Source: Mesorhizobium sp. CA14 (GTDB lineage Bacteria; Pseudomonadota; Alphaproteobacteria; Rhizobiales; Rhizobiaceae). Taken from it: a DNA stretch of 64,000 nt. A program made the position numbers and the translations under genes. The stretch spans positions 310,001 to 374,000 of the forward strand of contig NZ_JAIUHR010000003.1 of assembly GCF_020165195.1 (NCBI RefSeq), in the 5' to 3' direction. Positions 1-64,000 of this stretch are shown in pieces. Under the pieces are notes generated by a model, which saw only the letters and a list, made by a program, of their open reading frames with translations, was not told the DNA's origin and did no database searches. Position 1 is the stretch's first letter. Each line of letters begins with the position of its first letter.

Positions 1-1214
1 CGCTGCTCGGCCAGGACGAGCTCAGCCTGGAAACCATACCGCAAGGCGCGATCCTCATTGCCGACGACATCGGCGCCTGGGATTTGGCGCGCGCGCCGCT
101 GAAGCGCATCGGCGGCGTGGTCTGCGGCCATGGCGGTGCCACCTCGCACATCGCCATCATCGCCCGCTCGCACGGCATTCCGGCCGTGCTGGGTCTCGGC
201 GACAAGATCAACGAGCTGCGCACCGCCAGGGAGGTGGCGATCGACGGCAATGCCGGACATGTGATCGTCGATCCGGACGAGGCCGCGCGCGCAGACTTCA
301 GCCGGCGTGTCGAGGCAGCGGCGCAGGAGCGCGCCGGGCTAAAAGTGTTCAAGAACGTGACCCCGACCCGCGCCGACGGCACGGTGATCGAGGTCGCGGC
401 CAATATCGGCTCGCTGGAGGAGATCGAGGCGGCGCAGAAAGCAGGCGCCATGGGCGTCGGCCTGTTCCGCACCGAGCTGCTCTTCATGCGCCACATGCAT
501 CTGCCGTCGGAAGAGATGCAGGCCGGGACCTACAGCGCGCTGGCCAAGGCATTCGCGCCGCATCCGGTCATCGTGCGCACGCTCGACATCGGCGGCGACA
601 AGCCGATCGCGGGCATCGAGTTTCCGGACGAAGAAAACCCGTTCCTCGGCTGGCGCGGCATCCGTATGTGCCTGGATCGGCCAGACATCTTCAAGCGCCA
701 GTTGCGGGCGCTGCTCAGGGCCGCCGTCCACGGCAACATCAAGGTGATGCTGCCGATGGTCTCGGAGATTGGTGAGGTCACGCGCACCCGCGCGCTGGTC
801 GACGAGTGCGCGGCTGAATTGAAGGCGGAGGGCGTGCCGCATGCCGATTTCGATCTCGGCGTGATGATCGAGACGCCCGCCGCCGTGCTGATCGCGCCCG
901 CGCTGGCCAAGGAAGTGGCATTCTTCTCGATCGGCACCAACGACCTCACCCAGTACATCATGGCCGCCGACCGTCTCAATCCCACCGTCGCCAAGCTCAA
1001 TGACGTCACCAATCCTGCGGTGATGTCGGCGATCGAGCTGACGGCCAAGGCCGGTGTCGCCGCCGGCATCATGGTGGGCATGTGCGGCGAGGCCGCCGGC
1101 CGTCCGGACCTGATCCCGACCTTCATCGGGATGGGCCTGACGGAGCTCAGCATGAGCCCGGCCTCGATCCAGCGCGCCAAGAAGACCATCGCGGCCATGG
1201 CGGCCGAGCAATAG
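1..1214 (+). CDS. PEP-protein phosphotransferase (enzyme I domain), 5' partial
   Basis: C-terminal part of an enzyme I-type phosphotransferase, which passes the phosphate of phosphoenolpyruvate to HPr-like carriers in the cytoplasm. The frame is open from base 3, so the gene starts outside the window. Visible are the phosphohistidine swivel motif GGATSHIAIIAR, the PEP-binding barrel with FRTELLFM, the Mg/PEP motif IGTNDLTQY and the active-site Cys in GMCGEAAG. In rhizobia such domains occur in PtsP or fused in the DhaM subunit of dihydroxyacetone kinase. Which it is cannot be decided here; the nearby SorC regulator at 2143 would fit a polyol or dihydroxyacetone operon. The family call is firm, the pathway is inference. 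Confidence 0.9.
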   Translation, partial: LLGQDELSLETIPQGAILIADDIGAWDLARAPLKRIGGVVCGHGGATSHIAIIARSHGIPAVLGLGDKINELRTAREVAIDGNAGHVIVDPDEAARADFSRRVEAAAQERAGLKVFKNVTPTRADGTVIEVAANIGSLEEIEAAQKAGAMGVGLFRTELLFMRHMHLPSEEMQAGTYSALAKAFAPHPVIVRTLDIGGDKPIAGIEFPDEENPFLGWRGIRMCLDRPDIFKRQLRALLRAAVHGNIKVMLPMVSEIGEVTRTRALVDECAAELKAEGVPHADFDLGVMIETPAAVLIAPALAKEVAFFSIGTNDLTQYIMAADRLNPTVAKLNDVTNPAVMSAIELTAKAGVAAGIMVGMCGEAAGRPDLIPTFIGMGLTELSMSPASIQRAKKTIAAMAAEQ

Positions 1215-1231
1215 CGGATAATTCGCGGCGG

Positions 1232-2050
1232 TTACGTCAGATGCGCGAGCAGGGTGGCGAGAACCGGTGTCAGTTCCTGGACGGCATTGGCCTGGACGCA
1301 GGCCCGCCGGATGCGATCCTCCCGCACTTGGGCCGCCAGCACTGCGATCTCGAGAATGTCGGGCTCGGGCGTGCCGCCGTCCGCCTTGGTCGCCAGTCCG
1401 CTGGCAAGCACCACGGGCGCAAGGCACCTGATGTCGAGAGACCGGTCGCCGGCGATCGCCGGGCCTGTCCCGGTCTCGCCAGGCTGAACCGGACGGTGAT
1501 TGAGGCATTCGACGAGGAGAGCCGCGCAGGCCGCCGCGACCTGGTCCGTGGAGGCCGTTTCCGCAGTCGCGCCGGCCAGAAGATCCGCGTGGCGCTTGCG
1601 CATCGCGACATGCACTGCCGAAAAACTCGCCTCGTGAACGCGGGGATTGTCGATGCCGTAGCCGGCGAGAACCGCGCGGGTCAGATAATACATGTCACGC
1701 CTGAACTGACGCTCGCCGCTGATCTGCCGGTCTTCGTCGCCGTGCGGGAAATAGGCTCGCAGGCTTTTCACGGTCGTGCCGTCGACCTTGAGCGGCCGGA
1801 AATGCGGAACGAAGGATTCGGCGATCGTCAGCGCCTCGTCGACGGCGCTCGCGGCATGGCCGAGCAGGCTGCGGCCCGGAAAGGGCGGCAAATTGGTGGC
1901 GATGTCGCGTGGGGTTTCGCCGGCGCTGTCGTGGCGGCTTTGGCGGATCGCGTCGCGCAGTTCCCGAAGCCGGTCCTTCAGGTTGGCGCGGACATCCTCG
2001 GAGATTTGTCGCAGCATCGCCAATCGCCTCGAAATGCTGAAGCCGCTCAC
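1232..2050 (-). CDS. Hypothetical protein, about 272 aa
   Basis: I do not recognise this protein. It is a soluble, Ala/Arg-rich polypeptide with no signal peptide or clear membrane segment. The start used is GTG, followed by a helical, charged N-terminus (SRRLAMLRQI). The middle contains an HFRPLKVDG stretch and the C-terminal half reads like an alpha-helical bundle. It runs convergently to the phosphotransferase at 1-1214 with a 17-base gap and divergently from the SorC regulator at 2143, so the 92 bases between 2051 and 2142 must hold promoters for both. Coding is supported by length and by the gap-free packing between recognisable genes. Confidence 0.6.
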   Translation of the reverse strand: MSGFSISRRLAMLRQISEDVRANLKDRLRELRDAIRQSRHDSAGETPRDIATNLPPFPGRSLLGHAASAVDEALTIAESFVPHFRPLKVDGTTVKSLRAYFPHGDEDRQISGERQFRRDMYYLTRAVLAGYGIDNPRVHEASFSAVHVAMRKRHADLLAGATAETASTDQVAAACAALLVECLNHRPVQPGETGTGPAIAGDRSLDIRCLAPVVLASGLATKADGGTPEPDILEIAVLAAQVREDRIRRACVQANAVQELTPVLATLLAHLT

Positions 2051-2142
2051 GGCTTGGGGCGCCAGTCGCCCTCTCTAGATTGTTCGTCCCGATTGGTAGA
2101 TCAATAGACGATATTTAACCAGCATGCAGAATCGGCGAGGCG

Positions 2143-3183
2143 GTGCCATCGCCGGAGTTGGAGGGGAACTTGGGCAGGCGACGGCAGGGCGAACCAGAAA
2201 ACGGCAGGGCGGCGGCCGAGGCATCCGAGCAGGTCGTCAGCGAAAGCCGGACCGACCGCCTCAGGATCCGCGCCGCCTGGATGTATTTCGTCGAACAGAT
2301 GACGCAAAACGAGATTGCCGACGTGCTCGGCGTCGGCCGCGTGACCATCGTGCGCATGCTGGCCGAGGCAAGGGCGCGCAACGAGGTGAAGATCACCATC
2401 GAGAGCGAGCTTTTGGAGATCGTGCGGCTGGAGCGCGCGTTGGAACAGACCTTCGGACTACAGCAGGCGCTGGTGGCGCCGCTCACCGATCCCAATGCCG
2501 ACCCGATCCCGGCAATCGCCGCCAAGACCGGCATGTTCCTGTCCGATGCGATGAAATCCGGCATGCGGGTCGGCGTCGGTTGGGGCGTGACGTTGTTCAA
2601 CACCTTGCCCTTCATCAGCGCCAAATCGCTCACCGATTTCAGTGTGATCTCGCTGCTTGGCGGCGTCGGCGTCGCGCGGCGGGTCAATCCGGCAGAATTC
2701 GCCTGGCGCTTTGCCCAGATCTTCCAGGGCGACGGCTATCTGATGCCGACGCCGGCCGTCGTCGACAGCGTCGAGACCAAGATCGCGCTGGTCGAACGCT
2801 GCGGCCTGCAGGAGATATTCGAGATGGCCGACGCGCTCGACGCCGTGCTGCTCAGCGTCGGCGGCATTGCTTCGGCCACCACCTTCTCGCGCGGCGGCTT
2901 CCTCAAGGAAGCGGACCGCGAGGCGCTGCTTGCGCGCGGCGCCGTCGGCGACCTTCTGTTCCATTTCTACGACCGCAATGGCGACTTGGTCGACCACCCC
3001 GTCAACAGCCATGTGATGTCGGTCGATGTCGATCGCCTGCGCAAGGCGCCGATCCGCATCCTCACCTCAGGCGGCGCGGAGAAGACCGAGGCGCTGCTCG
3101 GCGCCATGAACCTGATCGTGCCGACCATCCTGATCACCGACGAGGAAAGCGCGCGGCGCATGCTGGCCGCGCATGGGGCTTAG
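2143..3183 (+). CDS. SorC-family sugar-binding transcriptional regulator
   Basis: DNA-binding regulator of the SorC/DeoR-like class, which senses phosphorylated sugars or polyols. Residues about 40-95 hold the helix-turn-helix (MTQNEIADVLGVGRVTIVRM); residues about 100-345 form the sugar-binding domain, with the glycine-rich GVGWGVTL and the SLLGGVGVAR turn typical of the isomerase-like fold. The length of 346 aa is usual. The GTG at 2143 is the first usable start; a TTG at 2176 behind GGAGGGG is an alternative. It lies next to an enzyme I-type phosphotransferase (1-1214), so control of a polyol or dihydroxyacetone phosphorylation operon is plausible but not shown. Confidence 0.85.
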   Translation: MPSPELEGNLGRRRQGEPENGRAAAEASEQVVSESRTDRLRIRAAWMYFVEQMTQNEIADVLGVGRVTIVRMLAEARARNEVKITIESELLEIVRLERALEQTFGLQQALVAPLTDPNADPIPAIAAKTGMFLSDAMKSGMRVGVGWGVTLFNTLPFISAKSLTDFSVISLLGGVGVARRVNPAEFAWRFAQIFQGDGYLMPTPAVVDSVETKIALVERCGLQEIFEMADALDAVLLSVGGIASATTFSRGGFLKEADREALLARGAVGDLLFHFYDRNGDLVDHPVNSHVMSVDVDRLRKAPIRILTSGGAEKTEALLGAMNLIVPTILITDEESARRMLAAHGA

Positions 3184-3261
3184 GCAGCGGGCATAAACGC
3201 ACCACGCACGGTTCGTACCGCCTTCGCGGGGGGAGCGGCGGACCGGCAGGAGCGCGCCAGG

Positions 3262-3924
3262 TTACGATTTGGCCCGGGGTCTGTCCGGCTGTTCGTCTCG
3301 CCAGACAGCCGGGTAATATGGTGATGTTTGCAGCTTATGTCGGCCGACGGCCCAAGCCAGCGCCTCTTCGAGCCTATCGTCGCCCCAGAAAGTTTCGCCC
3401 TCCACGACGAATGCCGGAGCGCCGAAAATGCCATAGTTGCGGGCCGCATCCGTTTCCGCCTCGAGACGCTCATGGGCGCTGGGCTGGTCGGCCTTGGCAA
3501 TCACATCATCGACATCTTGCCCCAGGGGAGGCAGCACATGTTCCAGATGGCCGCGATCGCCCAGTGCCATGCCTTCCAGGTACCAGGCCCTGAAGCTTGC
3601 CACGGTGTAGGCCTCGCACCAGCCCTCTTCGGCCGCCACCATGGCGGTGCGATTGGCCAGAAGGTTCGGATCAGTCGGCCAGGTCGGGGGCCGAACATAT
3701 GGCACGCCGTGCGTTGCCGCACGCCGCTCCACATCGCGCCACATGTACTTCACCTTTGCCGTCTGGGTGCGGAGGGCAATATTGTTCTCGGCCATGACGG
3801 TGCGGACATTGAAGGGGCGCCATCGAACGGCAACGCCCGACTGCTTCGCCATGGCGCCAATGCGCATCACCGACAGATATGAGTAGCCGCTCCCGAAGAA
3901 ATAGAAGAAGTCGAGTTGCTTCAC
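3262..3924 (-). CDS. DsbA-family oxidoreductase / 2-hydroxychromene-2-carboxylate isomerase-like
   Basis: Cytoplasmic thioredoxin-fold protein of the kappa-GST/HCCA isomerase family. The N-terminus reads DFFYFFGSGYSYLS, the usual strand-turn carrying the glutathione-contacting serine, and the C-terminal part has GIFGAPAFVVEGETFWGDDR, the cis-Pro loop and closing helix of this family. Family members use glutathione to isomerise aromatic degradation intermediates; the substrate here is unknown. The GTG at 3924 is chosen because GAGGGAGG sits 8 bases upstream; an ATG at 4008 gives a longer, unsupported N-terminus. It is first in a run of minus-strand accessory-looking genes. Confidence 0.8.
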   Translation of the reverse strand: MKQLDFFYFFGSGYSYLSVMRIGAMAKQSGVAVRWRPFNVRTVMAENNIALRTQTAKVKYMWRDVERRAATHGVPYVRPPTWPTDPNLLANRTAMVAAEEGWCEAYTVASFRAWYLEGMALGDRGHLEHVLPPLGQDVDDVIAKADQPSAHERLEAETDAARNYGIFGAPAFVVEGETFWGDDRLEEALAWAVGRHKLQTSPYYPAVWRDEQPDRPRAKS

Positions 3925-3986
3925 TTCCACCGCCTCCCTCAATCTGCATTCCGCTCGAGCGCGTCGTCGGCTCGAGATCAGCCCCG

Positions 3987-4362
3987 TCAGGCCGAAATGA
4001 TCGCCCATAGCTGCGTCACCCCCATCGCAAGAACGAGGGTGACGCTTGCTCCGATGAACAGCGCCGTGGGTATCTGCTTCAGGTGAGCGCCGAAGCGGCT
4101 GGCTGAGAAGTCCTCGACTGCATCGTCCAGCATTGCCTTTAAGTCATCCATGGCGGCCTTGGCTGCCAAGACCCCATAAACCGTGATCGCGACCAAAATC
4201 GTCGCGAGCGCGAACCTGGCGGCTAGTCCCGCTGATGGTCCGTGCCAATATCGCGAACATAGTCGCGATATTGGCGAAAAAAATGATCGCATACGTCTGC
4301 GTCAGATGGGCAAGTCGCGCAGCCGCCGCCACCAAGTATTGATCAACGGTGAGTTTCGCCAT
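3987..4362 (-). pseudogene. Small membrane protein split by a frameshift
   Basis: The ATG at 4362 has a very good ribosome binding site (GGAGGAGAAC). Reading from it gives MAKLTVDQYLVAAAARLAHL and a membrane segment ending in FAILARTISG near 4220. A one-base skip there joins it to a second frame that continues with LAARFALATILVAITVYG, an amphipathic stretch, and a last hydrophobic segment ending ALFIGASVTLVLAMG. The joined product would be about 124 aa with three membrane segments. Each half alone is an unnatural fragment. A real inactivating insertion, a sequencing error or recoding are all possible; no slippery heptamer is seen at the junction. The family is not recognised. Confidence 0.6.
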
Positions 4363-4406
4363 GTTCTCCTCCGGCAAGTGACCTGCTTGGGCAGCCATGC
4401 TAAACT

Positions 4407-4859
4407 TCATTTCGCGGGATCGGAGTTCCATATATCCCGGTAGAGCTTCCAGTTGCCGTCTTGTCCTTTCTTCCAGACCACCACATACTTCCCGGTGGTT
4501 TCCACCAGCTTCGAATCCTTACCCGGTGCCTTGAGGGAGAAAGTCCCGGACTCGTATGCAAGATCTCCGCTTTCCTGGACCTCAAGCGTGGTGAGCGTGA
4601 GATCCGATATGCCCATATCGATCGCGCCCTGCCACAGTTTTTGGATATTCTGGCGACCGTCGACTCGCGCCATATCTGGCGGGAATGCGGCCGCATCGTC
4701 CGCGTACTTCGACGCGACTCCGGCCGCATCCTTACTGTTGTAGGCCTTCACGAACTCTGCATTAGCGGCTTCAATGGCTTCTTTCGCAGACTGGGCCTGG
4801 GCCGATCCGAGGCAGAGCGACATGAAAACAACGACCAGCAGATAATGATTGAAAGTCAT
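4407..4859 (-). CDS. SnoaL-like / DUF4440-type secreted protein
   Basis: A 150-aa protein with a clear Sec signal peptide (residues 1-22, cut after SAQA). The mature part is an NTF2-like alpha+beta barrel: [20 protein letters not shown] is the first helix of SnoaL/DUF4440 proteins, and the end has WKLYRDIWN, the last strand. Members bind small hydrophobic ligands or act as isomerases, but no activity can be assigned. The ATG at 4859 follows GGGAGGATGAG. It lies between the frameshifted membrane gene and an MFS exporter on the same strand and may be co-transcribed with them. Confidence 0.8.
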
Positions 4860-4932
4860 CTCATCCTCCCGTGTTCCAGTCTCTGGTTACTAGCTTCTCC
4901 ACAGTGGAGAGGAATAGTTTTGCTTGCGTGTT

Positions 4933-6111
4933 TTACGTTGATGGAAGGGCAGCAGGCCGATTCCGGCCAGCAACGATACGGCGGAAGAGCAACAGAATGA
5001 CCGGACAAACCAGGAGCGCGACGGCCCCGAAATCCAGCGCCGCGCTGGCGGAGCCGAGCGACGTGGAAAGCTTTCCGCCAATCGCCGATCCAACCGGGCT
5101 CCCGGCATAGAAGGTCGTATAGAATATTCCCATTCCGATCGCCCGCGTCTTTGGCTCGAGCACGCGCGCAGGAAGGCTCATGATGGCACCGGCAGGCAGG
5201 CCGCAAACGGTCCCGACGGCCATGACGACAGGAAGCACCTGGCCGCTTCGCGACAGGAGAACCGTCGACAGCGCAAAGCCAATGCAGCCTGCGACAATGA
5301 TAGCTTCGCCGCGCTTGGTCAGATCAGCGAGGAAGTCTCCGAAGGGAACCGAAATCGCCGTGAGCCACAGCACGATGCTGATCGTTGATCCAGCTGCAGC
5401 CATGGACCAGCCTCGCTCGACGAGCATCGTTGGGCCGAAACTGAAGATCATCACCAAACCGAGATTGTAGAGACACCAGATCGAGCTGGCGGCAATCACC
5501 GCATAGACCGTTTCCGAGGTCACACTGCCTGGCTCGCCGTCAACGGAGACGGCCGCCGCCGGCGCGCGGTAGAAAAAAGCCATGAGGACAAGGCCAATCA
5601 GGATCCACCCTGCGACGGCAAGATTGACGAGATGAAGCCCGAACCTTGTTGCGATCCATGGCAGGAGCATGAGCGAGATTGCGATGCCTACCGGCCACGA
5701 GTTGACGAAAATGGCCATCGCGGTTGCGATTTCACGACCGGCAAACCAGTCGGCGACCATCTTGGTCATCAGAACGCTCAGGAGAATGCCGCCAGTGCCG
5801 GCAATCAGCCGGCCTGCGATTTGCACGCTCCATGACGCCGACGCAGTCATCAGCAATTCGCCAGCCAGCATCGCCAGGATCGCGGCGAGGACCGTCGCCT
5901 TGTCGCCGTAGCGGCGCCCGATAGCGCCGCCGGGGAAGGCGAGCAGGACGCCCGGCGCAAAGTAGATTCCGATAAGGATCCCGATGTCAGCCAAGCTCGC
6001 GCCGAGGCTTTGGCCAAGCTGTGGCGCTACAGCCCCGACGCTGCCAAACTGAAAGGCGAAGGCGGCGCGAGCGACGAACAAGACAGCAAGAATGGTCCAG
6101 CGGCTTCGCAC
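4933..6111 (-). CDS. MFS transporter
   Basis: Inner-membrane transporter of the major facilitator superfamily with about 12 hydrophobic segments; the loop after segment 2 carries GGAIGRRYGDKA, the MFS motif A position. It resembles cyanate/CynX-type or drug-exporter MFS proteins, but the substrate is unknown. The GTG at 6111 is preferred because GGGAGGG lies 7 bases upstream; an in-frame ATG at 6147 has only a weak site almost touching it, and a TATAAG at 6155-6160 could be its -10, giving a short leader that includes the GGGAGGG. It heads the minus-strand accessory-looking group. Confidence 0.85.
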   Translation of the reverse strand: MRSRWTILAVLFVARAAFAFQFGSVGAVAPQLGQSLGASLADIGILIGIYFAPGVLLAFPGGAIGRRYGDKATVLAAILAMLAGELLMTASASWSVQIAGRLIAGTGGILLSVLMTKMVADWFAGREIATAMAIFVNSWPVGIAISLMLLPWIATRFGLHLVNLAVAGWILIGLVLMAFFYRAPAAAVSVDGEPGSVTSETVYAVIAASSIWCLYNLGLVMIFSFGPTMLVERGWSMAAAGSTISIVLWLTAISVPFGDFLADLTKRGEAIIVAGCIGFALSTVLLSRSGQVLPVVMAVGTVCGLPAGAIMSLPARVLEPKTRAIGMGIFYTTFYAGSPVGSAIGGKLSTSLGSASAALDFGAVALLVCPVILLLFRRIVAGRNRPAALPST

Positions 6112-6597
6112 TTGGATCCCTCCCAGCCGCCGCGCGGCGAGCGGCATGCTCTTCTTATATTAGCAGAACGACATGTAACCCGCTAGGCGATAAGGGGTGG
6201 GGCACGGTCCTCGCTTCCTAAAGAAGCATCTCACGCCTGCTGTGCAGGTCGGGCTCGTGAACCCTTGCTAGTCGAAAGCCTGTCATATCGTTCAACAGCG
6301 TAAGCGGTCTTTGCCGATGTCAAGGTGGCAGGCTAACATTGGGCATCACTCCGTGCGCTGAACGTGCTGAGCGACATCGACGGTCAGTACACCGTCTTCG
6401 TCCTTGATTAGGATAGCGAACCGTCCGTAGCCGGCTTGGCTTTCTGGCGTCGGCACGCCAACATTCGTTCGCTCAGTTCGGGACGTTTTCGGGCCTCTTC
6501 GTTCCGGAACGGGCGATTTGAACGCCTTATGTTCGGAATTTGCGTGAGGGGCCAAAAGGCACCTCGGCAAATAGGCTAGGGATTTCAAGGCTTTAAA
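6112..6597. other. Intergenic stretch without a convincing gene
   Basis: About 480 bases between the MFS gene and the tRNA. Near 6155 is the probable promoter of the MFS gene. An 80-codon minus-strand frame at 6346-6588 exists but has no ribosome binding site and no family resemblance. A perfect palindrome GTTCCGGAAC lies near 6510. The region directly follows the 3' end of the tRNA and could be a remnant of an integration site, but I found no repeat of the tRNA 3' end. Confidence 0.4.
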
Positions 6598-6674
<77 letters not shown>

Positions 6675-6687
6675 GACCGGGTGGCGA

Positions 6688-6715
6688 TGTATCGTGATAA
6701 GGCGGTGCGGGTCAA
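6688..6715 (-). promoter_or_regulatory. Probable sigma-70 promoter of tRNA-Pro
   Basis: On the minus strand, -35 TTGACC (6710-6715), a 16-base spacer and -10 GATACA (6688-6693), ending 14 bases before the mature tRNA 5' end at 6674. The position and match to consensus fit a stable-RNA promoter. Confidence 0.6.
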
Positions 6716-6728
6716 CCGAATTCGGTGC

Positions 6729-8093
6729 CTATCGCGCAGGTGACATTGCAAGGAGGGATTCAGGTCTCGCCAGCCGCAATTCCCGCTGGTGCCGGTACTC
6801 CAGCGCAATTGCGCCCCAGACCAGGCCGAGCAGCAGGTAGAGGTGGCGCCAGTGGTCGATGTCGATGAAGGTGCCGAGCCCGATATTGCCGAGATAGGCG
6901 ACATAGGCGCAAAGCAGATAGGGCTGCCATGGCCGGTCGCGCAACAGGATGCGGAAGCCGGCCCCGATCGTCCATAGCGTCAGCGTCAGGAACGAGACGA
7001 AGCCGAGCCAGCCATAGTCCATCAGCGCCTTCAGCCAGATGTCGTGCGTGTCCTCGCCATAGATCGTGCCGAAGACCAGCGGGCCGATGCCGAACGGGTG
7101 CTCCATCGCCAGCTGAAAGCCGATCGAATAGCGGGCGAAGCGGCCAAGCCGCGCCGAATCATAGCTCTGCTCGAGTTGCGCGCGCTGCGTGAACATGTCC
7201 GACACGCCGGGCAACTGCAGGATGACGATGAAGGCGATGACCAGCAGCGCCATGGCCGCGATCGTCATCACCACGACCCGCAGCCGGAACTTGCCGCTGG
7301 CGCTCTGCAGGAAGAGGCACGCGGTGAGCAGCACCGCCGACACGGCAAACATGCCCCAGGCGCCGCGCGAGAAGGAGAAGAAGATGCCGGCGCTGATGAT
7401 GAGCAGCGGCACGGCCAGAAGCGGCATCCGTGGCACCGGGCCGGTCAGGAGCAGGTAGAGCAGGTAGGTGCCGGGCAGCACCAGGAATGGGCCGAACACG
7501 TTCGGGTCCTGGAAAGCGCCGGCGGCGCGGTCGTATTTGGTGAACATTTCCGCGCCCGGAAACGCATGGAAGTAGCCGGCGATGCCGAGCAGCGACGTCG
7601 CCACCGCCGACACGACATAGGCGATGAAGATCAGCCGGTAGAGGCTCGGCTGGACCGAGGTCACCGAAGCGAAGAACACCGCGCTGAAGGCCAAAAACAG
7701 CGAGACGGCGAGATAGAGCGGCGTGTTGGCGAGGTCCGCCATCTGCGTCATGGCGATCATGCCGCCGGTGTTCATCGCCACCAGAAGCACCAGCAAGGGC
7801 ACGATCGCGCGCGAGATCCGAAGCCCGAACAGCGCCAAGACCGCGATCAGCCCGGCCATGTAGATCTCGTAAGGCGCGGGTTCGCTGATGACGAAGCCGG
7901 AGAGCAGGATGCCGATGCCGATCGCCGCCGACGCGATCAGCGAGATCAACTTCGCGTTGACCGCCTGCGGCGGCAACTTGTTGACCGCCCGCGCTTGCAA
8001 CTGGTTGACCGCCTGCGGCTGCAACTGGTTGACCGCCTGCGGCGGCAATTTGTTGACCGCCCCCGGCTGCAACTCATGGGCGACGGCGCTCAA
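6729..8093 (-). CDS. O-antigen ligase / Wzy-like polysaccharide polymerase
   Basis: Inner-membrane protein with about ten to eleven hydrophobic segments and a large periplasmic loop containing GRFARYSIGFQLAMEHPFGIG and the TYGEDTHDIWLK-like segment (GTIYGEDTHDIWLK), hallmarks of the Wzy_C/WaaL family. It would polymerise or ligate lipid-linked repeat units. The start is TTG at 8093, overlapping the stop of the upstream transferase gene by four bases (translational coupling). The first 45 residues are odd: five eight-residue repeats of the type xLxPQAVN precede the first membrane segment (see 7957-8076). It is the last gene of the minus-strand polysaccharide operon. Confidence 0.85.
   Translation of the reverse strand: MSAVAHELQPGAVNKLPPQAVNQLQPQAVNQLQARAVNKLPPQAVNAKLISLIASAAIGIGILLSGFVISEPAPYEIYMAGLIAVLALFGLRISRAIVPLLVLLVAMNTGGMIAMTQMADLANTPLYLAVSLFLAFSAVFFASVTSVQPSLYRLIFIAYVVSAVATSLLGIAGYFHAFPGAEMFTKYDRAAGAFQDPNVFGPFLVLPGTYLLYLLLTGPVPRMPLLAVPLLIISAGIFFSFSRGAWGMFAVSAVLLTACLFLQSASGKFRLRVVVMTIAAMALLVIAFIVILQLPGVSDMFTQRAQLEQSYDSARLGRFARYSIGFQLAMEHPFGIGPLVFGTIYGEDTHDIWLKALMDYGWLGFVSFLTLTLWTIGAGFRILLRDRPWQPYLLCAYVAYLGNIGLGTFIDIDHWRHLYLLLGLVWGAIALEYRHQRELRLARPESLLAMSPAR
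7957..8076. repeat. Five tandem 24-bp repeats inside the ligase gene
   Basis: Five head-to-tail units of exactly 24 bases, each starting TTGACCGCC on the plus strand, with a few differences between units. Translated on the minus strand they give ELQPGAVN, KLPPQAVN, QLQPQAVN, QLQARAVN and KLPPQAVN at the cytoplasmic N-terminus. The unit keeps the reading frame, so copy number could vary by slippage without breaking the gene. Confidence 0.9.
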
Positions 8094-9625
8094 TAGGCGT
8101 TTTCCGTGTTGAGCAGGCGGATCGGCGTCAGGAACAGGATGCGCAGGTCGAACAGCATCGACCAGTTCTCGATGTAATAGAGGTCGTATTCGGTGCGCAT
8201 GCGGATCTTTTCATTGGTGTCCATCTCGCCGCGCCAGCCGTTGATCTGCGCCCATCCGGTGACGCCGGGCTTGACCTTGTGGCGGGCGAAATAGCCGTCG
8301 ACCACTTCGTTGTAGAGCAGGTTATGCGACTGCGCGGCGATGGCATGCGGGCGTGGCCCGACTAGCGACAGCGAACCGAAGAGCGAGTTGAAGAACTGCG
8401 GCAGCTCGTCGATCGACGTCTTGCGGATGAAGCGTCCGACGCGCGTGACACGCGGATCGTTCTTGGTCACCGTCTGCTTGGCGGTTGGATCGGACCGGTC
8501 GGTAAACATCGAGCGGAACTTGTAGACCTCGATGATCTCGTTGTTGAAGCCGTGCCGCTTCTGCTTGAACAGCACGGGACCCTTGCTGTCGAGCTTGATG
8601 GCGATCGCGGTGGCGAGCATCACCGGCGAAAAGAGGATGATGCCGACAAGCGAGAAGACGATGTCGAAGGCGCGCTTGGCGACCGAATCCCAATCGTTGA
8701 TCGGCTTGTCGAAGATGTCGAGCATCGGCACCGAGCCGATATAGGAATAGGCGCGGGGCCTGAACTGCAGCGCATTCGAATGCGCCGAGAGCCGGATGTC
8801 GACCGGCAGAACCCAGAGCTTCTTCAGAAGCTGCAACACGCGCGATTCGGCGGTTAGCGGCAGCGACACGATCAGCATGTCGATGCGCGCGATGCGGGCG
8901 AATTCGATGAGCTCCGAGATCGTACCCAGCTTCGGATAGCCAGCGACGATCGGCGGCGAGCGCTTGTCGTTGCGGTCGTCGAAGATGCCGCAGATGCGGA
9001 TGTCGTTGTAAGGCTGCTTCTCGACCGAACGGATCAACTGCTCGGCCGTCTTGCCGCCGCCGACGATGAGCGCGCGACGCTCCATGCGGCCGTCGCGCGC
9101 CCAGCGCCGGATTAGGCTGGACATTACGAGTCTCAGGCCGAAGATCAGCACGAAGCCGACCACGAACCACGTGCCGAACAACAGGCGCGAATAGTCTTCC
9201 GACGCCTTGATGGCGAAGGCGGTGAGCGCCATCAGCGCGAAGCTGCCGGCCCAGACAAGCAGCACCCGGCCGAAATTGGCGAGGGGGCGCATCAGCGCCG
9301 CGATCTGGTAGCTGTCGGTAACGTCGAGCAGCACCACGGCCAGGAACGATGTCGCCGCCATAGCCAGCGGATATTGCCAGGCCAGATAGGTGAAGAAGCC
9401 GACATAGTAGAAATAGACGCCGAGCCCCGACAGGAAGAGCACTGCGAACTCGACCATGCGCAGCACGCCGCTGACCATGATCGGCGACATGGTATCGCGC
9501 CGGTATTGCGAAGCGACCTGGCGCGCCACATCGTTGATGCCGCCAGGCTTGTCGCCATCGGCGGGAGCATCGTAGTTGCGCACCGCATCCATGGAAAAGC
9601 GGTGCGCGGGGTCGATCTCATTCAT
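8090..9625 (-). CDS. Undecaprenyl-phosphate sugar-1-phosphate transferase (WcaJ/HfsE type)
   Basis: Initiating enzyme of polysaccharide synthesis: transfers a sugar-1-phosphate from a nucleotide sugar to undecaprenyl phosphate at the inner membrane. The 511-aa protein has the long WcaJ-type architecture: four to five N-terminal membrane segments (about 45-170), a CoA_binding_3 / Rossmann-like domain (about 175-310, with ALIVGGGKTAEQLIRSVE), and the C-terminal catalytic domain starting KRAFDIVFSLVGIILFSPVM with KFRSM, DELPQFFN and GPRPHA. The sugar specificity cannot be read from sequence. It sits between a GT4 gene and the polymerase/ligase on the same strand. Confidence 0.92.
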   Translation of the reverse strand: MNEIDPAHRFSMDAVRNYDAPADGDKPGGINDVARQVASQYRRDTMSPIMVSGVLRMVEFAVLFLSGLGVYFYYVGFFTYLAWQYPLAMAATSFLAVVLLDVTDSYQIAALMRPLANFGRVLLVWAGSFALMALTAFAIKASEDYSRLLFGTWFVVGFVLIFGLRLVMSSLIRRWARDGRMERRALIVGGGKTAEQLIRSVEKQPYNDIRICGIFDDRNDKRSPPIVAGYPKLGTISELIEFARIARIDMLIVSLPLTAESRVLQLLKKLWVLPVDIRLSAHSNALQFRPRAYSYIGSVPMLDIFDKPINDWDSVAKRAFDIVFSLVGIILFSPVMLATAIAIKLDSKGPVLFKQKRHGFNNEIIEVYKFRSMFTDRSDPTAKQTVTKNDPRVTRVGRFIRKTSIDELPQFFNSLFGSLSLVGPRPHAIAAQSHNLLYNEVVDGYFARHKVKPGVTGWAQINGWRGEMDTNEKIRMRTEYDLYYIENWSMLFDLRILFLTPIRLLNTENAY

Positions 9626-9724
9626 GGGAACTGTCCGCGAGCTTCGCGCAACTGCATAGCAAAAGAGAGCTAAGAAACCCTTGAAACAACCGGTGGTTTT
9701 GAAGCGGTTGAGCCGGCTGCGTAC

Positions 9725-10855
9725 CTACTTGTTCAGCGCGGCGAAATAGGCCTTCTCGATCTCGGCCGCCATCACATCGGCTCCGAACCGAGCTTTGAGC
9801 TCATTTGTCTGCGGCATGGCCTTCCGATACGCGTCGCGGTCGCCGAACACTGTTTCCATTTTGCCCGCAAGTTGCGAGGGATCCGGCCGGATAAGGGCGG
9901 GGGAGTCTTCGCCGAAGATTTCCGGAATGCCGCCGACCGCGGTCGCGATCATCGGCATGCCGGCGGCCAAAGCCTCGAGCACGATATAGGGCATCGCCTC
10001 CGCGCGGGATGGCACCACGATCAACTCGGCCAGAGCGAAAGCTTGTCTCGCCGGCATGGGCGGCAGGAATCGAACATGGCTCTTCAGGCCGAGTCGCTCC
10101 ACTTGCGCATGGTAGCGCGGCAGGTCGTCGCCGTCGCCGACCATTACGGCGCTCAACGAACGGCCCAACGCGCTGCCGGCCAAAGCCAGGGCATCGATGA
10201 AGATATCCGGACCTTTCAGATCGCGCATCATGCCGATGTATAGAAAATCGGCGGCATTCGCCGCCGTCGCCACCGGTTCGAATTCGGCGGCGCGCAGGCC
10301 GTTGTAAACAAGCGTGTTGGGTATGGGCGGCTCGCCCACTTTGCGGCGATAGGTGTTGCGCTCATAGTCGGAAACGAACAGCAGGCAGTCGGTGAAGCGC
10401 GCCATGAAGCGCTCCAGGCCGAAGAACACCTTTCCCGTCGCCGTCGTTTCGTCATAGTGGAGAGAGCCGCCATGCGGCGAATAGAGGCGGGCAACGCGAA
10501 ACCTTGATACCCGCAACAGTGAGCCGAACAGCCGGGCATAGGCGCCACCCTTGGCGCCGTGCCCGTGCAGCACGTCCGGCCGCAATTCCTTGATGATTCG
10601 ATAGGTGCGCCAGGCCGAGGCGAGATCGCCCGGCCCGACATGGCGCTGCATCGGCGTGCGATGGATGCCGAGCGCGAGGCGGTCCTTCATCGCCTCGAAC
10701 AGCCGCTCCTCATAGTCGCCGCCGGTCGTCGAGTCGCAGACGATTCCCACCGCATGGCCGGCGGCGACCTGCGCCTCGGCCAGGTCGCGCACATGCCGGA
10801 AGATTCCGCCGACAGGTGAGCGAAAGCAGTGGACGATCCTGAGAGTCACCGCCAC
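9725..10855 (-). CDS. Glycosyltransferase family 4
   Basis: GT-B fold glycosyltransferase adding a sugar to the lipid-linked repeat unit on the cytoplasmic face. The N-terminal glycine loop is HCFRSPVGGIFRHVRDLAEA; the C-terminal donor domain carries the E-x7-E motif in PSRAEAMPYIVLEALAAG followed by AVGGIPEI. Length 376 aa is normal for GT4. The GTG at 10855 lies only 10 bases after the stop of the export lipoprotein gene, so the two are co-transcribed. It is the only glycosyltransferase other than the initiating enzyme in this cluster, which implies a simple repeat unit or further transferases elsewhere. Confidence 0.88.
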   Translation of the reverse strand: MAVTLRIVHCFRSPVGGIFRHVRDLAEAQVAAGHAVGIVCDSTTGGDYEERLFEAMKDRLALGIHRTPMQRHVGPGDLASAWRTYRIIKELRPDVLHGHGAKGGAYARLFGSLLRVSRFRVARLYSPHGGSLHYDETTATGKVFFGLERFMARFTDCLLFVSDYERNTYRRKVGEPPIPNTLVYNGLRAAEFEPVATAANAADFLYIGMMRDLKGPDIFIDALALAGSALGRSLSAVMVGDGDDLPRYHAQVERLGLKSHVRFLPPMPARQAFALAELIVVPSRAEAMPYIVLEALAAGMPMIATAVGGIPEIFGEDSPALIRPDPSQLAGKMETVFGDRDAYRKAMPQTNELKARFGADVMAAEIEKAYFAALNK

Positions 10856-10865
10856 GACGGATTTT

Positions 10866-11429
10866 TCAGAACAGGCGTTCGCGGACGTAGACGGTGTCGC
10901 CGGGCAGGAGCGGATCGGATGTCAGCACTCGTCCGGTCATCACCTTGCCGTTGATGTCGCGGGTGATGTCGACGCTCTCTTGATTGGCGCGCGGCGTGAA
11001 GCCGCCGGCGATGGCGACCGCCTTTTGCACGGTGAGTCCCGGCACATAGGAGTACTGGCCGGCAGCGCCCACTTCGCCCATGACGAAGATCGGCCGGTAG
11101 CGGTCGATTTCGACCGAAACGTCAGGATCGCGCAGATAGCCTTGGCGCAGCTTGTCGGCGATCTCTTTTTCCAACTGCTGCGCGGTGTGGCCGCGCGCCG
11201 GCACCGCGCCGACCAGCGGGAAGGAGAGATAGCCGGACTGGTCGACGCTGTATGTGTTGGTCAACCCGTCCTGCTCGAACACCGTGACACGGACGCGATC
11301 GCCGGCGCCGAGTCGATAGGGCTGGTCGAGCACCTCGTGAAAGGCGGCGGGTGTCGGGCGGTAACTCGAGCAACCGGTGAGCAGCGATAGGGCAAGCAAA
11401 GCGCGAAAGAGGGAAGCAGTGCTTTTCAT
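10866..11429 (-). CDS. Polysaccharide export outer-membrane lipoprotein (Wza/HfsD type)
   Basis: Outer-membrane export component. The start at ATG 11429 gives a lipoprotein signal with lipobox LLTGC, followed by the Poly_export domain (YRLGAGDRVRVTVFEQDG) and a SLBB segment (RPIFVMGEVGAAGQYSYVPG). At 187 aa it is the short form lacking the large C-terminal part of E. coli Wza, as is common in alphaproteobacterial GumB/HfsD proteins. A longer frame to 11588 exists but lacks a signal peptide in a sensible position. It leads the minus-strand operon (export, GT4, initiating transferase, ligase) and is divergent from the co-polymerase at 11692. Confidence 0.92.
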   Translation of the reverse strand: MKSTASLFRALLALSLLTGCSSYRPTPAAFHEVLDQPYRLGAGDRVRVTVFEQDGLTNTYSVDQSGYLSFPLVGAVPARGHTAQQLEKEIADKLRQGYLRDPDVSVEIDRYRPIFVMGEVGAAGQYSYVPGLTVQKAVAIAGGFTPRANQESVDITRDINGKVMTGRVLTSDPLLPGDTVYVRERLF

Positions 11430-11691
11430 GACCGGCCAGGAACCTTCATCGCTCTTGCCGCAAGCCGCGGCACAACCCCAGGAAAGTGCGACCGTTATCG
11501 TCCCGTTAGGGTTAATGGGCGGTAAAGGAGCTGGTCCGGGACCGCGCTGATCGGCAAAAAGCCCAATTGTTCTATTGCTTTCGAGCAATCTTCTTTGAGT
11601 GCCCTCTAATAAGCACGCATTTTGATCTTAACGGGTGAGTTACCATAGTTGTTTACGGTCCATCCTCGACTCAAAGTTCGGAGCAGGATGC
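11430..11691. promoter_or_regulatory. Divergent promoter region of the polysaccharide cluster
   Basis: 262 bases between the export lipoprotein (minus) and the co-polymerase (plus), AT-richer than its surroundings toward the right. It contains a perfect inverted repeat ATTGCT-TTCG-AGCAAT at 11574-11589, a candidate operator or hairpin, and GGTTAATGGGCGG near 11514. No promoter hexamers were assigned with confidence. Confidence 0.45.
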
Positions 11692-13932
11692 ATGTCCGTT
11701 CAGTCCGCGGCCGCAGATGTCGATGTCGATCTGAGGCAGCTTTTCGCCAGCCTGGCGCGAAACTGGTTGCGCATTGTTCTGGTGACCCTCGTGGTCACCG
11801 GGCTCGCCTTCGCCTTGGCTTGGCTCGCGACGCCTTATTATAAGGCGACAGCCAAGCTGGAGATTGGCTCGCGCGAATCGGAATACACACGGCCGCCGGG
11901 CACCAACGACGACGAGAAGCCGATTCTCGACGAACAGGGCGTGGCCACCCAGGTCCAGATCATTTCCTCGCCCGACATCCTCAAGCAGGTGGCGACCAAG
12001 CTCAATCTGGACAAGCTGCCGGAGTTCGATGAAACGCTGAAGATGTCGGCGCTCGGGCGCGTGCTCGTTCTTGTCGGCTTGAAAAGCGATCCCTTCGATA
12101 TTCCGCCGGAAGAGCGCGTGCTGAATGCCATGCACGACAAGCTCAATGTCTATGCCGTTGAAAAGACGCGTGCGATCGCCATCGAATTCGCCTCGAAGGA
12201 CCCCAAGCTTGCGGCGGCGATCGCGAATGGCATCGCCGACGCCTATATCGCCTCGAAGAGCGACGCCAAGCTCGAATCGAACGCCGCCGCCACCGACTTC
12301 CTGGCGCCGGAAATCGCTGACCTGCAGAACAAGGTGAAGGACGCCGAGGCCAAGGTCGCGGCCTTCCGAGCCCAGTCCGATCTTCTGATGGGTGGCAACA
12401 ATGCGGTGCTTGCGACTCAGCAACTCGCCGAACTGTCGAGCGAGTTGTCGCGCGTGCGCGCCAGCCGCGCCGCTGCCGAGGCGAGCGCGGAAAGCGTGCG
12501 CCGGGCGCTGCAGAATGGCGGTTCGCTGGACAGCGTGCCGGAAGTCCTGTCCTCGGATCTGATCCAGCGCCTGCGCGAGCGCCAGGTGGAGCTGCGGGCC
12601 AACATTGCCGATCTTTCCACGACCTTGCTCGACAACCATCCGCGCATCCGTGCGCTGAAGTCGCAGCTTGCTGACCTCGACGGCCAGATTCGCAATGAGG
12701 CGCAAAAGATCATCCGGGGGCTGTCGGCTCAGGCCCAGACGGCCAAGGCCCGCGAGGATCAGCTGATCGCGGACGTCAACACGCTGAAAGCCGCCTCGGG
12801 GAGAGCCGGCGAGCAGCAGGTGCAGCTGGACGCCTTGCAGCGCGACGCGAACGTCCAGCGCCAACAGCTTGAATCCTATATGGCAAGTTACAATGCGGTC
12901 GCCTCGCGCAAGGATCGCAGATACTCGCCCGTCGCGGCGAATCTGATCGCGCGAGCCCAGGTGCCGTCCCAGCCCTATTTCCCGAAGATCGGGCCTATCA
13001 CCGGGGCTGCCGCCGCCGCTTCGCTGCTGCTGATGGCGATCGGCACGCTGCTTGGCGAGCTGTTCTCGGGCCGCGCCATGCGTCCCGCCGCCGGCACCCG
13101 TTTCACCGATATCGAGCAGGTGGCGATGCCTGCGGCCAGGGTGGAACCCATGGTCGCCGAGGCACATGATGAGGGTCGGGCTTTTGCGCCTTACGGGGAC
13201 ACCGCGGCAGGACATTCGATCGCGGAAGCGGAACTCCCGAGACCGGCCGAGAGCGAGCCGGCGGAGGATCGCGCAACCGCCATGGAGACCTCCGGACCGA
13301 GCGAACCGATGCCTGAACCAAGGCAATCCAGGCTCGGCGAGATCGATGTCGAAAAGGCTGCGGAGAAGCTGATCGCCTCAGGCGCCGCGCGCGCGATCTT
13401 CGTGTCGCCGGAAGGCGACGAGGCGGCCGCGTCCGCCGTGCTCGTGGCCCGCGAAGTATCCGACGCCGGCCTGCGCGTGTTGCTGCTTGATCTGACCGCG
13501 TCGGGCGCGGCGTCGCGGCCGATGCTGGACTCGAGCCTGTTCCCGGGCATCACCAATCTGCTCGCTTCCGAAGCGCAGTTCAGCGACGTCATCCATCCCG
13601 ATCTCTATTCGGATGCGCATGTCATTCCGGTAGGCACCGCCGATCCGGTCCGCGCCATGCGCGCCGCCGACCGGCTGCCCATCATCATGCAATCGCTGAC
13701 CACGGCCTACGACCTCGTCGTGGTCGAATGCGGCCCGGCCGATGCGCAGGGCATCGGCCGTCTGGTCGGCGACGGCACCGAAGTCTTCTTGTCGATGCTG
13801 GAAGCCGACGACCAGGTGACCCAGGCAGCGGTGAAGCTGATCGAGAACGGCTACCCGAATCTCATGCTGGTGACGCCGATCGGCCATGAACCGCCCGGAA
13901 CGCCTGTGCCGGGCAGGCGGTCGGCCGCCTGA
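11692..13932 (+). CDS. Wzz/Wzc-type polysaccharide co-polymerase with degenerate kinase domain
   Basis: Inner-membrane chain-length/export protein of 746 aa. Residues about 10-110 hold the Wzz domain with membrane segment 1 (NWLRIVLVTLVVTGLAFALA); about 180-410 is a periplasmic coiled coil ending in the GNVR-like region; membrane segment 2 is near residue 440. The C-terminal 190 residues follow the BY-kinase fold (VLLLDLTASG at Walker A', DLVVVECGP at Walker B) but the P-loop reads SPEGDEAAAS, without the GK[S/T] residues, and no tyrosine-rich tail follows. It therefore looks like a co-polymerase fused to a pseudo-kinase, comparable to HfsA plus HfsB. ATG 11692 is behind AGGA. Confidence 0.88.
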   Translation: MSVQSAAADVDVDLRQLFASLARNWLRIVLVTLVVTGLAFALAWLATPYYKATAKLEIGSRESEYTRPPGTNDDEKPILDEQGVATQVQIISSPDILKQVATKLNLDKLPEFDETLKMSALGRVLVLVGLKSDPFDIPPEERVLNAMHDKLNVYAVEKTRAIAIEFASKDPKLAAAIANGIADAYIASKSDAKLESNAAATDFLAPEIADLQNKVKDAEAKVAAFRAQSDLLMGGNNAVLATQQLAELSSELSRVRASRAAAEASAESVRRALQNGGSLDSVPEVLSSDLIQRLRERQVELRANIADLSTTLLDNHPRIRALKSQLADLDGQIRNEAQKIIRGLSAQAQTAKAREDQLIADVNTLKAASGRAGEQQVQLDALQRDANVQRQQLESYMASYNAVASRKDRRYSPVAANLIARAQVPSQPYFPKIGPITGAAAAASLLLMAIGTLLGELFSGRAMRPAAGTRFTDIEQVAMPAARVEPMVAEAHDEGRAFAPYGDTAAGHSIAEAELPRPAESEPAEDRATAMETSGPSEPMPEPRQSRLGEIDVEKAAEKLIASGAARAIFVSPEGDEAAASAVLVAREVSDAGLRVLLLDLTASGAASRPMLDSSLFPGITNLLASEAQFSDVIHPDLYSDAHVIPVGTADPVRAMRAADRLPIIMQSLTTAYDLVVVECGPADAQGIGRLVGDGTEVFLSMLEADDQVTQAAVKLIENGYPNLMLVTPIGHEPPGTPVPGRRSAA

Positions 13933-13984
13933 GGGCAAAAGCGCGACAGTGCTGAAGCCGCGCCGTCCGTTTAAAGCGCGACGA

Positions 13985-15214
13985 TCAGTTATCGTCCTCG
14001 GCGGGAGCGGGCGCCGCCTGTCCGGCAGCCTTGCGGCGCAGCATCTTGGTCAGTTTCCAGATCGTCGGGTTGCTCTTGATGAAGGCCTTGGCGCGCGCGC
14101 CTTGCCGCAGCCCTGTCGCCAGCACCCGGCCCTTCAGCGTCAGCGGCGCAAGCACCTCGAAATGCTGGACTTCGATGTCGCACCAGAGCCGCTTGTAAGG
14201 CTCGTCGCCGACCGAGAAGTCATACACGTCGAAGCCAAGCTCGCAGGCCTGCTGGATGTTGTCGAAGAACAGGAAGTCGCCCGGGCTGGTGAAGGAGAGA
14301 TCGTCCTCGGCAATGGCGCCGAACTCGCAGATCAGCCGCTTGCCGGACCGACTTGAGCCGGTCACAGCGCGCAGCTTGCCCGCCACATCCAGGCCGTGCA
14401 GCAGGAAGGGCGGCTTTTCCTCGGCCAGCGCATCGGCGAACAGCGCCCGGAAGAAGTCGCGTACCTGCCTGTCGCCGAAGACATTGGCGATGCCCATCTT
14501 GGCGAAACGCACTTCCTTCATCTCGAAGAAGGCATCGAGTAGCCTGTCGACCTCTTCGCGAGTGCGGGCCTCGATGCGGCGGAAGGCGCCGACAGCCTCG
14601 AACTTGCGCGTCTGCGAGCGGTGCTTCTTGCGCTTGCGCTTGCCGCTCGCGCGTGACAGCAGCGCGTCGAAACCGCCGTCGAGATCGACCGCGAGAGCGA
14701 GGTTCGGACTTGGGAAGCCGGACAGCGCGGCGAGCGGATTGGCGACGCCGTCAAGGTCGGGCAGCAGCCTTTCCAGTGAGATCAGGTCGATGTCCGGCCG
14801 CTTTCGGGCGATTGCCTCGAACATTGAGTGGATCACAGGGCTGTCGATAGCAGGGAGGAGCCGCGGGTCAGCAGCGGCGAAATTGCCGTTGGCATGCCGA
14901 CCTCCGGCGAAACGGGCAACCTTGAATGGGCCGCGTCGCACGACTTCCAGCGCCAAAGATAGCGCCGGGCGGCCATCGCGGGAGAGCGTCGCGACAACCA
15001 TGTCGGCGCCTGTCACGGCCGCCCAGCTGTTCACCCATGATGCGCTTTGCGCGGGCGCAAACAGCGCCGAGGCGCAGAATTGAATGTAATCGGCAAGGCC
15101 CGCGCCGCCGCTTGCAGCCGCAGTCCACCGATCCTGATCGGCTCGCATCGGGCGCGCGGAAGCTTCGTTGGCCGCGACCCGATTGCCGTCAAATGACGCG
15201 GTGGCGTCAACCAT
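13985..15214 (-). CDS. CelD/HfsK-type GNAT acyltransferase
   Basis: Cytoplasmic protein of 409 aa with two GNAT-like halves, as in the CelD/BcsL (Acetyltransf_6) and HfsK families. The second half has the basic KRKRKKHRSQTRKFEAVG stretch, then LDAFFEMKEVRFAKMG, and the fold core FTSPGDFLFFDNIQQACELG with YDFSVGDEPYKRLW. In Caulobacter the related HfsK is a predicted acyltransferase that modifies holdfast polysaccharide. Given its place between the co-polymerase and the deacetylase, modification of the same polysaccharide is likely. The C-terminal tail is basic and Ala/Pro-rich. Confidence 0.82.
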   Translation of the reverse strand: MVDATASFDGNRVAANEASARPMRADQDRWTAAASGGAGLADYIQFCASALFAPAQSASWVNSWAAVTGADMVVATLSRDGRPALSLALEVVRRGPFKVARFAGGRHANGNFAAADPRLLPAIDSPVIHSMFEAIARKRPDIDLISLERLLPDLDGVANPLAALSGFPSPNLALAVDLDGGFDALLSRASGKRKRKKHRSQTRKFEAVGAFRRIEARTREEVDRLLDAFFEMKEVRFAKMGIANVFGDRQVRDFFRALFADALAEEKPPFLLHGLDVAGKLRAVTGSSRSGKRLICEFGAIAEDDLSFTSPGDFLFFDNIQQACELGFDVYDFSVGDEPYKRLWCDIEVQHFEVLAPLTLKGRVLATGLRQGARAKAFIKSNPTIWKLTKMLRRKAAGQAAPAPAEDDN

Positions 15215-15304
15215 CCCTCAATCCTTAAGACGTATTGGTTGCAACCTGGGGTTCGCATAGGCGAATGTCGTGCTTGAATAAGCCTAGGCGCAAAAGGTGA
15301 AGGA

Positions 15305-16363
15305 ATGATCGACGGGGGCGAGGCAATCCGGAAACTGGCGTTGAACTTTGCCCGCTACTCCGGTCTCGCGCCGTTGGCCCGGCCGTTTTTCGGCGGCATC
15401 GGCGCTATCCTGATGCTGCACCGTGTCACCGCGACACCGGAGAAGCCGAACAGCTTCAATCGGCATCTGAATATCGCTCCCGCCTTCCTCGACAGGCTGA
15501 TCGCGGACATGAAGGGGCGCGGTTATGCCTTTGTTTCCCTTGATGAAGCGATCGAACGCATCAAGCTGGGTGGCAAAGGCGGCCAGTTCGCGACAATCAC
15601 TGCCGACGACGCCTATCGCGACAACATGACCGAGGCGCTTCCGATCCTGGAACAGCACGGCGCGCCGATCACCATTTACGTCGCCCCCGGCCTGATCGAC
15701 GGCGCCGTCGATCTCTGGTGGGACATGATCGAGGACATCGTCGACATCAGTTCGCGCGTGACGCTGACGATGGCTGGCAAGCCGACGGTGATCGATTGCT
15801 CGACACAGGGCCGAAAGATCCAGGCCGTCGCGCGGCTGAACGCCTGGCTGACGTCGGAAGTCCCCGAGGAAGAGCAGGGCGCTACGCTGCGTGAACTGGC
15901 CCGTTCGAACGGCCATGAATTCGGCACAGGCCGCCCGTGCACCTTGATGAATTGGGATGAGCTTCGCACCATGGCCGCCCATCCGCTGGTGACCATCGGC
16001 GCGCACACCGTCAATCATCGGAACTTGAAGCGGCTTTCCGAACCCGATGCGCGGCATGAGATCGGCGACGTCCGCCGCATCCTCAAGGAAAAGCTCGGCG
16101 AGGAGCCGCGTCATCTGGCTTATCCTTACGGCTATGCCAGCGCCGTCAGTTGCCGCGAGGTGGGCTTTGCCCGCGACGCAGGCTATGCCTCGGCGGTGAC
16201 CACGCGGCACGGTGTGCTGCGTGCCGAGCATGCCGGTTTCCTGCACGCGCTGCCGCGCATCTCCGTCAATGGCCGCTATCAGAGCGTGGCGCATATCCGC
16301 ACGATGCTGTCCGGCATCACGACGCCGCTCGCCAATGCGGGCAGGATGGTCGTTACCGTCTAG
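15305..16363 (+). CDS. NodB-type polysaccharide deacetylase
   Basis: Carbohydrate esterase family 4 protein, 352 aa, that would remove N-acetyl groups from a polysaccharide. Motif 1 is TADDAYRDN instead of the usual TFDDGYxD, keeping both aspartates; motif 2 is HTVNH (metal histidines); LAYPYGY fits motif 3. There is no convincing signal peptide, as in HfsH-type deacetylases and several rhizobial EPS deacetylases. ATG 15305 follows AAGGTGAAGGA. It is divergent from the acyltransferase gene, with 90 bases between them, and closes the polysaccharide cluster. Confidence 0.88.
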   Translation: MIDGGEAIRKLALNFARYSGLAPLARPFFGGIGAILMLHRVTATPEKPNSFNRHLNIAPAFLDRLIADMKGRGYAFVSLDEAIERIKLGGKGGQFATITADDAYRDNMTEALPILEQHGAPITIYVAPGLIDGAVDLWWDMIEDIVDISSRVTLTMAGKPTVIDCSTQGRKIQAVARLNAWLTSEVPEEEQGATLRELARSNGHEFGTGRPCTLMNWDELRTMAAHPLVTIGAHTVNHRNLKRLSEPDARHEIGDVRRILKEKLGEEPRHLAYPYGYASAVSCREVGFARDAGYASAVTTRHGVLRAEHAGFLHALPRISVNGRYQSVAHIRTMLSGITTPLANAGRMVVTV

Positions 16364-16397
16364 GCCTGCCTCGCGCTTGCCTGACGCCTGTGAGGGG

Positions 16398-16613
16398 TCA
16401 GCCCTTCGGGTGCGGCTCGATGATCAGCCATTTGATGATGGCCATGGCCGGCAGAACCCAGAGAAAGCCGCTGAGCAGGAAGAACAGCAGATGCGCCGTA
16501 GGCCCGTATTCGGCAAGCTTGGTGACCGCGATGGCGGAGGCGATCAGCGCGTAGATGACGACCAGCGCCACCAGCAATATGGTACCGATCAGCTTTTTCA
16601 GGCGAATGGGCAT
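16398..16613 (-). CDS. DUF2842 small membrane protein
   Basis: A 71-aa protein with two hydrophobic segments (about 8-30 and 42-62) and the conserved layout of the alphaproteobacterial DUF2842 family: basic start MPIRLKKLIGTILLVALVVI, LLFFLLSGFLWVLPAM and the cytoplasmic end IKWLIIEPHP. Its function is unknown. It is frequently found beside the heme A synthase gene, as here, where it is divergent from ctaA with about 150 bases between. A longer frame to 16784 lacks support. Confidence 0.82.
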   Translation of the reverse strand: MPIRLKKLIGTILLVALVVIYALIASAIAVTKLAEYGPTAHLLFFLLSGFLWVLPAMAIIKWLIIEPHPKG

Positions 16614-16764
16614 GTCGCGGTTCCGTTGACCCGCCCCGCTTAGGCCGAATGACGAGAGCGCGCAACCGTCGCGGCCCGGCGCGACGGCGTGCCGCGCTGT
16701 CCAGTCTTGCCAGTTGAGCGGCCTTGGTCCACCAATCGCGCGTTTCAACCGCCGGGAGAGCGAA

Positions 16765-17856
16765 ATGGCTGCCATCACCGCCACAGCCCCCTATGCTGCA
16801 CGCGACCGCGACCGCCACAACCGCGCTTTGGTGCGCGGCTGGCTCTACATCGTGCTGCTCGTGCTGTTCGCGCTGGTGCTGGTCGGCGGTTCCACTCGTC
16901 TCACCGGCTCCGGGCTGTCGATCACTGAGTGGCAGCCGATACACGGCGTCATCCCACCGCTCAACGACGCCGAATGGCAGGAAGAGTTCCAGCGCTACCA
17001 GCAGATCCCGCAATATACCGAGATCAACAAGGGCATGAGTGTCGAGGACTTTAAGTCGATCTTCTGGTGGGAGTGGGCGCACCGCATCCTGGCGCGCAGC
17101 GTTGGCGTCGTCTTTGCCTTGCCGTTGCTATTCTTCTGGGCGACGCGCCGCATCGAACGAGGCCTCGGGCTGAAGCTCCTCGGCGTCCTTCTGCTCGGCG
17201 GACTGCAAGGCGCCATCGGCTGGTGGATGGTGGCTTCGGGCCTGGCCGACCGTGTCTCGGTCAGCCAATACAGGCTGGCGACGCATCTGACGCTCGCTGC
17301 GCTGATCTTCACCGCCACCATGGTGGTCGCGCGCGGCCTGGCGCCTCATTCGGAGCCCGCCGCCGACCGGTCGACGCAGCGGCTCGCGGGCTTCATCGTG
17401 CTTTTGGCGCTGATCCAGATCTATCTCGGCGGGCTCGTCGCCGGGCTGCACGCGGGCCTTTCCTACAACACATGGCCGCTTATGGATGGAAAGGTGATCC
17501 CGTCCGATCTGCTTCTCCTGAAGCCCGCCTGGCTGAACTTCTTTGAAAACCCGAAGACGGTGCAGTTCGTCCATCGGCTAGGCGCTTACACGATCTTTGT
17601 CGTGGCGCTCTGGCATATGATCGCGACGTGGAGGCGCCAGCCCGGCACCACCCATGCCCGCCGGGCCACGCTTCTGTTCGCGCTGGTGGTCGTCCAGGGC
17701 TCGATTGGCATCGGCACGCTGCTGATGCAGGTGCCGCTGCACATGGCGTTGACGCATCAGGCGATCGCGCTTGTGTTGCTCGGCTTCGCCGCCGCGCATT
17801 GGCGCGGCACCAAGGGCGCTTATCCGTTGCCGACGAAGGTGAGCGTCAGGAGCTGA
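16765..17856 (+). CDS. ctaA: Heme A synthase
   Basis: Eight-helix inner-membrane enzyme (COX15/CtaA) that oxidises the C8 methyl of heme O to make heme A for aa3-type oxidases. Conserved heme-ligand histidines are seen in [30 protein letters not shown] and LTHQAIAL. The segment [21 protein letters not shown] is the family signature (GG(S/L)TRLTxSGLS). Length 363 aa is normal for the long alphaproteobacterial form. The ATG at 16765 follows GGGAGAGCGAA; upstream in-frame codons are ignored. Its 3' end overlaps a possible 35-codon frame on the other strand. Confidence 0.95.
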
Positions 17857-17953
17857 GGCGGACCTTTTGAACGGCATCGGCGACGGCCAGCTCGCGGTTC
17901 TCGTCGACCGCATTCTTGTCCTCGCGATGCCAAGCGGCTGATAGGCAGCCCAT
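17846..17953 (-). other. Possible 35-codon ORF or gene remnant
   Basis: Minus-strand frame from ATG 17953 to TGA 17846. Its last 24 residues (WHREDKNAVDENRELAVADA then VQKV and so on) are charged and helical and look more protein-like than the Arg-rich neighbouring frames. It may be the 3' remnant of a longer gene, since other protein-like pieces appear upstream in a different frame (17954-18040). No ribosome binding site or family match is visible. It overlaps the end of ctaA by 11 bases. Confidence 0.25.
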
Positions 17954-18045
17954 AGGCGATCGTATGGTCGAGGATGGTGCGTGGCGTCTGTCCGAATGAG
18001 TTCGGGAGCGCTGACCTTCCAGCGCTCGGCAAACGCTTGCACTAC

Positions 18046-18978
18046 TCAGTGCTTGATGCCGAGCATCAGGTCCAGGTTCTGCACCGCGGCGCCGGACGCG
18101 CCCTTGCCGAGATTGTCGTAGACGGCCATCAGCAGTGCCTGCGCCCTCTCGTCATTGGCGAACACATAGACCTTCATCCGGTTGGTGCCGTTATAGACCT
18201 CGGGGTCGATCTCCGGCATGCGCTCCACATGTGTATAGGGCGCGACCTCGACCACGCCGCCATCGATCGACGCATAGTGGTCGGCAATCGCCGCGTGAAG
18301 CTCGGCGCCGGTCGGAACGCGGTCGAGACCGCCGAGCTGCAGCGGCACCACGGTGATCATGCCCTGCGCGAAATTGCCCACTGCCGGCTGCATGATCGGG
18401 TCGTGCGACAGCTTTGCATAGGTGCGGAGCTCCGGCACATGCTTGTGCTGCAGCGTCAGCCCGTACGGCAGGAACTCCGGCGCGTCCTCGCCCTTGCTGA
18501 CATAATCCTCGATCATCGGCCGGCCGCCGCCGGAATAACCGGAGATGCCGTTGACGGTGACCGGGAAGTCGGCAGGCAGCAGGCCGGCCGCAACCAGCGG
18601 CCGCAGCGTCGCGATCGGCCCTTGTGGCCAGCAGCCCGGATTGGCGATGCGTTTCGCGCTGGCGATCTTCTTCGCCTGGTCCTTGTCCATTTCGGCGAAG
18701 CCATATTCCCAACCTTCAGCCACCCGATGCGCGGTCGAAGCGTCGATGACCTTTGTCGTATCGTTCGCAATCAGCGACACACTTTCCTTGGCCGCCGCAT
18801 CCGGCAGGCAAAGGATCGCGACGTCGGCGGCATTGAGGAATTCAGCCCTGGCTGCGGCTTCCTTGCGGCGGTCGGCGGGAATGGAGATGATCTCCAGGTC
18901 GCCGCGATCGGCAAGCAGCGCCCTGATCTGCAGGCCTGTCGTGCCATGCTCGCCGTCAATGAAGATTTTCGGTTTCAT
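18046..18978 (-). CDS. argC: N-acetyl-gamma-glutamyl-phosphate reductase
   Basis: Third step of arginine synthesis: NADPH reduction of N-acetyl-glutamyl phosphate to the semialdehyde. The 310-aa protein is the short class 2 ArgC. It begins with the Rossmann loop KIFIDGEHGTTGLQIR, and the active-site cysteine is in RIANPGCWPQGP. The C-terminal part ends TNRMKVYVFANDERAQALL. It lies 29 bases downstream of the agmatinase gene on the same strand, so the two are probably one transcript. Confidence 0.95.
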   Translation of the reverse strand: MKPKIFIDGEHGTTGLQIRALLADRGDLEIISIPADRRKEAAARAEFLNAADVAILCLPDAAAKESVSLIANDTTKVIDASTAHRVAEGWEYGFAEMDKDQAKKIASAKRIANPGCWPQGPIATLRPLVAAGLLPADFPVTVNGISGYSGGGRPMIEDYVSKGEDAPEFLPYGLTLQHKHVPELRTYAKLSHDPIMQPAVGNFAQGMITVVPLQLGGLDRVPTGAELHAAIADHYASIDGGVVEVAPYTHVERMPEIDPEVYNGTNRMKVYVFANDERAQALLMAVYDNLGKGASGAAVQNLDLMLGIKH

Positions 18979-19007
18979 CGGTTGCCAAATTCCTTGCGAT
19001 CTCAGCC

Positions 19008-20009
19008 CTATATGCCGTGCGCGCTTTGTAGCACGGCATGGGTGCCGTTGTTCAGATCCTCGAGCCGCACCTTTCGTTCGGCCACGAGGCCCAGATAGTG
19101 CATGGCGATCATCGATCCAGCGATCGCCGTAATATCGGCATGGTCGTAGGCAGGCGCAACCTCGACGACGTCGGCGCCGACGATATCGACCTGGCCGAGC
19201 TGGCGCAGCGTCGAGAGCATCTTGGCAGACGATGGACCGCCGGCAACCGGCGTGCCCGTGCCTGGCGCGAAGGCCGGGTCGAGGCAGTCGATGTCGAAGG
19301 TGAGATAGGTCTTTCTGCCGCCAGTCCGGTCGACGATCGCGTAGGCGATATCCGAAGCCCGCATCTCCTCCACCTCATGGCCGTAGAGGATCTTGATACC
19401 GAACGTGTCGGGCGCATGCGTGCGGATGCCGATCTGAATCGAGCGATCCGGGTCGATGATGCCCTCCTTCACCGCACGGGCAACGAAGGAGCCATGATCG
19501 ATGCGCTTGCCGTCATCCGGCCAGGTATCCTGATGCGCGTCGAACTGAACGAGCGCCAACGGCCCGTGGATCGCGGCATGCGCCTTGAGCAGCGGCCAGG
19601 TGACGAAATGATCGCCGCCGAGCGTCAGAAGGAAAGCGCCCGATCTCAGGATCTTGGCCGCCTCGCGCTCGATCGCGCCGGGGGTCTTCTGATGGTTGCC
19701 GCTGTCAAGCAGGCAATCGCCATAGTCGACCACCGCGAGTGGTTCGAACAGGTCGCGCGAGAAAGGGTATTGCGGATCGTTCTCGAGGATAGCCGAGGCG
19801 CGGCGGATCGCCTGCGGCCCGAAGCGGGCGCCCGGCCGATTGGTGACTGCGGCGTCAAAAGGAATGCCCCACACGACAGCGTCCGCACCCTTCACGTCCT
19901 TGGTGTATTTGCGCCGCATGAACGACAGCGCACCGGAATAGGCTGGCTCAAGTGCCGCCCCCGTTTTCGAACGGGCGGTGAAGGCGTGGTCGATCTCTTT
20001 ATTCGCCAT
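19008..20009 (-). CDS. speB: Agmatinase (ureohydrolase)
   Basis: Hydrolyses agmatine to putrescine and urea in the cytoplasm, using a binuclear Mn centre. Metal ligands are visible in LTLGGDH, QFDAHQD and FDIDCLDPAFAPGTGTP. The length of 333 aa suits the family. ATG 20009 is preferred to the upstream in-frame ATG at 20042 because it fits the family N-terminus (MANKEIDHAF). Related guanidino-acid hydrolases share these motifs, so substrate specificity is not certain. It is co-directional with argC, linking the arginine and polyamine steps. Confidence 0.88.
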   Translation of the reverse strand: MANKEIDHAFTARSKTGAALEPAYSGALSFMRRKYTKDVKGADAVVWGIPFDAAVTNRPGARFGPQAIRRASAILENDPQYPFSRDLFEPLAVVDYGDCLLDSGNHQKTPGAIEREAAKILRSGAFLLTLGGDHFVTWPLLKAHAAIHGPLALVQFDAHQDTWPDDGKRIDHGSFVARAVKEGIIDPDRSIQIGIRTHAPDTFGIKILYGHEVEEMRASDIAYAIVDRTGGRKTYLTFDIDCLDPAFAPGTGTPVAGGPSSAKMLSTLRQLGQVDIVGADVVEVAPAYDHADITAIAGSMIAMHYLGLVAERKVRLEDLNNGTHAVLQSAHGI

Positions 20010-20133
20010 TGCGGGTCCTCGGTTCTCATCGGGCAGCCACAACTACAGAACCGGCACGCAACATGCCAGTCACAGCTTGCGGAAACGAAACGGCGCTCGG
20101 CGAGTGCCACGGCAACACAGGATCTGTATCATT

Positions 20134-21348
20134 ATGGCTGAGACCGGCTTGCTCAATCTTGCATCCGCGCCCGCCGCGACCCGCGTCGGCACGACGGCCG
20201 GCGAGCGTTTCCTGGTGCTGGATTCCTGGCGCGGCATCTGCGCGCTGCTGGTGGCGCTCTTCCACTTCCCGACCACCTCGATAGTGTCGCAGAGCGCCTT
20301 TGTCGGCGGCTCCTATCTGTTCGTCGATTTCTTCTTCGTGCTCTCCGGCTTCGTCATTGCCAGCGCCTATGGCAGCCGGCTGAACGAGCAGGACGACCTT
20401 GCCCGGTTCGCATTGGTGCGCTTCGGCCGCATCTACCCGCTGCATGTCCTGATGCTTGCCGCTTTCGCCGGCTTCGAGGCGCTGCGGCTCGTGCTGCCCG
20501 CGCTTCACGGAACGGGCCCGGCTCCCTTCACCGGAGGCTTCGACCTGAAGAGCCTCGTCGCCAACCTCTTCCTTCTGCAAGGCATGGGGGTTGAGGATCA
20601 TCTGAGCTGGAACGCGCCGAGTTGGAGCATTTCGGCCGAGTTCTTCACCTACCTGCTCTTTGCCGCCGTCGTCTTCACCGCCGGCCAGCGTGCCTGGATA
20701 TGGCTCGTCGCCGCAGCCGTGACGGCGCCGCTTTTCCTGCTCGCGGTCTCGACGCGTCATATGGACGTGTCCTTCGATTTCGGCTTCATCCGCTGCCTTT
20801 ACGGTTTCTCGCTCGGCGCGTTGCTTGCCTGGTTTCAGCACGGTTCCATTGCAGAGGCGCGACAGGCGCTCGGCGGCGGGGCAGGGCGCCTCGCCTGGAC
20901 CCTGGCCGAGCTGGCGATGATCGCCGGGATCGCGCTGTTCGTTTCCCTTGCCGACACCAACGACATCGGCATCGCGGCGCCGGTCGTCTTCGCTCTGGCG
21001 CTCTATCTTTTTGCGCATGAGGGCGGGTGGGTCAGCGTGGCCTTGCGCAGCCGGCCGATGCTGCTGCTCGGCTCGCTCTCCTATTCGATCTACATGGTCC
21101 ACATCTTCGTCCAGGCCCGCATGATCAATGTCGGCGGCCTGATCGAACGCAAGCTCGGGCTCGGCATCGTCGGCGACCTGATGCTGCGCGGCGACCATGC
21201 GACCGGCTTCGGCACCGGCTCGCCCTGGATCGGCTTCGCGGCTTTGATCGCTATGTTGATCGCCGTCATCGCCGCGTCCTGGTTCACCTGGCGCTTCGTC
21301 GAAATGCCGGCGTTGGCCTGGTTCCGCCGCCTTTCGAAGCGGATCTGA
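20134..21348 (+). CDS. Acyltransferase family 3 membrane protein
   Basis: Integral membrane O-acyltransferase (OafA/ExoZ/NodX class) with about ten hydrophobic segments, which typically adds acetyl or succinyl groups to surface glycans. The family start LDSWRGICALLVALFHF (R-G-x-x-A-L-x-V-x-x-x-H) contains the catalytic-type histidine, followed by SYLFVDFFFVLSGFVIASAYG. The ATG at 20134 is used; the frame extends further upstream but without a family-like N-terminus. Divergent from speB. It may modify the polysaccharide of the 6.7-16.4 kb cluster, although it is 4 kb away. Confidence 0.88.
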   Translation: MAETGLLNLASAPAATRVGTTAGERFLVLDSWRGICALLVALFHFPTTSIVSQSAFVGGSYLFVDFFFVLSGFVIASAYGSRLNEQDDLARFALVRFGRIYPLHVLMLAAFAGFEALRLVLPALHGTGPAPFTGGFDLKSLVANLFLLQGMGVEDHLSWNAPSWSISAEFFTYLLFAAVVFTAGQRAWIWLVAAAVTAPLFLLAVSTRHMDVSFDFGFIRCLYGFSLGALLAWFQHGSIAEARQALGGGAGRLAWTLAELAMIAGIALFVSLADTNDIGIAAPVVFALALYLFAHEGGWVSVALRSRPMLLLGSLSYSIYMVHIFVQARMINVGGLIERKLGLGIVGDLMLRGDHATGFGTGSPWIGFAALIAMLIAVIAASWFTWRFVEMPALAWFRRLSKRI

Positions 21349-21431
21349 TCCAAAAACTAGCCGGCTTCGTTCACTGCCCTGTCATGGGCATCGCCTAACC
21401 GGGTCTCAACCCGGAACGGAGCGATTCCCCG

Positions 21432-22490
21432 ATGCGAACACTCTGGCTGAGCCTTGCCTTTTCCGCTGCCCTTGCCACAGTTGCGGGGCAAAGCTTAGCC
21501 GGTGAAAGCCGGGCCAGCCAGATCCTCGACCGCTTCGAGCATGCCAACCAGTGGCGCGATCATGTGATGATCGCCGCGCACCGCGCCGGCAGCATGCAGG
21601 CCGGCAAGATGCTCTACGCCGAGAATTCGCTGGCCGCGGTCGAAAGCTCGATCGCCATCGGCGCCGAGATCGTCGAAGTCGACGTGAGGCGCGCGAAAGA
21701 CGGCGCGTTCGTCATCATGCATGACAGCTGGCTCGACAGAACGACCACCTGTAAGGGCGAAGTGGCGAACTACACGCTTGCCGAGTTGAAGAAATGCCGG
21801 CTGGTCATCGAGGGCACGGGCGCCGTCACCAACGAGACGGTGTCGACGCTGCGCGAGATGCTGCTGACGACCAGGGACAGGATCCTGATCAATCTCGACA
21901 ACAAGCTGGAGGTGATGGACCTGCCGGGCATGATCGCCGAGGCGCGCGATCTCGGCATGGCCGATCAGGTGATCGTCAAGGAGAATCTCTGGAACCGGCA
22001 GCGCATCGATGCCGCGAGCGCAGCACTTGCGAAGGCCGGCGGCGGCTTCCAATTCATGCCGATCCTCGCCGACGACGCCGTGCACGATGCCGCCTTCGCT
22101 GGCGAGGTCGACAAGGCGTTCGCGCCGCGCGCCATCGAATTGATCAACTGGCGCAACGGCGCCGAGACGCTGACGCCGACCGGCGGGCCGCTGTTCGGCA
22201 ACCACATACGGGCGGAAGCGGCCCGCGGCGACTGGCACCTTTGGGCCGACACCTATGCGATCGTCAATAAGCCGGGCGGCTTCCTTGCCGGCGGGCGCGG
22301 CGACGAGATTGCCGTCGCCGCCGGCCTGCCGCGCGAAGCCTGGGGTTTCTGGGTCGACCATGGCGTCACCATCATCCAGACCGACGAGCCGAAAGCGGCG
22401 ATCGGGTGGCTGATGGCCAATGGTTATAGGGTGCCGTATGCGACGGGCATCAAGCAGGCTGAGCCGGCGCATACGGCGAGTATCAATTAG
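21432..22490 (+). CDS. Secreted glycerophosphodiester phosphodiesterase family protein
   Basis: Periplasmic GDPD-family protein with a Sec signal peptide (residues 1-23, LATVAGQSLAG). The GDPD core is intact in its first half: MIAAHRAGS, AENSLAAVESSIAIGAEIVE, VDVRRAKDGAFVIMHD and LDRTTTCKG, giving the catalytic HR, E, D and H positions. The family hydrolyses glycerophosphodiesters to glycerol-3-phosphate. The C-terminal part, with GFWVDHGVTIIQTDEP, is also typical. It is 84 bases downstream of the acyltransferase on the same strand. Confidence 0.88.
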   Translation: MRTLWLSLAFSAALATVAGQSLAGESRASQILDRFEHANQWRDHVMIAAHRAGSMQAGKMLYAENSLAAVESSIAIGAEIVEVDVRRAKDGAFVIMHDSWLDRTTTCKGEVANYTLAELKKCRLVIEGTGAVTNETVSTLREMLLTTRDRILINLDNKLEVMDLPGMIAEARDLGMADQVIVKENLWNRQRIDAASAALAKAGGGFQFMPILADDAVHDAAFAGEVDKAFAPRAIELINWRNGAETLTPTGGPLFGNHIRAEAARGDWHLWADTYAIVNKPGGFLAGGRGDEIAVAAGLPREAWGFWVDHGVTIIQTDEPKAAIGWLMANGYRVPYATGIKQAEPAHTASIN

Positions 22491-22502
22491 CTGGCGTTGG
22501 TG

Positions 22503-22682
22503 CTTCACCCCACCCGGCGCTTCGCGCCGACCTCCCCATCGAGGGGAGGTAGAGCGTTGTGCGAACTCCTCTTCGCTGGACGCCTGCGAAGTCGATGAGA
22601 CCAAGCGGACCTTCGAACGTATGGCTCGGCGCCCTACCTCCCCTTGATGGGGAGGTCGCGCCGCAGGCGCGGGCGGGGTGAC
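22503..22682. repeat. Rhizobial intergenic inverted-repeat element
   Basis: Two arms of about 52 bases (22503-22554 and 22631-22682) are near-perfect reverse complements and enclose about 75 bases. Each arm also carries its own internal hairpin, ACCTCCCCATC facing GGGGAGGT. The layout fits the short palindromic elements that are scattered between genes in Mesorhizobium genomes. It fills nearly the whole gap between the GDPD gene and the aldo/keto reductase gene, which converge on it. Confidence 0.8.
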
Positions 22683-22692
22683 GGCGCCGACC

Positions 22693-23565
22693 TCACGCCG
22701 CTTTCGCCACGCCCTCCAATTCCCGCAGCACATCCCCCGACAGCTCCAGCTCCGCCGCCGCCAGATTCTCGCGCAGATGCTCGACCGATGACGTGCCCGG
22801 GATAAGCAGGATGTTCGGTGAGCGCTGCAGCAGCCAGGCCAGCGCAACGTGCATCGGCGTCGCGCCGAGCCGTTCCGCCACGCCGGATAGCGTCGACGAC
22901 TGCAATGGGCTGAACCCGCCGAGCGGGAAGAACGGCACATAGGCGATGCCGTCGCGCGCCAGTTCGTCGATCAGCGCGTCGTCGTCGCGGTGCGCCAGAT
23001 TGTACTGGTTCTGCACGCAGACGATGTCGCAGATCTTTCGGCCTTCCGCGATCTGCGCGCGGGTGACGTTGCTCAAGCCGATATGGCGCACCAGGCCCTT
23101 GCGCTGCAGTTCGGCCAGCGCTGTCAGCGGCGCTTCGATCGAGCCTTCGGCGGGGCCATGGGCGTCGAACATGATGCGCAGATTGACCACTTCGATCGCG
23201 TCGAGTCCGAGATTGCTCAGATTGTCGTGCACAGCCTGCGTGAGTTCTTTGGGCGAATAGGCCGGCAGCCAGGAGGCATCGCTGCCGCGGCGTGCGCCGA
23301 TCTTGGTGACGATGGTGAGATCGTCGGGGTAGGGCGCCAGCGCCTCGCGGATCAGCTTGTTGGTGACGTGCGGGCCGTAGAAATCGCTGGTGTCGATGTG
23401 GTTCACGCCTTGCGCCACCGCTTCGCGCAGCACGGAGATAGCCGCGTCATGGTCCTTCGGTGGACCGAACACGCCTTTGCCCGCAAGCTGCATGGCGCCA
23501 TAGCCGAGGCGATACACCGAGCGGTCGCCGAGTTTATAAGTACCGGATTTGTCTACACTGGACAT
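22693..23565 (-). CDS. Aldo/keto reductase
   Basis: NADPH-dependent oxidoreductase of the AKR superfamily, 290 aa, cytoplasmic. The barrel catalytic residues are visible: Asp and Tyr in NHIDTSDFYGPH and Lys in LTIVTKIG. At the usual catalytic His position the sequence reads NLRIMFD, without a histidine. The end LLIPGTSSVEHLRENL is the cofactor-binding segment. The start at ATG 23565 has a strong GAAGGAGAGC site. It is divergent from a LysR-type regulator, its probable controller. The physiological substrate is unknown. Confidence 0.9.
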   Translation of the reverse strand: MSSVDKSGTYKLGDRSVYRLGYGAMQLAGKGVFGPPKDHDAAISVLREAVAQGVNHIDTSDFYGPHVTNKLIREALAPYPDDLTIVTKIGARRGSDASWLPAYSPKELTQAVHDNLSNLGLDAIEVVNLRIMFDAHGPAEGSIEAPLTALAELQRKGLVRHIGLSNVTRAQIAEGRKICDIVCVQNQYNLAHRDDDALIDELARDGIAYVPFFPLGGFSPLQSSTLSGVAERLGATPMHVALAWLLQRSPNILLIPGTSSVEHLRENLAAAELELSGDVLRELEGVAKAA

Positions 23566-23617
23566 TGTTGCTCTCCTTCGCTGTCGGGGAGGGAGATAAG
23601 GGATGGCTGCTGTCCTG

Positions 23618-23637
23618 ATAACCGGGTATAACCGGCA
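23618..23637. promoter_or_regulatory. Direct 10-bp repeat, candidate LysR operator
   Basis: Two adjacent copies, ATAACCGGGT and ATAACCGGCA, lie in the 95-base gap between the divergent aldo/keto reductase and LysR genes. A one-turn spacing on one helix face is what a LysR tetramer could use. This is positional inference only. Confidence 0.4.
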
Positions 23638-23660
23638 CGACCTGTGCGGAAATAAGAACA

Positions 23661-24569
23661 ATGGCGGCTGATCTCAACGATCTCCAGGCATTCATGGCCG
23701 TCGCACGCGCCGGCGGCTTTCGCGAAGCGGCCCGCGTGACCGCAGGCAGTGCGTCGGTGCTCAGCGAAGCCGTCCGCCGTTTGGAAACACAACTTGGTGT
23801 GCGGCTCTTCAATCGTACTACACGCAGTGTTGCCCTGACCGAGGCAGGCGCCAGCCTGCTGGCGCGTCTTGGCCCCGCGCTCGGCGAGGTGGAGGCTGCG
23901 CTCGACGTCGTGAACGGCTTTCGCGACCGGCCTGCCGGCACCTTGCGCCTCAACGTGCCGATAAGCGCCTCGCGGCTGGTGCTGCCGAAGATTGTTCCGG
24001 GATTTCTCGCTGCATATCCGGCCATCCGGCTGGAGGTGATCGCCGAGGAAAACTTTATCGACCTGCTGGTGGCCGGCTGCGATGCGGGCATCCGCTATGA
24101 CGAGCGGCTGGAGCAGGACATGATTGCGGTGCCGATCGGGCCGCGGGCACAGCGCTTCACCTCCTCCGCCGCGCCGTCCTACCTTGACCGGCATGGCCGG
24201 CCACAACACCCGCGTGACCTGCTTGGGCACGCGTGCATACGCGGCCGCTTCCCGAGCGGGGTCATGACCCCCTGGGAGTTCGAGCGCGACGGCGAGGTGG
24301 TGCGGGTCGATACCACGGGGCCATTGGTCGTCAGCATCGGCGGCGGCGTCGATCTCGCCGTCGATGCGGCGATCGCCGGCGTCGGCATTCTTTGGCTCTT
24401 CGAGGACTGGGTACGTCCGTATTTCGACAGCGGCGTCCTGGAACCTGTGCTCGAGCCGTGGTGGCAAAGCTTCTCGGGGCCGTTCCTCTATTACCCAGGG
24501 CGGCGGCTGGTGCCGGCGCCGCTGCGCGCCTTCATTGACTATATCAAAACGCCGGCCGGGCACTGGTGA
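23661..24569 (+). CDS. LysR-family transcriptional regulator
   Basis: Transcription factor of 302 aa. Residues about 3-62 form the winged helix-turn-helix (DLNDLQAFMAVARAGGFREA, then SVLSEAVRRLETQLGVRLFN); residues about 90-295 form the substrate-binding domain. The sequence is of the group that includes many aldo/keto reductase-linked regulators (DLLVAGCDAGIRYDERLEQD). It is divergent from the aldo/keto reductase gene, the standard arrangement for LysR autoregulation with activation of the neighbour. Inducer unknown. Confidence 0.92.
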   Translation: MAADLNDLQAFMAVARAGGFREAARVTAGSASVLSEAVRRLETQLGVRLFNRTTRSVALTEAGASLLARLGPALGEVEAALDVVNGFRDRPAGTLRLNVPISASRLVLPKIVPGFLAAYPAIRLEVIAEENFIDLLVAGCDAGIRYDERLEQDMIAVPIGPRAQRFTSSAAPSYLDRHGRPQHPRDLLGHACIRGRFPSGVMTPWEFERDGEVVRVDTTGPLVVSIGGGVDLAVDAAIAGVGILWLFEDWVRPYFDSGVLEPVLEPWWQSFSGPFLYYPGRRLVPAPLRAFIDYIKTPAGHW

Positions 24570-24570
24570 C

Positions 24571-24597
24571 AAAAAGGCCGCTCGGAGGCGGCCTTTT
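24571..24597. terminator. Bidirectional intrinsic terminator
   Basis: Hairpin AAGGCCGC / GCGGCCTT with a short loop, flanked by five A on the left and four T on the right. It follows the LysR gene directly and lies 58 bases after the rpsI stop on the other strand, so it can end both transcripts; the U-run is better on the rpsI side. Confidence 0.8.
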
Positions 24598-24620
24598 CGA
24601 CATGCTTGGACTTCGCAGCG

Positions 24621-24671
24621 CTTAGCGCTTCGAGAACTTGGCCCCAAGCGCTTCTTAGCGCTTCGAGAACT
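24621..24671. repeat. 18-bp direct duplication of the rpsI 3' end
   Basis: The 18 bases CTTAGCGCTTCGAGAACT occur at 24621-24638 and again at 24654-24671. The second copy encodes the last residues and stop of S9 on the minus strand; the first is an extra copy 33 bases downstream of the gene. Confidence 0.85.
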
Positions 24672-25125
24672 GGAAGCTGCGGCGGGCCTTCGCCTTGCCG
24701 TACTTCTTGCGCTCGACCACGCGGCTGTCGCGGGTCAGGAAGCCACCTTTCTTGAGCACCGAGCGCAGGCCCGGCTCATAGTAGGTCAGCGCCTTGGAGA
24801 TGCCGTGACGCACCGCACCGGCCTGGCCGGAGAGGCCGCCGCCGATGACGGTGGCGACGATGTCGTACTGGCCGGCGCGGTTGGCCGCGACGATCGGCTG
24901 GTTGAGGATCATCTGCAGCACCGGTCGCGCGAAATAGGTCGCGAATTCCTTGTCGTTGACGGTGATCTTGCCGGAGCCCGGCTCCACCCAGACACGCGCA
25001 ATGGCGTTCTTGCGCTTGCCGGTGGCATAGGCGCGGCCCGACTTGTCGAGCTTCTGGACATGCACGGGCGCGGCCGGCTGCGCGGCGACGGTGCCGAGTT
25101 CTGCGAGCGAGGAAAGCTCAGCCAT
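24655..25125 (-). CDS. rpsI: 30S ribosomal protein S9
   Basis: Ribosomal protein uS9, 156 aa, whose C-terminal tail reaches the P site. The conserved core is [20 protein letters not shown], then [13 protein letters not shown] and [19 protein letters not shown], ending [10 protein letters not shown] 20-residue N-terminal extension is typical of alphaproteobacteria. The ATG overlaps the last base of the rplM stop (TAATG), so translation is coupled. A terminator follows at 24571-24597. Confidence 0.98.
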
Positions 25126-25589
25126 TACGAGGCCCTCTTGTTCTTGGAGTTCAGCTTGGCCACGTCGAGCGTGACGGGCTGCTGGGCGGTGTGCGGATGC
25201 TCGGCGCCGGCATAGACGCGGAGATTCTTCATCTGGCGACGGCCAAGCGGGCCGCGCGGGATCATGCGCTCGACGGCCTTCTCGACGACGCGCTCGGGGA
25301 AACGGCCCTCGAGCAGCTGGCGCGCGGTGCGCTCCTTGATGCCGCCGGGATGGCCGGTGTGCCAGTAGTAGACCTTGTCGGTGTATTTCTTGCCGGTGAA
25401 CACCACCTTGTCGGCATTGATGACGATGACATTGTCGCCATCATCGACATGCGGGGTGAAGGTGGGCTTGTGCTTGCCGCGCAGATGGTTGGCGATGACA
25501 GTGGCCAGACGACCGACGACGAGACCTTCGGCGTCGATCAGCACCCACTTCTTCACCACATCCGCAGGCTTCTGCGAAAAGGTAGCCAT
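25125..25589 (-). CDS. rplM: 50S ribosomal protein L13
   Basis: Ribosomal protein uL13, 154 aa. Recognised from [20 protein letters not shown], then [33 protein letters not shown] and [18 protein letters not shown]. The ATG at 25589 gives the family N-terminus [15 protein letters not shown]; the frame is open further upstream but runs into the leader. It is first in the rplM-rpsI operon, preceded by a leader of about 130 bases and a strong promoter. Confidence 0.98.
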
Positions 25590-25696
25590 GGTTTTGCTCT
25601 CAGGTTGACCTTTCCCGTCCAGGAGGGACAGGAGAAGGGGTTTTTTGTTGCTTGGATTGACGGAAGGACCGGAGACACCCCGCCAATAACAAAACG

Positions 25697-25714
25697 GCGG
25701 CCTTTGCGGGCCGC
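25697..25714 (-). promoter_or_regulatory. Hairpin in the rplM leader, possible attenuator
   Basis: On the minus strand GCGGCC-CGCAAA-GGCCGC followed by CGTTTTGTT. It lies near the predicted 5' end of the rplM transcript. It looks like a weak intrinsic terminator or a stabilising 5' hairpin; a role in feedback control is inference. Confidence 0.4.
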
Positions 25715-25727
25715 TGCTTCGGGAGGG

Positions 25728-25756
25728 CTTATAGGCGAGGGCGCTTGGTGCGTCAA
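25728..25756 (-). promoter_or_regulatory. Sigma-70 promoter of rplM-rpsI
   Basis: On the minus strand, -35 TTGACG (25751-25756), exactly 17 bases, then -10 TATAAG (25728-25733). It is about 140 bases before the rplM start and is the best consensus promoter seen in the window. Confidence 0.8.
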
Positions 25757-25860
25757 GCATCGATTGCGGTTTAAGGCCGCGAAAAGATGTGTAAATTCAA
25801 TGACTAACTGATATGGTATTATTTTACCTCATGCCCGGTTATCAAAACAGCTTCTTTCGT

Positions 25861-26511
25861 TCACCGCCGCCCGGTCGTGGCGGCAAGAAGAAGCCTGACG
25901 CCGATAGCGACCATCAACGCTCCTGCCAGCCTTTCTTGCCAAACGAGGAACGTGCCTCGGCGCGCCAGCCAGCCGCCAACCGCGCCGGAGGTCAACGCGA
26001 CAGCGCTGAGGACAACCAGTCCCATCATCTTCATTGTCGTACCGAGAATAATGAACTGCAGTGCAGGCGAACCGACCCAGGAATGAACGAATTGCGGCAG
26101 CACCGCTAGCATGAAAGCAAGCGTCGTGGGATTGGTGAGATTGCAGATCATGCCTTGCCGGAAAGCGGCTGGGATACTGCTCGTCTCGACAAAGGTAGAC
26201 ACACCGCCATCTTTGCCCGGCCGACGGGCCAACAGGAATTTGATCCCGATGGCGATCAGATAGATGGCGCCGACAATCTGAAGGAAGCTGTAAAGAGATG
26301 GAGAGGATGTGATCAGCGAGGCAAGCCCCATTGCCAGTAATGGAATCTGGACGACGCCGGCCGACACGCAGCCCGCCGCGGTCGCCAAGGCGTGGCGCCA
26401 GCCTTGTCCGACCCCGCGGCTGATCACCAGCATCATGTCGGGACCGACACCAGAAAGCTGATAGGCGAGCACGGCGCCGACAAAGGCAAGGTAGGTTGTA
26501 ACATCAGGCAT
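25861..26511 (-). CDS. LysE-family amino-acid exporter
   Basis: Inner-membrane translocator of the LysE/RhtB family, 216 aa with six hydrophobic segments. The family signature is GPDMMLVISRGVGQGWRHAL (after segment 1); GMICNLTNPTTLAFMLAVLP is the second conserved loop (usually NxxNPK). Members export basic amino acids, homoserine lactone or threonine; the substrate is not predictable. It stands alone on the minus strand upstream of the ribosomal operon's promoter region. Confidence 0.9.
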   Translation of the reverse strand: MPDVTTYLAFVGAVLAYQLSGVGPDMMLVISRGVGQGWRHALATAAGCVSAGVVQIPLLAMGLASLITSSPSLYSFLQIVGAIYLIAIGIKFLLARRPGKDGGVSTFVETSSIPAAFRQGMICNLTNPTTLAFMLAVLPQFVHSWVGSPALQFIILGTTMKMMGLVVLSAVALTSGAVGGWLARRGTFLVWQERLAGALMVAIGVRLLLAATTGRR

Positions 26512-26553
26512 GCCGCAGAACGAACGTATCGACTGGGGAGTTCCGGCAAGACG

Positions 26554-27018
26554 TCAGCCCGGCCTATCGCTTATTCGCTTCCTCGGAATCGAATAAGTCC
26601 CGGTGGCGTGCGCGACGGTGTGTCCGTCCGGGCCGGCGACAATATCGATGTCGAACACCATCAGGCTCTTGCCGAGCTTCAGGATGCGGCAATGGCCGTC
26701 GATCGGACCGGCCTCGGCCTTGCGCATGAAGTTGATGTCGAGGTTGACCGTCACCGAAAGCGCGTCCGGGCCGGCATGGCTGAGCACGCAGACATAGCCG
26801 CCGATGTCGGCCAGTGTGAACAGCGCCGGACCGGAGACCGTGCCGCCGGGACGCAGATGCCGCTCGTCGGCGTTGAGCCGCACCGTGCAGCCGCCCGGAA
26901 AAACATCGATCGCCTCATAGGAGATGAAATTGTCGTTGAGTTGCGGATAGACGCTTGCCATCAGCGCATTGACTTCTGCCGCGTTGAGCATTGGCTTCAG
27001 ATCGCTTTGGGCGGGCAT
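26554..27018 (-). CDS. PaaI-family hotdog thioesterase
   Basis: Hotdog-fold acyl-CoA thioesterase, 154 aa. The signature GGTVSGPALFTLADIGGYVC holds the hotdog helix; the catalytic-type Asp is in that segment. SVTVNLDINFMRKAEAGPID matches the central strands. It likely hydrolyses a short or aryl acyl-CoA. It is divergent from the crotonase-like gene at 27169 and could share a role in acyl-CoA handling. Confidence 0.85.
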   Translation of the reverse strand: MPAQSDLKPMLNAAEVNALMASVYPQLNDNFISYEAIDVFPGGCTVRLNADERHLRPGGTVSGPALFTLADIGGYVCVLSHAGPDALSVTVNLDINFMRKAEAGPIDGHCRILKLGKSLMVFDIDIVAGPDGHTVAHATGTYSIPRKRISDRPG

Positions 27019-27168
27019 GGCGGCGTCCTATATGAATGGCAAGCTCCGGGCGATATGCCTGGACCAAAAGGTGCGACGGAGAAAACACGCCTCGCGGCTG
27101 TTCTTCAACCGGCAGCATGGTAGTTCTGTTGCTCCATAAGCCGCGAGCGCTGATCGAGAGGTTTAGAA

Positions 27169-27990
27169 ATGGCTGAAGTCGTTGCCATCAAGCCCGCCGT
27201 CGCCGACGGCCCCGTTCTTGTCAGCCAGGACAAAGGCATCCTGCGCCTCACGCTCGCCAGCCCGCCGGCTAATGCGCTGTCGTTGGCGACGATGGCGGCG
27301 CTGCAGGCCGAGTTTGACCGCGTGAAGGCCGACAAATCCGTGCGCGTCATCATCCTGGCGGCGTCGGGAAAAGTGTTCTGCGCCGGTCACGACCTCAAGG
27401 AGATGACGGCGCATCGCGCCGAGCCGGACCGCGGCAAGGCCTTCTTCGAAAAGACCTTCGCGGCCTGCGCAACGCTGATGCAGACCATCGTGCGCCATCC
27501 GAAGCCGGTGATCGCCGAGGTCGACGGTCTTGCGACCGCCGCCGGCCTGCAGCTGGTCGCGAGTTGCGACCTTGCCATCGCCTCGCACGAAGCGACCTTC
27601 TGCACCCCTGGCGTGAACATTGGCCTGTTCTGCTCGACGCCGATGGTGGCGCTGTCGCGCAACGTCTCGCGCAAGCAGGCGATGGAAATGCTGCTCACCG
27701 GCGAGACGATCGACGCCGCGACCGCCAAGGATTTCGGCCTGATCAACCGCATCGTGCCGCGCGAATATCTCAATCAGGTCGTCAACAAATACGCGCAAAC
27801 CATTGCCTCAAAATCGTCTTTGGTGGTCAAGACCGGCAAAGAGGCGTTCTACGCTCAGGCCGAAATGGGGCTGGCCGACGCCTATGCCTATACCGGCCGC
27901 GTGATGGTGGAAAACATGCTGGCCCGCGACGCCGAGGAAGGCATCGGCGCCTTTATCGGCAAGCGCAAGCCGGAATGGACCGACGAGTAG
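27169..27990 (+). CDS. Enoyl-CoA hydratase-like protein, ECHDC3 type
   Basis: Crotonase-fold protein, 273 aa. The CoA-binding segment KVFCAGHDLKEM and the oxyanion-hole region DGLATAAGLQLVASCDLAIA are intact, but the two catalytic glutamates of classical hydratases are replaced: Gln in AAGLQLVASCD, and Gly in FCTPGVNIGLFCSTPMVALS. The latter string is a hallmark of the ECHDC3 subgroup, known in animals and bacteria and of unsettled reaction. Classical hydratase activity is therefore doubtful. ATG 27169 lies 150 bases from the divergent thioesterase. Confidence 0.85.
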   Translation: MAEVVAIKPAVADGPVLVSQDKGILRLTLASPPANALSLATMAALQAEFDRVKADKSVRVIILAASGKVFCAGHDLKEMTAHRAEPDRGKAFFEKTFAACATLMQTIVRHPKPVIAEVDGLATAAGLQLVASCDLAIASHEATFCTPGVNIGLFCSTPMVALSRNVSRKQAMEMLLTGETIDAATAKDFGLINRIVPREYLNQVVNKYAQTIASKSSLVVKTGKEAFYAQAEMGLADAYAYTGRVMVENMLARDAEEGIGAFIGKRKPEWTDE

Positions 27991-28034
27991 CCGGTTTGAG
28001 CGGAGCCGTGCGGTTCTATCGCTGAAGGTTCGAC

Positions 28035-28811
28035 GTGGCTGCCCGCAAGCAACTGACACGGCTCAAAGCGCCTTACCTCAAGCGTATCCTGCTTGAGCCG
28101 TCGCGTGTTGTCGACTGGGAGCAATATCCCTGGAGCCTGCCGATCTTCCGCGACCGCGAATTCGAGTTCGAATTCACTTCGGCCATCACCATCATCGTCG
28201 GCGAGAACGGCACTGGCAAATCGACGCTGCTGGAAGCGATCGGAGCATTGGCCGGCTATGACGAGGCGGGAGGCGGCAAGGGCTACATGCCCGTCGATCA
28301 CTCGCGTGCCGTCGACAAGAGCGGTGCTGCGCTTGGCGCCACGCTTCGCGCCCACTGGCTACCCAAAGTCACCGCTGGATGGTTCTTTCGAGCCGAATCC
28401 TTCTATTCCGTGTCGCGCTATCTCGACCAAGCAGCGCTAGATGCCGGGGCGGCGCCGCCCGATTTCCTCTCCTGGTCGCACGGCGAGGGCTTCATCCGCT
28501 TCTTCGAGGAGCGCTGCCGGCGGCAGGGCATCTACATTCTCGACGAGCCCGAAAGCGCGCTGTCGCCGACGCGCCAGATCGAACTGCTCAAACTGCTTCA
28601 ACGCATGGAGCAATCCGGCACCGCACAGGTGATCATGGCAACGCACTCGCCGCTGCTGATGGCTTGCCCGAATGCAAGGCTCTTTCGCATCAGCCGCTTC
28701 GGCCTCGACCCGATCGATTTCTGGGACACCGATCATTTTCGCATGATGCGCGACTTCTGCAGCGATCCGGCTGCCTTTCTCGCCGAAGCGCTGTATGAGG
28801 ACGAACTATGA
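28035..28811 (+). CDS. AAA-family ATPase (predicted ABC/SMC-like ATPase)
   Basis: Cytoplasmic P-loop ATPase, 258 aa. Walker A is VGENGTGKSTLLEAIGALAG, the signature-like region is FLSWSHGEGFIRFFE, Walker B is GIYILDEPESALSPTRQIEL, and the switch His is in IMATHSPLLMACP. This is the AAA_21/AAA_23 type without a membrane partner, found as a stand-alone gene in many proteobacteria; no function is established. The start is GTG with GAAGG upstream. It overlaps the CoA-binding protein gene by four bases. Confidence 0.85.
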   Translation: MAARKQLTRLKAPYLKRILLEPSRVVDWEQYPWSLPIFRDREFEFEFTSAITIIVGENGTGKSTLLEAIGALAGYDEAGGGKGYMPVDHSRAVDKSGAALGATLRAHWLPKVTAGWFFRAESFYSVSRYLDQAALDAGAAPPDFLSWSHGEGFIRFFEERCRRQGIYILDEPESALSPTRQIELLKLLQRMEQSGTAQVIMATHSPLLMACPNARLFRISRFGLDPIDFWDTDHFRMMRDFCSDPAAFLAEALYEDEL

Positions 28812-29329
28812 ATCACGATAACTACGATAACGCCTACATTGCCGGCATCCTGAATTCAGTGAGGACGATCGCCATGGTCGGTGCCTCGCCCAACGACGTG
28901 CGGCCAAGCTATTTCGTGCTGAAATACCTCTTGGCCAAAGGCTTTTCGGTGCTGCCGATCAACCCCGGTCATGCCGGCAAGCAGATCCTCGGACAGACGG
29001 TCTATGCCAGCCTGGCGGATCTGCCGCATCCGGTCGAAATGGTCGATATTTTTCGAGGCTCGGCGGCCGTGCCTGGCATCGTCGACCAGGTGCTGAAGCT
29101 TGACCCGCTGCCCAAGGTCGTCTGGATGCAGCTTGGTGTTCGTCACGACGAGGCCGCCGCCCGCGCCGAGGCCGCCGGCATCAAGGTGGTGATGAACCGC
29201 TGTCCCAAGATCGAATATGGCAAGCTGTCGGGCGAGATCGGCTGGACCGGCGTCAACTCCGGCGTGTTGTCGTCGAAAAAGCCTTTGATGCGCCAGGGAT
29301 TTCAGAGCTTTGGCGTAAGACAGAAATAA
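28808..29329 (+). CDS. CoA-binding domain protein (YccU-like)
   Basis: Small Rossmann-fold CoA-binding protein, 173 aa, of the type found in succinyl-CoA synthetase alpha. Motifs: TIAMVGASPNDVRPSYFV, then KGFSVLPINPGHAGKQILGQ and KVVWMQLGVRHDEAAARAEA, ending VMNRCPKIEYGKL. Function unknown; it may sense CoA or acyl-CoA. Its start overlaps the ATPase stop (four bases), so the two genes are translated together, and metY follows after a structured 160-base leader. Confidence 0.9.
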   Translation: MNHDNYDNAYIAGILNSVRTIAMVGASPNDVRPSYFVLKYLLAKGFSVLPINPGHAGKQILGQTVYASLADLPHPVEMVDIFRGSAAVPGIVDQVLKLDPLPKVVWMQLGVRHDEAAARAEAAGIKVVMNRCPKIEYGKLSGEIGWTGVNSGVLSSKKPLMRQGFQSFGVRQK

Positions 29330-29356
29330 GCATGCGGTAGTTCGCGCAAAATTATT

Positions 29357-29452
29357 CCGGGAAGAATTGGATTTTTCCCGGCGTTCGTCGCAAATCGCGC
29401 CCCGAAAGGTATTTTCTTCTTTGCATTCCCGGCCGCGCTTCGCCAAGAATGC
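29357..29452 (+). promoter_or_regulatory. Structured leader upstream of metY
   Basis: Two hairpins lie in the 160-base gap before metY: CCGGGAA (29357-29363) pairing with TTCCCGG (29375-29381), and GCATTC (29423-29428) pairing with GAATGC (29447-29452). Sulfur-amino-acid genes of this order often have SAM-sensing leaders, but the conserved residues of SAM-II were not found here. An RNA element or transcription boundary is possible. Confidence 0.35.
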
Positions 29453-29489
29453 CCGGCGATTTTCGAAAGATCAGGAGAGGTAGGTTTCG

Positions 29490-30770
29490 ATGACCCGTAC
29501 GCCCGGCTTCAACACTTTAGCCGTTCATGCCGGCGCAAAGCCCGACCCGGCAACCGGCGCCCGCGCTACGCCGATCTATCAGACCACGTCCTATGTCTTC
29601 GACGATGCCGACCATGCCGCCTCGCTGTTCGGGCTGAAGGCCTTCGGCAACATCTACACCCGCATCATGAACCCGACGCAGGCGGTGCTCGAGGAGCGCC
29701 TTGCCGCGCTGGAAGGCGGTACCGCCGCGCTTGCCGTCGCCTCCGGCCATGCAGCCCAGGTGCTGGTCTTCCACAATCTGATGCAGCCCGGCGATAATTT
29801 CATCGCCGCCAACAAGCTCTATGGCGGATCAATCAACCAGTTCGGCCATGCCTTCAAGAATTTCGGCTGGGAGGTGCGCTGGGCTGATCCGATCGATCCC
29901 TCAGCATTCGAGAGCCAGATCGACGACAGGACCAAGGCGATCTTCATCGAAAGTCTTGCCAATCCCGGCGGCGTCTTCGTCGACATCGAGAAGATCGGCG
30001 ACATCGCCCGCAAGCACGGCCTGCCGCTGATCGTCGACAACACGTTGGCCTCGCCCTATCTGGTGCGGCCGATCGAGCACGGCGCCGACATCGTTGTGCA
30101 TTCGCTGACCAAGTTCATCGGCGGCCACGGCAATTCGATCGGCGGCGGCATCATCGACGGCGGCACCTTCGACTGGTCGAAGTCGGGCAAATATCCGATG
30201 CTGTCGGAGCCCCGTCCCGAATATGGCGGTCTCGTCCTCCACGAAACCTTCGGCAACTTCGCCTTCGCGATTGCCGCGCGCGTGCTTGGCCTGCGCGACA
30301 TCGGCGCCGCGATCTCGCCCTTCAACGCCTTCCTGCTTTTGACCGGCCTGGAAACGCTGCCGCTCAGGATGCAGCGCCACTGCGACAACGCGGCGAGCGT
30401 CGCGGGCTGGCTCTCCAATCATCCCAAGGTTGCCTGGGTGAATTATCCCGGCCTTCCCGGCGACAAGAACAATGCGCTGCAGAAGAAATATTCGCCGCAG
30501 GGCGCGGGCGCGGTCTTCACCTTCGGCCTCAAGGGCGGCTACGAGGCCGGCGTCAAATTCGTCGAGGCGCTGGAACTCTTCTCGCACCTCGCCAATGTCG
30601 GCGACACCAAATCGCTGGTCATCCATCCGGCCTCGACTACGCACCGCCAGCTTTCCGACGAGCAGAAGGTCAAGGCCGGCGCCGGGCCGGATACGGTGCG
30701 GCTGTCGATCGGCATCGAGGACGTCAACGATATCGTCGCCGATCTCGAACAGGCGCTCGGCAAGGTCTGA
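29490..30770 (+). CDS. metY: O-acetylhomoserine sulfhydrylase (aminocarboxypropyltransferase)
   Basis: PLP enzyme of the Cys/Met metabolism family, 426 aa, which makes homocysteine from O-acetylhomoserine and sulfide. Seen are FNTLAVHAGAKPDPATGARA, the PLP-binding LIVDNTLASPYL and VVHSLTKFIGGHGNSIGG with the Schiff-base lysine, and the C-terminal SLVIHPASTTHRQLSDEQ. Lengths of 425-430 aa are typical. ATG 29490 follows AGGAGAGGTAGG. The downstream cupin gene begins one base after its stop. Confidence 0.95.
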   Translation: MTRTPGFNTLAVHAGAKPDPATGARATPIYQTTSYVFDDADHAASLFGLKAFGNIYTRIMNPTQAVLEERLAALEGGTAALAVASGHAAQVLVFHNLMQPGDNFIAANKLYGGSINQFGHAFKNFGWEVRWADPIDPSAFESQIDDRTKAIFIESLANPGGVFVDIEKIGDIARKHGLPLIVDNTLASPYLVRPIEHGADIVVHSLTKFIGGHGNSIGGGIIDGGTFDWSKSGKYPMLSEPRPEYGGLVLHETFGNFAFAIAARVLGLRDIGAAISPFNAFLLLTGLETLPLRMQRHCDNAASVAGWLSNHPKVAWVNYPGLPGDKNNALQKKYSPQGAGAVFTFGLKGGYEAGVKFVEALELFSHLANVGDTKSLVIHPASTTHRQLSDEQKVKAGAGPDTVRLSIGIEDVNDIVADLEQALGKV

Positions 30771-30771
30771 T

Positions 30772-31116
30772 ATGTCGGCCTTTGTTGCGGTCAATGTCGA
30801 AAGCGTCGAACCGGAGGCCGGCGCGCCGGCCCCGGATCGCGTGCTGTCGGGCGATCCGAAATTCCGCAACTGGAACGTCGAGGAGCGTGACGGTGGCCTC
30901 TATGCCGGCATCTGGGAAGCGACACCGGGCAAATGGCGCATCGTCTATGACGAATGGGAATTCTGCCACATCCTCTCCGGCGTCTCGGTGATCGCCGAGG
31001 ACGGCGGCGAGGCGCGCACCGTGCGGGCCGGCGACAGTTTCGTGCTGCGCCCAGGGTTCAAGGGCACCTGGGAAGTGCTCGAGACGACGCGCAAGGAATA
31101 TGTGATCAAGCTTTGA
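30772..31116 (+). CDS. Cupin domain protein (DUF861/Cupin_3)
   Basis: Small beta-barrel protein, 114 aa, of the Cupin_3 family. Conserved stretches are RNWNVEERDGGLYAGIWEA, then WEFCHILSGVSVIAEDGGEA and VRAGDSFVLRPGFKGTWEV. Some relatives are ureidoglycine aminohydrolases, but most are uncharacterised. It starts one base after the metY stop, so it is part of the same transcript. Confidence 0.88.
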   Translation: MSAFVAVNVESVEPEAGAPAPDRVLSGDPKFRNWNVEERDGGLYAGIWEATPGKWRIVYDEWEFCHILSGVSVIAEDGGEARTVRAGDSFVLRPGFKGTWEVLETTRKEYVIKL

Positions 31117-31167
31117 AGTGCCTCCGCTTCCTGAGGCGCTTATCGTTTCGTCCACGGGAGAAGCAAG

Positions 31168-31320
31168 GAGCGTAGCGACGCAGCGCAGACCCGAGGATCC
31201 ATTCCGTGATGTCGAGGCATTGCCGCGATCTAGAATTCTGCTCCGTTTGCACCTTTCGCCCAGGTCACGGCATAAATCCTTGGGTCTTCGTTCCGCTCCG
31301 CGTCACTACGCCCAAGGATG
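31168..31320. repeat. Rhizobial intergenic inverted-repeat element
   Basis: Left arm 31168-31213 and right arm 31263-31313 are imperfect reverse complements, including GACCCGAGGATCC against GGATTTATGCC and GTAGCGACGC against GCGTCACTAC. The layout fits a recurrent Mesorhizobium intergenic element. It lies at the convergent ends of the cupin and P450 genes, where a transcript ending structure is useful. Confidence 0.75.
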
Positions 31321-31337
31321 ACGAAGTTCGTGAGGCC

Positions 31338-32585
31338 TCAAAACGCCAGAGCCAACTTCTCCAGTCCATGAAAATGATAGCTGTCGCGGAAGCGCGGCGT
31401 CTCCGCCAGGCGCAAATTAGGTAGCCGATCGAACAGCGTCTTCAGCGATACCTGCAACTCCAGCCTGGCCAGCGGCGCGCCGATGCAGAAATGGATGCCG
31501 GCGCCGAAGGAGACGTTCTTCTGGTCCGTTCGGGCCGGGCTGAAGGTGTCGGGCTCGGCAAAGGCCAAGGGATCGTGATTGGCCATGCCGAGCAGCAGCG
31601 CCACCATCTCCCCGGGCTTGACCAGGATACCCGGCGAAACCTCCATCTCCTCATAGGCATAGCGCAGAAACATATGCAGCGGCGCGTCGAAGCGCAGGCA
31701 TTCCTCGACGGTCGCGACGTTTTTCTCAGGCGTTGCGAAGAAACGCCGCGGGTCGCCGCCTTGCGCAAGGATCGAGCGCACCGCATTGCCGGTCTGGTGC
31801 ACGGTCGCCTCATGGCCGGCATTGAGGAGCAGGATCGCCGAGGATACCAGCTCGTCTTCCGAGAGCTTCTGGCCGTTGTCCTGGGCCTCGATCAAGAGCG
31901 ACAGCAGATCGTCGCCCGGCCTCTTGCGCCGCTCGGCAACGTAACCGCGCAGGAAATCGGAAAAGTCGCACGCGGCGCGGTTCGCCGTTTCTTCGGTCTC
32001 GCGCGTGCGGCCATGCATGTACATGGCGACCATCCGGTGCGACCAGTCGAGCAGTTGCGGCCCCATCTCGACCGGCACACCGAGCATCTCGGCGATGATG
32101 GTGATCGGCAAGGGCGAGGCGTAGGCGGGCAGAAGGTCGACGCCGTTTGGCTCGAAGCGGTCGACCAGCTCGTTGGCCAGAGCTTCGATGCGTGGCCTGA
32201 GCCGCTCGACCTGGCGTGAGACAAAGGCGCGATTGACCAGCGTTCTGAGCCGCGTATGCACCGGCGGCTCGAGCTCCAGCATGGAATTGGCCTCGATGGC
32301 GTCGAAGGCCGCGAGGTGCGAGCGGTCGTCGCCGACGCCCCGGCTGTCAGGAATCCCCGCCGGATTCTGGCGGCCGAAACGGCGGTCGCGCAGCAGCCGG
32401 TTGACGTCGTCGAAGCCGCCAAAGCACCAGAAGCCGTAGTCTTCCCAGAAGAACGCGTTGGCAGTGCCGTGTAGGAAGGCGTAGGTCTCATAAGGATTCT
32501 GCACAAAGGCTGGCTCGTGCGGGTCGAGACGCAGGCGGCGGCTGGCGGGGTCGAAGGCGAGATAGGAAGGCTTCAGATCGGTCAT
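31338..32585 (-). CDS. Cytochrome P450
   Basis: Soluble bacterial heme monooxygenase, 415 aa. The I-helix motif is LLNAGHEATVHQTGN (A-G-x-x-x-T), the K-helix ExxR is in VEECLRFDAPLHMF, and the heme-thiolate loop is FGAGIHFCIGAPLARLEL with the ligand cysteine. It resembles CYP107/CYP109-type bacterial P450s; the substrate is unknown. No ferredoxin or ferredoxin reductase gene is adjacent, so it must use general electron carriers. Confidence 0.95.
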   Translation of the reverse strand: MTDLKPSYLAFDPASRRLRLDPHEPAFVQNPYETYAFLHGTANAFFWEDYGFWCFGGFDDVNRLLRDRRFGRQNPAGIPDSRGVGDDRSHLAAFDAIEANSMLELEPPVHTRLRTLVNRAFVSRQVERLRPRIEALANELVDRFEPNGVDLLPAYASPLPITIIAEMLGVPVEMGPQLLDWSHRMVAMYMHGRTRETEETANRAACDFSDFLRGYVAERRKRPGDDLLSLLIEAQDNGQKLSEDELVSSAILLLNAGHEATVHQTGNAVRSILAQGGDPRRFFATPEKNVATVEECLRFDAPLHMFLRYAYEEMEVSPGILVKPGEMVALLLGMANHDPLAFAEPDTFSPARTDQKNVSFGAGIHFCIGAPLARLELQVSLKTLFDRLPNLRLAETPRFRDSYHFHGLEKLALAF

Positions 32586-32730
32586 GCCTGACCATTAGCG
32601 CGCCTTGTCGGCCCGATGCCAGATTGTATGTTGGCGCCCGTGAAATCGAACCGTTGAGCCAGATTGCCGGTTTGAAGCGCTGGCTGCGCACCGAAATGAT
32701 CTAGTTGGATATTCGGCTAGCCGCCAAGCG

Positions 32731-33459
32731 TCAGTGCCCAGTCTTCAGAATACTCGCCACCTTGGATGCAATCGCCGCGTCGAGCGCCGGCCAGTTCGCG
32801 AGCAGCTCGCGCGGAAACCGGTAGGTGAGGCTGAGATCGTCGCCAACCTGGATGTCGCGCTCGCAGGGCGCCAGCGATTGCTCCGCGCTCGGACCGCTCA
32901 AGCAGCGGGCGACGAAGGGATCCTTGCCGGGACGTTCGGCGACGGCCAGCACCTCGTTGAGATAGCCTGATTTTTCCGTAAAGGCGTAAACCGTCGTTCC
33001 GGCCGGACCTGGCGTGCCCGGTTTTTCGATCAGAGCGCTGTAGATCGGCGCGAAGCGGCCGCTCATGTCGCGCGACATCATCCGCGGTTCGAACGACAGG
33101 AAGATGATCTTCCTGGTCGTCGTACGGTTGAAGTCGTCGCGCGCGGCCGCGCTGTAGCCGTCCATCTCGGGATAGCGCAGATAGAGATCGAGCCGCGAGG
33201 CGATGCCGTCGCGCCTGGCCTGGTCGAAGCGGATGAAGTTTGCCGGCACGCTGATGAGATTGTTGCCCATGACAATCTGGCGCACCGTCGTGTCATCCGT
33301 ATAGCCGGCCATGGCGATTGACCGTCCAAGCCATTTGCCGCCGACGCTGATCGCCACCGAAAGCAGCGCCAGTGCCGCGAAGATGTAGAAGACCCGCTTC
33401 ATCAGGGTCGAATCGACGACCTCGAAGTCCGGGCTCTCGGCAGCGGTTGCGTCTCTCAT
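32731..33459 (-). CDS. Hypothetical protein with one N-terminal membrane anchor
   Basis: I do not recognise this 242-aa protein. The ATG at 33459 has GGGGAAGAGCGA upstream and is preferred to the longer frame. Residues about 20-40 (MKRVFYIFAALALLSVAISV) form a single membrane anchor, leaving a periplasmic domain of about 200 residues with conserved-looking patches MGNNLISVPANFIRFDQ and LYLRYPEMDGYS, the type of architecture shared by unnamed Rhizobiales envelope proteins. It is divergent from the small membrane protein at 33570. Confidence 0.75.
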   Translation of the reverse strand: MRDATAAESPDFEVVDSTLMKRVFYIFAALALLSVAISVGGKWLGRSIAMAGYTDDTTVRQIVMGNNLISVPANFIRFDQARRDGIASRLDLYLRYPEMDGYSAAARDDFNRTTTRKIIFLSFEPRMMSRDMSGRFAPIYSALIEKPGTPGPAGTTVYAFTEKSGYLNEVLAVAERPGKDPFVARCLSGPSAEQSLAPCERDIQVGDDLSLTYRFPRELLANWPALDAAIASKVASILKTGH

Positions 33460-33569
33460 TCGCTCTTCCCCGATCCGTCCACCTGTCCTTCGGCGGCACA
33501 GCCGGCGCGGCATAGCTCTTGCAGCGCGTTGGCACGACTGTGCGTTTTCATGGTAAACGGTTGGTAAAC

Positions 33570-33914
33570 GTGGATCCCGTTGTGCTTGTTCTTTACGCGT
33601 TTGCGGTTGGCGTCACGGCTTGCGGACTGGCCGGATCGGCCATGGAACTGCTATCCGGCCGGCGCCTGGCCTTTGCCGAACCCTATGTTTCGCCGGTCCA
33701 TATCCTGCGCTCGCTCGCGGCAACGGCCTGCGCCGGGCCGTTCATGCTCACCAACGAGGCCTTGGCCGCCCGGCGCGAAGGGCGCATCGGCACGATGGCG
33801 CTGTTGTCTTGCGGCTGCACGGCCATCGCCTGGGCGCTGGCGCTCGGCGTCGTGCTCATCGCCATTGCATCCTGGACGACCGAGAACTTAGGGTCCTTCG
33901 AATTCGCTGGTTGA
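33570..33914 (+). CDS. Small membrane protein, unknown function
   Basis: About 114 aa with membrane segments at the start (VVLVLYAFAVGVTACGLAG), middle (HILRSLAATACAGPFML) and end (LGVVLIAIASWTTENLG). The middle segment is followed by a basic loop AARREGRIG. No family recognised. The start is uncertain: GTG 33570 overlaps a repeated GGTAAACG motif (33552-33559 and 33563-33570), and a GTG downstream at 33582 or an extension to 33519 are possible. The carbonic anhydrase gene follows 19 bases later, suggesting an operon. Confidence 0.65.
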   Translation: MDPVVLVLYAFAVGVTACGLAGSAMELLSGRRLAFAEPYVSPVHILRSLAATACAGPFMLTNEALAARREGRIGTMALLSCGCTAIAWALALGVVLIAIASWTTENLGSFEFAG

Positions 33915-33933
33915 GACGATTCGGAGACGAACA

Positions 33934-34461
33934 ATGCCGGTTTATGCGATCGATGGGAAAGCGCCTGAGTTCGAGGATGCCGATACGAACTGGATTGCGC
34001 CGGACGCCACGCTGATCGGCAATATCCGGATCGGCCGCAATGCCGGCTTCTGGTTCGGCGTTGCCATCCGCGGTGATGGCGAGCCCATCACGATCGGCGC
34101 CGATACCAATGTGCAGGAGCATACGATCATGCACACCGATCCGGGCTTTCCGCTGACCATCGGCCAAGGCTGCACGATCGGCCACAGGGCGCTGCTGCAT
34201 GGCTGTACGATCGGCGACAACAGCCTGATCGGCATGGGCGCCATCGTGCTGAACGGCGCCAGGATCGGCAACAACTCGCTGGTCGGCGCCGGCGCGCTGG
34301 TCACGGAAAACAAGATTTTCCCGGACAATTCGCTGATCGTCGGCTCGCCCGCCAAGGTGATAAGAACGCTGGACGAAGCGGCGATCGAGCGGCTGCGTGT
34401 CTCGGCCGCCCACTATGTGGCCAACGCAAAACGCTTCATGGCCAAGCTGAAGGCAGTATGA
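33934..34461 (+). CDS. Gamma-class carbonic anhydrase family protein
   Basis: Left-handed beta-helix protein, 175 aa, of hexapeptide repeats. Zinc ligands appear in NVQEHTIMHTDPG and GCTIGHRALLHGC, as in Cam/CaiE/PaaY-type gamma carbonic anhydrases. Repeats such as IGNIRIGRNAGFWFGVAIRG and IGDNSLIGMGAIVLNGARIG are evident. Activity in short gamma members varies, so catalysis is likely but not certain. Confidence 0.92.
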   Translation: MPVYAIDGKAPEFEDADTNWIAPDATLIGNIRIGRNAGFWFGVAIRGDGEPITIGADTNVQEHTIMHTDPGFPLTIGQGCTIGHRALLHGCTIGDNSLIGMGAIVLNGARIGNNSLVGAGALVTENKIFPDNSLIVGSPAKVIRTLDEAAIERLRVSAAHYVANAKRFMAKLKAV

Positions 34462-34486
34462 CGGCGGCGGGCCGCGCTACGCAACG

Positions 34487-35107
34487 TCATACGCGTCGGT
34501 TGTTCAGCGCCTCGCGCAACAGAAAGACGCCGGCTTCGAAGCCGGCCTGCTCGGCGCCTTCCAGGGCCGTCTCATAGTCGTCGATGCGGGTCCTCAGTGA
34601 GGGGTCCGCGCCTGACAGGAGCAGGAGACGGATCGCCTCGGCGTCGCGCCGGCACACTGCATAGTGCAGCGGCGTCCAATCGTTCACGCCGCGCATGTCC
34701 GGGTCGGCACCGTGCTCGAGCAGGATATGGATGACGTCCAGCCGGTCCGGCCTTTGTGTCGACAACGCTGCGATGACCGAGGGAAAGCCGGCAGGATCCT
34801 CGTAATTCGGGTTCGACCCTGCATCGAGAAGCGCGGCGATGAAGGCGGCCGGACTCCAGTAGATCGCGTATTCCAGCGGATGTCCAAGGCCGAGCTCGAA
34901 CGGCATCCTCTCGTCGAACCAGCGCTCCGAGCCGCCCAGCGCTTTGCCAAGCCCTTCGAAGTCACCCGCCTTGAAGGCGTCGTCGATAGTCTTGAAAAGC
35001 CGGTGTCGGGCGCCGCGATCCTCAGGGACTTCCAGCATCGCCTTCATCCGCAACGAACGAGCTATACTGCTCCCATCCGCCTCGGCGCGGAAGGGTGTGT
35101 CGACCAT
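34487..35107 (-). CDS. Ankyrin-repeat protein
   Basis: Soluble 206-aa protein with four ankyrin-like repeats in its last 150 residues: GHPLEYAIYWSPAAFIAALL, then DVIHILLEHGADPDMRG, WTPLHYAVCRRDAEAIRLLL and LSGADPSLRT. The family mediates protein binding; no partner is evident. The start is the first ATG of the frame; an in-frame ATG at 35038-35047 could be the real one. The region upstream holds the double hairpin at 35168-35242. Confidence 0.8.
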   Translation of the reverse strand: MVDTPFRAEADGSSIARSLRMKAMLEVPEDRGARHRLFKTIDDAFKAGDFEGLGKALGGSERWFDERMPFELGLGHPLEYAIYWSPAAFIAALLDAGSNPNYEDPAGFPSVIAALSTQRPDRLDVIHILLEHGADPDMRGVNDWTPLHYAVCRRDAEAIRLLLLSGADPSLRTRIDDYETALEGAEQAGFEAGVFLLREALNNRRV

Positions 35108-35167
35108 GGTGTCTCGGCAATGTGGCGCCGATCGGTTGCAACCGGTGTGGTGGCGACCCGAAATGGT

Positions 35168-35245
35168 GGAGCCGGCCCGGGGACAGGGGCCGGCTCCTAA
35201 AACCCGGTCGTTGGGGACGGGGAGGGTGGGGACTCGACCGGGCTT
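35168..35245. other. Double hairpin with G-quadruplex loop
   Basis: An 11-bp perfect stem (GGAGCCGGCCC 35168-35178 with GGGCCGGCTCC 35187-35197) is followed by an 8-bp perfect stem (CCCGGTCG 35203-35210 with CGACCGGG 35235-35242). The second loop contains GGGGACGGGGAGGGTGGGG at 35213-35231, four G-runs with loops of 2, 1 and 1 bases, close to an ideal quadruplex. It lies between two minus-strand genes (BTLCP above, ankyrin below). An RNA from the plus strand would carry the quadruplex; the minus strand would be C-rich. Confidence 0.7.
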
Positions 35246-35299
35246 TCTCCCTGGGCACGCCGCCGCGTCACCGCAGCGTACCCGATCGCTTTTAGCGCC

Positions 35300-35905
35300 T
35301 TAGCGGACGCTGGCGACCGCGTCCTCGCGGCCATCGTTGATCGTCACCCAAACGCCCGAATTCTCGGTCGATTGACGCTTGAGGTAAGTGTAGACCGTGT
35401 CGTTCCAGGCGAGCACTTTCGGCTCGAGATTGTCGAGGATGAATTCGCCGAGGCTGGTGCGCACCGTCAGCACCGCATGGCCCTCGCCATTCGGCTGGCG
35501 CACCACCGTCATCAGCAGATCGCCGGCCGGGACGCCGGCGGCCATCAGCTCGCGGCGCTTCTCCAGTCCATAGTCCTCGCAGTCGCCGTAGCCGTTGTCG
35601 GGATAGGCCCAGTATTCCTCCACACCGTAGATCTCCATATCGGTGCGCGGCTTGACGCGGGTGTTGACCGAATTGTTGACGTTGACGATCGTCGCCCACA
35701 GCTTGCGCGTCAGCTCGACCGGCGGAACTTTCGGCGTCCGCTGGTTGCATTCGGCCGGAATGCGCTGGCAGAAATCGTAGTGGCCGACGGGCTGGGTGGT
35801 GCGGCCACCCGTGTGCATGAAAGCCGGTCCTGCGCTTGCCGTGCCCCACGCGGAAAGCTGCATCGCTATTGCCAAGAGCAACAGCTTGCCCCTCGTCATT
35901 TTCAT
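35300..35905 (-). CDS. Transglutaminase-like cysteine protease (BTLCP, LapG-related)
   Basis: Secreted 201-aa protein with a signal peptide (residues 1-25, SAWGTASAG). The BTLCP (Peptidase C93) core is present: catalytic Cys in GDCEDYGLEKRRELM, His in NGEGHAVLTV and Asp in FILDNLEPKV. The founding member LapG is a periplasmic protease that cleaves a surface adhesin under c-di-GMP control. No LapD or giant adhesin is adjacent, so the target is unknown. ATG 35905 has GGGGAGA upstream. Confidence 0.9.
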   Translation of the reverse strand: MKMTRGKLLLLAIAMQLSAWGTASAGPAFMHTGGRTTQPVGHYDFCQRIPAECNQRTPKVPPVELTRKLWATIVNVNNSVNTRVKPRTDMEIYGVEEYWAYPDNGYGDCEDYGLEKRRELMAAGVPAGDLLMTVVRQPNGEGHAVLTVRTSLGEFILDNLEPKVLAWNDTVYTYLKRQSTENSGVWVTINDGREDAVASVR

Positions 35906-36094
35906 TGTGGTAGTCTCCCCGTTTGAGAAGACTGTGCCACCATGGGATTTATTTGACGCAAAAACGCGAAGTAGACATTGAGTAAAACGCCGATAGAATA
36001 AACATAAAATTTGAACTATCGCGATTTTGAATTATTCGGATTTTCCGGGCTTCGTTAGGACTTCACGGCGCTCGACAGCTGCGTCCGGCAGCCC

Positions 36095-36132
36095 AAAAAG
36101 GCAACAAAGAACCGGCCGCCAAGAGCCGGTTC
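36095..36132 (-). terminator. Intrinsic terminator after the PilZ gene
   Basis: On the minus strand GAACCGGC (36125-36132) pairs with GCCGGTTC (36109-36116) around an 8-base loop, followed by TTTGTTGCCTTTTT. It lies 23 bases after the PilZ stop. The remaining DNA to 35906 is AT-rich and should hold the BTLCP promoter. Confidence 0.65.
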
Positions 36133-36155
36133 GCTTCGCTGCTGGTGAGCTTAGG

Positions 36156-36785
36156 TCAGGACCGCGGCGCGTTGAATTCCTGGTCGAGCGTTTCCGGACG
36201 CTGGATGACCGCGAACTCGATGGCGACGCCGTCCTCGAAATGGCGCACCACCTGGCCGCGCATCGTGCCGAGCATGACCTGGACGCCGAGGGCCGGCTTG
36301 ACGTCGATCTCGATCGCAGCGCCCGAGAGCGACAGGTCGATGATGCGACACTGATACTGGCGCCCGTCGGTAAGCTGCAGAACGCTCATCGGATTGCGCG
36401 GCGCCACGCGCTCGTGGCGGCGGTCCTCGGGGAGGTCGAGCTCATGCTTGTTGGCAAGCCAGGTAAGTTGCGCGGCAAGCTTGTCCTTCTTGCGTTCCGA
36501 GGCGATCACGGTCATGGCAAAACCGTCCTGCGACGTGCGCGTCACGATGCCTTCGACGCGGCCGATATGGTCGATATAGGCGATGACCTTCTCTCCCGGC
36601 TTGCCGATACGGTCCGTGCGCAACGCCACGTTGCCGGGCGACATATCGATCACCTGGCATGGATGTTCGGTGCGGTCTTCCAGCATGAAACGTCCGTAAA
36701 TCTTGACGCGGACACGCTGGAAATTGCGCCGCTCAGCTCGTGACGGCGCATATTCTACCGCCGCTGACCTCATGACTGCCTGCAT
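36156..36785 (-). CDS. Protein with two PilZ domains
   Basis: Cytoplasmic c-di-GMP-receptor-type protein of about 209 aa. Domain 1 starts ERRNFQRVRVKIYG and has CQVIDMSPGNVAL, where the second motif is imperfect (D-x-S-x-G-N). Domain 2 starts EDRRHERVAPRNPMS and has CRIIDLSLSGAAIEI, a full RxxxR plus DxSxxG set. So domain 2 should bind c-di-GMP and domain 1 may be degenerate. The start is ATG 36785 or 36773; the longer frame to 36905 is not supported. Likely an effector in motility, adhesion or envelope control. Confidence 0.85.
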   Translation of the reverse strand: MQAVMRSAAVEYAPSRAERRNFQRVRVKIYGRFMLEDRTEHPCQVIDMSPGNVALRTDRIGKPGEKVIAYIDHIGRVEGIVTRTSQDGFAMTVIASERKKDKLAAQLTWLANKHELDLPEDRRHERVAPRNPMSVLQLTDGRQYQCRIIDLSLSGAAIEIDVKPALGVQVMLGTMRGQVVRHFEDGVAIEFAVIQRPETLDQEFNAPRS

Positions 36786-36946
36786 CCCGTTGGCATTCCG
36801 CGCGACGATGCGGGGAATTTCGCCCGAAAAGCTACAGCAATGCAGGTTAACAAACGGGAAAGTCGGCCGCAAAAGCCTGGGTCTAGCAGCCCCCGGGATG
36901 CGCAAAAATTAACCTCGAGGGAAGCGCAAATCCCGCCCGGCCAGGC

Positions 36947-37585
36947 TCATTCGTGACGCCCGCCGTCGAGGACGACGAGATGGCGGATGCGGCGCACGCG
37001 GCCGAGCGCCGAAATGGTCTCCGGAGGATCGAATTCGGCCGGAACGAGCGAGGGGACGTCGATCGCCGGACGGTTCTTCAGGAACATCGGCTCCTTGTCG
37101 GGGTCAATCACCCGGATGGTGTCGATGAGCGCATCGGCGATCGGATCGGCGCCAAGCCAAAACGGCTTGTCGGCGGTGCTGATGATGCCGAGGCAGCGCT
37201 GGTTTTCGGCGCCCCCATCCAGCGGCAGCGACAGGAGCTCGAATTTGTTGGAGCGGCCGTTCCGGCTGAATCCCTCATAGGTCATGAGCAGGACCGACTT
37301 CTGATCGAAAACGCCTTGCATCAGCCGCGACATCAGCCGCTGGTCCTTCTCGCGCCAGAGCGAAGGGAAGGAGAAGCCTTTGAGCTCCCGGCCGTAATAG
37401 GCGCAGAGCCTTGTCCCGGCCAGCCGGAACACCGCTTCGCCACGCGTATCGCGCTCGAGGATGAAGGTGTCGGCCAGAAGCGACTTGATGTCCGCCGGTT
37501 CCACCTCCGATCGCTTCGGGGCGAGGCGGCCATCGCGCAGCTGGTTCCAATATTGGAACAGCGCGATCGATCCTTTTTCGTTCAT
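36947..37585 (-). CDS. PAS_5-domain protein
   Basis: Soluble 212-aa protein, nearly all one PAS_5 domain (the alphaproteobacterial Pfam family): FQYWNQLRDGRLAPKRSEVE, then FILERDTRGEAVFRLAGTRL and CAYYGRELKGFSFPSLW, with LPLDGGAENQRCLGIISTAD further on. Such proteins have no enzymatic output domain. The ATG at 37585 sits at good distance from GGAGCAGG. It is upstream of the PilZ gene on the same strand (160 bases apart) and divergent from the rhomboid gene. Confidence 0.85.
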   Translation of the reverse strand: MNEKGSIALFQYWNQLRDGRLAPKRSEVEPADIKSLLADTFILERDTRGEAVFRLAGTRLCAYYGRELKGFSFPSLWREKDQRLMSRLMQGVFDQKSVLLMTYEGFSRNGRSNKFELLSLPLDGGAENQRCLGIISTADKPFWLGADPIADALIDTIRVIDPDKEPMFLKNRPAIDVPSLVPAEFDPPETISALGRVRRIRHLVVLDGGRHE

Positions 37586-38010
37586 GTCCATCCTGCTCCG
37601 CACAACCTGTCTTTTGATGTCCCATCGGCGAACAGACAGGGCGCCCTCCGATGACCTTCATGCGGTGCGGAGCAGGATGCGTGCCAGTATCGTTAACGTT
37701 TGTTCACGCCTCGGGGTCGTTAAGGTTAACAAGTGGTTTACATTGCGTGCCGCCGAGGCCTGTGACACACCAAAACCACTCCAAAACGGTCGTTCTCGCA
37801 GCGATCGGCAGCACTTCAGTCACGAGTTTATGGGGAGCAGGGGGCTCGACCGGCCGTTCAGGGAACTCCTGGACGGCCTTCTTTTTGATTCGTCCCTGTT
37901 CTGATTCGCGCTTTTTCTGCGCGCCGCTGTGGCGAATAGCCGTTTGTGATTCGAAAGGGCGTGATCTACATGCTCGTCGAAAATCCCGAGTCCCGGACCT
38001 GCAAGGGTGC
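37586..38010. other. Divergent intergenic region with GTTAAC motifs
   Basis: About 425 bases between the PAS_5 gene (minus) and the rhomboid gene (plus). No ORF here is convincing. It is AT-richer than the genes and contains ATCGTTAACGTTTG near 37690 and GTCGTTAAGGTTAACAAG near 37720, which resemble half-sites of CtrA-type TTAA boxes without matching the TTAA-N7-TTAA consensus. The string GATTCG occurs three times in 37880-37960. Confidence 0.35.
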
Positions 38011-38748
38011 ATGAGCGAGCCCGTAAGCCCCACGGAAAACGAACCGCCGCCGGAAGAGGCTTCCGGGCCGCCGCGCCGCGAACCCGTCTTCAACCTGCCG
38101 CCCGCAGTCCTGGCGGTGATCGGCATCTGTGTGGCTGTCCACCTGGTGCGTGTCTATCTGCTGACCGACGACCAGGATTTTGCCCTGCTCGTCCGAGCGG
38201 CCTTCGTCCCCATTCGCTATTCCGGCCGATACGACCTTGATTTTTATACCTTTTCCAGTCCGTTCACCTATGCCTTCCTGCATGGCGGCGTGGCGCATCT
38301 GTTGATCAACATGATCTGGCTTGCCGCTTTTGGTTCGCCTTTGGCCAATCGATTCGGCACGCTGCGCTTTGCGTTGTTCTTCGCTGTAACGAGCCTCGCT
38401 TCGGTGGCGCTCTTCTGGGCGCTGCATCCGCTTGGCGAAGTGCCGTTGGTTGGTGCGTCGGGCGCGATCTCCGGCATGATGGGTGCGTCGGCGCGCTATG
38501 GTTTTCGCGTCGACCGTTCATCCGGCAGGGCGGCCTTCGCCGGCGAGCCCTTGCCGATCGCGGCGGTATTGCGTTCGCGTGGCGTCATGACCTTTCTGGG
38601 AGTCTGGATGGTCATAAATCTCGCCACGGGCCTGCTCGGCTTCGCGCCGGGAATAGAAGGCCAGATCGCCTGGGAAGCACATATCGGCGGCTTCGTTGCC
38701 GGCTTTTTCGGACTGCGTTTCTTCGACCGCCCGCTCCTTGCCGCCTAG
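38011..38748 (+). CDS. Rhomboid-family intramembrane serine protease
   Basis: Six-to-seven-helix membrane protease, 245 aa, with a proline/glutamate-rich cytoplasmic N-terminus of about 35 residues. Catalytic Ser is in VGASGAISGMMGASARYG and His in WEAHIGGFVAGFFG; the conserved Asn is in GVAHLLINMIWLAAFGSPLA. It cleaves membrane substrates; these are unknown. The ATG at 38011 follows AAGGGTGC. The stop codon abuts the palindromic repeat at 38748. Confidence 0.9.
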   Translation: MSEPVSPTENEPPPEEASGPPRREPVFNLPPAVLAVIGICVAVHLVRVYLLTDDQDFALLVRAAFVPIRYSGRYDLDFYTFSSPFTYAFLHGGVAHLLINMIWLAAFGSPLANRFGTLRFALFFAVTSLASVALFWALHPLGEVPLVGASGAISGMMGASARYGFRVDRSSGRAAFAGEPLPIAAVLRSRGVMTFLGVWMVINLATGLLGFAPGIEGQIAWEAHIGGFVAGFFGLRFFDRPLLAA

Positions 38749-38797
38749 AGCATGATCCCGAAAAGTGGGAACCGGTTTTCGGAGAAGATCATGCTCC
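38748..38797. repeat. Palindromic rhizobial repeat (GAGCATGATC type)
   Basis: GAGCATGATC at the left pairs with GATCATGCTC at the right, and CCGAAAA pairs with TTTTCGG, around a GTGGGAACCGG loop. I recall this ~50-base hairpin as abundant between genes in Mesorhizobium and Sinorhizobium. Its first base overlaps the rhomboid stop codon, so the structure could end that transcript. Confidence 0.85.
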
Positions 38798-38982
38798 AAC
38801 AAAGAGATAGGTCAGGATGGCGATTCAACGCGACGCCATCCTGATCTAGTCCTTAGGCGCACTTGAAATGCAACCAATGACGGCGCACGATGTTGCCTAA
38901 GCACCCAGTGTCTTCCTAAGGGCGCCGGGGCTCAGAAGCCGGTTGGGGAGGGGAGCCGGCGTCAAAGGCTGAGGAGGACGCC

Positions 38983-39414
38983 ATGACGGTTAAGGCAATT
39001 CTTGAAAGCAAGGGCCATGACGTGTTCACGCTCGGGCCTAATGAGAAACTCAGCGAGGCCATTCGCATGCTGGCCGAGCACAGGATCGGCGCGCTCGTCA
39101 TCACCAATGGCGACCGCAAGATCGTCGGCATTCTCTCGGAGCGCGATATCGTCAGGGTCGTGGCCAAGGAGGGCGCCGCCGCGCTCGACATCCCCGTGCG
39201 CTCGGCAATGACTCCGAAGGTCAAGATCTGCAACGAAAACCACACCGTCAACGAGGTGATGGAGATCATGACGAGAGGCCGCTTCCGCCATCTGCCGGTG
39301 GAGAAAAACGGCCTGCTCGACGGCATTGTCTCCATCGGCGACGTGGTCAAGCGCCGCATCGAGGATGTCGAGCGCGAGGCCGAGGAGATCAGGGCCTACA
39401 TCGCCACGGCCTAG
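38983..39414 (+). CDS. CBS-domain pair protein
   Basis: Soluble 143-aa protein consisting of two CBS motifs: residues about 8-60 (VFTLGPNEKLSEAIRMLAEH, RIGALVITNGDRKIVGILSE) and 75-130 (VNEVMEIMTRGRFRHLPVEK, GLLDGIVSIGDVVK). Such stand-alone pairs bind adenine nucleotides and act as energy sensors. The last four bases overlap the end of the convergent YjhX-like gene. Downstream partner unknown. Confidence 0.92.
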   Translation: MTVKAILESKGHDVFTLGPNEKLSEAIRMLAEHRIGALVITNGDRKIVGILSERDIVRVVAKEGAAALDIPVRSAMTPKVKICNENHTVNEVMEIMTRGRFRHLPVEKNGLLDGIVSIGDVVKRRIEDVEREAEEIRAYIATA

Positions 39415-39725
39415 CAGGCATGGCGAGGAAACCGCCGGCTGTTTCCAGCCGGCGGCTGTGGCACGTTCCATCGGTTGTCGAGCTCGGCGCGGACGAGTTG
39501 GAGCCCGCGTCGGGTAATGCGGTAAGGACCGCCATTCGTCGAGGAAACCGCTTTCTTGCGCCTCAGCTTCCGAAAGAGATCCAGGTCGAAGCCCGGATAG
39601 CGCCAGCCATCGCGGGTCAGGCACTGGACCGAGGCGATCTTCCTGCTCTCGTTCTTTTCGATTTCGATGCGCCCGCCCTGCGCGAGCAAGTGCAGGATGC
39701 GCTGCTCGTTACGCGATATGTCCAT
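39411..39725 (-). CDS. YjhX-family toxin (UPF0386)
   Basis: A 104-aa protein matching the UPF0386/YjhX family: MDISRNEQRILHLLAQGGRI, then KIASVQCLTRDGWRYPGFDL and FRKLRRKKAVSSTNGGPYRI, ending with LVRAELDNRW. In E. coli YjhX is reported as a toxin whose partner YjhQ is a GNAT-like protein. No adjacent antitoxin is visible; the nearest GNAT gene is at 41511. The start is ATG 39725, which gives the family N-terminus. It overlaps the CBS gene at its 3' end by four bases. Confidence 0.85.
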   Translation of the reverse strand: MDISRNEQRILHLLAQGGRIEIEKNESRKIASVQCLTRDGWRYPGFDLDLFRKLRRKKAVSSTNGGPYRITRRGLQLVRAELDNRWNVPQPPAGNSRRFPRHAC

Positions 39726-40005
39726 TGGAGAATTCCCGGGAAAACAACAAAAGCCGCCGCCGCAAGACATCGCGGCTCGGGGTTTCAGGTTTTTCTGCCC
39801 TGCCTCGCTTAGGAGGTCAGGGCTTCACCGGGACTGAGCGTAAGTGGACATCCACTCTCCATTGGAGGGCGTCCTATAGGCGAAGGTGGCGGAAAAGGCC
39901 AGCGTTCCGGCTTTGCGCTTGTCTCGCGGGGCTGTTTGCACTAGCGAAGTTGCGCACCGAAATATGCGTTCTGCATATCGCGAATTCTAAGTACGCAGGC
40001 CATCC

Positions 40006-41508
40006 ATGAGCATCATCGACACCCGCACCCCCGACGCAAAACGTCTGATCCCCGGCGCCACCGGCGACTGGGAGATCGTCATCGGGCTCGAAGTGCATGC
40101 GCAAGTGATCTCGGAGGCCAAGCTCTTCTCTGGCGCGTCGACCTCCTTCGGCGCGGCGCCCAATGCCAATGTCAGCCTTGTCGACGCGGCGATGCCCGGC
40201 ATGCTGCCGGTCATCAACGAGGAATGCGTCAAGCAGGCGATCCGCACCGGACTTGGTCTGAAGGCCGCGATCAATCACAAGTCGGTCTTCGACCGGAAGA
40301 ACTATTTCTATCCGGACCTGCCGCAGGGCTACCAGATCTCGCAGTACAAGCAGCCGATCGTCGGCGAAGGCAAGGTGATTGTCTCCGTCGGCCCCGACCG
40401 CCAGGGCGAGTTCGAGGATATCGAGGTTGGCATCGAGCGCCTGCATCTGGAACAGGATGCCGGCAAGTCGATGCACGACCAGCACCCGACCATGTCCTAT
40501 GTCGATCTCAACCGCTCCGGCGTGGCTCTGATGGAGATTGTCTCCAAGCCCGATATCCGCTCGGCCGACGAAGCCAAGGCCTATGTCACCAAGCTGCGCT
40601 CGATCATGCGTTATCTCGGCACTTGCGATGGCAACATGGACGAAGGCTCGCTGCGCGCCGACGTCAACGTCTCGGTCCGCCGTCCGGGTGGCGAGTTTGG
40701 CACGCGCTGCGAGATTAAGAACATGAACTCCATCCGCTTCATCGGCCAGGCCATCGAATACGAGGCGCGCCGGCAGATCGCCATTCTGGAAGACGGCGGC
40801 AAGATCGATCAGGAGACGCGACTGTTCGATCCGGCCAAGGGCGAGACGCGTTCGATGCGCTCCAAGGAAGAAGCGCATGACTATCGCTATTTCCCGGATC
40901 CCGACCTTCTGCCGCTGGAGTTCGACCAGGCCTATGTCGACGCGCTCGCCAAGGACCTGCCGGAACTGCCCGACGACAAGAAGGCGCGGCTGGTCGATGT
41001 GCTCGGCCTTTCGGCCTATGACGCCTCGGTGCTGGTTTCGGAAAAGCCGATCGCCGACTATTTCGAAAAGGTGGCGGCAGGCCGCGACGGCAAGCTCGCC
41101 GCCAACTGGGTGATCAACGACCTCCTGGGTCAACTCAACAAAGCCGGCAAGGATATTGAAAATGCTCCGGTTTCGCCCGAACAGCTCGGCGCTGTTCTCG
41201 ACCTGATCAAGGAAGGTACGATCTCCGGCAAGATCGCCAAGGACCTGTTCGAGATCGTCTGGAACGAGGGCGGCGATCCGCGCCAGCTCGTCGAGAACCG
41301 CGGCATGAAGCAGGTCACCGACACCGGCGCCATCGAGAAGGCGGTCGACGAGGTCATCGCCGCCAACCCGGACAAGGCCGAGCAGGCGCGCGCCAAGCCG
41401 ACCATGGCTGGCTGGTTCGTCGGCCAGGTGATGAAGGCGACCGGCGGCAAGGCCAACCCGCAGGTGGTCAACGACCTGGTCAAGGCCAAGCTCGGCATCG
41501 AGGGCTAG
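40006..41508 (+). CDS. gatB: Aspartyl/glutamyl-tRNA(Asn/Gln) amidotransferase subunit B
   Basis: GatB, 500 aa, the kinase-like subunit that activates misacylated Glu-tRNA(Gln) or Asp-tRNA(Asn) for amidation. The signature [19 protein letters not shown] is present, with [20 protein letters not shown] at the N-terminus and a C-terminal YqeY-like helical domain ending [20 protein letters not shown]. gatA and gatC are not in the window. The GNAT gene follows two bases after its stop and probably shares its transcript. The 280 bases before it show no other gene. Confidence 0.98.
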
Positions 41509-41510
41509 CG

Positions 41511-41999
41511 ATGTTCGTGCGCACGGCGAGCGAACGCGATCTCGCAGCCGTCCGCGCGTTAATGGTCGAGACTTGGCATGCCACTTACGACGCCATCTAT
41601 GGAGCCAAGCGGGTAACTGAAATCACGGATGACTGGCATTCGATCGCCTCGCTCAAGGCGCGGCTGACGCGCCCGAATTCCGAATTCCTGGTCGCTGACG
41701 ACGGCAAGCGGCTCGGCGGCATGGCGTTCGCCGCCGCCACCACCGACCCGAAGATCGTCCTTTTGAACCAGCTCTATGTGCATCCGACCTGCCAGCGGCA
41801 GGGGATCGGCCAATTGCTGCTCGATGAAGTCGAAGCCAGTTTTCCGGAGATGGATACGCTGCGCCTCGAAGTCGAGGAAGCAAATGCCGTGGCGATCGCC
41901 TTCTACGAGGCGAACGGGTTCCGCCCGGCAGGCAGGACCGCCGATTGCGGCGGCAATTCGGGACTGCCCGCCCTCATCATGGAGAAGCGGCTCCGCTAG
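41511..41999 (+). CDS. GNAT-family N-acetyltransferase
   Basis: Acetyl-CoA-dependent N-acetyltransferase of 162 aa. Motif A (acetyl-CoA pyrophosphate loop) is LYVHPTCQRQGIGQLLLDEV; motif B is EVEEANAVAIAFYEANGFRP. The acceptor is unknown. Two bases separate it from gatB. Confidence 0.92.
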   Translation: MFVRTASERDLAAVRALMVETWHATYDAIYGAKRVTEITDDWHSIASLKARLTRPNSEFLVADDGKRLGGMAFAAATTDPKIVLLNQLYVHPTCQRQGIGQLLLDEVEASFPEMDTLRLEVEEANAVAIAFYEANGFRPAGRTADCGGNSGLPALIMEKRLR

Positions 42000-42129
42000 G
42001 TCGGCGGCGAGCCCCCATTCATCGCGCGGTTTTGATTTGATCGCGCCGACCCGCGTGGTCAAGGCTGCGCATCGCCGGTGTCCCGCTCTCCACTAGGCAG
42101 AGGCGTCGCCGGCAAAATGGGGGATTGCC

Positions 42130-42828
42130 ATGCCGAGCTTGCCGGAACTGATGCCGACCGAGGTGTCGGATGAGACTTTTGGCGGCGTGACCTATCACGT
42201 CGCCGGCGAACTGGTGCCGGTGCTGTCGGTCGATGTGACCAACATGCCGGTCTATTTCGAGCACCACATCCTGCTCTGGAAGAACACCACCATCACCATC
42301 GGCCTGAAATCGCTGAAGGGCGCGCTGAAGCGGATGATCGCCGGCATGCAGATATTCGTCACCGAGGCGTCCGGGCCGGGAATCATCGCCTTCAGCCGTG
42401 ATGGCCCCGGCCATATCGTGCCGATCCATCTTCGGCGCGGCGAGGAGATCCAGGTGCGCGAGCACCAGTTCCTCGCCGCGACCGCCAGCGTCGACTACTC
42501 TTTCGAGCGCGTGCGCGGGCTGGGAACGATGCTGTTTGGCCAGAGCGGCTTCTTCATCGACCGCTTCCGCGGCGAGACAGGTGACGGCATCGTCTGGCTG
42601 CATGGCTACGGCAATGTCTTCGAGAAGGTGCTGGCGCACGGCGAGACCATCGACATCGAGCCGGGCGGCTGGCTGTTCAAGGACGCTTCGGTGAAGATGG
42701 ATACGAGGATCGACCGGCTTTCCAGCGGCTTCTTCGGCGCCGCCATGAATTTCGTCGTCAATCGCTTCACCGGGCCGGGCCGCGTCGGCATCCAGTCGAT
42801 GTATCTGCATATGCCGTCGGAAGAGTAG
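42130..42828 (+). CDS. AIM24 / TIGR00266 family protein
   Basis: Soluble 232-aa beta-rich protein of the AIM24 family (TIGR00266), found in bacteria, archaea and mitochondria, without an assigned biochemical function. The pattern is typical: ILLWKNTTITIGLKSLKGAL, GPGIIAFSRDGPGHIVPIHL, LHGYGNVFEKVLAHGETIDI and VNRFTGPGRVGIQSMYLHMP. It faces the convergent panC gene. Confidence 0.9.
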   Translation: MPSLPELMPTEVSDETFGGVTYHVAGELVPVLSVDVTNMPVYFEHHILLWKNTTITIGLKSLKGALKRMIAGMQIFVTEASGPGIIAFSRDGPGHIVPIHLRRGEEIQVREHQFLAATASVDYSFERVRGLGTMLFGQSGFFIDRFRGETGDGIVWLHGYGNVFEKVLAHGETIDIEPGGWLFKDASVKMDTRIDRLSSGFFGAAMNFVVNRFTGPGRVGIQSMYLHMPSEE

Positions 42829-42857
42829 GCGGCGAGCCTCATCGAACGATTGTCCGA

Positions 42858-43709
42858 TCAGGCGACGGGAATTTCCACATTGTCGATCAGCCGGGTCGTG
42901 CCGAGCCAAGCCGCGGCGAGCAGGCGGCCGTCCCGGCCCCGCTGCCAGGGTCCGAGCGTGACGCTCGCGCGGGCGGCGACATAGTCGACCTTTTGGAAGC
43001 CGGCTGAGACGAGCGCCTTTGCGGCATCTTCGGTGCCGCCGGCCTCATCCGTGCCGGCTGAAAGCGCCGCAGCCGTGCGGCGCAGGATAACGTTGAGCTT
43101 GCGCGCGATTTCGAGCTCGGTCGCGCCGAGATAGGCATTGCGCGATGACATGGCGAGGCCATGAATGTCACGCACGGTCGGCGCGCCGACGATCTCAACC
43201 GGCAGGTCGAGGTCGCGGGAGAGCTGCCTGACGACGCAAAGCTGCTGGTAGTCCTTCTCGCCGAACACCGCGCAATCGGGCGCCGCCTGCAGGAAGAGCT
43301 TGGCCACAACGGTCGCGACGCCGTCGAAGAAGCTCGGCCTGAAGTCGGTTTCCAGGCCGCGGGAGGGGCCACCTACAGAGATCTTGGTGGCGAAGCCGGC
43401 AGGATACATTTCGCTCACGCCTGGCGTGAAGGCGAGATGCGCGCCGGCGTCCTGCAACCGGTCGAGATCGTGCGCCAGCTGGCGCGGATATTTATCGAGA
43501 TCTTCCGTCGGCGCGAACTGCGCCGGATTGACGAAGATCGAGACGACGCAGCGCTCTGCCCGTTCGAGCGCGATCCTGACCAGCGAGATATGGCCGTCAT
43601 GCAGCGCGCCCATGGTCGGCACCATGGCGACCTTGAGGCCGGCCTGCCGCCACTCCCGGATATGCGCCCGAAGGGCGGTGACGCTGTCGACGACGGTTGG
43701 CGCGTTCAT
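42858..43709 (-). CDS. panC: Pantothenate synthetase
   Basis: Joins pantoate and beta-alanine with ATP to give pantothenate, the precursor of CoA. Motifs: [18 protein letters not shown] (HxGH nucleotide-binding), [35 protein letters not shown] and [13 protein letters not shown] (the KMSKS-like site). 283 aa is the usual size. The start at ATG 43709 overlaps the panB stop by four bases (ATGA). The frame remains open further upstream through panB but that is accidental. Confidence 0.97.
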
Positions 43710-44545
43710 GTCTTGTCCTTGCCGGAAGCCGTCGTGAAGACGTGTTCGGGGCCGGGGAAAGCGCGGCTGCGCACCTCGGCGGCGTAGCGCGCCGCCGCAT
43801 CCGCCATCACGCCGCGCAAGTCGGCGTATTCCTTGACGAATTTCGGCACGCGGTCGACAGTCATGCCGACCATGTCGTCGATCACCAAGATCTGGCCGTC
43901 GCAGTCGGCGCTGGCGCCGATGCCGATGGTCGGTATGGAAATGTGACGGGTAAGCTTCGCGGCCACGACCTCCATCGTGCCCTCGATGACGACCGAGAAT
44001 GCGCCGGCTTCTTCTACCGCCTCGGCATCGCTGAGCAGGGCAGCGATATTGTCCTCCGTCCGGCCCTTGATCCTGTAGCCGCCGTCCTTCTCCACCGATT
44101 GCGGCTGCAGGCCGATATGGCCCATGACCGGTATTCCTTCGGCAACGATCGCCGCGATCCGGGAAGCCGTGTCGACACCGCCTTCGAGCTTCACGGCCTG
44201 GCATCCCGTTTCCTCGACAATGCGCTTCGCCGCCGCCGCGGCCTGCGCCGGCGAGGCCTCGTAGCTGCCCGCCGGCATGTCGACCACCACGCAGGCCCTG
44301 GCCGAGCCGCGCATGACGGCCTGGCCGTGCGCGATCATCATCTCCAGCGAGGCGCCGAGCGTGGTCGCGTGGCCATGCAGCACCATGGCGACGCTGTCGC
44401 CGACCAGGAGCAGGTCGACATGCGGATCGAGCAGGCGGGCGACAGGATAGGTGTAGGCGGTGAGGCAGACGATCGGCACGCCACCCTTGCGGCGGCGAAT
44501 GTCTTCGGCGCTGATCCGGCTGTCGGCGGACGGATCCCGGCTCAA
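43706..44545 (-). CDS. panB: 3-methyl-2-oxobutanoate hydroxymethyltransferase
   Basis: First step of pantothenate synthesis: adds a hydroxymethyl group from methylene-tetrahydrofolate to ketoisovalerate. TIM-barrel protein of 279 aa with metal ligands in [17 protein letters not shown] and [16 protein letters not shown], and [14 protein letters not shown]-type sequence ([20 protein letters not shown]). Four-base overlap with panC means coupled translation, so panBC is a two-gene operon. Confidence 0.97.
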
Positions 44546-44758
44546 TCGTCACCTCCCTAAGGCGCCCCCGAAACGGGCCGGCCCGAGCTTTAGAAAGACG
44601 GGCAACGCTTGGCAAGCCGCGTTGCCGCCGGCAGGGCAACTGCATCGATTTAGCGCATGGAGCATTTCCATTCGGGGTGTGGCAAAACCCTTGCCTTCGC
44701 GGTGACGTGACGCCATAAGCAGGGGAAAGGCGCAGCCGCTGCCGCCGTGAGGATGTGG

Positions 44759-45157
44759 ATGAAAACTTTCCTGCTGCAGTTTTTCACCTGGTGGAACAGC
44801 CAGACGCTCGGCACCCGCTTCCACACCTGGCGCTTCGGCAAGAGGGTCGGCGAGGACGAAGCCGGCAACGTCTACTATGAAGGCGGCATCGATTCGGAAG
44901 GCCGCACCCGCCGCTGGGTCATCTATCGCGACTATTCGGAAGCCTCGAAGATCCCGCCGGGCTGGCATGGCTGGATCCATCATCGCGTCGATACACCTCC
45001 ATCGAGCGAGAGCTACAAGGCTCGCGAGTGGCAGAAGGAGCATCGGCCGAACCTGACCGGAACGCCCGGCGCCTATCGTCCGCAGGGTTCCATCCTGACC
45101 AACCAGCATCGCCCGCAGGTGACCGGCGACTACGACGCCTGGACGCCCGGATCGTAA
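44759..45157 (+). CDS. NDUFA12-like subunit of NADH:ubiquinone oxidoreductase
   Basis: Supernumerary complex I subunit (NDUFA12/B17.2 family), 132 aa. Conserved residues: FFTWWNSQTLGTRFHTWRFG, then GRTRRWVIYRDYSEASKIPP and GWHGWIHHRVDTPPSSES. Alphaproteobacteria share this subunit with mitochondria. ATG 44759 is chosen because GAGG lies six bases upstream; in-frame GTG 44747 and ATG 44753 are close alternatives. The neighbourhood with DUF2155, aat and accC is common in this order. Confidence 0.93.
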   Translation: MKTFLLQFFTWWNSQTLGTRFHTWRFGKRVGEDEAGNVYYEGGIDSEGRTRRWVIYRDYSEASKIPPGWHGWIHHRVDTPPSSESYKAREWQKEHRPNLTGTPGAYRPQGSILTNQHRPQVTGDYDAWTPGS

Positions 45158-45282
45158 TCCACGTCCCAGACGCCGCTTCGGTCCTTTGTCGCCACAATTG
45201 GCGTTTAGCTGCTTGCTGATCGCGCAGCCTCGACTAGCCTTGGGCGTTGAAGAATCACCCGGGCACAACCACCGGTATTTGC

Positions 45283-45915
45283 ATGAGCTCTCCTAAGCAA
45301 TTCCAGGAAAAGTGCGCAGCGGTTTTCCGTCCGGAATTGCGTTCCCGAATTCTAAGCCACACCTCAAAGGCGCTGATCGCGGCGACGTCCATTCTGCTTG
45401 CCTCGACGGCAGCTTTCGCAGCCGCACAGGCGCCGGCCCCTGCGCCTGCTGCCTCCGACCGCATCACCAATCCGGTGGCCGAGTTCGCCGGCATCGACAA
45501 GATCACCGGCCGCATCATCACCTTCGATGTCTATATCGACGAGACCGTGCAGTTCGGCGCTTTGCAGGTGACGCCTCGCGTCTGCTATTCGCGGCCGGAT
45601 ACGGAGCAGCCGAAGACCGATTCCTTCGTCGAGGTCGACGAGATCACGCTCGATCGTAAGATCCGCCGCATCTTCACCGGCTGGATGTTTGCCGAAAGCC
45701 CGGGTCTCAACGCCGTCGAGCACGCCGTCTATGACGTCTGGCTCAAGGGCTGCAAGCAAAAGTCGGACGTGCCGCCGCCGACCGCGGCCAAGGCCGACAC
45801 GGCCAAGCCCAAGAGCCAGGCCGCCAAGCCCAAGGCTGCGGCGCAACCGGCCGACGCCGGGTCCGAGCCGGCTGACGCGGCCCCGGAGCCGGACGACACG
45901 ACCGACACCAACTGA
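45283..45915 (+). CDS. DUF2155 secreted protein
   Basis: Periplasmic protein of about 210 aa. A signal peptide ends near ASTAAFAAAQ, followed by an alanine/proline linker and the DUF2155 domain: ITNPVAEFAGIDKITGRIIT, FDVYIDETVQFGALQVTPRV and FTGWMFAESPGLNAVEHAVY. The tail of about 50 residues is Ala/Lys/Pro-rich and likely disordered. Function unknown. It is regularly next to the NDUFA12 gene. ATG 45283 is used; an upstream TTG at 45247 would lengthen the N-terminus. Confidence 0.85.
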   Translation: MSSPKQFQEKCAAVFRPELRSRILSHTSKALIAATSILLASTAAFAAAQAPAPAPAASDRITNPVAEFAGIDKITGRIITFDVYIDETVQFGALQVTPRVCYSRPDTEQPKTDSFVEVDEITLDRKIRRIFTGWMFAESPGLNAVEHAVYDVWLKGCKQKSDVPPPTAAKADTAKPKSQAAKPKAAAQPADAGSEPADAAPEPDDTTDTN

Positions 45916-45976
45916 TCTCGGAACCTGGCCGCCTTTGAGCCGTTGCAAATCTGCGACAGGCGAGGAGGGTTCCGCG

Positions 45977-46369
45977 ATGACCGCTACGAAGCCGATTACC
46001 GCCAACAAGCAGGAGCTTCTCGACATCGAGAAGGGCTTTTGGTCGGGCGATTCCGCCTATTATGAAGCCAATGCCGACGTGGAGTGCCTGGTGGCGTTCC
46101 CGCAGATGGCGCAGGCGATGACCAACGCCGATCTCGCAAAGACCGCGGCCAAGCCTAACAGATGGCGCGACCTCGACATCAAGCTGAAGGGCATGGTCGA
46201 GCCGGGCAGCGATATCGTCATGCTCACTTACGAAGCGCGCGCCACGCGCGAAAATGGCGAGCCCTATGCGGCACTCGCCAGCACCGGCTACGTCCATCGC
46301 GCCGACGGCTGGAAGATGATGTTCCATTCGCAAACGCCGATCGAGGCGGCAGAACAAACTCAAGGATAA
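45977..46369 (+). CDS. NTF2/SnoaL-like protein (DUF4440 type)
   Basis: Soluble 130-aa NTF2-fold protein. The first helix ([20 protein letters not shown]) and last strands ([20 protein letters not shown]) match DUF4440/SnoaL_3 proteins, which have no single activity. ATG 45977 has GAGGAGGG upstream. The gene runs into the end of aat on the opposite strand with a 10-base overlap. Confidence 0.82.
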
Positions 46370-46977
46370 AAGACGGCCTCGCCTCTCAGCGCCTCGGCGA
46401 GCATTTTCTCATACTGGCCGCGCGGCACGTCGACAGCGCCGAAGCGCTTCAAATGGTCGGTCGTGAACTGCGTGTCGAGCAGCGCGAAGCCGCGCGCCTT
46501 CAGCCGCTCGACGAGATAGTAGAGACAGGTCTTCGACGCATCGGTCTCTCTGGCGAACATGCTCTCGCCGAAGAACACGCGTCCGAGCGAAACGCCATAG
46601 AGGCCGCCGACCAGCCGGTCCTCGCGCCAAGCCTCGACCGAATGGCAGTGGCCCAGGCGATAGAGCTCGACATAGGCTTCGCGGATCGGCGCGTTGATCC
46701 AGGTCGAGCGGCGCTCCTCGCGCCTTTCGGCGCAGCCGTCGATCGTCGCTTCGAAATCGAAGTCGTAGCGGATCTCGAACGGATGTTTGCGGATCGTCTT
46801 CTTCAAGCTGCGCGGTATGTGGAACCCGTCCAGCGGAATGATGCCGCGCGTTTCCGGCCGCACCCAGAACACTTCCGGGTCGTTGGCGCTCTCGGCCATC
46901 GGGAAGACGCCGGAAGCGTAAGCCCGAAGCAGCAGGTCGGTCGGAATGCGATAGCCTGGCGCGTAGGGGCGGGTCAT
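46360..46977 (-). CDS. aat: Leucyl/phenylalanyl-tRNA-protein transferase
   Basis: Adds Leu or Phe to proteins starting with Lys or Arg, marking them for ClpAP degradation (N-degron pathway). Recognised by [20 protein letters not shown] at the N-terminus, [20 protein letters not shown], then [20 protein letters not shown] and [20 protein letters not shown]. The 205-aa length is the alphaproteobacterial norm. Twelve bases downstream of accC on the same strand, so probably part of that transcript. Confidence 0.97.
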
Positions 46978-46989
46978 CGCATCCCCGTG

Positions 46990-48333
46990 CTATTCACCCT
47001 TGGCCAGATATTTTTCCAGCCAGTGGATGTCGTAGTCGCCATTGGCGATGTCGGGATTGCCGACAAGGTCGCGAAACAGCGGCAGCGTCGTCTTGATACC
47101 ATCGACGACGAATTCATCGAGCGCGCGGCGCAGCCGCATCATGCATTCGACGCGGTTGCGTCCGTGCACGATCAGCTTGCCGATCAGGCTGTCGTAATAG
47201 GGCGGGATTTTGTAGCCGGAATAGACGCCGGAATCGACGCGGATGCCGAGGCCGCCGGGCGTATGGAAATGCGTGATCGTGCCGGGCGAGGGCGTGAAGG
47301 TGCGCGGGTCCTCGGCATTGATGCGGCACTCGATGGCATGGCCGTTGAACTTGATATCTTCCTGCCTGACCGACAGTCCGCCGCCCGAGGCGACGCGGAT
47401 CTGCTCGTGCACGAGGTCGATGCCGGTGATCGCTTCGGTCACCGGATGCTCGACCTGCAGGCGCGTGTTCATCTCGATGAAATAGAACTCGCCATTCTCG
47501 TAGAGGAACTCGATCGTGCCAGCGCCCGAATAGCCGAGATCGGCGATCGCCTTGGCGCAGATATCGCCGATGCGCGAGCGTTCCTCCGCATTGAGCGCCG
47601 GCGAGTTGGCTTCCTCCCACACCTTCTGGTGGCGCCGCTGCAGCGAGCAGTCGCGCTCGCCGAAATGCACGCCGCGACCAGCGCCATCGCCGAACACCTG
47701 CACCTCGATGTGGCGCGGCTTCTGCAGATATTTCTCGATATAGACCGCGTCGTCGCCGAAGGCGGCGCCCGCTTCCGACTTTGCCGTCTGCAGCGCCACT
47801 TCGAGGTCCGCTTCGGTATGCGCCACCTTCATCCCGCGGCCGCCACCGCCGGCGGAGGCCTTGATGATCACCGGATAGCCGATCTCGGCGGCGACGCGCT
47901 TGGCCTCCTTGTCTTCGCTGATCGCGCCGTCGGATCCGGGCACGACGGGAATGCCAAGACGCTTTGCCGTGCGCTTGGCCTCGATCTTGTCGCCCATGAT
48001 GCGGATATGATCGCCCGACGGGCCGATGAAGGTGATGTTGTGGGCGGCGAGGATGTCGGCGAACTTGGCGTTCTCCGACAGGAAACCGTAGCCCGGATGC
48101 ACCGCGTCCGCTCCGGTGATCTCGCAGGCGGCGACGATCTGGTGGATGTTGAGATAGCTTTCGCGCGAGGGCGGCGGGCCGATGCACACGCTCTCGTCGG
48201 CAAGCCGCACATGCATGGCGTCGGAATCCGCGGTCGAATGGACGACCACCGTCTGGATGCCGAGCTCCTTGCAGGCGCGCAGCACCCGGAGCGCGATTTC
48301 GCCGCGATTGGCGATGAGGATCTTCTGGAACAT
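46990..48333 (-). CDS. accC: Acetyl-CoA carboxylase, biotin carboxylase subunit
   Basis: ATP-grasp enzyme that carboxylates biotin on AccB for malonyl-CoA synthesis. 447 aa. Motifs: MFQKILIANRGEIALRVLRA, IKASAGGGGRGMKVAHTEAD (ATP loop), VFGDGAGRGVHFGERDCSLQ and FIEMNTRLQVEHPVTEAITG. ATG 48333 restores the family start; the frame extends nine codons upstream. It follows accB by 19 bases. Confidence 0.98.
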   Translation of the reverse strand: MFQKILIANRGEIALRVLRACKELGIQTVVVHSTADSDAMHVRLADESVCIGPPPSRESYLNIHQIVAACEITGADAVHPGYGFLSENAKFADILAAHNITFIGPSGDHIRIMGDKIEAKRTAKRLGIPVVPGSDGAISEDKEAKRVAAEIGYPVIIKASAGGGGRGMKVAHTEADLEVALQTAKSEAGAAFGDDAVYIEKYLQKPRHIEVQVFGDGAGRGVHFGERDCSLQRRHQKVWEEANSPALNAEERSRIGDICAKAIADLGYSGAGTIEFLYENGEFYFIEMNTRLQVEHPVTEAITGIDLVHEQIRVASGGGLSVRQEDIKFNGHAIECRINAEDPRTFTPSPGTITHFHTPGGLGIRVDSGVYSGYKIPPYYDSLIGKLIVHGRNRVECMMRLRRALDEFVVDGIKTTLPLFRDLVGNPDIANGDYDIHWLEKYLAKGE

Positions 48334-48352
48334 CTCTTGGTTGTTCCCGGCT

Positions 48353-48814
48353 CTACTCAAGAACCACCAGCGGCATTCCGTATTCGACCGGCTGGGCGTC
48401 CTCGATGAGGATCGCCGTCACCGTGCCGGCGCGCGGCGAGGGGATCTGGTTCATCGTCTTCATCGCTTCGATGATGAGCAGCGTCTGGCCTTCCTTCACC
48501 TTCTGGCCGATCTCGACGAACGGCTTGGCGTCGGGCGAGGGCGCCAGATAGGCCGTGCCGACCATCGGCGAGGGCACAGCGTTCTTCGACGGATCGGCAG
48601 GCGCTGCGGCGGCTGGCTGAGCGGCTGCGGCCGCCGGGGCCGCGGCGAGCGCCGGCAGCGGCGCCGCAACCGCGTGGACGGCCTGCGACTGGCGCGAGAC
48701 ACGCACCTTGAGGTCGCCGAGCTCGACCTCGATCTCGGTCAGATTGGTGTCGTTCAGAATGCCCGCCAGGTCGCGGATCAGCTGCTGGTCAACACCGTTC
48801 TTTTTTATCGACAT
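48353..48814 (-). CDS. accB: Biotin carboxyl carrier protein of acetyl-CoA carboxylase
   Basis: AccB, 153 aa, with an N-terminal helical region, an Ala/Pro linker (about 55-80) and the C-terminal biotinyl domain. The biotin site is [17 protein letters not shown]; Thr replaces the usual Met after the biotinylated Lys (EAMKM), a variation seen in related genomes. ATG 48814 follows CAGAAGG. It lies between aroQ and accC. Confidence 0.96.
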
Positions 48815-48840
48815 TTTCGAGCCTTCTGTTTGGGGGCCGG

Positions 48841-49275
48841 TCACAGGCGTGCCGCCAGTGCCTGCAGCGCGAGCGTGTAGCCGACCGGCCCGAACCCGCA
48901 GATCATGCCGACAGCGACCGGCGCGACCATGGAGACGTGGCGGAAGGGCTCCCGCGCGTGGATGTTGGAAAGATGGACCTCCGCGACGGGCAGCGGCGCA
49001 ATGGAGCGGATGGCGTCGTGGATGGCGATCGAGGTGTGGCTGTAGGCGCCGGGATTGATGACGATACCTGCGGCCTTGTCGCCGGCTTCCTGGATCCAGT
49101 CGACCAGATCGCCCTCATGATTGGACTGGCGAAAATCGATCTCGAGCCCGAGCGCGGCGCCGGCTGCCTTGCAGTCCTCGGCGATCGCCGCAAGCGTCTT
49201 GCCGCCATAGATCCCCGGCTCGCGTTTGCCGAGCGCGTTGAGATTGGGACCGTTGAGGACGAAAATCGTTTTCAA
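48841..49275 (-). CDS. aroQ: 3-dehydroquinate dehydratase, type II
   Basis: Third step of the shikimate pathway. 144 aa. Motifs: [20 protein letters not shown] with the catalytic Tyr, [17 protein letters not shown], and [20 protein letters not shown], then [20 protein letters not shown]. It is 27 bases upstream of accB and heads the aroQ-accB-accC-aat group, whose promoter should be in 49276-49406. Confidence 0.97.
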
Positions 49276-49406
49276 TATGGCGACCTTGTTCTACGCCGGC
49301 CCCGAGCCGGCGCACTGGCCTCTATAATGGGCATAGCCGCCCGCGAAAAGAGCGCAAGTGCGTTCTTGCGCTGTCCACAGCGGCCGGCTTTCGCATCCGC
49401 AAGCGC

Positions 49407-50234
49407 TTACAGCGCGCTCTTGGCCTCTTCGATCTTTTCCGCCAGAACCTGCTGGCCGAGTGCTCCGAAGACCACCTCGTTGCCGACGACATAGGACGGC
49501 GTGCCGGTGATCGACAGTTTCGTCGCAAGGTCATAGGTGCGCGACAGCGTTTCGGCGATGCGCGGATCCTTCATCTTCTCGCGCAACGCCGCCTCGTCGG
49601 CGCCGAGCGAAAGCGCCACCTTGATGGCGGTTGCTTCGGTGGCGCGGCCCTGGCCGCCGAGCAGCGCGGTGTGGAATTCGCCGTATTTCTCCGGATGCAT
49701 CAGGTGGAACGCCATGGAGACGACGCTGGCCTTCTGCGAATCCGGGCTTAGGATCGGGAACTCCTTGAGCACGAAGCGCAGGTCCGGGTCGGACTTGGTC
49801 AGCGCCTTCATGTCCTCGATGGCGCGTTTGCAGAAGCCGCAATTGTAGTCGTAGAACTCTACGATCGTGACCTTGCCCTTCGGGTTGCCGACGACGCCGT
49901 CGAAAGTGGAGTTGAAGATCTCGTCCTTGGAATTCTTGATGACGCCGAGTGCCGCGAGCCGCTGCTCTTCCTTCTGCTTGGCCTCGAGCGCGTCCTGCAC
50001 CTCGAGCAGAACCTCGGGGTTCTTCAAGAGGTAGTCGCGGATGATGCCCTCGACCTCCTTGCGATCGATCTTGGTATCGGCGGAGGCCTTGGTGTCGGTG
50101 GCGGACGTGACCTGCACGATTTGCCCGGTGTCGGCCTTCGCGGCCTGCGGATTTCCCGCCATGAAGCCGAAGGCCAGCATGCCGAGCGCCACCGCCAGAC
50201 CGCCGGCACTGCCGAGCAGGATTGCCTTGTTCAT
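49407..50234 (-). CDS. DsbA-family periplasmic thiol oxidoreductase
   Basis: Thioredoxin-like disulfide oxidoreductase, 275 aa. The N-terminus (residues 1-35) is an uncleaved anchor or signal peptide (LAVALGMLAFGFMAGN); residues about 45-95 are a charged helical region including EGIIRDYLLKNPEVLLEVQD. The CXXC active site is FYDYNCGFCKRAIED, and the cis-Pro loop is LSITGTPSYVVGNEVVFGAL. The layout matches the alphaproteobacterial ScsC/BdbD-type DsbA proteins. Sixty bases after the M48 protease gene, likely one operon. Confidence 0.93.
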   Translation of the reverse strand: MNKAILLGSAGGLAVALGMLAFGFMAGNPQAAKADTGQIVQVTSATDTKASADTKIDRKEVEGIIRDYLLKNPEVLLEVQDALEAKQKEEQRLAALGVIKNSKDEIFNSTFDGVVGNPKGKVTIVEFYDYNCGFCKRAIEDMKALTKSDPDLRFVLKEFPILSPDSQKASVVSMAFHLMHPEKYGEFHTALLGGQGRATEATAIKVALSLGADEAALREKMKDPRIAETLSRTYDLATKLSITGTPSYVVGNEVVFGALGQQVLAEKIEEAKSAL

Positions 50235-50293
50235 GATTGTCTATCCTTTTGCCTTTCCCGGTGCGCCTTGGTCGCGGCCAACGCCCGGGAGGT

Positions 50294-51706
50294 TCATTTG
50301 AGTTTGTTCGATGGCGTGTAGTTTATAATATCCTGAGCGCGGACCCAGCGGGGTTCGCCGCGCTTCAATTTCTGTTGAGCGCGCATGGCGAAGATCTTCG
50401 CGTTCTTGTAGTCGCCCGAATAGTAGTGGCCCTCGGCGGTGGCGAGATCCGCGGCCGGAAAGTCGCCGAGTTCGCCATAGGCCTGCGCCAGGAAGCGATA
50501 AGCATCGGAATTCTCTCTGTCCCGCCCGACGCCGTTGTTGAGCTGGACGACCGCCTTCTTGAGCGAATCGGGTGTACCGACCGCCATCAGCGCCTGGCCG
50601 AGCGAGACCAACAGCAGGCCGGAGCGCGCGGGGTCGAGGCTGGCCGCCTTGGCATAGGCGTCCGCCGCGTCCTTCGGCTTGTTGATCTTCATGAGGATGT
50701 CGCCGCGCAACTCCTGGAAATAGGGGTTCTTCGGCTGCTCCTTGATCAGCGCCGCCGTCTTGTTCAGCGCCGCGCCCGGATTGCCGTAGAGATAGGTCTG
50801 CTGCGCGTCGCCGTAGCGGGCGGCGAGGCTGGTCGGGTTCTTGCGCATCAGCCGCGCGACGGCTGCCTGGCCCTGCATATAGGCGGCGATCTTGATGCGC
50901 ATCATGTCGTGCCGCTGCTGCAACGCCGGCGGGTCGATCGTGTTGACGAAAGGGCTCTGCTTGACGAGCGCTTCGAGGTTGGCGATGCGCTCCTGCGGCA
51001 TCGGGTGGCTGATCCGGTAGGGGTCGACCTGGGTGCCGGCGAGCGACAGCGCGCTCTGGAAGCGGCCGAAGGTTTTCAGCATGCCCATGCCGGATTGGCC
51101 GGTGGCGTTGAGATAGGTGATCGCCGAACGGTCCGCGGTGATCTCTTCGGTGCGCTGGTAGGCGAGGATCGAGCGCTGCGCCATCTCGCCGCCGCCGGCG
51201 GCGACGCCCATGCCGGCGCCGGCAAGGCCTCGGCTGTTGGTGGTGGCGCCGGCCACCATGGCGCCGGCGCCGAGCAGCGTGGCGATGATGGCCATGGTCT
51301 TGGCGCGGTCAAGCTGGTCGCGCAATTTCTGCTGATGCCCACCGGCGATGTGCCCGGCCTCGTGCGCGATGACGCCGATGATCTCGTTTGGTGTTTCGGC
51401 AGTCACCAGCGCGCCGGTGTTGATGAATAGGCGCCGTCCGGTGACGAAGGCGTTGAAACTCTGGTCGTTGACCAGGACGATGTCGATGCCGTCATTGGCG
51501 AGCCCCGCCGCCTTGAAGATCGGCCGGGCATAGTCGCGCACCAGCGCCTCGATCTCGGCGTCGCGCACCACCGGCACGCCTTGCGCGAAGGCGCTGACCG
51601 AGTTCGACACGGCAACGGCGGCGGCAAGCATAAGCGTCGCGAAACCGCGCGCGGTTCGGCTGAGGGAGGTCGAGTTGCCAATCGATGGTCGGGGTCGGCT
51701 CAACAT
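50294..51706 (-). CDS. M48-family metalloprotease with C-terminal TPR-like region
   Basis: Periplasmic BepA/Oma1-related zinc protease of about 470 aa. A signal peptide ends near SVSAFAQG. The zinc site is IIGVIAHEAGHIAGGH (HExxH) with the third ligand in RTEEITADRSAI. Residues about 300-460 are TPR-like helices (AYAKAASLDPARSGLLLVSL, then YRFLAQAYGELGDFPAADLA). Members degrade misfolded outer-membrane proteins. ATG 51706 gives the expected signal peptide; a longer frame to 51781 exists. Followed by the dsbA-like gene. Confidence 0.93.
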   Translation of the reverse strand: MLSRPRPSIGNSTSLSRTARGFATLMLAAAVAVSNSVSAFAQGVPVVRDAEIEALVRDYARPIFKAAGLANDGIDIVLVNDQSFNAFVTGRRLFINTGALVTAETPNEIIGVIAHEAGHIAGGHQQKLRDQLDRAKTMAIIATLLGAGAMVAGATTNSRGLAGAGMGVAAGGGEMAQRSILAYQRTEEITADRSAITYLNATGQSGMGMLKTFGRFQSALSLAGTQVDPYRISHPMPQERIANLEALVKQSPFVNTIDPPALQQRHDMMRIKIAAYMQGQAAVARLMRKNPTSLAARYGDAQQTYLYGNPGAALNKTAALIKEQPKNPYFQELRGDILMKINKPKDAADAYAKAASLDPARSGLLLVSLGQALMAVGTPDSLKKAVVQLNNGVGRDRENSDAYRFLAQAYGELGDFPAADLATAEGHYYSGDYKNAKIFAMRAQQKLKRGEPRWVRAQDIINYTPSNKLK

Positions 51707-51890
51707 AGGTCCACTGGTAGACGAGCGGGCGAAAGATGAAAAGTCGGCGCCGGCAACTTCCTGCGCGCTTGTGATCCCCACATCAATCGGGCATTTGTGC
51801 GGCGCTGCCCTTTAACTAGGGCAGTTCAGGAGCAAGTCAGCGAAGGTCTGCGTCCCGAGTCGCCGAACAACGGCAATTGGAAGAGGTCAA

Positions 51891-53039
51891 ATGGTCGTTT
51901 CGCTTTCGCGCCGGGGGGAAGTCGAGCCCTTCCACGCCATGGACATCCTGGCCGAAGCCAACCGGCTGAAGGCCACTGGCGTGCCTGTCGTGTCGATGGC
52001 CGTCGGTCAGCCGTCTGATCCGGCGCCGGTCGGTGTCCGCGAGGCGGCGGCCGCGGCGCTCAGACATGGTCGCATCGGCTATACCGACGCCTTGGGCCTG
52101 GCCGACCTGCGCAAGGCGATAGCGGCGCATTACGGCGAGCATTACGGTATTGACGTCGCGCCGTCGCGCATTGCCGTCACGACCGGCTCGTCGGCCGCCT
52201 TCAACCTCGCTTTCCTCACCATGTTCGATCCGGGCGACCGCGTCGCCATCGCCGCGCCCGGCTATCCTGCCTACCGCAACATCATGGCCGCGCTTGGCAT
52301 CGAGATCGTCGAGATCGAGCTCGGCACGGATGCCTACCTTCACGCCGAGCATCTGAAGGCCGCGCATCGCAAGAAGCCGCTTAAGGGCGTGCTGTTCGCC
52401 AGCCCCGCCAATCCAACCGGCGCGGTCATACCGGCGGACGAGCTCGTTGCGCTGGTCAAGACGGCCGAAGAACTCGGCATCGCCGTGATCTCGGACGAGA
52501 TCTATCACCGGCTGGCCTATGCGGGACCCGATGTGACCGCACTGGCGCATGGCGCCGGCGTCACCGTGATCAATTCCTTCTCGAAATATTATTGCATGAC
52601 CGGCTGGCGCATCGGCTGGATGGTGTTGCCGGAAGAACTGGTGCGGCCGGTCGAGCGTGTCGCCCAGAGCCTCTACATCTCGCCGCCGGAACTGTCGCAG
52701 ATCGCGGCCATCGAGGCCTTCAAGGCGACGGAGGAGCTCGAAAAGGTGAAGGCGCGTTACGCCTGGAACCGCGACCTTCTGATGACGCGTCTGCCCGAAC
52801 TCGGCTTTACGCTCGCCGCACCGATGGACGGCGCCTTCTATGCGTTCTGCGATGTCACCCGCCACACCAATGACAGCATGGCCTTTGCCCGCAAGATGCT
52901 GGCCGAAGCGCATGTCGCGGCGACGCCCGGCCGCGATTTCGACCCGGTGCAGGGCCATCGCACCATGCGCTTTTCCTATGCCGGCAGCCATGACGACATG
53001 GTCGAGGCGCTGGCGCGCATCGAACGCTGGCTGAAATAG
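51891..53039 (+). CDS. PLP-dependent aminotransferase, class I/II
   Basis: Fold-type I aminotransferase, 382 aa, related to aspartate or aromatic aminotransferases. Visible: [20 protein letters not shown], then [12 protein letters not shown]-type loop ([20 protein letters not shown]), [16 protein letters not shown], and the PLP lysine in [20 protein letters not shown]. The substrate cannot be told. Glutaminase follows five bases later; the pair hints at glutamate/glutamine nitrogen exchange. Confidence 0.92.
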
Positions 53040-53044
53040 AAGCC

Positions 53045-53974
53045 ATGCCGGAGCTCGACCAAGCACTGGCCGAAGTCGCGGCCGAAATGGCGGCGCGCGC
53101 CGATCGCGGCGAGGTGGCGACCTACATCCCCCAGCTCGGCAAGGTCGATCCGACGAAATTCGGTATCGCCGCCGTGACCAATGACGGCCGCGTCATTCTC
53201 GCCGGCGACGCCGACCAGCCTTTTTCGATCCAGAGCGTCTCGAAAGTCTTCACGCTCACTCTGGCGCTGGGCAAGGTCGGCGATGCGCTCTGGCATCGCG
53301 TCGGCCGCGAGCCGTCCGGCAATCCGTTCAACTCGATCGTCCAGCTCGAGCACGAGAACGGCATCCCGCGCAATCCGTTCATCAATGCCGGCGCCATCGT
53401 CGTTTCCGACGTCCTGCTCGCCGGCCATCAGCCGCGCGAGGCGATCGGCGAAATCCTGCGCTTCATCCAGTTTCTCGCCGATGACGAGGCGATCATCATT
53501 GACCGCGAAGTGGCGGCATCCGAGCGAGCCACCGGCTATCGTAACTTCGCCCTGGCCAACTACATGAAATCCTTTGGCAATCTGCACCACGAGCCGGAGC
53601 TGGCGCTGGGTGTCTATTTCCACCATTGTGCCATTGCCATGAGCTGCCGCCAGCTCGCCATGGCCGGCCGCTTTCTGGCCAATGGCGGCAGGAACCCGGC
53701 GACGGGCCATTCTGTCGTGTCGGTCGAGCGGGCACGCCGCATCGGCGCGCTGATGCTGACCTGCGGCCATTATGACGGTTCCGGCGATTTTGCCTTTCGT
53801 GTCGGCATACCCGGTAAAAGCGGTGTCGACGGCGGCATTCTCGGCATCGTGCCAGGGATAGCTTCGCTGGCAGTGTGGTCGCCCGGCCTCAACGAGAACG
53901 GCAATTCCAAGCTCGGCTCCATCGCGCTGGAGAAGCTCGCCAGGATGATGAACTGGTCGATCTTCGCCCCGTAA
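53045..53974 (+). CDS. glsA: Glutaminase A
   Basis: Beta-lactamase-like glutaminase converting glutamine to glutamate and ammonia; 309 aa. The serine motif is [20 protein letters not shown] (SxxK), Tyr/Asn residues are in [18 protein letters not shown], and the last motif [20 protein letters not shown] matches the family. It starts five bases after the aminotransferase stop and ends before a strong terminator. Confidence 0.96.
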
Positions 53975-54015
53975 AGCAACCATGCAGCGGTTTTCCGTCC
54001 TGCGCGGAAACGAAA

Positions 54016-54049
54016 AATCCCGCGCCAGATAGGCGCGGGATTATTTTTA
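54016..54049. terminator. Strong bidirectional intrinsic terminator
   Basis: Perfect 11-bp stem AATCCCGCGCC / GGCGCGGGATT with an AGATA loop, flanked by five A on the left and ATTTTTAAAA on the right. It separates the convergent glsA and rne genes and can end both transcripts. Confidence 0.9.
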
Positions 54050-54076
54050 AAAGATCAGTCTAACGAGCTGAAGGGC

Positions 54077-57043
54077 TTAGAAAAAACCCTTGCGCTGCCA
54101 CCAGCCGGCGCGCTTCGGCTTGTCTTCGGCCTTGGCCTCGTCAGACACGTTCGAAGACACGACGGGAACAACCGGTGCGTCGACTGACTGTGGCTTGCGC
54201 CGCGTCGGATGGGCATTGGTGGCAGGCTCCGCCTCGGTGGTCGCGGGAGCAGCAGCCGCCGGCTCCGGCTCGGGCTCGACAGCCGCGGGCGCGACCTGGG
54301 CCTCGGCCACAGGCTCCGATACCGTCTCGGCCACGGTTTCCTCGGCTGCCTTCTTGGCTCTCGAACGGCGCGGCTTCTTCGGTTTTTCAGCCACCTCGGC
54401 GTCGTCATTGGCTGCCTCGGGAGCGGCAGGCTCGGGCGCGGCTGCCACGACCGGTTCACCGGCGGTTTCCTCACCCTCCGCCGCTTCGTCCTCGGTGTCG
54501 CCGACAGTCTCGCCGGCAACCGCCTCCGAAGCCTCGTCCTCGCGGCGATTGCGTTTGCCGCCGCGCTTGCCGCGCCGGCGCTTCTTGCCGGCGCCTTCAT
54601 CGCTTGCCGCCGCCACGGCTTCGCCGCCGGCGGTCACTTCCTGGGCTGCCTCGTCCGTTGCCGCATTGCCGGCATCGCCGGCTTCCTCCGGCGCCGGAGC
54701 GGCAATGGCTTCACCATTGTGCTCGCGATCGCGGTCCCTGCCGCCGCGCCGCCGCCGGCGTTTGCGGCGCCTGCGGCCTTCGCCGTCCTCGGAGTGCTGC
54801 TGGTGCTGGCCCTGCTGCTGCGGGTGGCGCGGCTGTTCGGCCTTCGCCGAAACCTCTTCTTCCTCTTCCTCGACGACGATCTCGTCCTCGGGCTCTTCCG
54901 GCTCGACATAGGCCGGCAGGCTGCGCACCTCGACGAAGCCTTCCGGCTTTTCGGCAACGGCGCCGCGGAAGATCGCGTAGTGCTGGGTGCCGAGCGTCTC
55001 GTCAGCCTCGATCGTGATGGTCAGGCCGAAGCGGGCTTCGAGCTCCACCAGATTGGCGCGCTTGTGGTTGAGCACGTAGAGCGCGGTCGCGGCCGGCGTG
55101 CGCACGATGATGTGGCTGCGCGAATCCTTGAGCAGGAATTCCTCGATCGCCCGCACCACCATAAGCGCCACGGAGGAATCGGAGCGCACATGGCCGGTGC
55201 CGCCGCAGTGCGGGCAGGGCTTCATGGTCGATTCCAGCACGCTGGCGCGGATGCGCTGGCGCGACATTTCCATCAGGCCGAAATGCGAGATGCGGCCGAC
55301 CTGGATACGGGCGCGGTCGTTCTTGAGGTGATCCTTCAGCCGCTTCTCGACGGAGCGGTTGTTGCGGTTCTCCTCCATGTCGATGAAGTCGATGACGATG
55401 AGGCCGGCAAGGTCGCGCAGTCTGAGCTGGCGCGCGACTTCCTCGGCGGCCTCCAGATTGGTGTGGAGCGCGGTCTCCTCGATCGAATGCTCCTTGGTGG
55501 AGCGGCCGGAGTTGACGTCGATCGAAACCAGCGCCTCGGTCTGGTTGATGATGATGTAGCCGCCGCTCTTCAACGTCACCTGCGGCTGAAGCATGCGGTC
55601 GAGCTGCGCCTCGATGCCGTTGCGCACGAAGATCGGCGTGGTGTCGCGGTAGGGCTGAACCACCTTGGCGTGGCTCGGCATCAGCATGCGCATGAAGTCC
55701 TTGGCCTCGCGATAGCCGTCCTCGCCGGAGACCAGGATCTCGTCGATATCCTTGTTGTAGAGGTCGCGCACCGAGCGCTTGATCAGGCTGCCTTCCTCAT
55801 AGACCAGGGCAGGGGCCGTGGATTGCAGCGTAAGGTTGCGGACATTCTCCCAAAGCCGCATCAGATATTCGTAGTCGCGCTTGATCTCGGCCTTAGTGCG
55901 ACTTTCGCCGGCGGTGCGCAGGATGACGCCCATGCCTTGCGGCACTTCGAGGTCGGCCACGACCTCCTTCAGGCGCTTGCGGTCCTGCGCGTTGGTGATC
56001 TTGCGCGAGATGCCGCCGCCGCGCGCCGTGTTCGGCATCAGCACCGAATAGCGGCCGGCAAGCGAGAGATACGTGGTGAGCGCCGCGCCCTTGTTGCCGC
56101 GCTCTTCCTTGACCACCTGCACCAAAAGAATCTGGCGGCGCTTGATGACTTCCTGGATTTTGTACTGGCGACGCACCGGCTTGCGGCGGTTGCGGATCTC
56201 CTCGAGCGCGTCTTCGGCTCCGACCGATTCGACCTCGTGCTCGTCCGAATGCGAGGAAGAGACCTCCTCCAGCATGCCGCGATCATTGTCGCTGGCGGCG
56301 GCTTCGCCGCTCTGCTCGGGCTGATCCGTCTGCCGGACCGCTTCGGAGATCACGTCGGCGTCGACGCTCGCGGCAATCGAGGTCGAGCCGCCTTCGGACG
56401 GCTTGCCGTCCTCGTCATCGGCGGCCGCTACGGCGTCGCCGCCAGTCTCGGCGGCAGTTTCTTGAGACGTTTCCGACGCGGCCTCGACCGCCTCGAAGGC
56501 TGTTTCGACATTTTCAGCCTGGGCATCGGCGGTCTCGCCGCCAACATTCTCGCCGGCAACCTCGGCAGCGGTGTCGTGGGCCTCTACGGTTTCAGCCTGG
56601 CTTTCCCCGTTCTCCGGGGAAGCCGCGATTTCAACATCGTGCTTGTGCTCGCCGCGCTCGCGGTTCTTGCCGCCGCGGCGCCTGTTGCGGCGGCCGCCGC
56701 GATCGCGCGCCTGCTCTTCGCCGCTCTCGGCTTCCTCGTCGTCTTCGTCCTCGGCTTCCTGCGCTTCGGCGCGCAGCAGAGCCTGACGGTCGGCGACCGG
56801 GATCTGGTAATAATCGGGATGAATTTCACTGAAGGCGAGAAAACCGTGACGGTTGCCGCCATACTCGACAAAGGCTGCCTGGAGGGAAGGTTCGACCCGG
56901 GTTACGCGGGCGAGGTAGATGTTTCCTTTGAGCTGCTTCTTGTCCTGGGATTCAAAGTCGAATTCTTCGATGCGGTTACCGCGAACGACGACAACGCGTG
57001 TTTCCTCCGGGTGGGAGGCGTCTATCAGCATCTTGTTGGGCAT
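54077..57043 (-). CDS. rne: Ribonuclease E
   Basis: Essential endoribonuclease for mRNA decay and rRNA processing, scaffold of the degradosome; 988 aa. The S1 domain (about 35-90 plus 286-325) is interrupted by an acidic/basic insertion of about 200 residues (88-285). The catalytic core has VSIDVNSGRSTKEHS and LIVIDFIDMEENRNNRS with the two metal-binding aspartates, and the Zn-link MKPCPHCGGTGHVRSD. The C-terminal 280 residues are disordered, with arginine-rich RNA-binding patches (RRRKRRRRRGGRDRDREH) and acidic blocks. The long open frame antisense to it is accidental. Confidence 0.97.
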   Translation of the reverse strand: MPNKMLIDASHPEETRVVVVRGNRIEEFDFESQDKKQLKGNIYLARVTRVEPSLQAAFVEYGGNRHGFLAFSEIHPDYYQIPVADRQALLRAEAQEAEDEDDEEAESGEEQARDRGGRRNRRRGGKNRERGEHKHDVEIAASPENGESQAETVEAHDTAAEVAGENVGGETADAQAENVETAFEAVEAASETSQETAAETGGDAVAAADDEDGKPSEGGSTSIAASVDADVISEAVRQTDQPEQSGEAAASDNDRGMLEEVSSSHSDEHEVESVGAEDALEEIRNRRKPVRRQYKIQEVIKRRQILLVQVVKEERGNKGAALTTYLSLAGRYSVLMPNTARGGGISRKITNAQDRKRLKEVVADLEVPQGMGVILRTAGESRTKAEIKRDYEYLMRLWENVRNLTLQSTAPALVYEEGSLIKRSVRDLYNKDIDEILVSGEDGYREAKDFMRMLMPSHAKVVQPYRDTTPIFVRNGIEAQLDRMLQPQVTLKSGGYIIINQTEALVSIDVNSGRSTKEHSIEETALHTNLEAAEEVARQLRLRDLAGLIVIDFIDMEENRNNRSVEKRLKDHLKNDRARIQVGRISHFGLMEMSRQRIRASVLESTMKPCPHCGGTGHVRSDSSVALMVVRAIEEFLLKDSRSHIIVRTPAATALYVLNHKRANLVELEARFGLTITIEADETLGTQHYAIFRGAVAEKPEGFVEVRSLPAYVEPEEPEDEIVVEEEEEEVSAKAEQPRHPQQQGQHQQHSEDGEGRRRRKRRRRRGGRDRDREHNGEAIAAPAPEEAGDAGNAATDEAAQEVTAGGEAVAAASDEGAGKKRRRGKRGGKRNRREDEASEAVAGETVGDTEDEAAEGEETAGEPVVAAAPEPAAPEAANDDAEVAEKPKKPRRSRAKKAAEETVAETVSEPVAEAQVAPAAVEPEPEPAAAAPATTEAEPATNAHPTRRKPQSVDAPVVPVVSSNVSDEAKAEDKPKRAGWWQRKGFF

Positions 57044-57688
57044 TATTTTGTTTCCTGCCGGCAGCCGACGGCCGCAGCCGGCGTGGCAATGCCCGCCGCT
57101 GTGCGCCTGTATCTGTGTGCATGCCGGATAATTGAATGTCCGCTAGCCGCCGCTTGAGCGCGATGGCGGTGCCGCCCGCAGCCACTATGGCGCGGTTCGA
57201 TGCGGACCTTTCCATGATTGCGCTTGAAGCCATCGGCACCAGCAGAACCTTTTGAACCAAAGCCCGGGCTCAGCCGGACCAGCTTGTTTGCTCACGAAGA
57301 GCCGGCGCGGGGCAAACCCGGCCGTTTTCCTCACGCAAGCGATTCCCCCGCCACGGGAGCACGCCTGCGAAAATCGTCGCGACCACCTGAGCCTGGAAGG
57401 ATAACGGAGCCGCCTTTGCATCCGACCTTTGGCAGGAAACTGCTGAGGCGAGCGGTTCCAGGATTGCAGTGATCCAATGTCGCTTTTATGATTTGGCGGC
57501 ATGGAAGGCAACCCCGATTTCGGATGCCGGCAAAAAGCGCTTCCGCAGGGGAAGGTGCCTTCCATCGCGTCTATGAAAGGCTTGGTTAACCTTCTCTGAA
57601 TACCAATCGTTAATTGAATTGGTGGCCTGACAGGCACTCTGCGGGAAGGCTGGGCGCAATGCGTCGAACCGGGAGCGACGGATAAGAG
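57044..57688. promoter_or_regulatory. Divergent region with the long rne leader
   Basis: About 645 bases between rne (minus) and the amidase (plus). No gene was recognised; the frames that cross it are not protein-like. RNase E messages usually have long structured leaders used in autoregulation, which would occupy the left part. Next to the amidase side lies GGTTAACCTTCTCTG near 57591 and CAATCGTTAATTGAATTGG near 57606, TTAA-type motifs reminiscent of CtrA boxes but not a full consensus. Confidence 0.45.
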
Positions 57689-58942
57689 ATGGGACCGGCG
57701 GGCACCGCGGACAAGAGGGGTAGGATCGCCGGGTGTTTCCTGCGCTTGGCCTGGACTGCCTTGCTGCTGACCGTCCTGTCCTGTTTCGCCGCCGCGCACG
57801 CCGACACCCTGCTTGGCGCGACCGGCTACAAGATGGCCGGCGACGCCACAAAGATGCGCATAGTCGTGAATTTCGACCGCGAGCCGGACGTCAAATGGTT
57901 CCTGCTGCGCGGCCCCAATCGCCTGGTCATCGACCTGCCGCGCACACGATTCGCCCTCGACGCCAAGGATGTAAAGCCGCGCGGGCTTGTGCGGGCCGTC
58001 CGCTACGGCGATCAGGGGCACGGTTCGCGCCTGATCCTCACCGGCAAGGGACCTTTCGCCGTCGACAAGCTCGACGTGCTCAAGAATGACGATGGCAGCG
58101 GCTATCGCATCGCCATCGACATGTCGGCCGCCTCGGAACGCGAGTTCGACGCGGCGCTCGCCAACCAGTCGCTGACAACCGGTTCGACGGTTTCCACCGA
58201 AAAGGGCGAGCGGGTCGGCACCGGACCGATCTCGGCGCCCGGCCATCGCTTCACGGTGGTTATCGATCCGGGCCATGGCGGCGTCGATGGTGGCGCAGAA
58301 AGCTCGGCCGGCACGGTCGAGAAGGACGTCACGCTCGCCTTTGCCAAGGAACTGCGCGACAAGCTGGCGGCGGTCGGCAAATACGATGTCTACATGACAC
58401 GCGACAACGACCTGTACCTGGCGCTGGACGAACGCGTGCGCATCGCGCGCCAGCACGAGGCCGATCTTTTGATCTCCATCCATGCCGACACGATCGCCGT
58501 CAAAGGGCTTCGCGGCGCCACGGTCTACACGCTCTCGGACAAGGCCTCCGATCCGGAGGCGCAGGCGCTCGCCGATCGCGAGAATCTCTCCGACCAGTTC
58601 GCCGGAATGAAGATCGAGGACGACAACAAAGAAGTCACCGATATCCTGATCGATCTGATCCGCCGCGAAACCCATAGTTTCTCGATGAGTTTCGCCCATA
58701 CGCTCGTCGGTCAGTTGTCGACCAGCGTCGGCCTCATCAACAATCCGCAGCGTTCGGCCGGCTTCAGAGTGCTCAAGGCCCCCGACGTGCCGTCCGTCCT
58801 GGTCGAGCTCGGTTATCTTTCCAACGTCAAGGACGAGGCGCAGCTGCTCAACGCCGACTGGCGCGGCAAGGCGGCGCAAAGCATAACCAACGCGGTTGGC
58901 CTGTTTGCCGCCGCCAAGGCCGGTACCGCGACGGGCGGCTGA
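57689..58942 (+). CDS. N-acetylmuramoyl-L-alanine amidase (AmiC type)
   Basis: Periplasmic zinc amidase that splits septal peptidoglycan. 417 aa: signal peptide (about 1-38, TVLSCFAAAHA), AMIN domain (about 40-145), and Amidase_3 domain (about 180-405). Zn and catalytic residues: VVIDPGHGGVDGGAESSAGT, EKDVTLAFAKELRDKL, LLISIHADTIAVKG and SVLVELGYLSNVKDEA. It is followed by PBP1A, a natural cell-wall pair. Confidence 0.95.
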   Translation: MGPAGTADKRGRIAGCFLRLAWTALLLTVLSCFAAAHADTLLGATGYKMAGDATKMRIVVNFDREPDVKWFLLRGPNRLVIDLPRTRFALDAKDVKPRGLVRAVRYGDQGHGSRLILTGKGPFAVDKLDVLKNDDGSGYRIAIDMSAASEREFDAALANQSLTTGSTVSTEKGERVGTGPISAPGHRFTVVIDPGHGGVDGGAESSAGTVEKDVTLAFAKELRDKLAAVGKYDVYMTRDNDLYLALDERVRIARQHEADLLISIHADTIAVKGLRGATVYTLSDKASDPEAQALADRENLSDQFAGMKIEDDNKEVTDILIDLIRRETHSFSMSFAHTLVGQLSTSVGLINNPQRSAGFRVLKAPDVPSVLVELGYLSNVKDEAQLLNADWRGKAAQSITNAVGLFAAAKAGTATGG

Positions 58943-59173
58943 GCCTGCCGCATCCGCCCGCAACCGCCGGATGTCTGCAACCACAAGCAGCGTTGCATGA
59001 CAACAACACCAGGCGTTATTATTCGGCAACCGAGTCCTCAAATTTCGCGCTGCCGTATTTTGTCCACATGGCCGCGACATGGGTTTTTCGATTGCGGATT
59101 GGGACCGCCCCGGGAAGCTTGCGCGACTGTCGGCTTCGTTTAGGAAATTCCCGAACCTCGGACTGGAGCGGGC

Positions 59174-61630
59174 ATGATTCGTCTCATCGGCTATTTCTTT
59201 GGCATCGGCACGACGCTGGCGCTGCTGGTGGCGGCCGGTCTTGCCATCTATGTCAGCCATCTGACCAAGGACCTGCCCGACTACGAGGTTTTGGCCAAAT
59301 ACGAACCGCCGGTGACGACGCGTATCCACGCCTCCGACGGTTCGCTGATGGCCGAATATGCGCGCGAACGGCGTCTCTATCTGCCGATCCAGGCCATCCC
59401 TGACCGCGTCAAGGCCGCCTTCATGTCGGCCGAGGACAAGAATTTTTACAACCATCCCGGCATCGACATCACCGGCCTCGGCCGCGCGATTGTCGTCAAC
59501 CTGCAGAACTTCGGCTCAGGCAGGCGCCAGGTCGGCGCCTCGACGATCACCCAGCAGGTGGCGAAGAACTTCCTGCTCACCGCCGACCAGACCTATGAGC
59601 GCAAGATCAAGGAGATGATCCTGGCCTTCCGCATCGAGCAGGCCTATTCGAAAGACCGCATCCTCGAGCTCTACCTCAACGAAATTTTCTTCGGCTTCGG
59701 CGCCTACGGCGTTGCGGGTGCTGCGCTTACCTATTTCGACAAGTCGGTCAACGAGTTGACAGTCGCGGAAGCCGCCTATCTCGCCTCGTTGCCGAAGGGC
59801 CCGAACAACTATCATCCCTTCAAGCACGCCGACCGCGCCCTGGAACGCCGCAACTGGGTCATCGACCAGATGGTCGCGAACGGCTACGTCACCCGTGAGG
59901 AGGGCGACAAGGCCAAGGCCGAACCGCTCGGCGTGACGCCGCGCCGCAACGGCTCATACCTGTTCGCCGGCGAGTACTTCACCGAGGAGGTCCGCCGCCA
60001 GATCATCGCGCGCTACGGCGAGAACGCGCTTTACGAGGGCGGCCTGTCGGTGCGCACGACGCTCGATCCGAAAATCCAGCTCATCGCGCGCAAGGCGATG
60101 CAGAACGGCCTGCTCAAATACGACATGCTGCGCGGCTATCGCGGTCCGGTGAAGCATATCGACATCTCCGGCGACTGGGGCGTGCCGCTCGGCAATGTAA
60201 AGGGTCTCGAGGACGTGCCGGAATGGACGCTGGCCGTCGTGCTCGACAGTTCGGCGACTGGTCTCGCCATCGGCCTTCAGCCGGCGCGACAGGCTTCCGG
60301 CGACCTCGTCAACGACCGTGTCCAGGGTACCGTCAGCAAGGAGGACATGGGCTTCGCCATGCGCCACTTCGTCAACGGCAAGTCCGTCAGGGCGAAGTCC
60401 CCGGCGGAGGTGCTGGAGCCCGGCGACGTGATCTACGTGCAGAAGAACGAAGGCTCCGACAACACCTACATGCTGCGCCAGGTGCCGGAGGTGGAGGGCG
60501 GCCTCGTCGCCATGGATCCGCATACCGGCCGCGTGCTCGCCATGGTCGGTGGCTTCTCCTACGCGCAGTCCGAGTTCAACCGCGCAACCCAGGCGATGCG
60601 CCAGCCCGGCTCCTCGTTCAAGCCGATCGTCTATTCGGCTGCGCTCGACAATGGCTACACCCCCGCCTCGGTGATCATGGACGGCCCCATCACCATCCAG
60701 AGCGGCAACACCACCTGGACGCCGAAGAACTATGACGGCACGGTCGCGGGCCCGGCCACCCTGCGCTCCGGCATCGAGAAGTCGCGCAACCTGATGACCG
60801 TGCGGCTTGCCAACGACATGGGCATGAAGCTGGTCGTGGAATATGCCGAGCGCTTCGGCGTCTACGATCATCTGGCGCCCTATCTGCCGATGGCGCTGGG
60901 CTCCGGCGAGACGACCGTCATGCGCATGGTGTCGGCCTATTCGATCATGGCCAATGGCGGCAAATCGATCAAACCCTCGCTCATCGACCGCATCCAGGAC
61001 CGTTACGGCAAGACGGTGTTCAAGCAGGACGAGCGCGGCTGCGAAGGCTGTAACGCCACCGAATGGAAGGACCAGCCCGAGCCTGAGCTGGTCGACAATT
61101 CCGAACAGGTGCTCGACCCGATGACCGCCTACCAGATCACCTCGATGATGGAAGGCGTGGTGCAGCGCGGCACCGGCGCCACCATCGGTGAACTGGGCCG
61201 CCACATCGCCGGCAAGACCGGCACGACCAATGACGAGAAGGACGCCTGGTTCATCGGCTACACGCCCAACCTCGTCGTCGGCCTTTATATGGGCTACGAC
61301 ACGCCGCGCGGCCTCGGCCATGGCGCCACCGGCGGTGGTCTCGCTGCGCCGATCTTCAAGGACTTCATGCGCGTCGCGCTCGACGGCAAGCCGAACACCG
61401 ACTTCCAGGTCCCGGACGGCATGAAGCTGATCGCCATCAACCGCAAGACCGGCATGCGCGCCGCCGAAGGCGATCCCAACACCATCGTCGAGGCGTTCAA
61501 GCCCGGCACCGGACCGGCCGACAGCTATTGGGTGATCGGCATGGGTGCAGACGGCTCGAACGGCTCGGGCGGAGCGCTGTCGCCCCAGGCCAACCAGGCC
61601 ATCCAGGATGGCGGCGGCGGCCTCTACTGA
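59174..61630 (+). CDS. mrcA: Penicillin-binding protein 1A
   Basis: Bifunctional class A PBP, 818 aa: N-terminal membrane anchor (5-30), glycosyltransferase GT51 domain with MSAEDKNFYNHPGIDITGLG and QVGASTITQQVAKNFLLTAD, an OB-like insert, and transpeptidase with QPGSSFKPIVYSAALDNGYT (SxxK), SGIEKSRNLMTV (SxN) and HIAGKTGTTNDEKDAWFIGY (KTG). It polymerises and cross-links peptidoglycan. It lies 231 bases after the amidase gene. Confidence 0.97.
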   Translation: MIRLIGYFFGIGTTLALLVAAGLAIYVSHLTKDLPDYEVLAKYEPPVTTRIHASDGSLMAEYARERRLYLPIQAIPDRVKAAFMSAEDKNFYNHPGIDITGLGRAIVVNLQNFGSGRRQVGASTITQQVAKNFLLTADQTYERKIKEMILAFRIEQAYSKDRILELYLNEIFFGFGAYGVAGAALTYFDKSVNELTVAEAAYLASLPKGPNNYHPFKHADRALERRNWVIDQMVANGYVTREEGDKAKAEPLGVTPRRNGSYLFAGEYFTEEVRRQIIARYGENALYEGGLSVRTTLDPKIQLIARKAMQNGLLKYDMLRGYRGPVKHIDISGDWGVPLGNVKGLEDVPEWTLAVVLDSSATGLAIGLQPARQASGDLVNDRVQGTVSKEDMGFAMRHFVNGKSVRAKSPAEVLEPGDVIYVQKNEGSDNTYMLRQVPEVEGGLVAMDPHTGRVLAMVGGFSYAQSEFNRATQAMRQPGSSFKPIVYSAALDNGYTPASVIMDGPITIQSGNTTWTPKNYDGTVAGPATLRSGIEKSRNLMTVRLANDMGMKLVVEYAERFGVYDHLAPYLPMALGSGETTVMRMVSAYSIMANGGKSIKPSLIDRIQDRYGKTVFKQDERGCEGCNATEWKDQPEPELVDNSEQVLDPMTAYQITSMMEGVVQRGTGATIGELGRHIAGKTGTTNDEKDAWFIGYTPNLVVGLYMGYDTPRGLGHGATGGGLAAPIFKDFMRVALDGKPNTDFQVPDGMKLIAINRKTGMRAAEGDPNTIVEAFKPGTGPADSYWVIGMGADGSNGSGGALSPQANQAIQDGGGGLY

Positions 61631-61645
61631 CCTCGCGCATTTCTG

Positions 61646-61677
61646 AAATGGGCCGGCGAGAAACCGCCGGCCCATTT
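61646..61677 (+). terminator. Terminator between mrcA and prfB
   Basis: A 13-bp stem AAATGGGCCGGCG / CGCCGGCCCATTT around AGAAAC, followed by CGCTTT. The U-run is weak, so it may be partial or only stabilise the mrcA mRNA end. Confidence 0.6.
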
Positions 61678-61758
61678 CGCTTTACAGGCGGCGATGCCGT
61701 GCCTATGTATCGCGCCTATTCCGAAAAGACCGAAAAGAACAGGACCGAACGAAACGCC

Positions 61759-62890
61759 ATGCGCGCGGAAACGCAAAACATTGTCGACGAGATCAGGCAG
61801 GCGATAACCCTGCTGAGGAGGCATCTTTGACTGGGATCAGGCTGTAAAGCGGCTTGATTACCTGAATTCGCGCGCCGAGGATTCCAGCCTCTGGAATGAT
61901 CCGACAGAAGCGCAGAAGCTGATGCGGGAGCGCCAGGAACTCGAGGACGGTATCGCTGCCGTCAAGGGAATGACACAGGCGCTGGAAGACAATATCGGCC
62001 TGATCGAGCTCGGCGAGGAAGAGGGCGACGAGGGTATTATCGCCGAGGCGGAGGCAGCGCTGCGTTCGATGCAGGGCGAGGCCAAGGCTCGCCAGGTCGA
62101 GACGCTGCTCTCCGGCGAAGCCGACGCCAACGACACCTATCTCGAAATCCATGCCGGCGCCGGCGGCACCGAGAGCCAGGACTGGGCCTCGATGCTCCTG
62201 CGCATGTACACGCGCTGGGCCGAGCGCCGCCGTTTCAAGGTCGAGGTGCTGGAAGTCCATGACGGCGAAGAGGCGGGCATCAAGTCCGCCACCGTGCTGA
62301 TCAAGGGCCACAACGCCTATGGCTGGCTGAAGACGGAGTCCGGCGTCCATCGCCTAGTGCGCATTTCGCCTTACGACAGCAACGCGCGGCGCCACACATC
62401 CTTCGCCAGCGTCTGGGTCTATCCGGTCATCGATGACTCGATCGAGATCAATGTTTCCGAATCCGATGTGCGCATCGATACTTATCGTTCATCGGGTTCG
62501 GGCGGCCAGCACGTCAACACCACCGACTCGGCGGTGCGCATCACCCATCTGGCGACCGGCATCGCGGTCGCCTGTCAGGCCGAGCGCTCGCAGCACAAGA
62601 ACCGTGCCAAGGCCTGGGAAATGCTGCGCTCGCGCCTCTACGAGGAAGAGCTGAAGAAGCGCGAGGCGGTCGCCAACGCCACGGAAGCGTCGAAGAGCGA
62701 CATCGGCTGGGGCCACCAGATCCGCTCTTACGTGCTGCAGCCCTATCAGCTCGTGAAGGACCTGCGCACTGGCGTCGAAAGCACCTCGCCGTCGAGCGTG
62801 CTCGATGGCGACCTCGACGAGTTCATGGAAGCCTCGCTCTCGCATCGCATCGAGGGCGGTGCCGGCGAAGCGGTGGCGGACCTCGACTAG
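61759..62890 (+). CDS. prfB: Peptide chain release factor 2, with programmed +1 frameshift
   Basis: RF2 ends translation at UGA and UAA. The first 23 codons ([20 protein letters not shown]) run in one frame to CTT TGA C (61825-61831); skipping one base after CTT continues as [21 protein letters not shown] at 61816-61821 is the internal Shine-Dalgarno-like booster. The product would be about 376 aa. GGQ is in [19 protein letters not shown]; the stop-recognition tripeptide reads SPY ([16 protein letters not shown]) where E. coli has SPF. RF2 thus autoregulates through its own UGA. Confidence 0.96.
61816..61831 (+). promoter_or_regulatory. RF2 programmed frameshift site
   Basis: AGGAGG-CAT-CTTTGAC: internal Shine-Dalgarno-like sequence three bases before the slip codon CTT, and in-frame UGA stop followed by C, the poor termination context used in most bacterial prfB genes. 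Confidence 0.95.
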
Positions 62891-62921
62891 GATTCCCGGC
62901 ACTGCACGACGGAGGAAGCTG

Positions 62922-63326
62922 GTGACGCGCAAACTTGCCGGGAAATGCTTCTGCGGCGCCGTCCATTATGAAGTGGCGGACGAATTCGTTTACGCCGCCA
63001 ATTGCCACTGCTCCAACTGCCGGCGCACGACCGGATCGGCGTTCAAACCCTTCGCCGGCATCGAGCGCGGCAAGTTTCGTCTCACCGCCGGCGACGACAG
63101 GCTGCTGATCTTCGGCGACGAGAGCGGCCATGACGCCCATTGCGGCCGATGTGGTTCGCTCGTCTATTCATTGGTGCGTGATGGCGCCTACGTCCATGTC
63201 GCCATGGGGACGTTGATGGACGATCCAGGCATTCGCCCGAGCGCACATATCTTCGTCGGTTCAAAGGCGCCGTGGTTCACGATTACAGACGATCTGCCGC
63301 AATATCGTGAACATGCCGACGGCTGA
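62922..63326 (+). CDS. GFA-family protein (glutathione-dependent formaldehyde-activating fold)
   Basis: Zinc-binding Gfa/CENP-V type protein, 134 aa. Cysteine pairs: [27 protein letters not shown] and [12 protein letters not shown]. Some relatives handle S-hydroxymethylglutathione, most are uncharacterised. The GTG at 62922 follows GGAGGAAGCTG. It begins 31 bases after prfB. Confidence 0.9.
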
Positions 63327-63624
63327 AGGCCGGAACCTCCGTCAGCGGAACTTCGTTCTTAGGCACCCTGGGCGCAGGCCTGTCGTCTGGTTCTTGCCAG
63401 CCAAGTCTGCGCACCTTTCCGTCGCCGAAGCTTGAAGCCCGGCGCGCCGCGACGGCGCGTCCACTTCTTGCGCTGGCTATGGAATCAGCTCAGCATTCGG
63501 GCTGTGGGATAGAAGCATTTATGGCCGGACGCGGCATAACTGCGACTGACGATCCGGCCACTGGGAAGAACACGTTCCGGGAACGGGCAAGCGAAAACGC
63601 TTGATGCTCGAAAGGAACGTTTCG

Positions 63625-64000
63625 ATGTCTGCTGCCATATCAAGATCGGCCAAAGCCGTTCGACCGGCCGGCCGACTTTTGTTCTCCCTCTTCGCTGTTG
63701 GAGCCATCTCGGTGCTGGCGCCGCCGGCCACCGCGCACGACGCCCTACCCACGGCGGCCATGCCGCAAGGCTGGAAATACCCCTTTGCCTGCTGCGCCAA
63801 TTTCGACTGCAAGGAAGTGCCGCAGTCGTCCATCAGCGAGCGGCCTGAAGGCTATGTCATAAAGGGCACAGGCGAGGTGGTGGCCTATAGCGACAAGCGG
63901 ATCAAGAATTCGCCCGACGGCGAGTACCACTGGTGCGCGCATCAGGCCGGGCTCGACGCCGGCAAGACCATCTGCCTGTTCGTGCCGCCGCCCTCTTATT
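63625..64000 (+). CDS. Secreted cysteine-containing protein, 3' partial
   Basis: Open to the window end, so it is truncated. The ATG at 63625 follows AAAGGA (an in-frame ATG at 63604 is less likely). It encodes a signal peptide of about 37 residues ending PPATAHDA, then a mature part with AACCANFDC-like cysteines (YPFACCANFDCKEVPQSS), GYVIKGTGEVVAYSDKRI, EYHWCAHQ and GKTICLFVPPPS, a pattern of small periplasmic proteins found next to each other in Rhizobiales. I do not know the function. The preceding 298 bases (63327-63624) show no gene and should hold its promoter. Confidence 0.7.
   Translation, partial: MSAAISRSAKAVRPAGRLLFSLFAVGAISVLAPPATAHDALPTAAMPQGWKYPFACCANFDCKEVPQSSISERPEGYVIKGTGEVVAYSDKRIKNSPDGEYHWCAHQAGLDAGKTICLFVPPPSY

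Follow-up and report, generated by a model that had tools for sequence, protein, structure and literature searches.

Gene content of the locus

The window, the whole 64,000-nucleotide stretch of DNA analysed here, is part of contig C23 in a genome of 6.07 Mb. Positions 6729–16363 contain seven linked polysaccharide genes, and each has a significant family match in Pfam or NCBIfam, so that the families and places that the earlier note gave for all seven are borne out. The genes form four blocks of alternating strand: a Wzy-type polymerase, an initiating transferase, a GT4 glycosyltransferase and an OPX export lipoprotein (reverse), a polysaccharide co-polymerase (forward), a GNAT acyltransferase (reverse) and a deacetylase (forward). 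The cluster is bounded by a tRNA-Pro gene (6598–6674) and by the heme A synthase gene ctaA/COX15 (16714–17856, forward strand; PF02628, 375.3 bits), which is a conserved chromosomal neighbour outside the pathway. A promoter scan found no sigma-70-like sites, against a mean of 1.9 in shuffled sequences. Terminator-like sites are in excess (14 found, 7.7 expected), but the excess has no obvious meaning.

The first reverse-strand gene (6729–8093) encodes a Wzy-type polymerase or O-antigen-ligase-like membrane protein with a Wzy_C domain (PF04932, 51.6 bits). It contains a five-copy, in-frame 24-bp tandem repeat (7956–8074, reverse strand; TRF) that encodes an octapeptide repeat at the polymerase N terminus, and the copy number of the octapeptide, counted by eye, varies among Mesorhizobium loci. 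Its TTG start codon overlaps the stop codon of the preceding gene (TTGA), an arrangement found in 11 of the 12 loci compared (the exception is L204; a thirteenth locus, L209, gave no row). The initiating transferase (8090–9625, reverse strand) is an undecaprenyl-phosphate glucose-1-phosphate transferase of the WcaJ/HfsE/UppE type and scores 487.2 bits on TIGR03023, above the cut-off of 410.75 bits. Of the family's 121 genomes, 108 have a strong match to it (E 1e-167 or better); across the order, 188 of 199 genomes have a match at E 0.001, with 45% identity or more in at least 150 of the 199. The GT4 glycosyltransferase (9725–10855, reverse strand; PF13439/PF00534) and the Wza-like outer-membrane export lipoprotein of the OPX family (10866–11429, reverse strand; PF02563, 86.8 bits, with SLBB) are assigned by domain match and synteny. 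The OPX protein probably starts at 11429, not at the listed open reading frame start of 11588, and has a lipobox, LSLLTGC, read by eye.

The co-polymerase (11692–13932, forward strand) has a Wzz domain and scores 773.6 bits on TIGR01005 (cut-off 411.7 bits). Its true start is probably 11692, the listed open reading frame start being 11635, and Met20 is methionine in 103 of the 110 aligned rows that have a letter there. The fusion of an HfsB-like domain to the co-polymerase that had been claimed earlier is real, in that a BY-kinase-like domain is present, though its P-loop is degenerate (SPEGDEAAAS). At the P-loop site 115 of the 128 aligned rows have letters (the other 13 are gapped), and none of the 115 has a GK[ST] motif within 15 columns; because a Walker A lysine is lacking in all of them, control through tyrosine autokinase activity of the co-polymerase is unlikely.

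The GNAT acyltransferase (Acetyltransf_6; 13985–15214, reverse strand; PF13480, 83.8 bits; synteny) and the CE4-type polysaccharide de-N-acetylase (Polysacc_deac_1; 15305–16363, forward strand; PF01522, 73 bits) are encoded by divergent neighbouring genes, and thus flank each other as had been noted. A simple hydropathy analysis detected no transmembrane segment in either protein, and both are predicted to be cytosolic.

Relationship to unipolar polysaccharide, exopolysaccharide and holdfast loci

The unipolar polysaccharide (UPP) is described, in the accessible text of a 2014 review, as a polysaccharide that is induced by surface contact, is located at one cell pole and binds the lectins WGA and DBA, and the Agrobacterium tumefaciens uppABCDEF genes (Atu1235–1240) as an incomplete Wzy-type cluster of six genes on which it depends (PMC4018554). 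The cluster is reported to be conserved in the Rhizobiales (PMC9980756). The window has six enzyme classes in common with uppABCDEF, together with their order, their orientation and the ctaA-argC-speB neighbours. At the locus of A. tumefaciens UMA610 (L145; the comparison strain is not C58, and no Atu locus tags turned up in the comparison), genes for a GNAT protein, co-polymerase, OPX protein, GT4 glycosyltransferase, initiating transferase and Wzy protein follow one another as in the window and adjoin the same chromosomal genes. What the window alone has is the seventh gene, the CE4 deacetylase gene between the GNAT gene and ctaA, to which the named Agrobacterium loci have no match.

In the six-gene cluster of the window the OPX gene is third and the initiating transferase gene fifth. 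The available portion of a study of Bradyrhizobium gives uppC as the OPX gene and uppE as the initiating transferase gene, describes uppABDEF as lying together with uppC elsewhere, and reports reduced root attachment of Bradyrhizobium ottawaense uppC and uppE mutants (PMC12727192). An 8-Mb genome (L108) has a upp block with no OPX match in the cluster. The window genes can be read as uppF-E-D-C (polymerase, initiating transferase, GT4 glycosyltransferase and OPX protein), uppB (co-polymerase) and uppA (GNAT), because the order matches that in A. tumefaciens UMA610 and because of the published roles of uppC and uppE, the six-gene cluster and the Bradyrhizobium arrangement; the letters A, B, D and F are assigned by position only. 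A point against this reading is that the 2014 review, in its accessible text, gives neither a Wzy protein nor a flippase as identified for UPP (PMC4018554), whereas the sixth gene carries a Wzy_C domain both in the window and in L145, where it scores 45.3 bits.

The locus is therefore a local copy of the known UPP locus of the Hyphomicrobiales and not the Caulobacter hfs locus. With a probability of roughly 0.8, we consider that the cluster is the UPP locus of a Mesorhizobium-like bacterium, that it was inherited vertically and that next to uppA it has a resident gene for a CE4 deacetylase. Of the earlier description of the locus as holdfast/UPP-like, the second half holds, given the gene order and neighbours shared with A. 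tumefaciens, and the match to a Caulobacter holdfast set fails on the HfsH tests and low identities given below.

The linkage is not a matter of chance, because all six non-deacetylase genes are matched in 75 of 80 named loci (the best 80 of at least 584 confirmed relatives, ranked by likeness to an Agrobacterium-like copy and so biased to that side). ctaA is matched in 73 of the same 80. Sixty stretches of up to 20 kb were compared, 40 chosen around the transferase within the family and 20 chosen around the deacetylase in other families. The family stretches contain matches to the OPX protein in 38 cases, the co-polymerase in 34, the Wzy protein in 31, the GT4 and GNAT proteins in 30 each, the deacetylase in 12 and ctaA in 36; the deacetylase-chosen stretches contain the transferase and OPX protein in 13 cases each, the co-polymerase in 15, the GT4, GNAT and Wzy proteins in 11 each and ctaA in 13. 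Only the transferase, OPX protein and a co-polymerase fragment, or less, were found in A. larrymoorei (L139) and several other genomes. At one named Mesorhizobium locus (L215), the stretch next to the co-polymerase gave no match to GNAT, to the deacetylase or to ctaA, and the stretch at L208 is too short to judge gene presence.

The upp genes are described as orthologous to the glucomannan (gmsA) system of Rhizobium leguminosarum (PMC4018554, accessible text), in which gmsA is reported to be needed for attachment to pea roots at pH 6.5–7.0 (PMC11406972). The polymer of that system is reported as glucomannan, the comparison with it being by description only.

Wzx/Wzy enzyme classes are common to exopolysaccharide (EPS) systems and the NCBIfam names of the co-polymerase and OPX protein are those of EPS families, which would suit a locus that makes an ordinary, succinoglycan-like EPS or capsule and not a polar adhesin. 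We consider this unlikely. The earlier note had named best reciprocal matches in EPS clusters, together with the lack of an adhesion phenotype, as the result that would count against its proposal; on checking, the orthologs sit in a syntenic block that fits upp, and a succinoglycan-type EPS locus was rejected on this basis. The genome also has a separate region, on contig C2, which we read as exo-like: it encodes an ExoY-like transferase of short length and contains both an OPX match and the genome's strongest match to the flippase family PF13440.

A true holdfast locus in the Caulobacter sense, with orthologs of HfsH and HfsK, is less probable still. The window shares with the hfsEFGHCBAD system of the Caulobacterales a Wzx/Wzy-type pathway and enzymes of the HfsE, HfsD, HfsA/B, HfsC, HfsH and HfsK types; HfsE and HfsD are related to UppE and UppC, and a predicted cytosolic deacetylase and GNAT protein fit the action on precursors proposed for HfsH and HfsK in the available part of one study (PMC5362036). 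Against this, the gene content differs. Pfam was used to read two hfs loci from Caulobacterales-like genomes, of which L239 encodes a flippase, GT2, deacetylase, Wzy, Wzz and OPX protein, and L240 a deacetylase, GT2 and OPX protein among the open reading frames scanned. The HfsF-type flippase and HfsG-type GT2, both present in L239, are not among the seven window genes, and in the window the co-polymerase and kinase-like domain are fused.

The identities are also low. The initiating transferase is 34–41% and the OPX protein 30–35% identical to those of six hfs-like loci (L239–L244), while the listed initiating transferases of other Hyphomicrobiales families are 45–62% identical to that of the window. 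BLASTP at 1e-3 gave no match between the Wzy protein and HfsC of L239. On the HfsE equivalog model NF050817 the initiating transferase scores 335 bits against a cut-off of 750, a weak test that only 1 of 40 Caulobacterales-like family genomes passes; the sole passer (L238) has no hfs neighbours, and both loci that we read as hfs stay below the cut-off (712 and 690). A search of three Caulobacterales-like genomes with the GNAT protein gave best matches, which may or may not be HfsK, at E 1e-4 and E 6e-4 in two of them and none in the third.

The deacetylase, which the earlier note had called HfsH, does not match the NCBIfam HfsH model at E 0.001; HfsH of L239 scores 391 bits on this model (cut-off 400). 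When HfsH of L239 was searched against the window genome, the best match was weak (E 3.6e-4, on contig C14) and none fell at the window locus. In a tree of 43 rows, 39 Hyphomicrobiales deacetylases are separated by long branches from four HfsH or HfsH-like rows (a quick method with SH-aLRT support only, the long branches being flagged by the program). On the combined evidence of model, cross-search and tree, the window deacetylase belongs to the same superfamily as HfsH and is judged not to be its ortholog. A true hfs locus was thus rejected on the HfsH, HfsE and gene-content tests.

The resident deacetylase and its distribution

The catalytic motifs of the deacetylase are intact. In CE4 carbohydrate esterases the TxDD and HxxxH motifs supply metal-binding and catalytic residues; here T99 and D101 of the first motif (T99-x-D101-D102) are conserved in 39 of 39 aligned rows and D102 in 38, as are H234 and H238 of the second (H234-x3-H238; 38 of 39). 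The predicted structure (mean pLDDT 71, with poor termini) has a fold nearest to PplD, PgaB and IcaB (Foldseek E 3e-12 to 2e-10), enzymes that act on GlcNAc. Fold and motifs are shared with these three proteins at only 14–19% identity; the window protein differs in having no transmembrane segment by simple hydropathy and in clustering with other Hyphomicrobiales deacetylases. Its nearest named relatives in the tree are from Mesorhizobium, which, together with the A. tumefaciens gene order and neighbours, backs the earlier proposal of an adhesin locus in a Mesorhizobium-like species, here of UPP type.

Deacetylase matches are found in 152 of the 199 order genomes. Places are listed for 143 of these, and for 150 of the 188 genomes with a transferase match, giving 134 genomes with both genes listed. 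In 97 of the 134 no more than 20 kb separates the deacetylase from the initiating transferase; the two genes are on opposite strands in 96 of these 97 pairs, and the median gap is 5.5 kb. The two are more than 20 kb apart on one contig in 7 of the 134 (two of them by 24–25 kb) and on different contigs in 30. Some of the different-contig cases may be assembly breaks; in several genomes (for example, G015, G010 and G166) the genes are truly apart, because both lie deep inside their contigs.

These 37 distant cases speak for another reading, in which the six-gene locus is the UPP locus and the deacetylase a mere neighbour with some other job, for example on peptidoglycan or LPS. The gene also stands alone on the forward strand, and 66 of the 80 named loci (again the best 80 of at least 584 relatives) match GNAT and ctaA but gave no deacetylase match. 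Two observations lead us to think such a bystander role improbable, if clearly less so than an EPS locus. Both genes are listed for 41 families, and 33 of these include genomes with the near position; one genome with no listed deacetylase place (G028) entered this family count, which stands because its family has other near cases. And in the window's own family, 42 genomes have deacetylase matches of at least 39% identity, and in 37 of them the match is close to the transferase (four of the other five have the genes on different contigs), against 1 of 45 for the weaker matches of 28–37%. This count covers 87 of the 93 genomes that match the deacetylase (the remaining six have weak or partial matches only), and transferase places were taken from genomes with a deacetylase row. 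Because the share near the transferase splits in this way with identity, the near and the far genes seem to be deacetylases of different kinds.

Among the 80 named loci the deacetylase is present at the locus in six, from four Mesorhizobium, one Pseudaminobacter and one unclassified alphaproteobacterium, and no match was found at the locus in Agrobacterium, Rhizobium, Ensifer, Shinella or Brucella among the matches listed. The simplest reading of this distribution is that the gene is old at this place and was lost in the lines of these five genera. As Agrobacterium, where UPP was defined, has no deacetylase match at the locus, the enzyme may be dispensable for adhesion or active on another glycan. 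A literature search turned up, among the papers listed, none that ties this deacetylase to UPP, key UPP papers being outside its reach.

Proposed pathway and significance

Returning to the reading of the cluster as a UPP locus with a resident deacetylase, a pathway can be proposed in which roles are assigned by enzyme type. The UppE-type transferase would load glucose-1-phosphate onto undecaprenyl phosphate, and the repeat unit would be assembled by the GT4 enzyme together with glycosyltransferases encoded elsewhere. On the cytosolic face, some N-acetyl-hexosamines would lose their acetyl groups to the deacetylase, and some sugars or freed amines would be acylated by the GNAT enzyme; the lack of a membrane segment in both proteins fits such modification of lipid-linked units, as proposed for HfsH and HfsK (PMC5362036, available part). 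A flippase encoded elsewhere would then turn the unit over, the Wzy protein would polymerise it, and the co-polymerase and OPX lipoprotein would export the polymer as a polar adhesin with free amines. We infer the identity of the sugars and the order of their modification, and likewise the polar placement and adhesion in the Mesorhizobium-like species.

The earlier proposal of a minimal set is not supported, and the cluster looks incomplete: it has no flippase and only one glycosyltransferase besides the initiating one, so other loci must contribute. A search of the genome with PF13440 gave flippase matches on contig C2 only: a strong one, which belongs to the exo-like region, and another that is weak and partial. 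Contig C67 encodes a flippase-like protein with no Pfam or NCBIfam match beside two glycosyltransferases, a GH5 protein and a second GNAT protein, and is a candidate for a partner locus. A WecG-family transferase gene is expected elsewhere in the genome, because Rhizobiales WecG-family transferases are reported to be able to replace Caulobacter HfsJ (PMC11340318, accessible text).

For the most part the locus is ordinary, being of a kind already known and new only for the species; the resident deacetylase is its mildly new point. A literature search for Mesorhizobium with 'unipolar polysaccharide' gave few matches, and in the text available the mention of UPP traced to a reference list only. 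The analysis gives Mesorhizobium an adhesin locus that has a name and can be tested, and it draws attention to a deacetylase that would be overlooked in models built on Agrobacterium. The deacetylase HfsH is reported to be required for holdfast sticking in Hirschia baltica (PMC8449245, available part).

We raise tentatively, as a possibility that the evidence does not yet favour, that the UPP locus ancestral to the Hyphomicrobiales comprised seven genes, one of them for a CE4 de-N-acetylase of its own, from a branch distant from HfsH. Deacetylation would then have been acquired independently by UPP and holdfast systems. The Agrobacterium, Rhizobium, Ensifer and Brucella lines would have lost the gene; in Agrobacterium a second Wzx/Wzy locus (L278) encodes an HfsH-like enzyme instead. 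If this is true, the UPP known from work on Agrobacterium would have a chemistry that is not typical of the Hyphomicrobiales.

Sequence features of the co-polymerase and Wzy proteins

The co-polymerase of the unipolar polysaccharide (UPP) locus carries a C-terminal BY-kinase-like domain (window 13370-13932). Its Walker A motif is degenerate in all 115 aligned rows that have letters at this site (115/115), and this domain is likely to be a pseudokinase of upp loci. The Wzy protein has an N-terminal octapeptide repeat, encoded by five in-frame tandem copies of a 24-bp unit at window 7956-8074. Elsewhere in Mesorhizobium loci the coding repeat is present in 1, 2 or 5 copies, as counted by eye.

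An OafA-type acyltransferase near the cluster

An Acyl_transf_3 (PF01757) acyltransferase is encoded at window 19978-21348, 3.6 kb past the deacetylase gene. UPP in A. tumefaciens is reported (PMC11340318) to need the OafA-family enzyme UppZ.

Related loci in this and other genomes

The upp locus is reduced in some relatives (L119, L120, L139 and L140), including Agrobacterium larrymoorei (L139), where matches are confined to the transferase, OPX and a kinase-like fragment. In an Agrobacterium-like genome, an HfsH-like deacetylase, a second Wzy, Wzx and a GT2 cluster together (L278, G383:C5:54001-74000, at 9785-16415), possibly forming a second UPP pathway.

The window's own genome contains a second small sugar locus (L279, G000:C67:114001-130000, at 1538-8096), comprising a GH5, two GTs, an Acetyltransf_6 paralog and a flippase-like protein to which Pfam profiles gave no match. 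This locus is a candidate partner that would supply the flippase and further glycosyltransferase steps missing from the UPP cluster.
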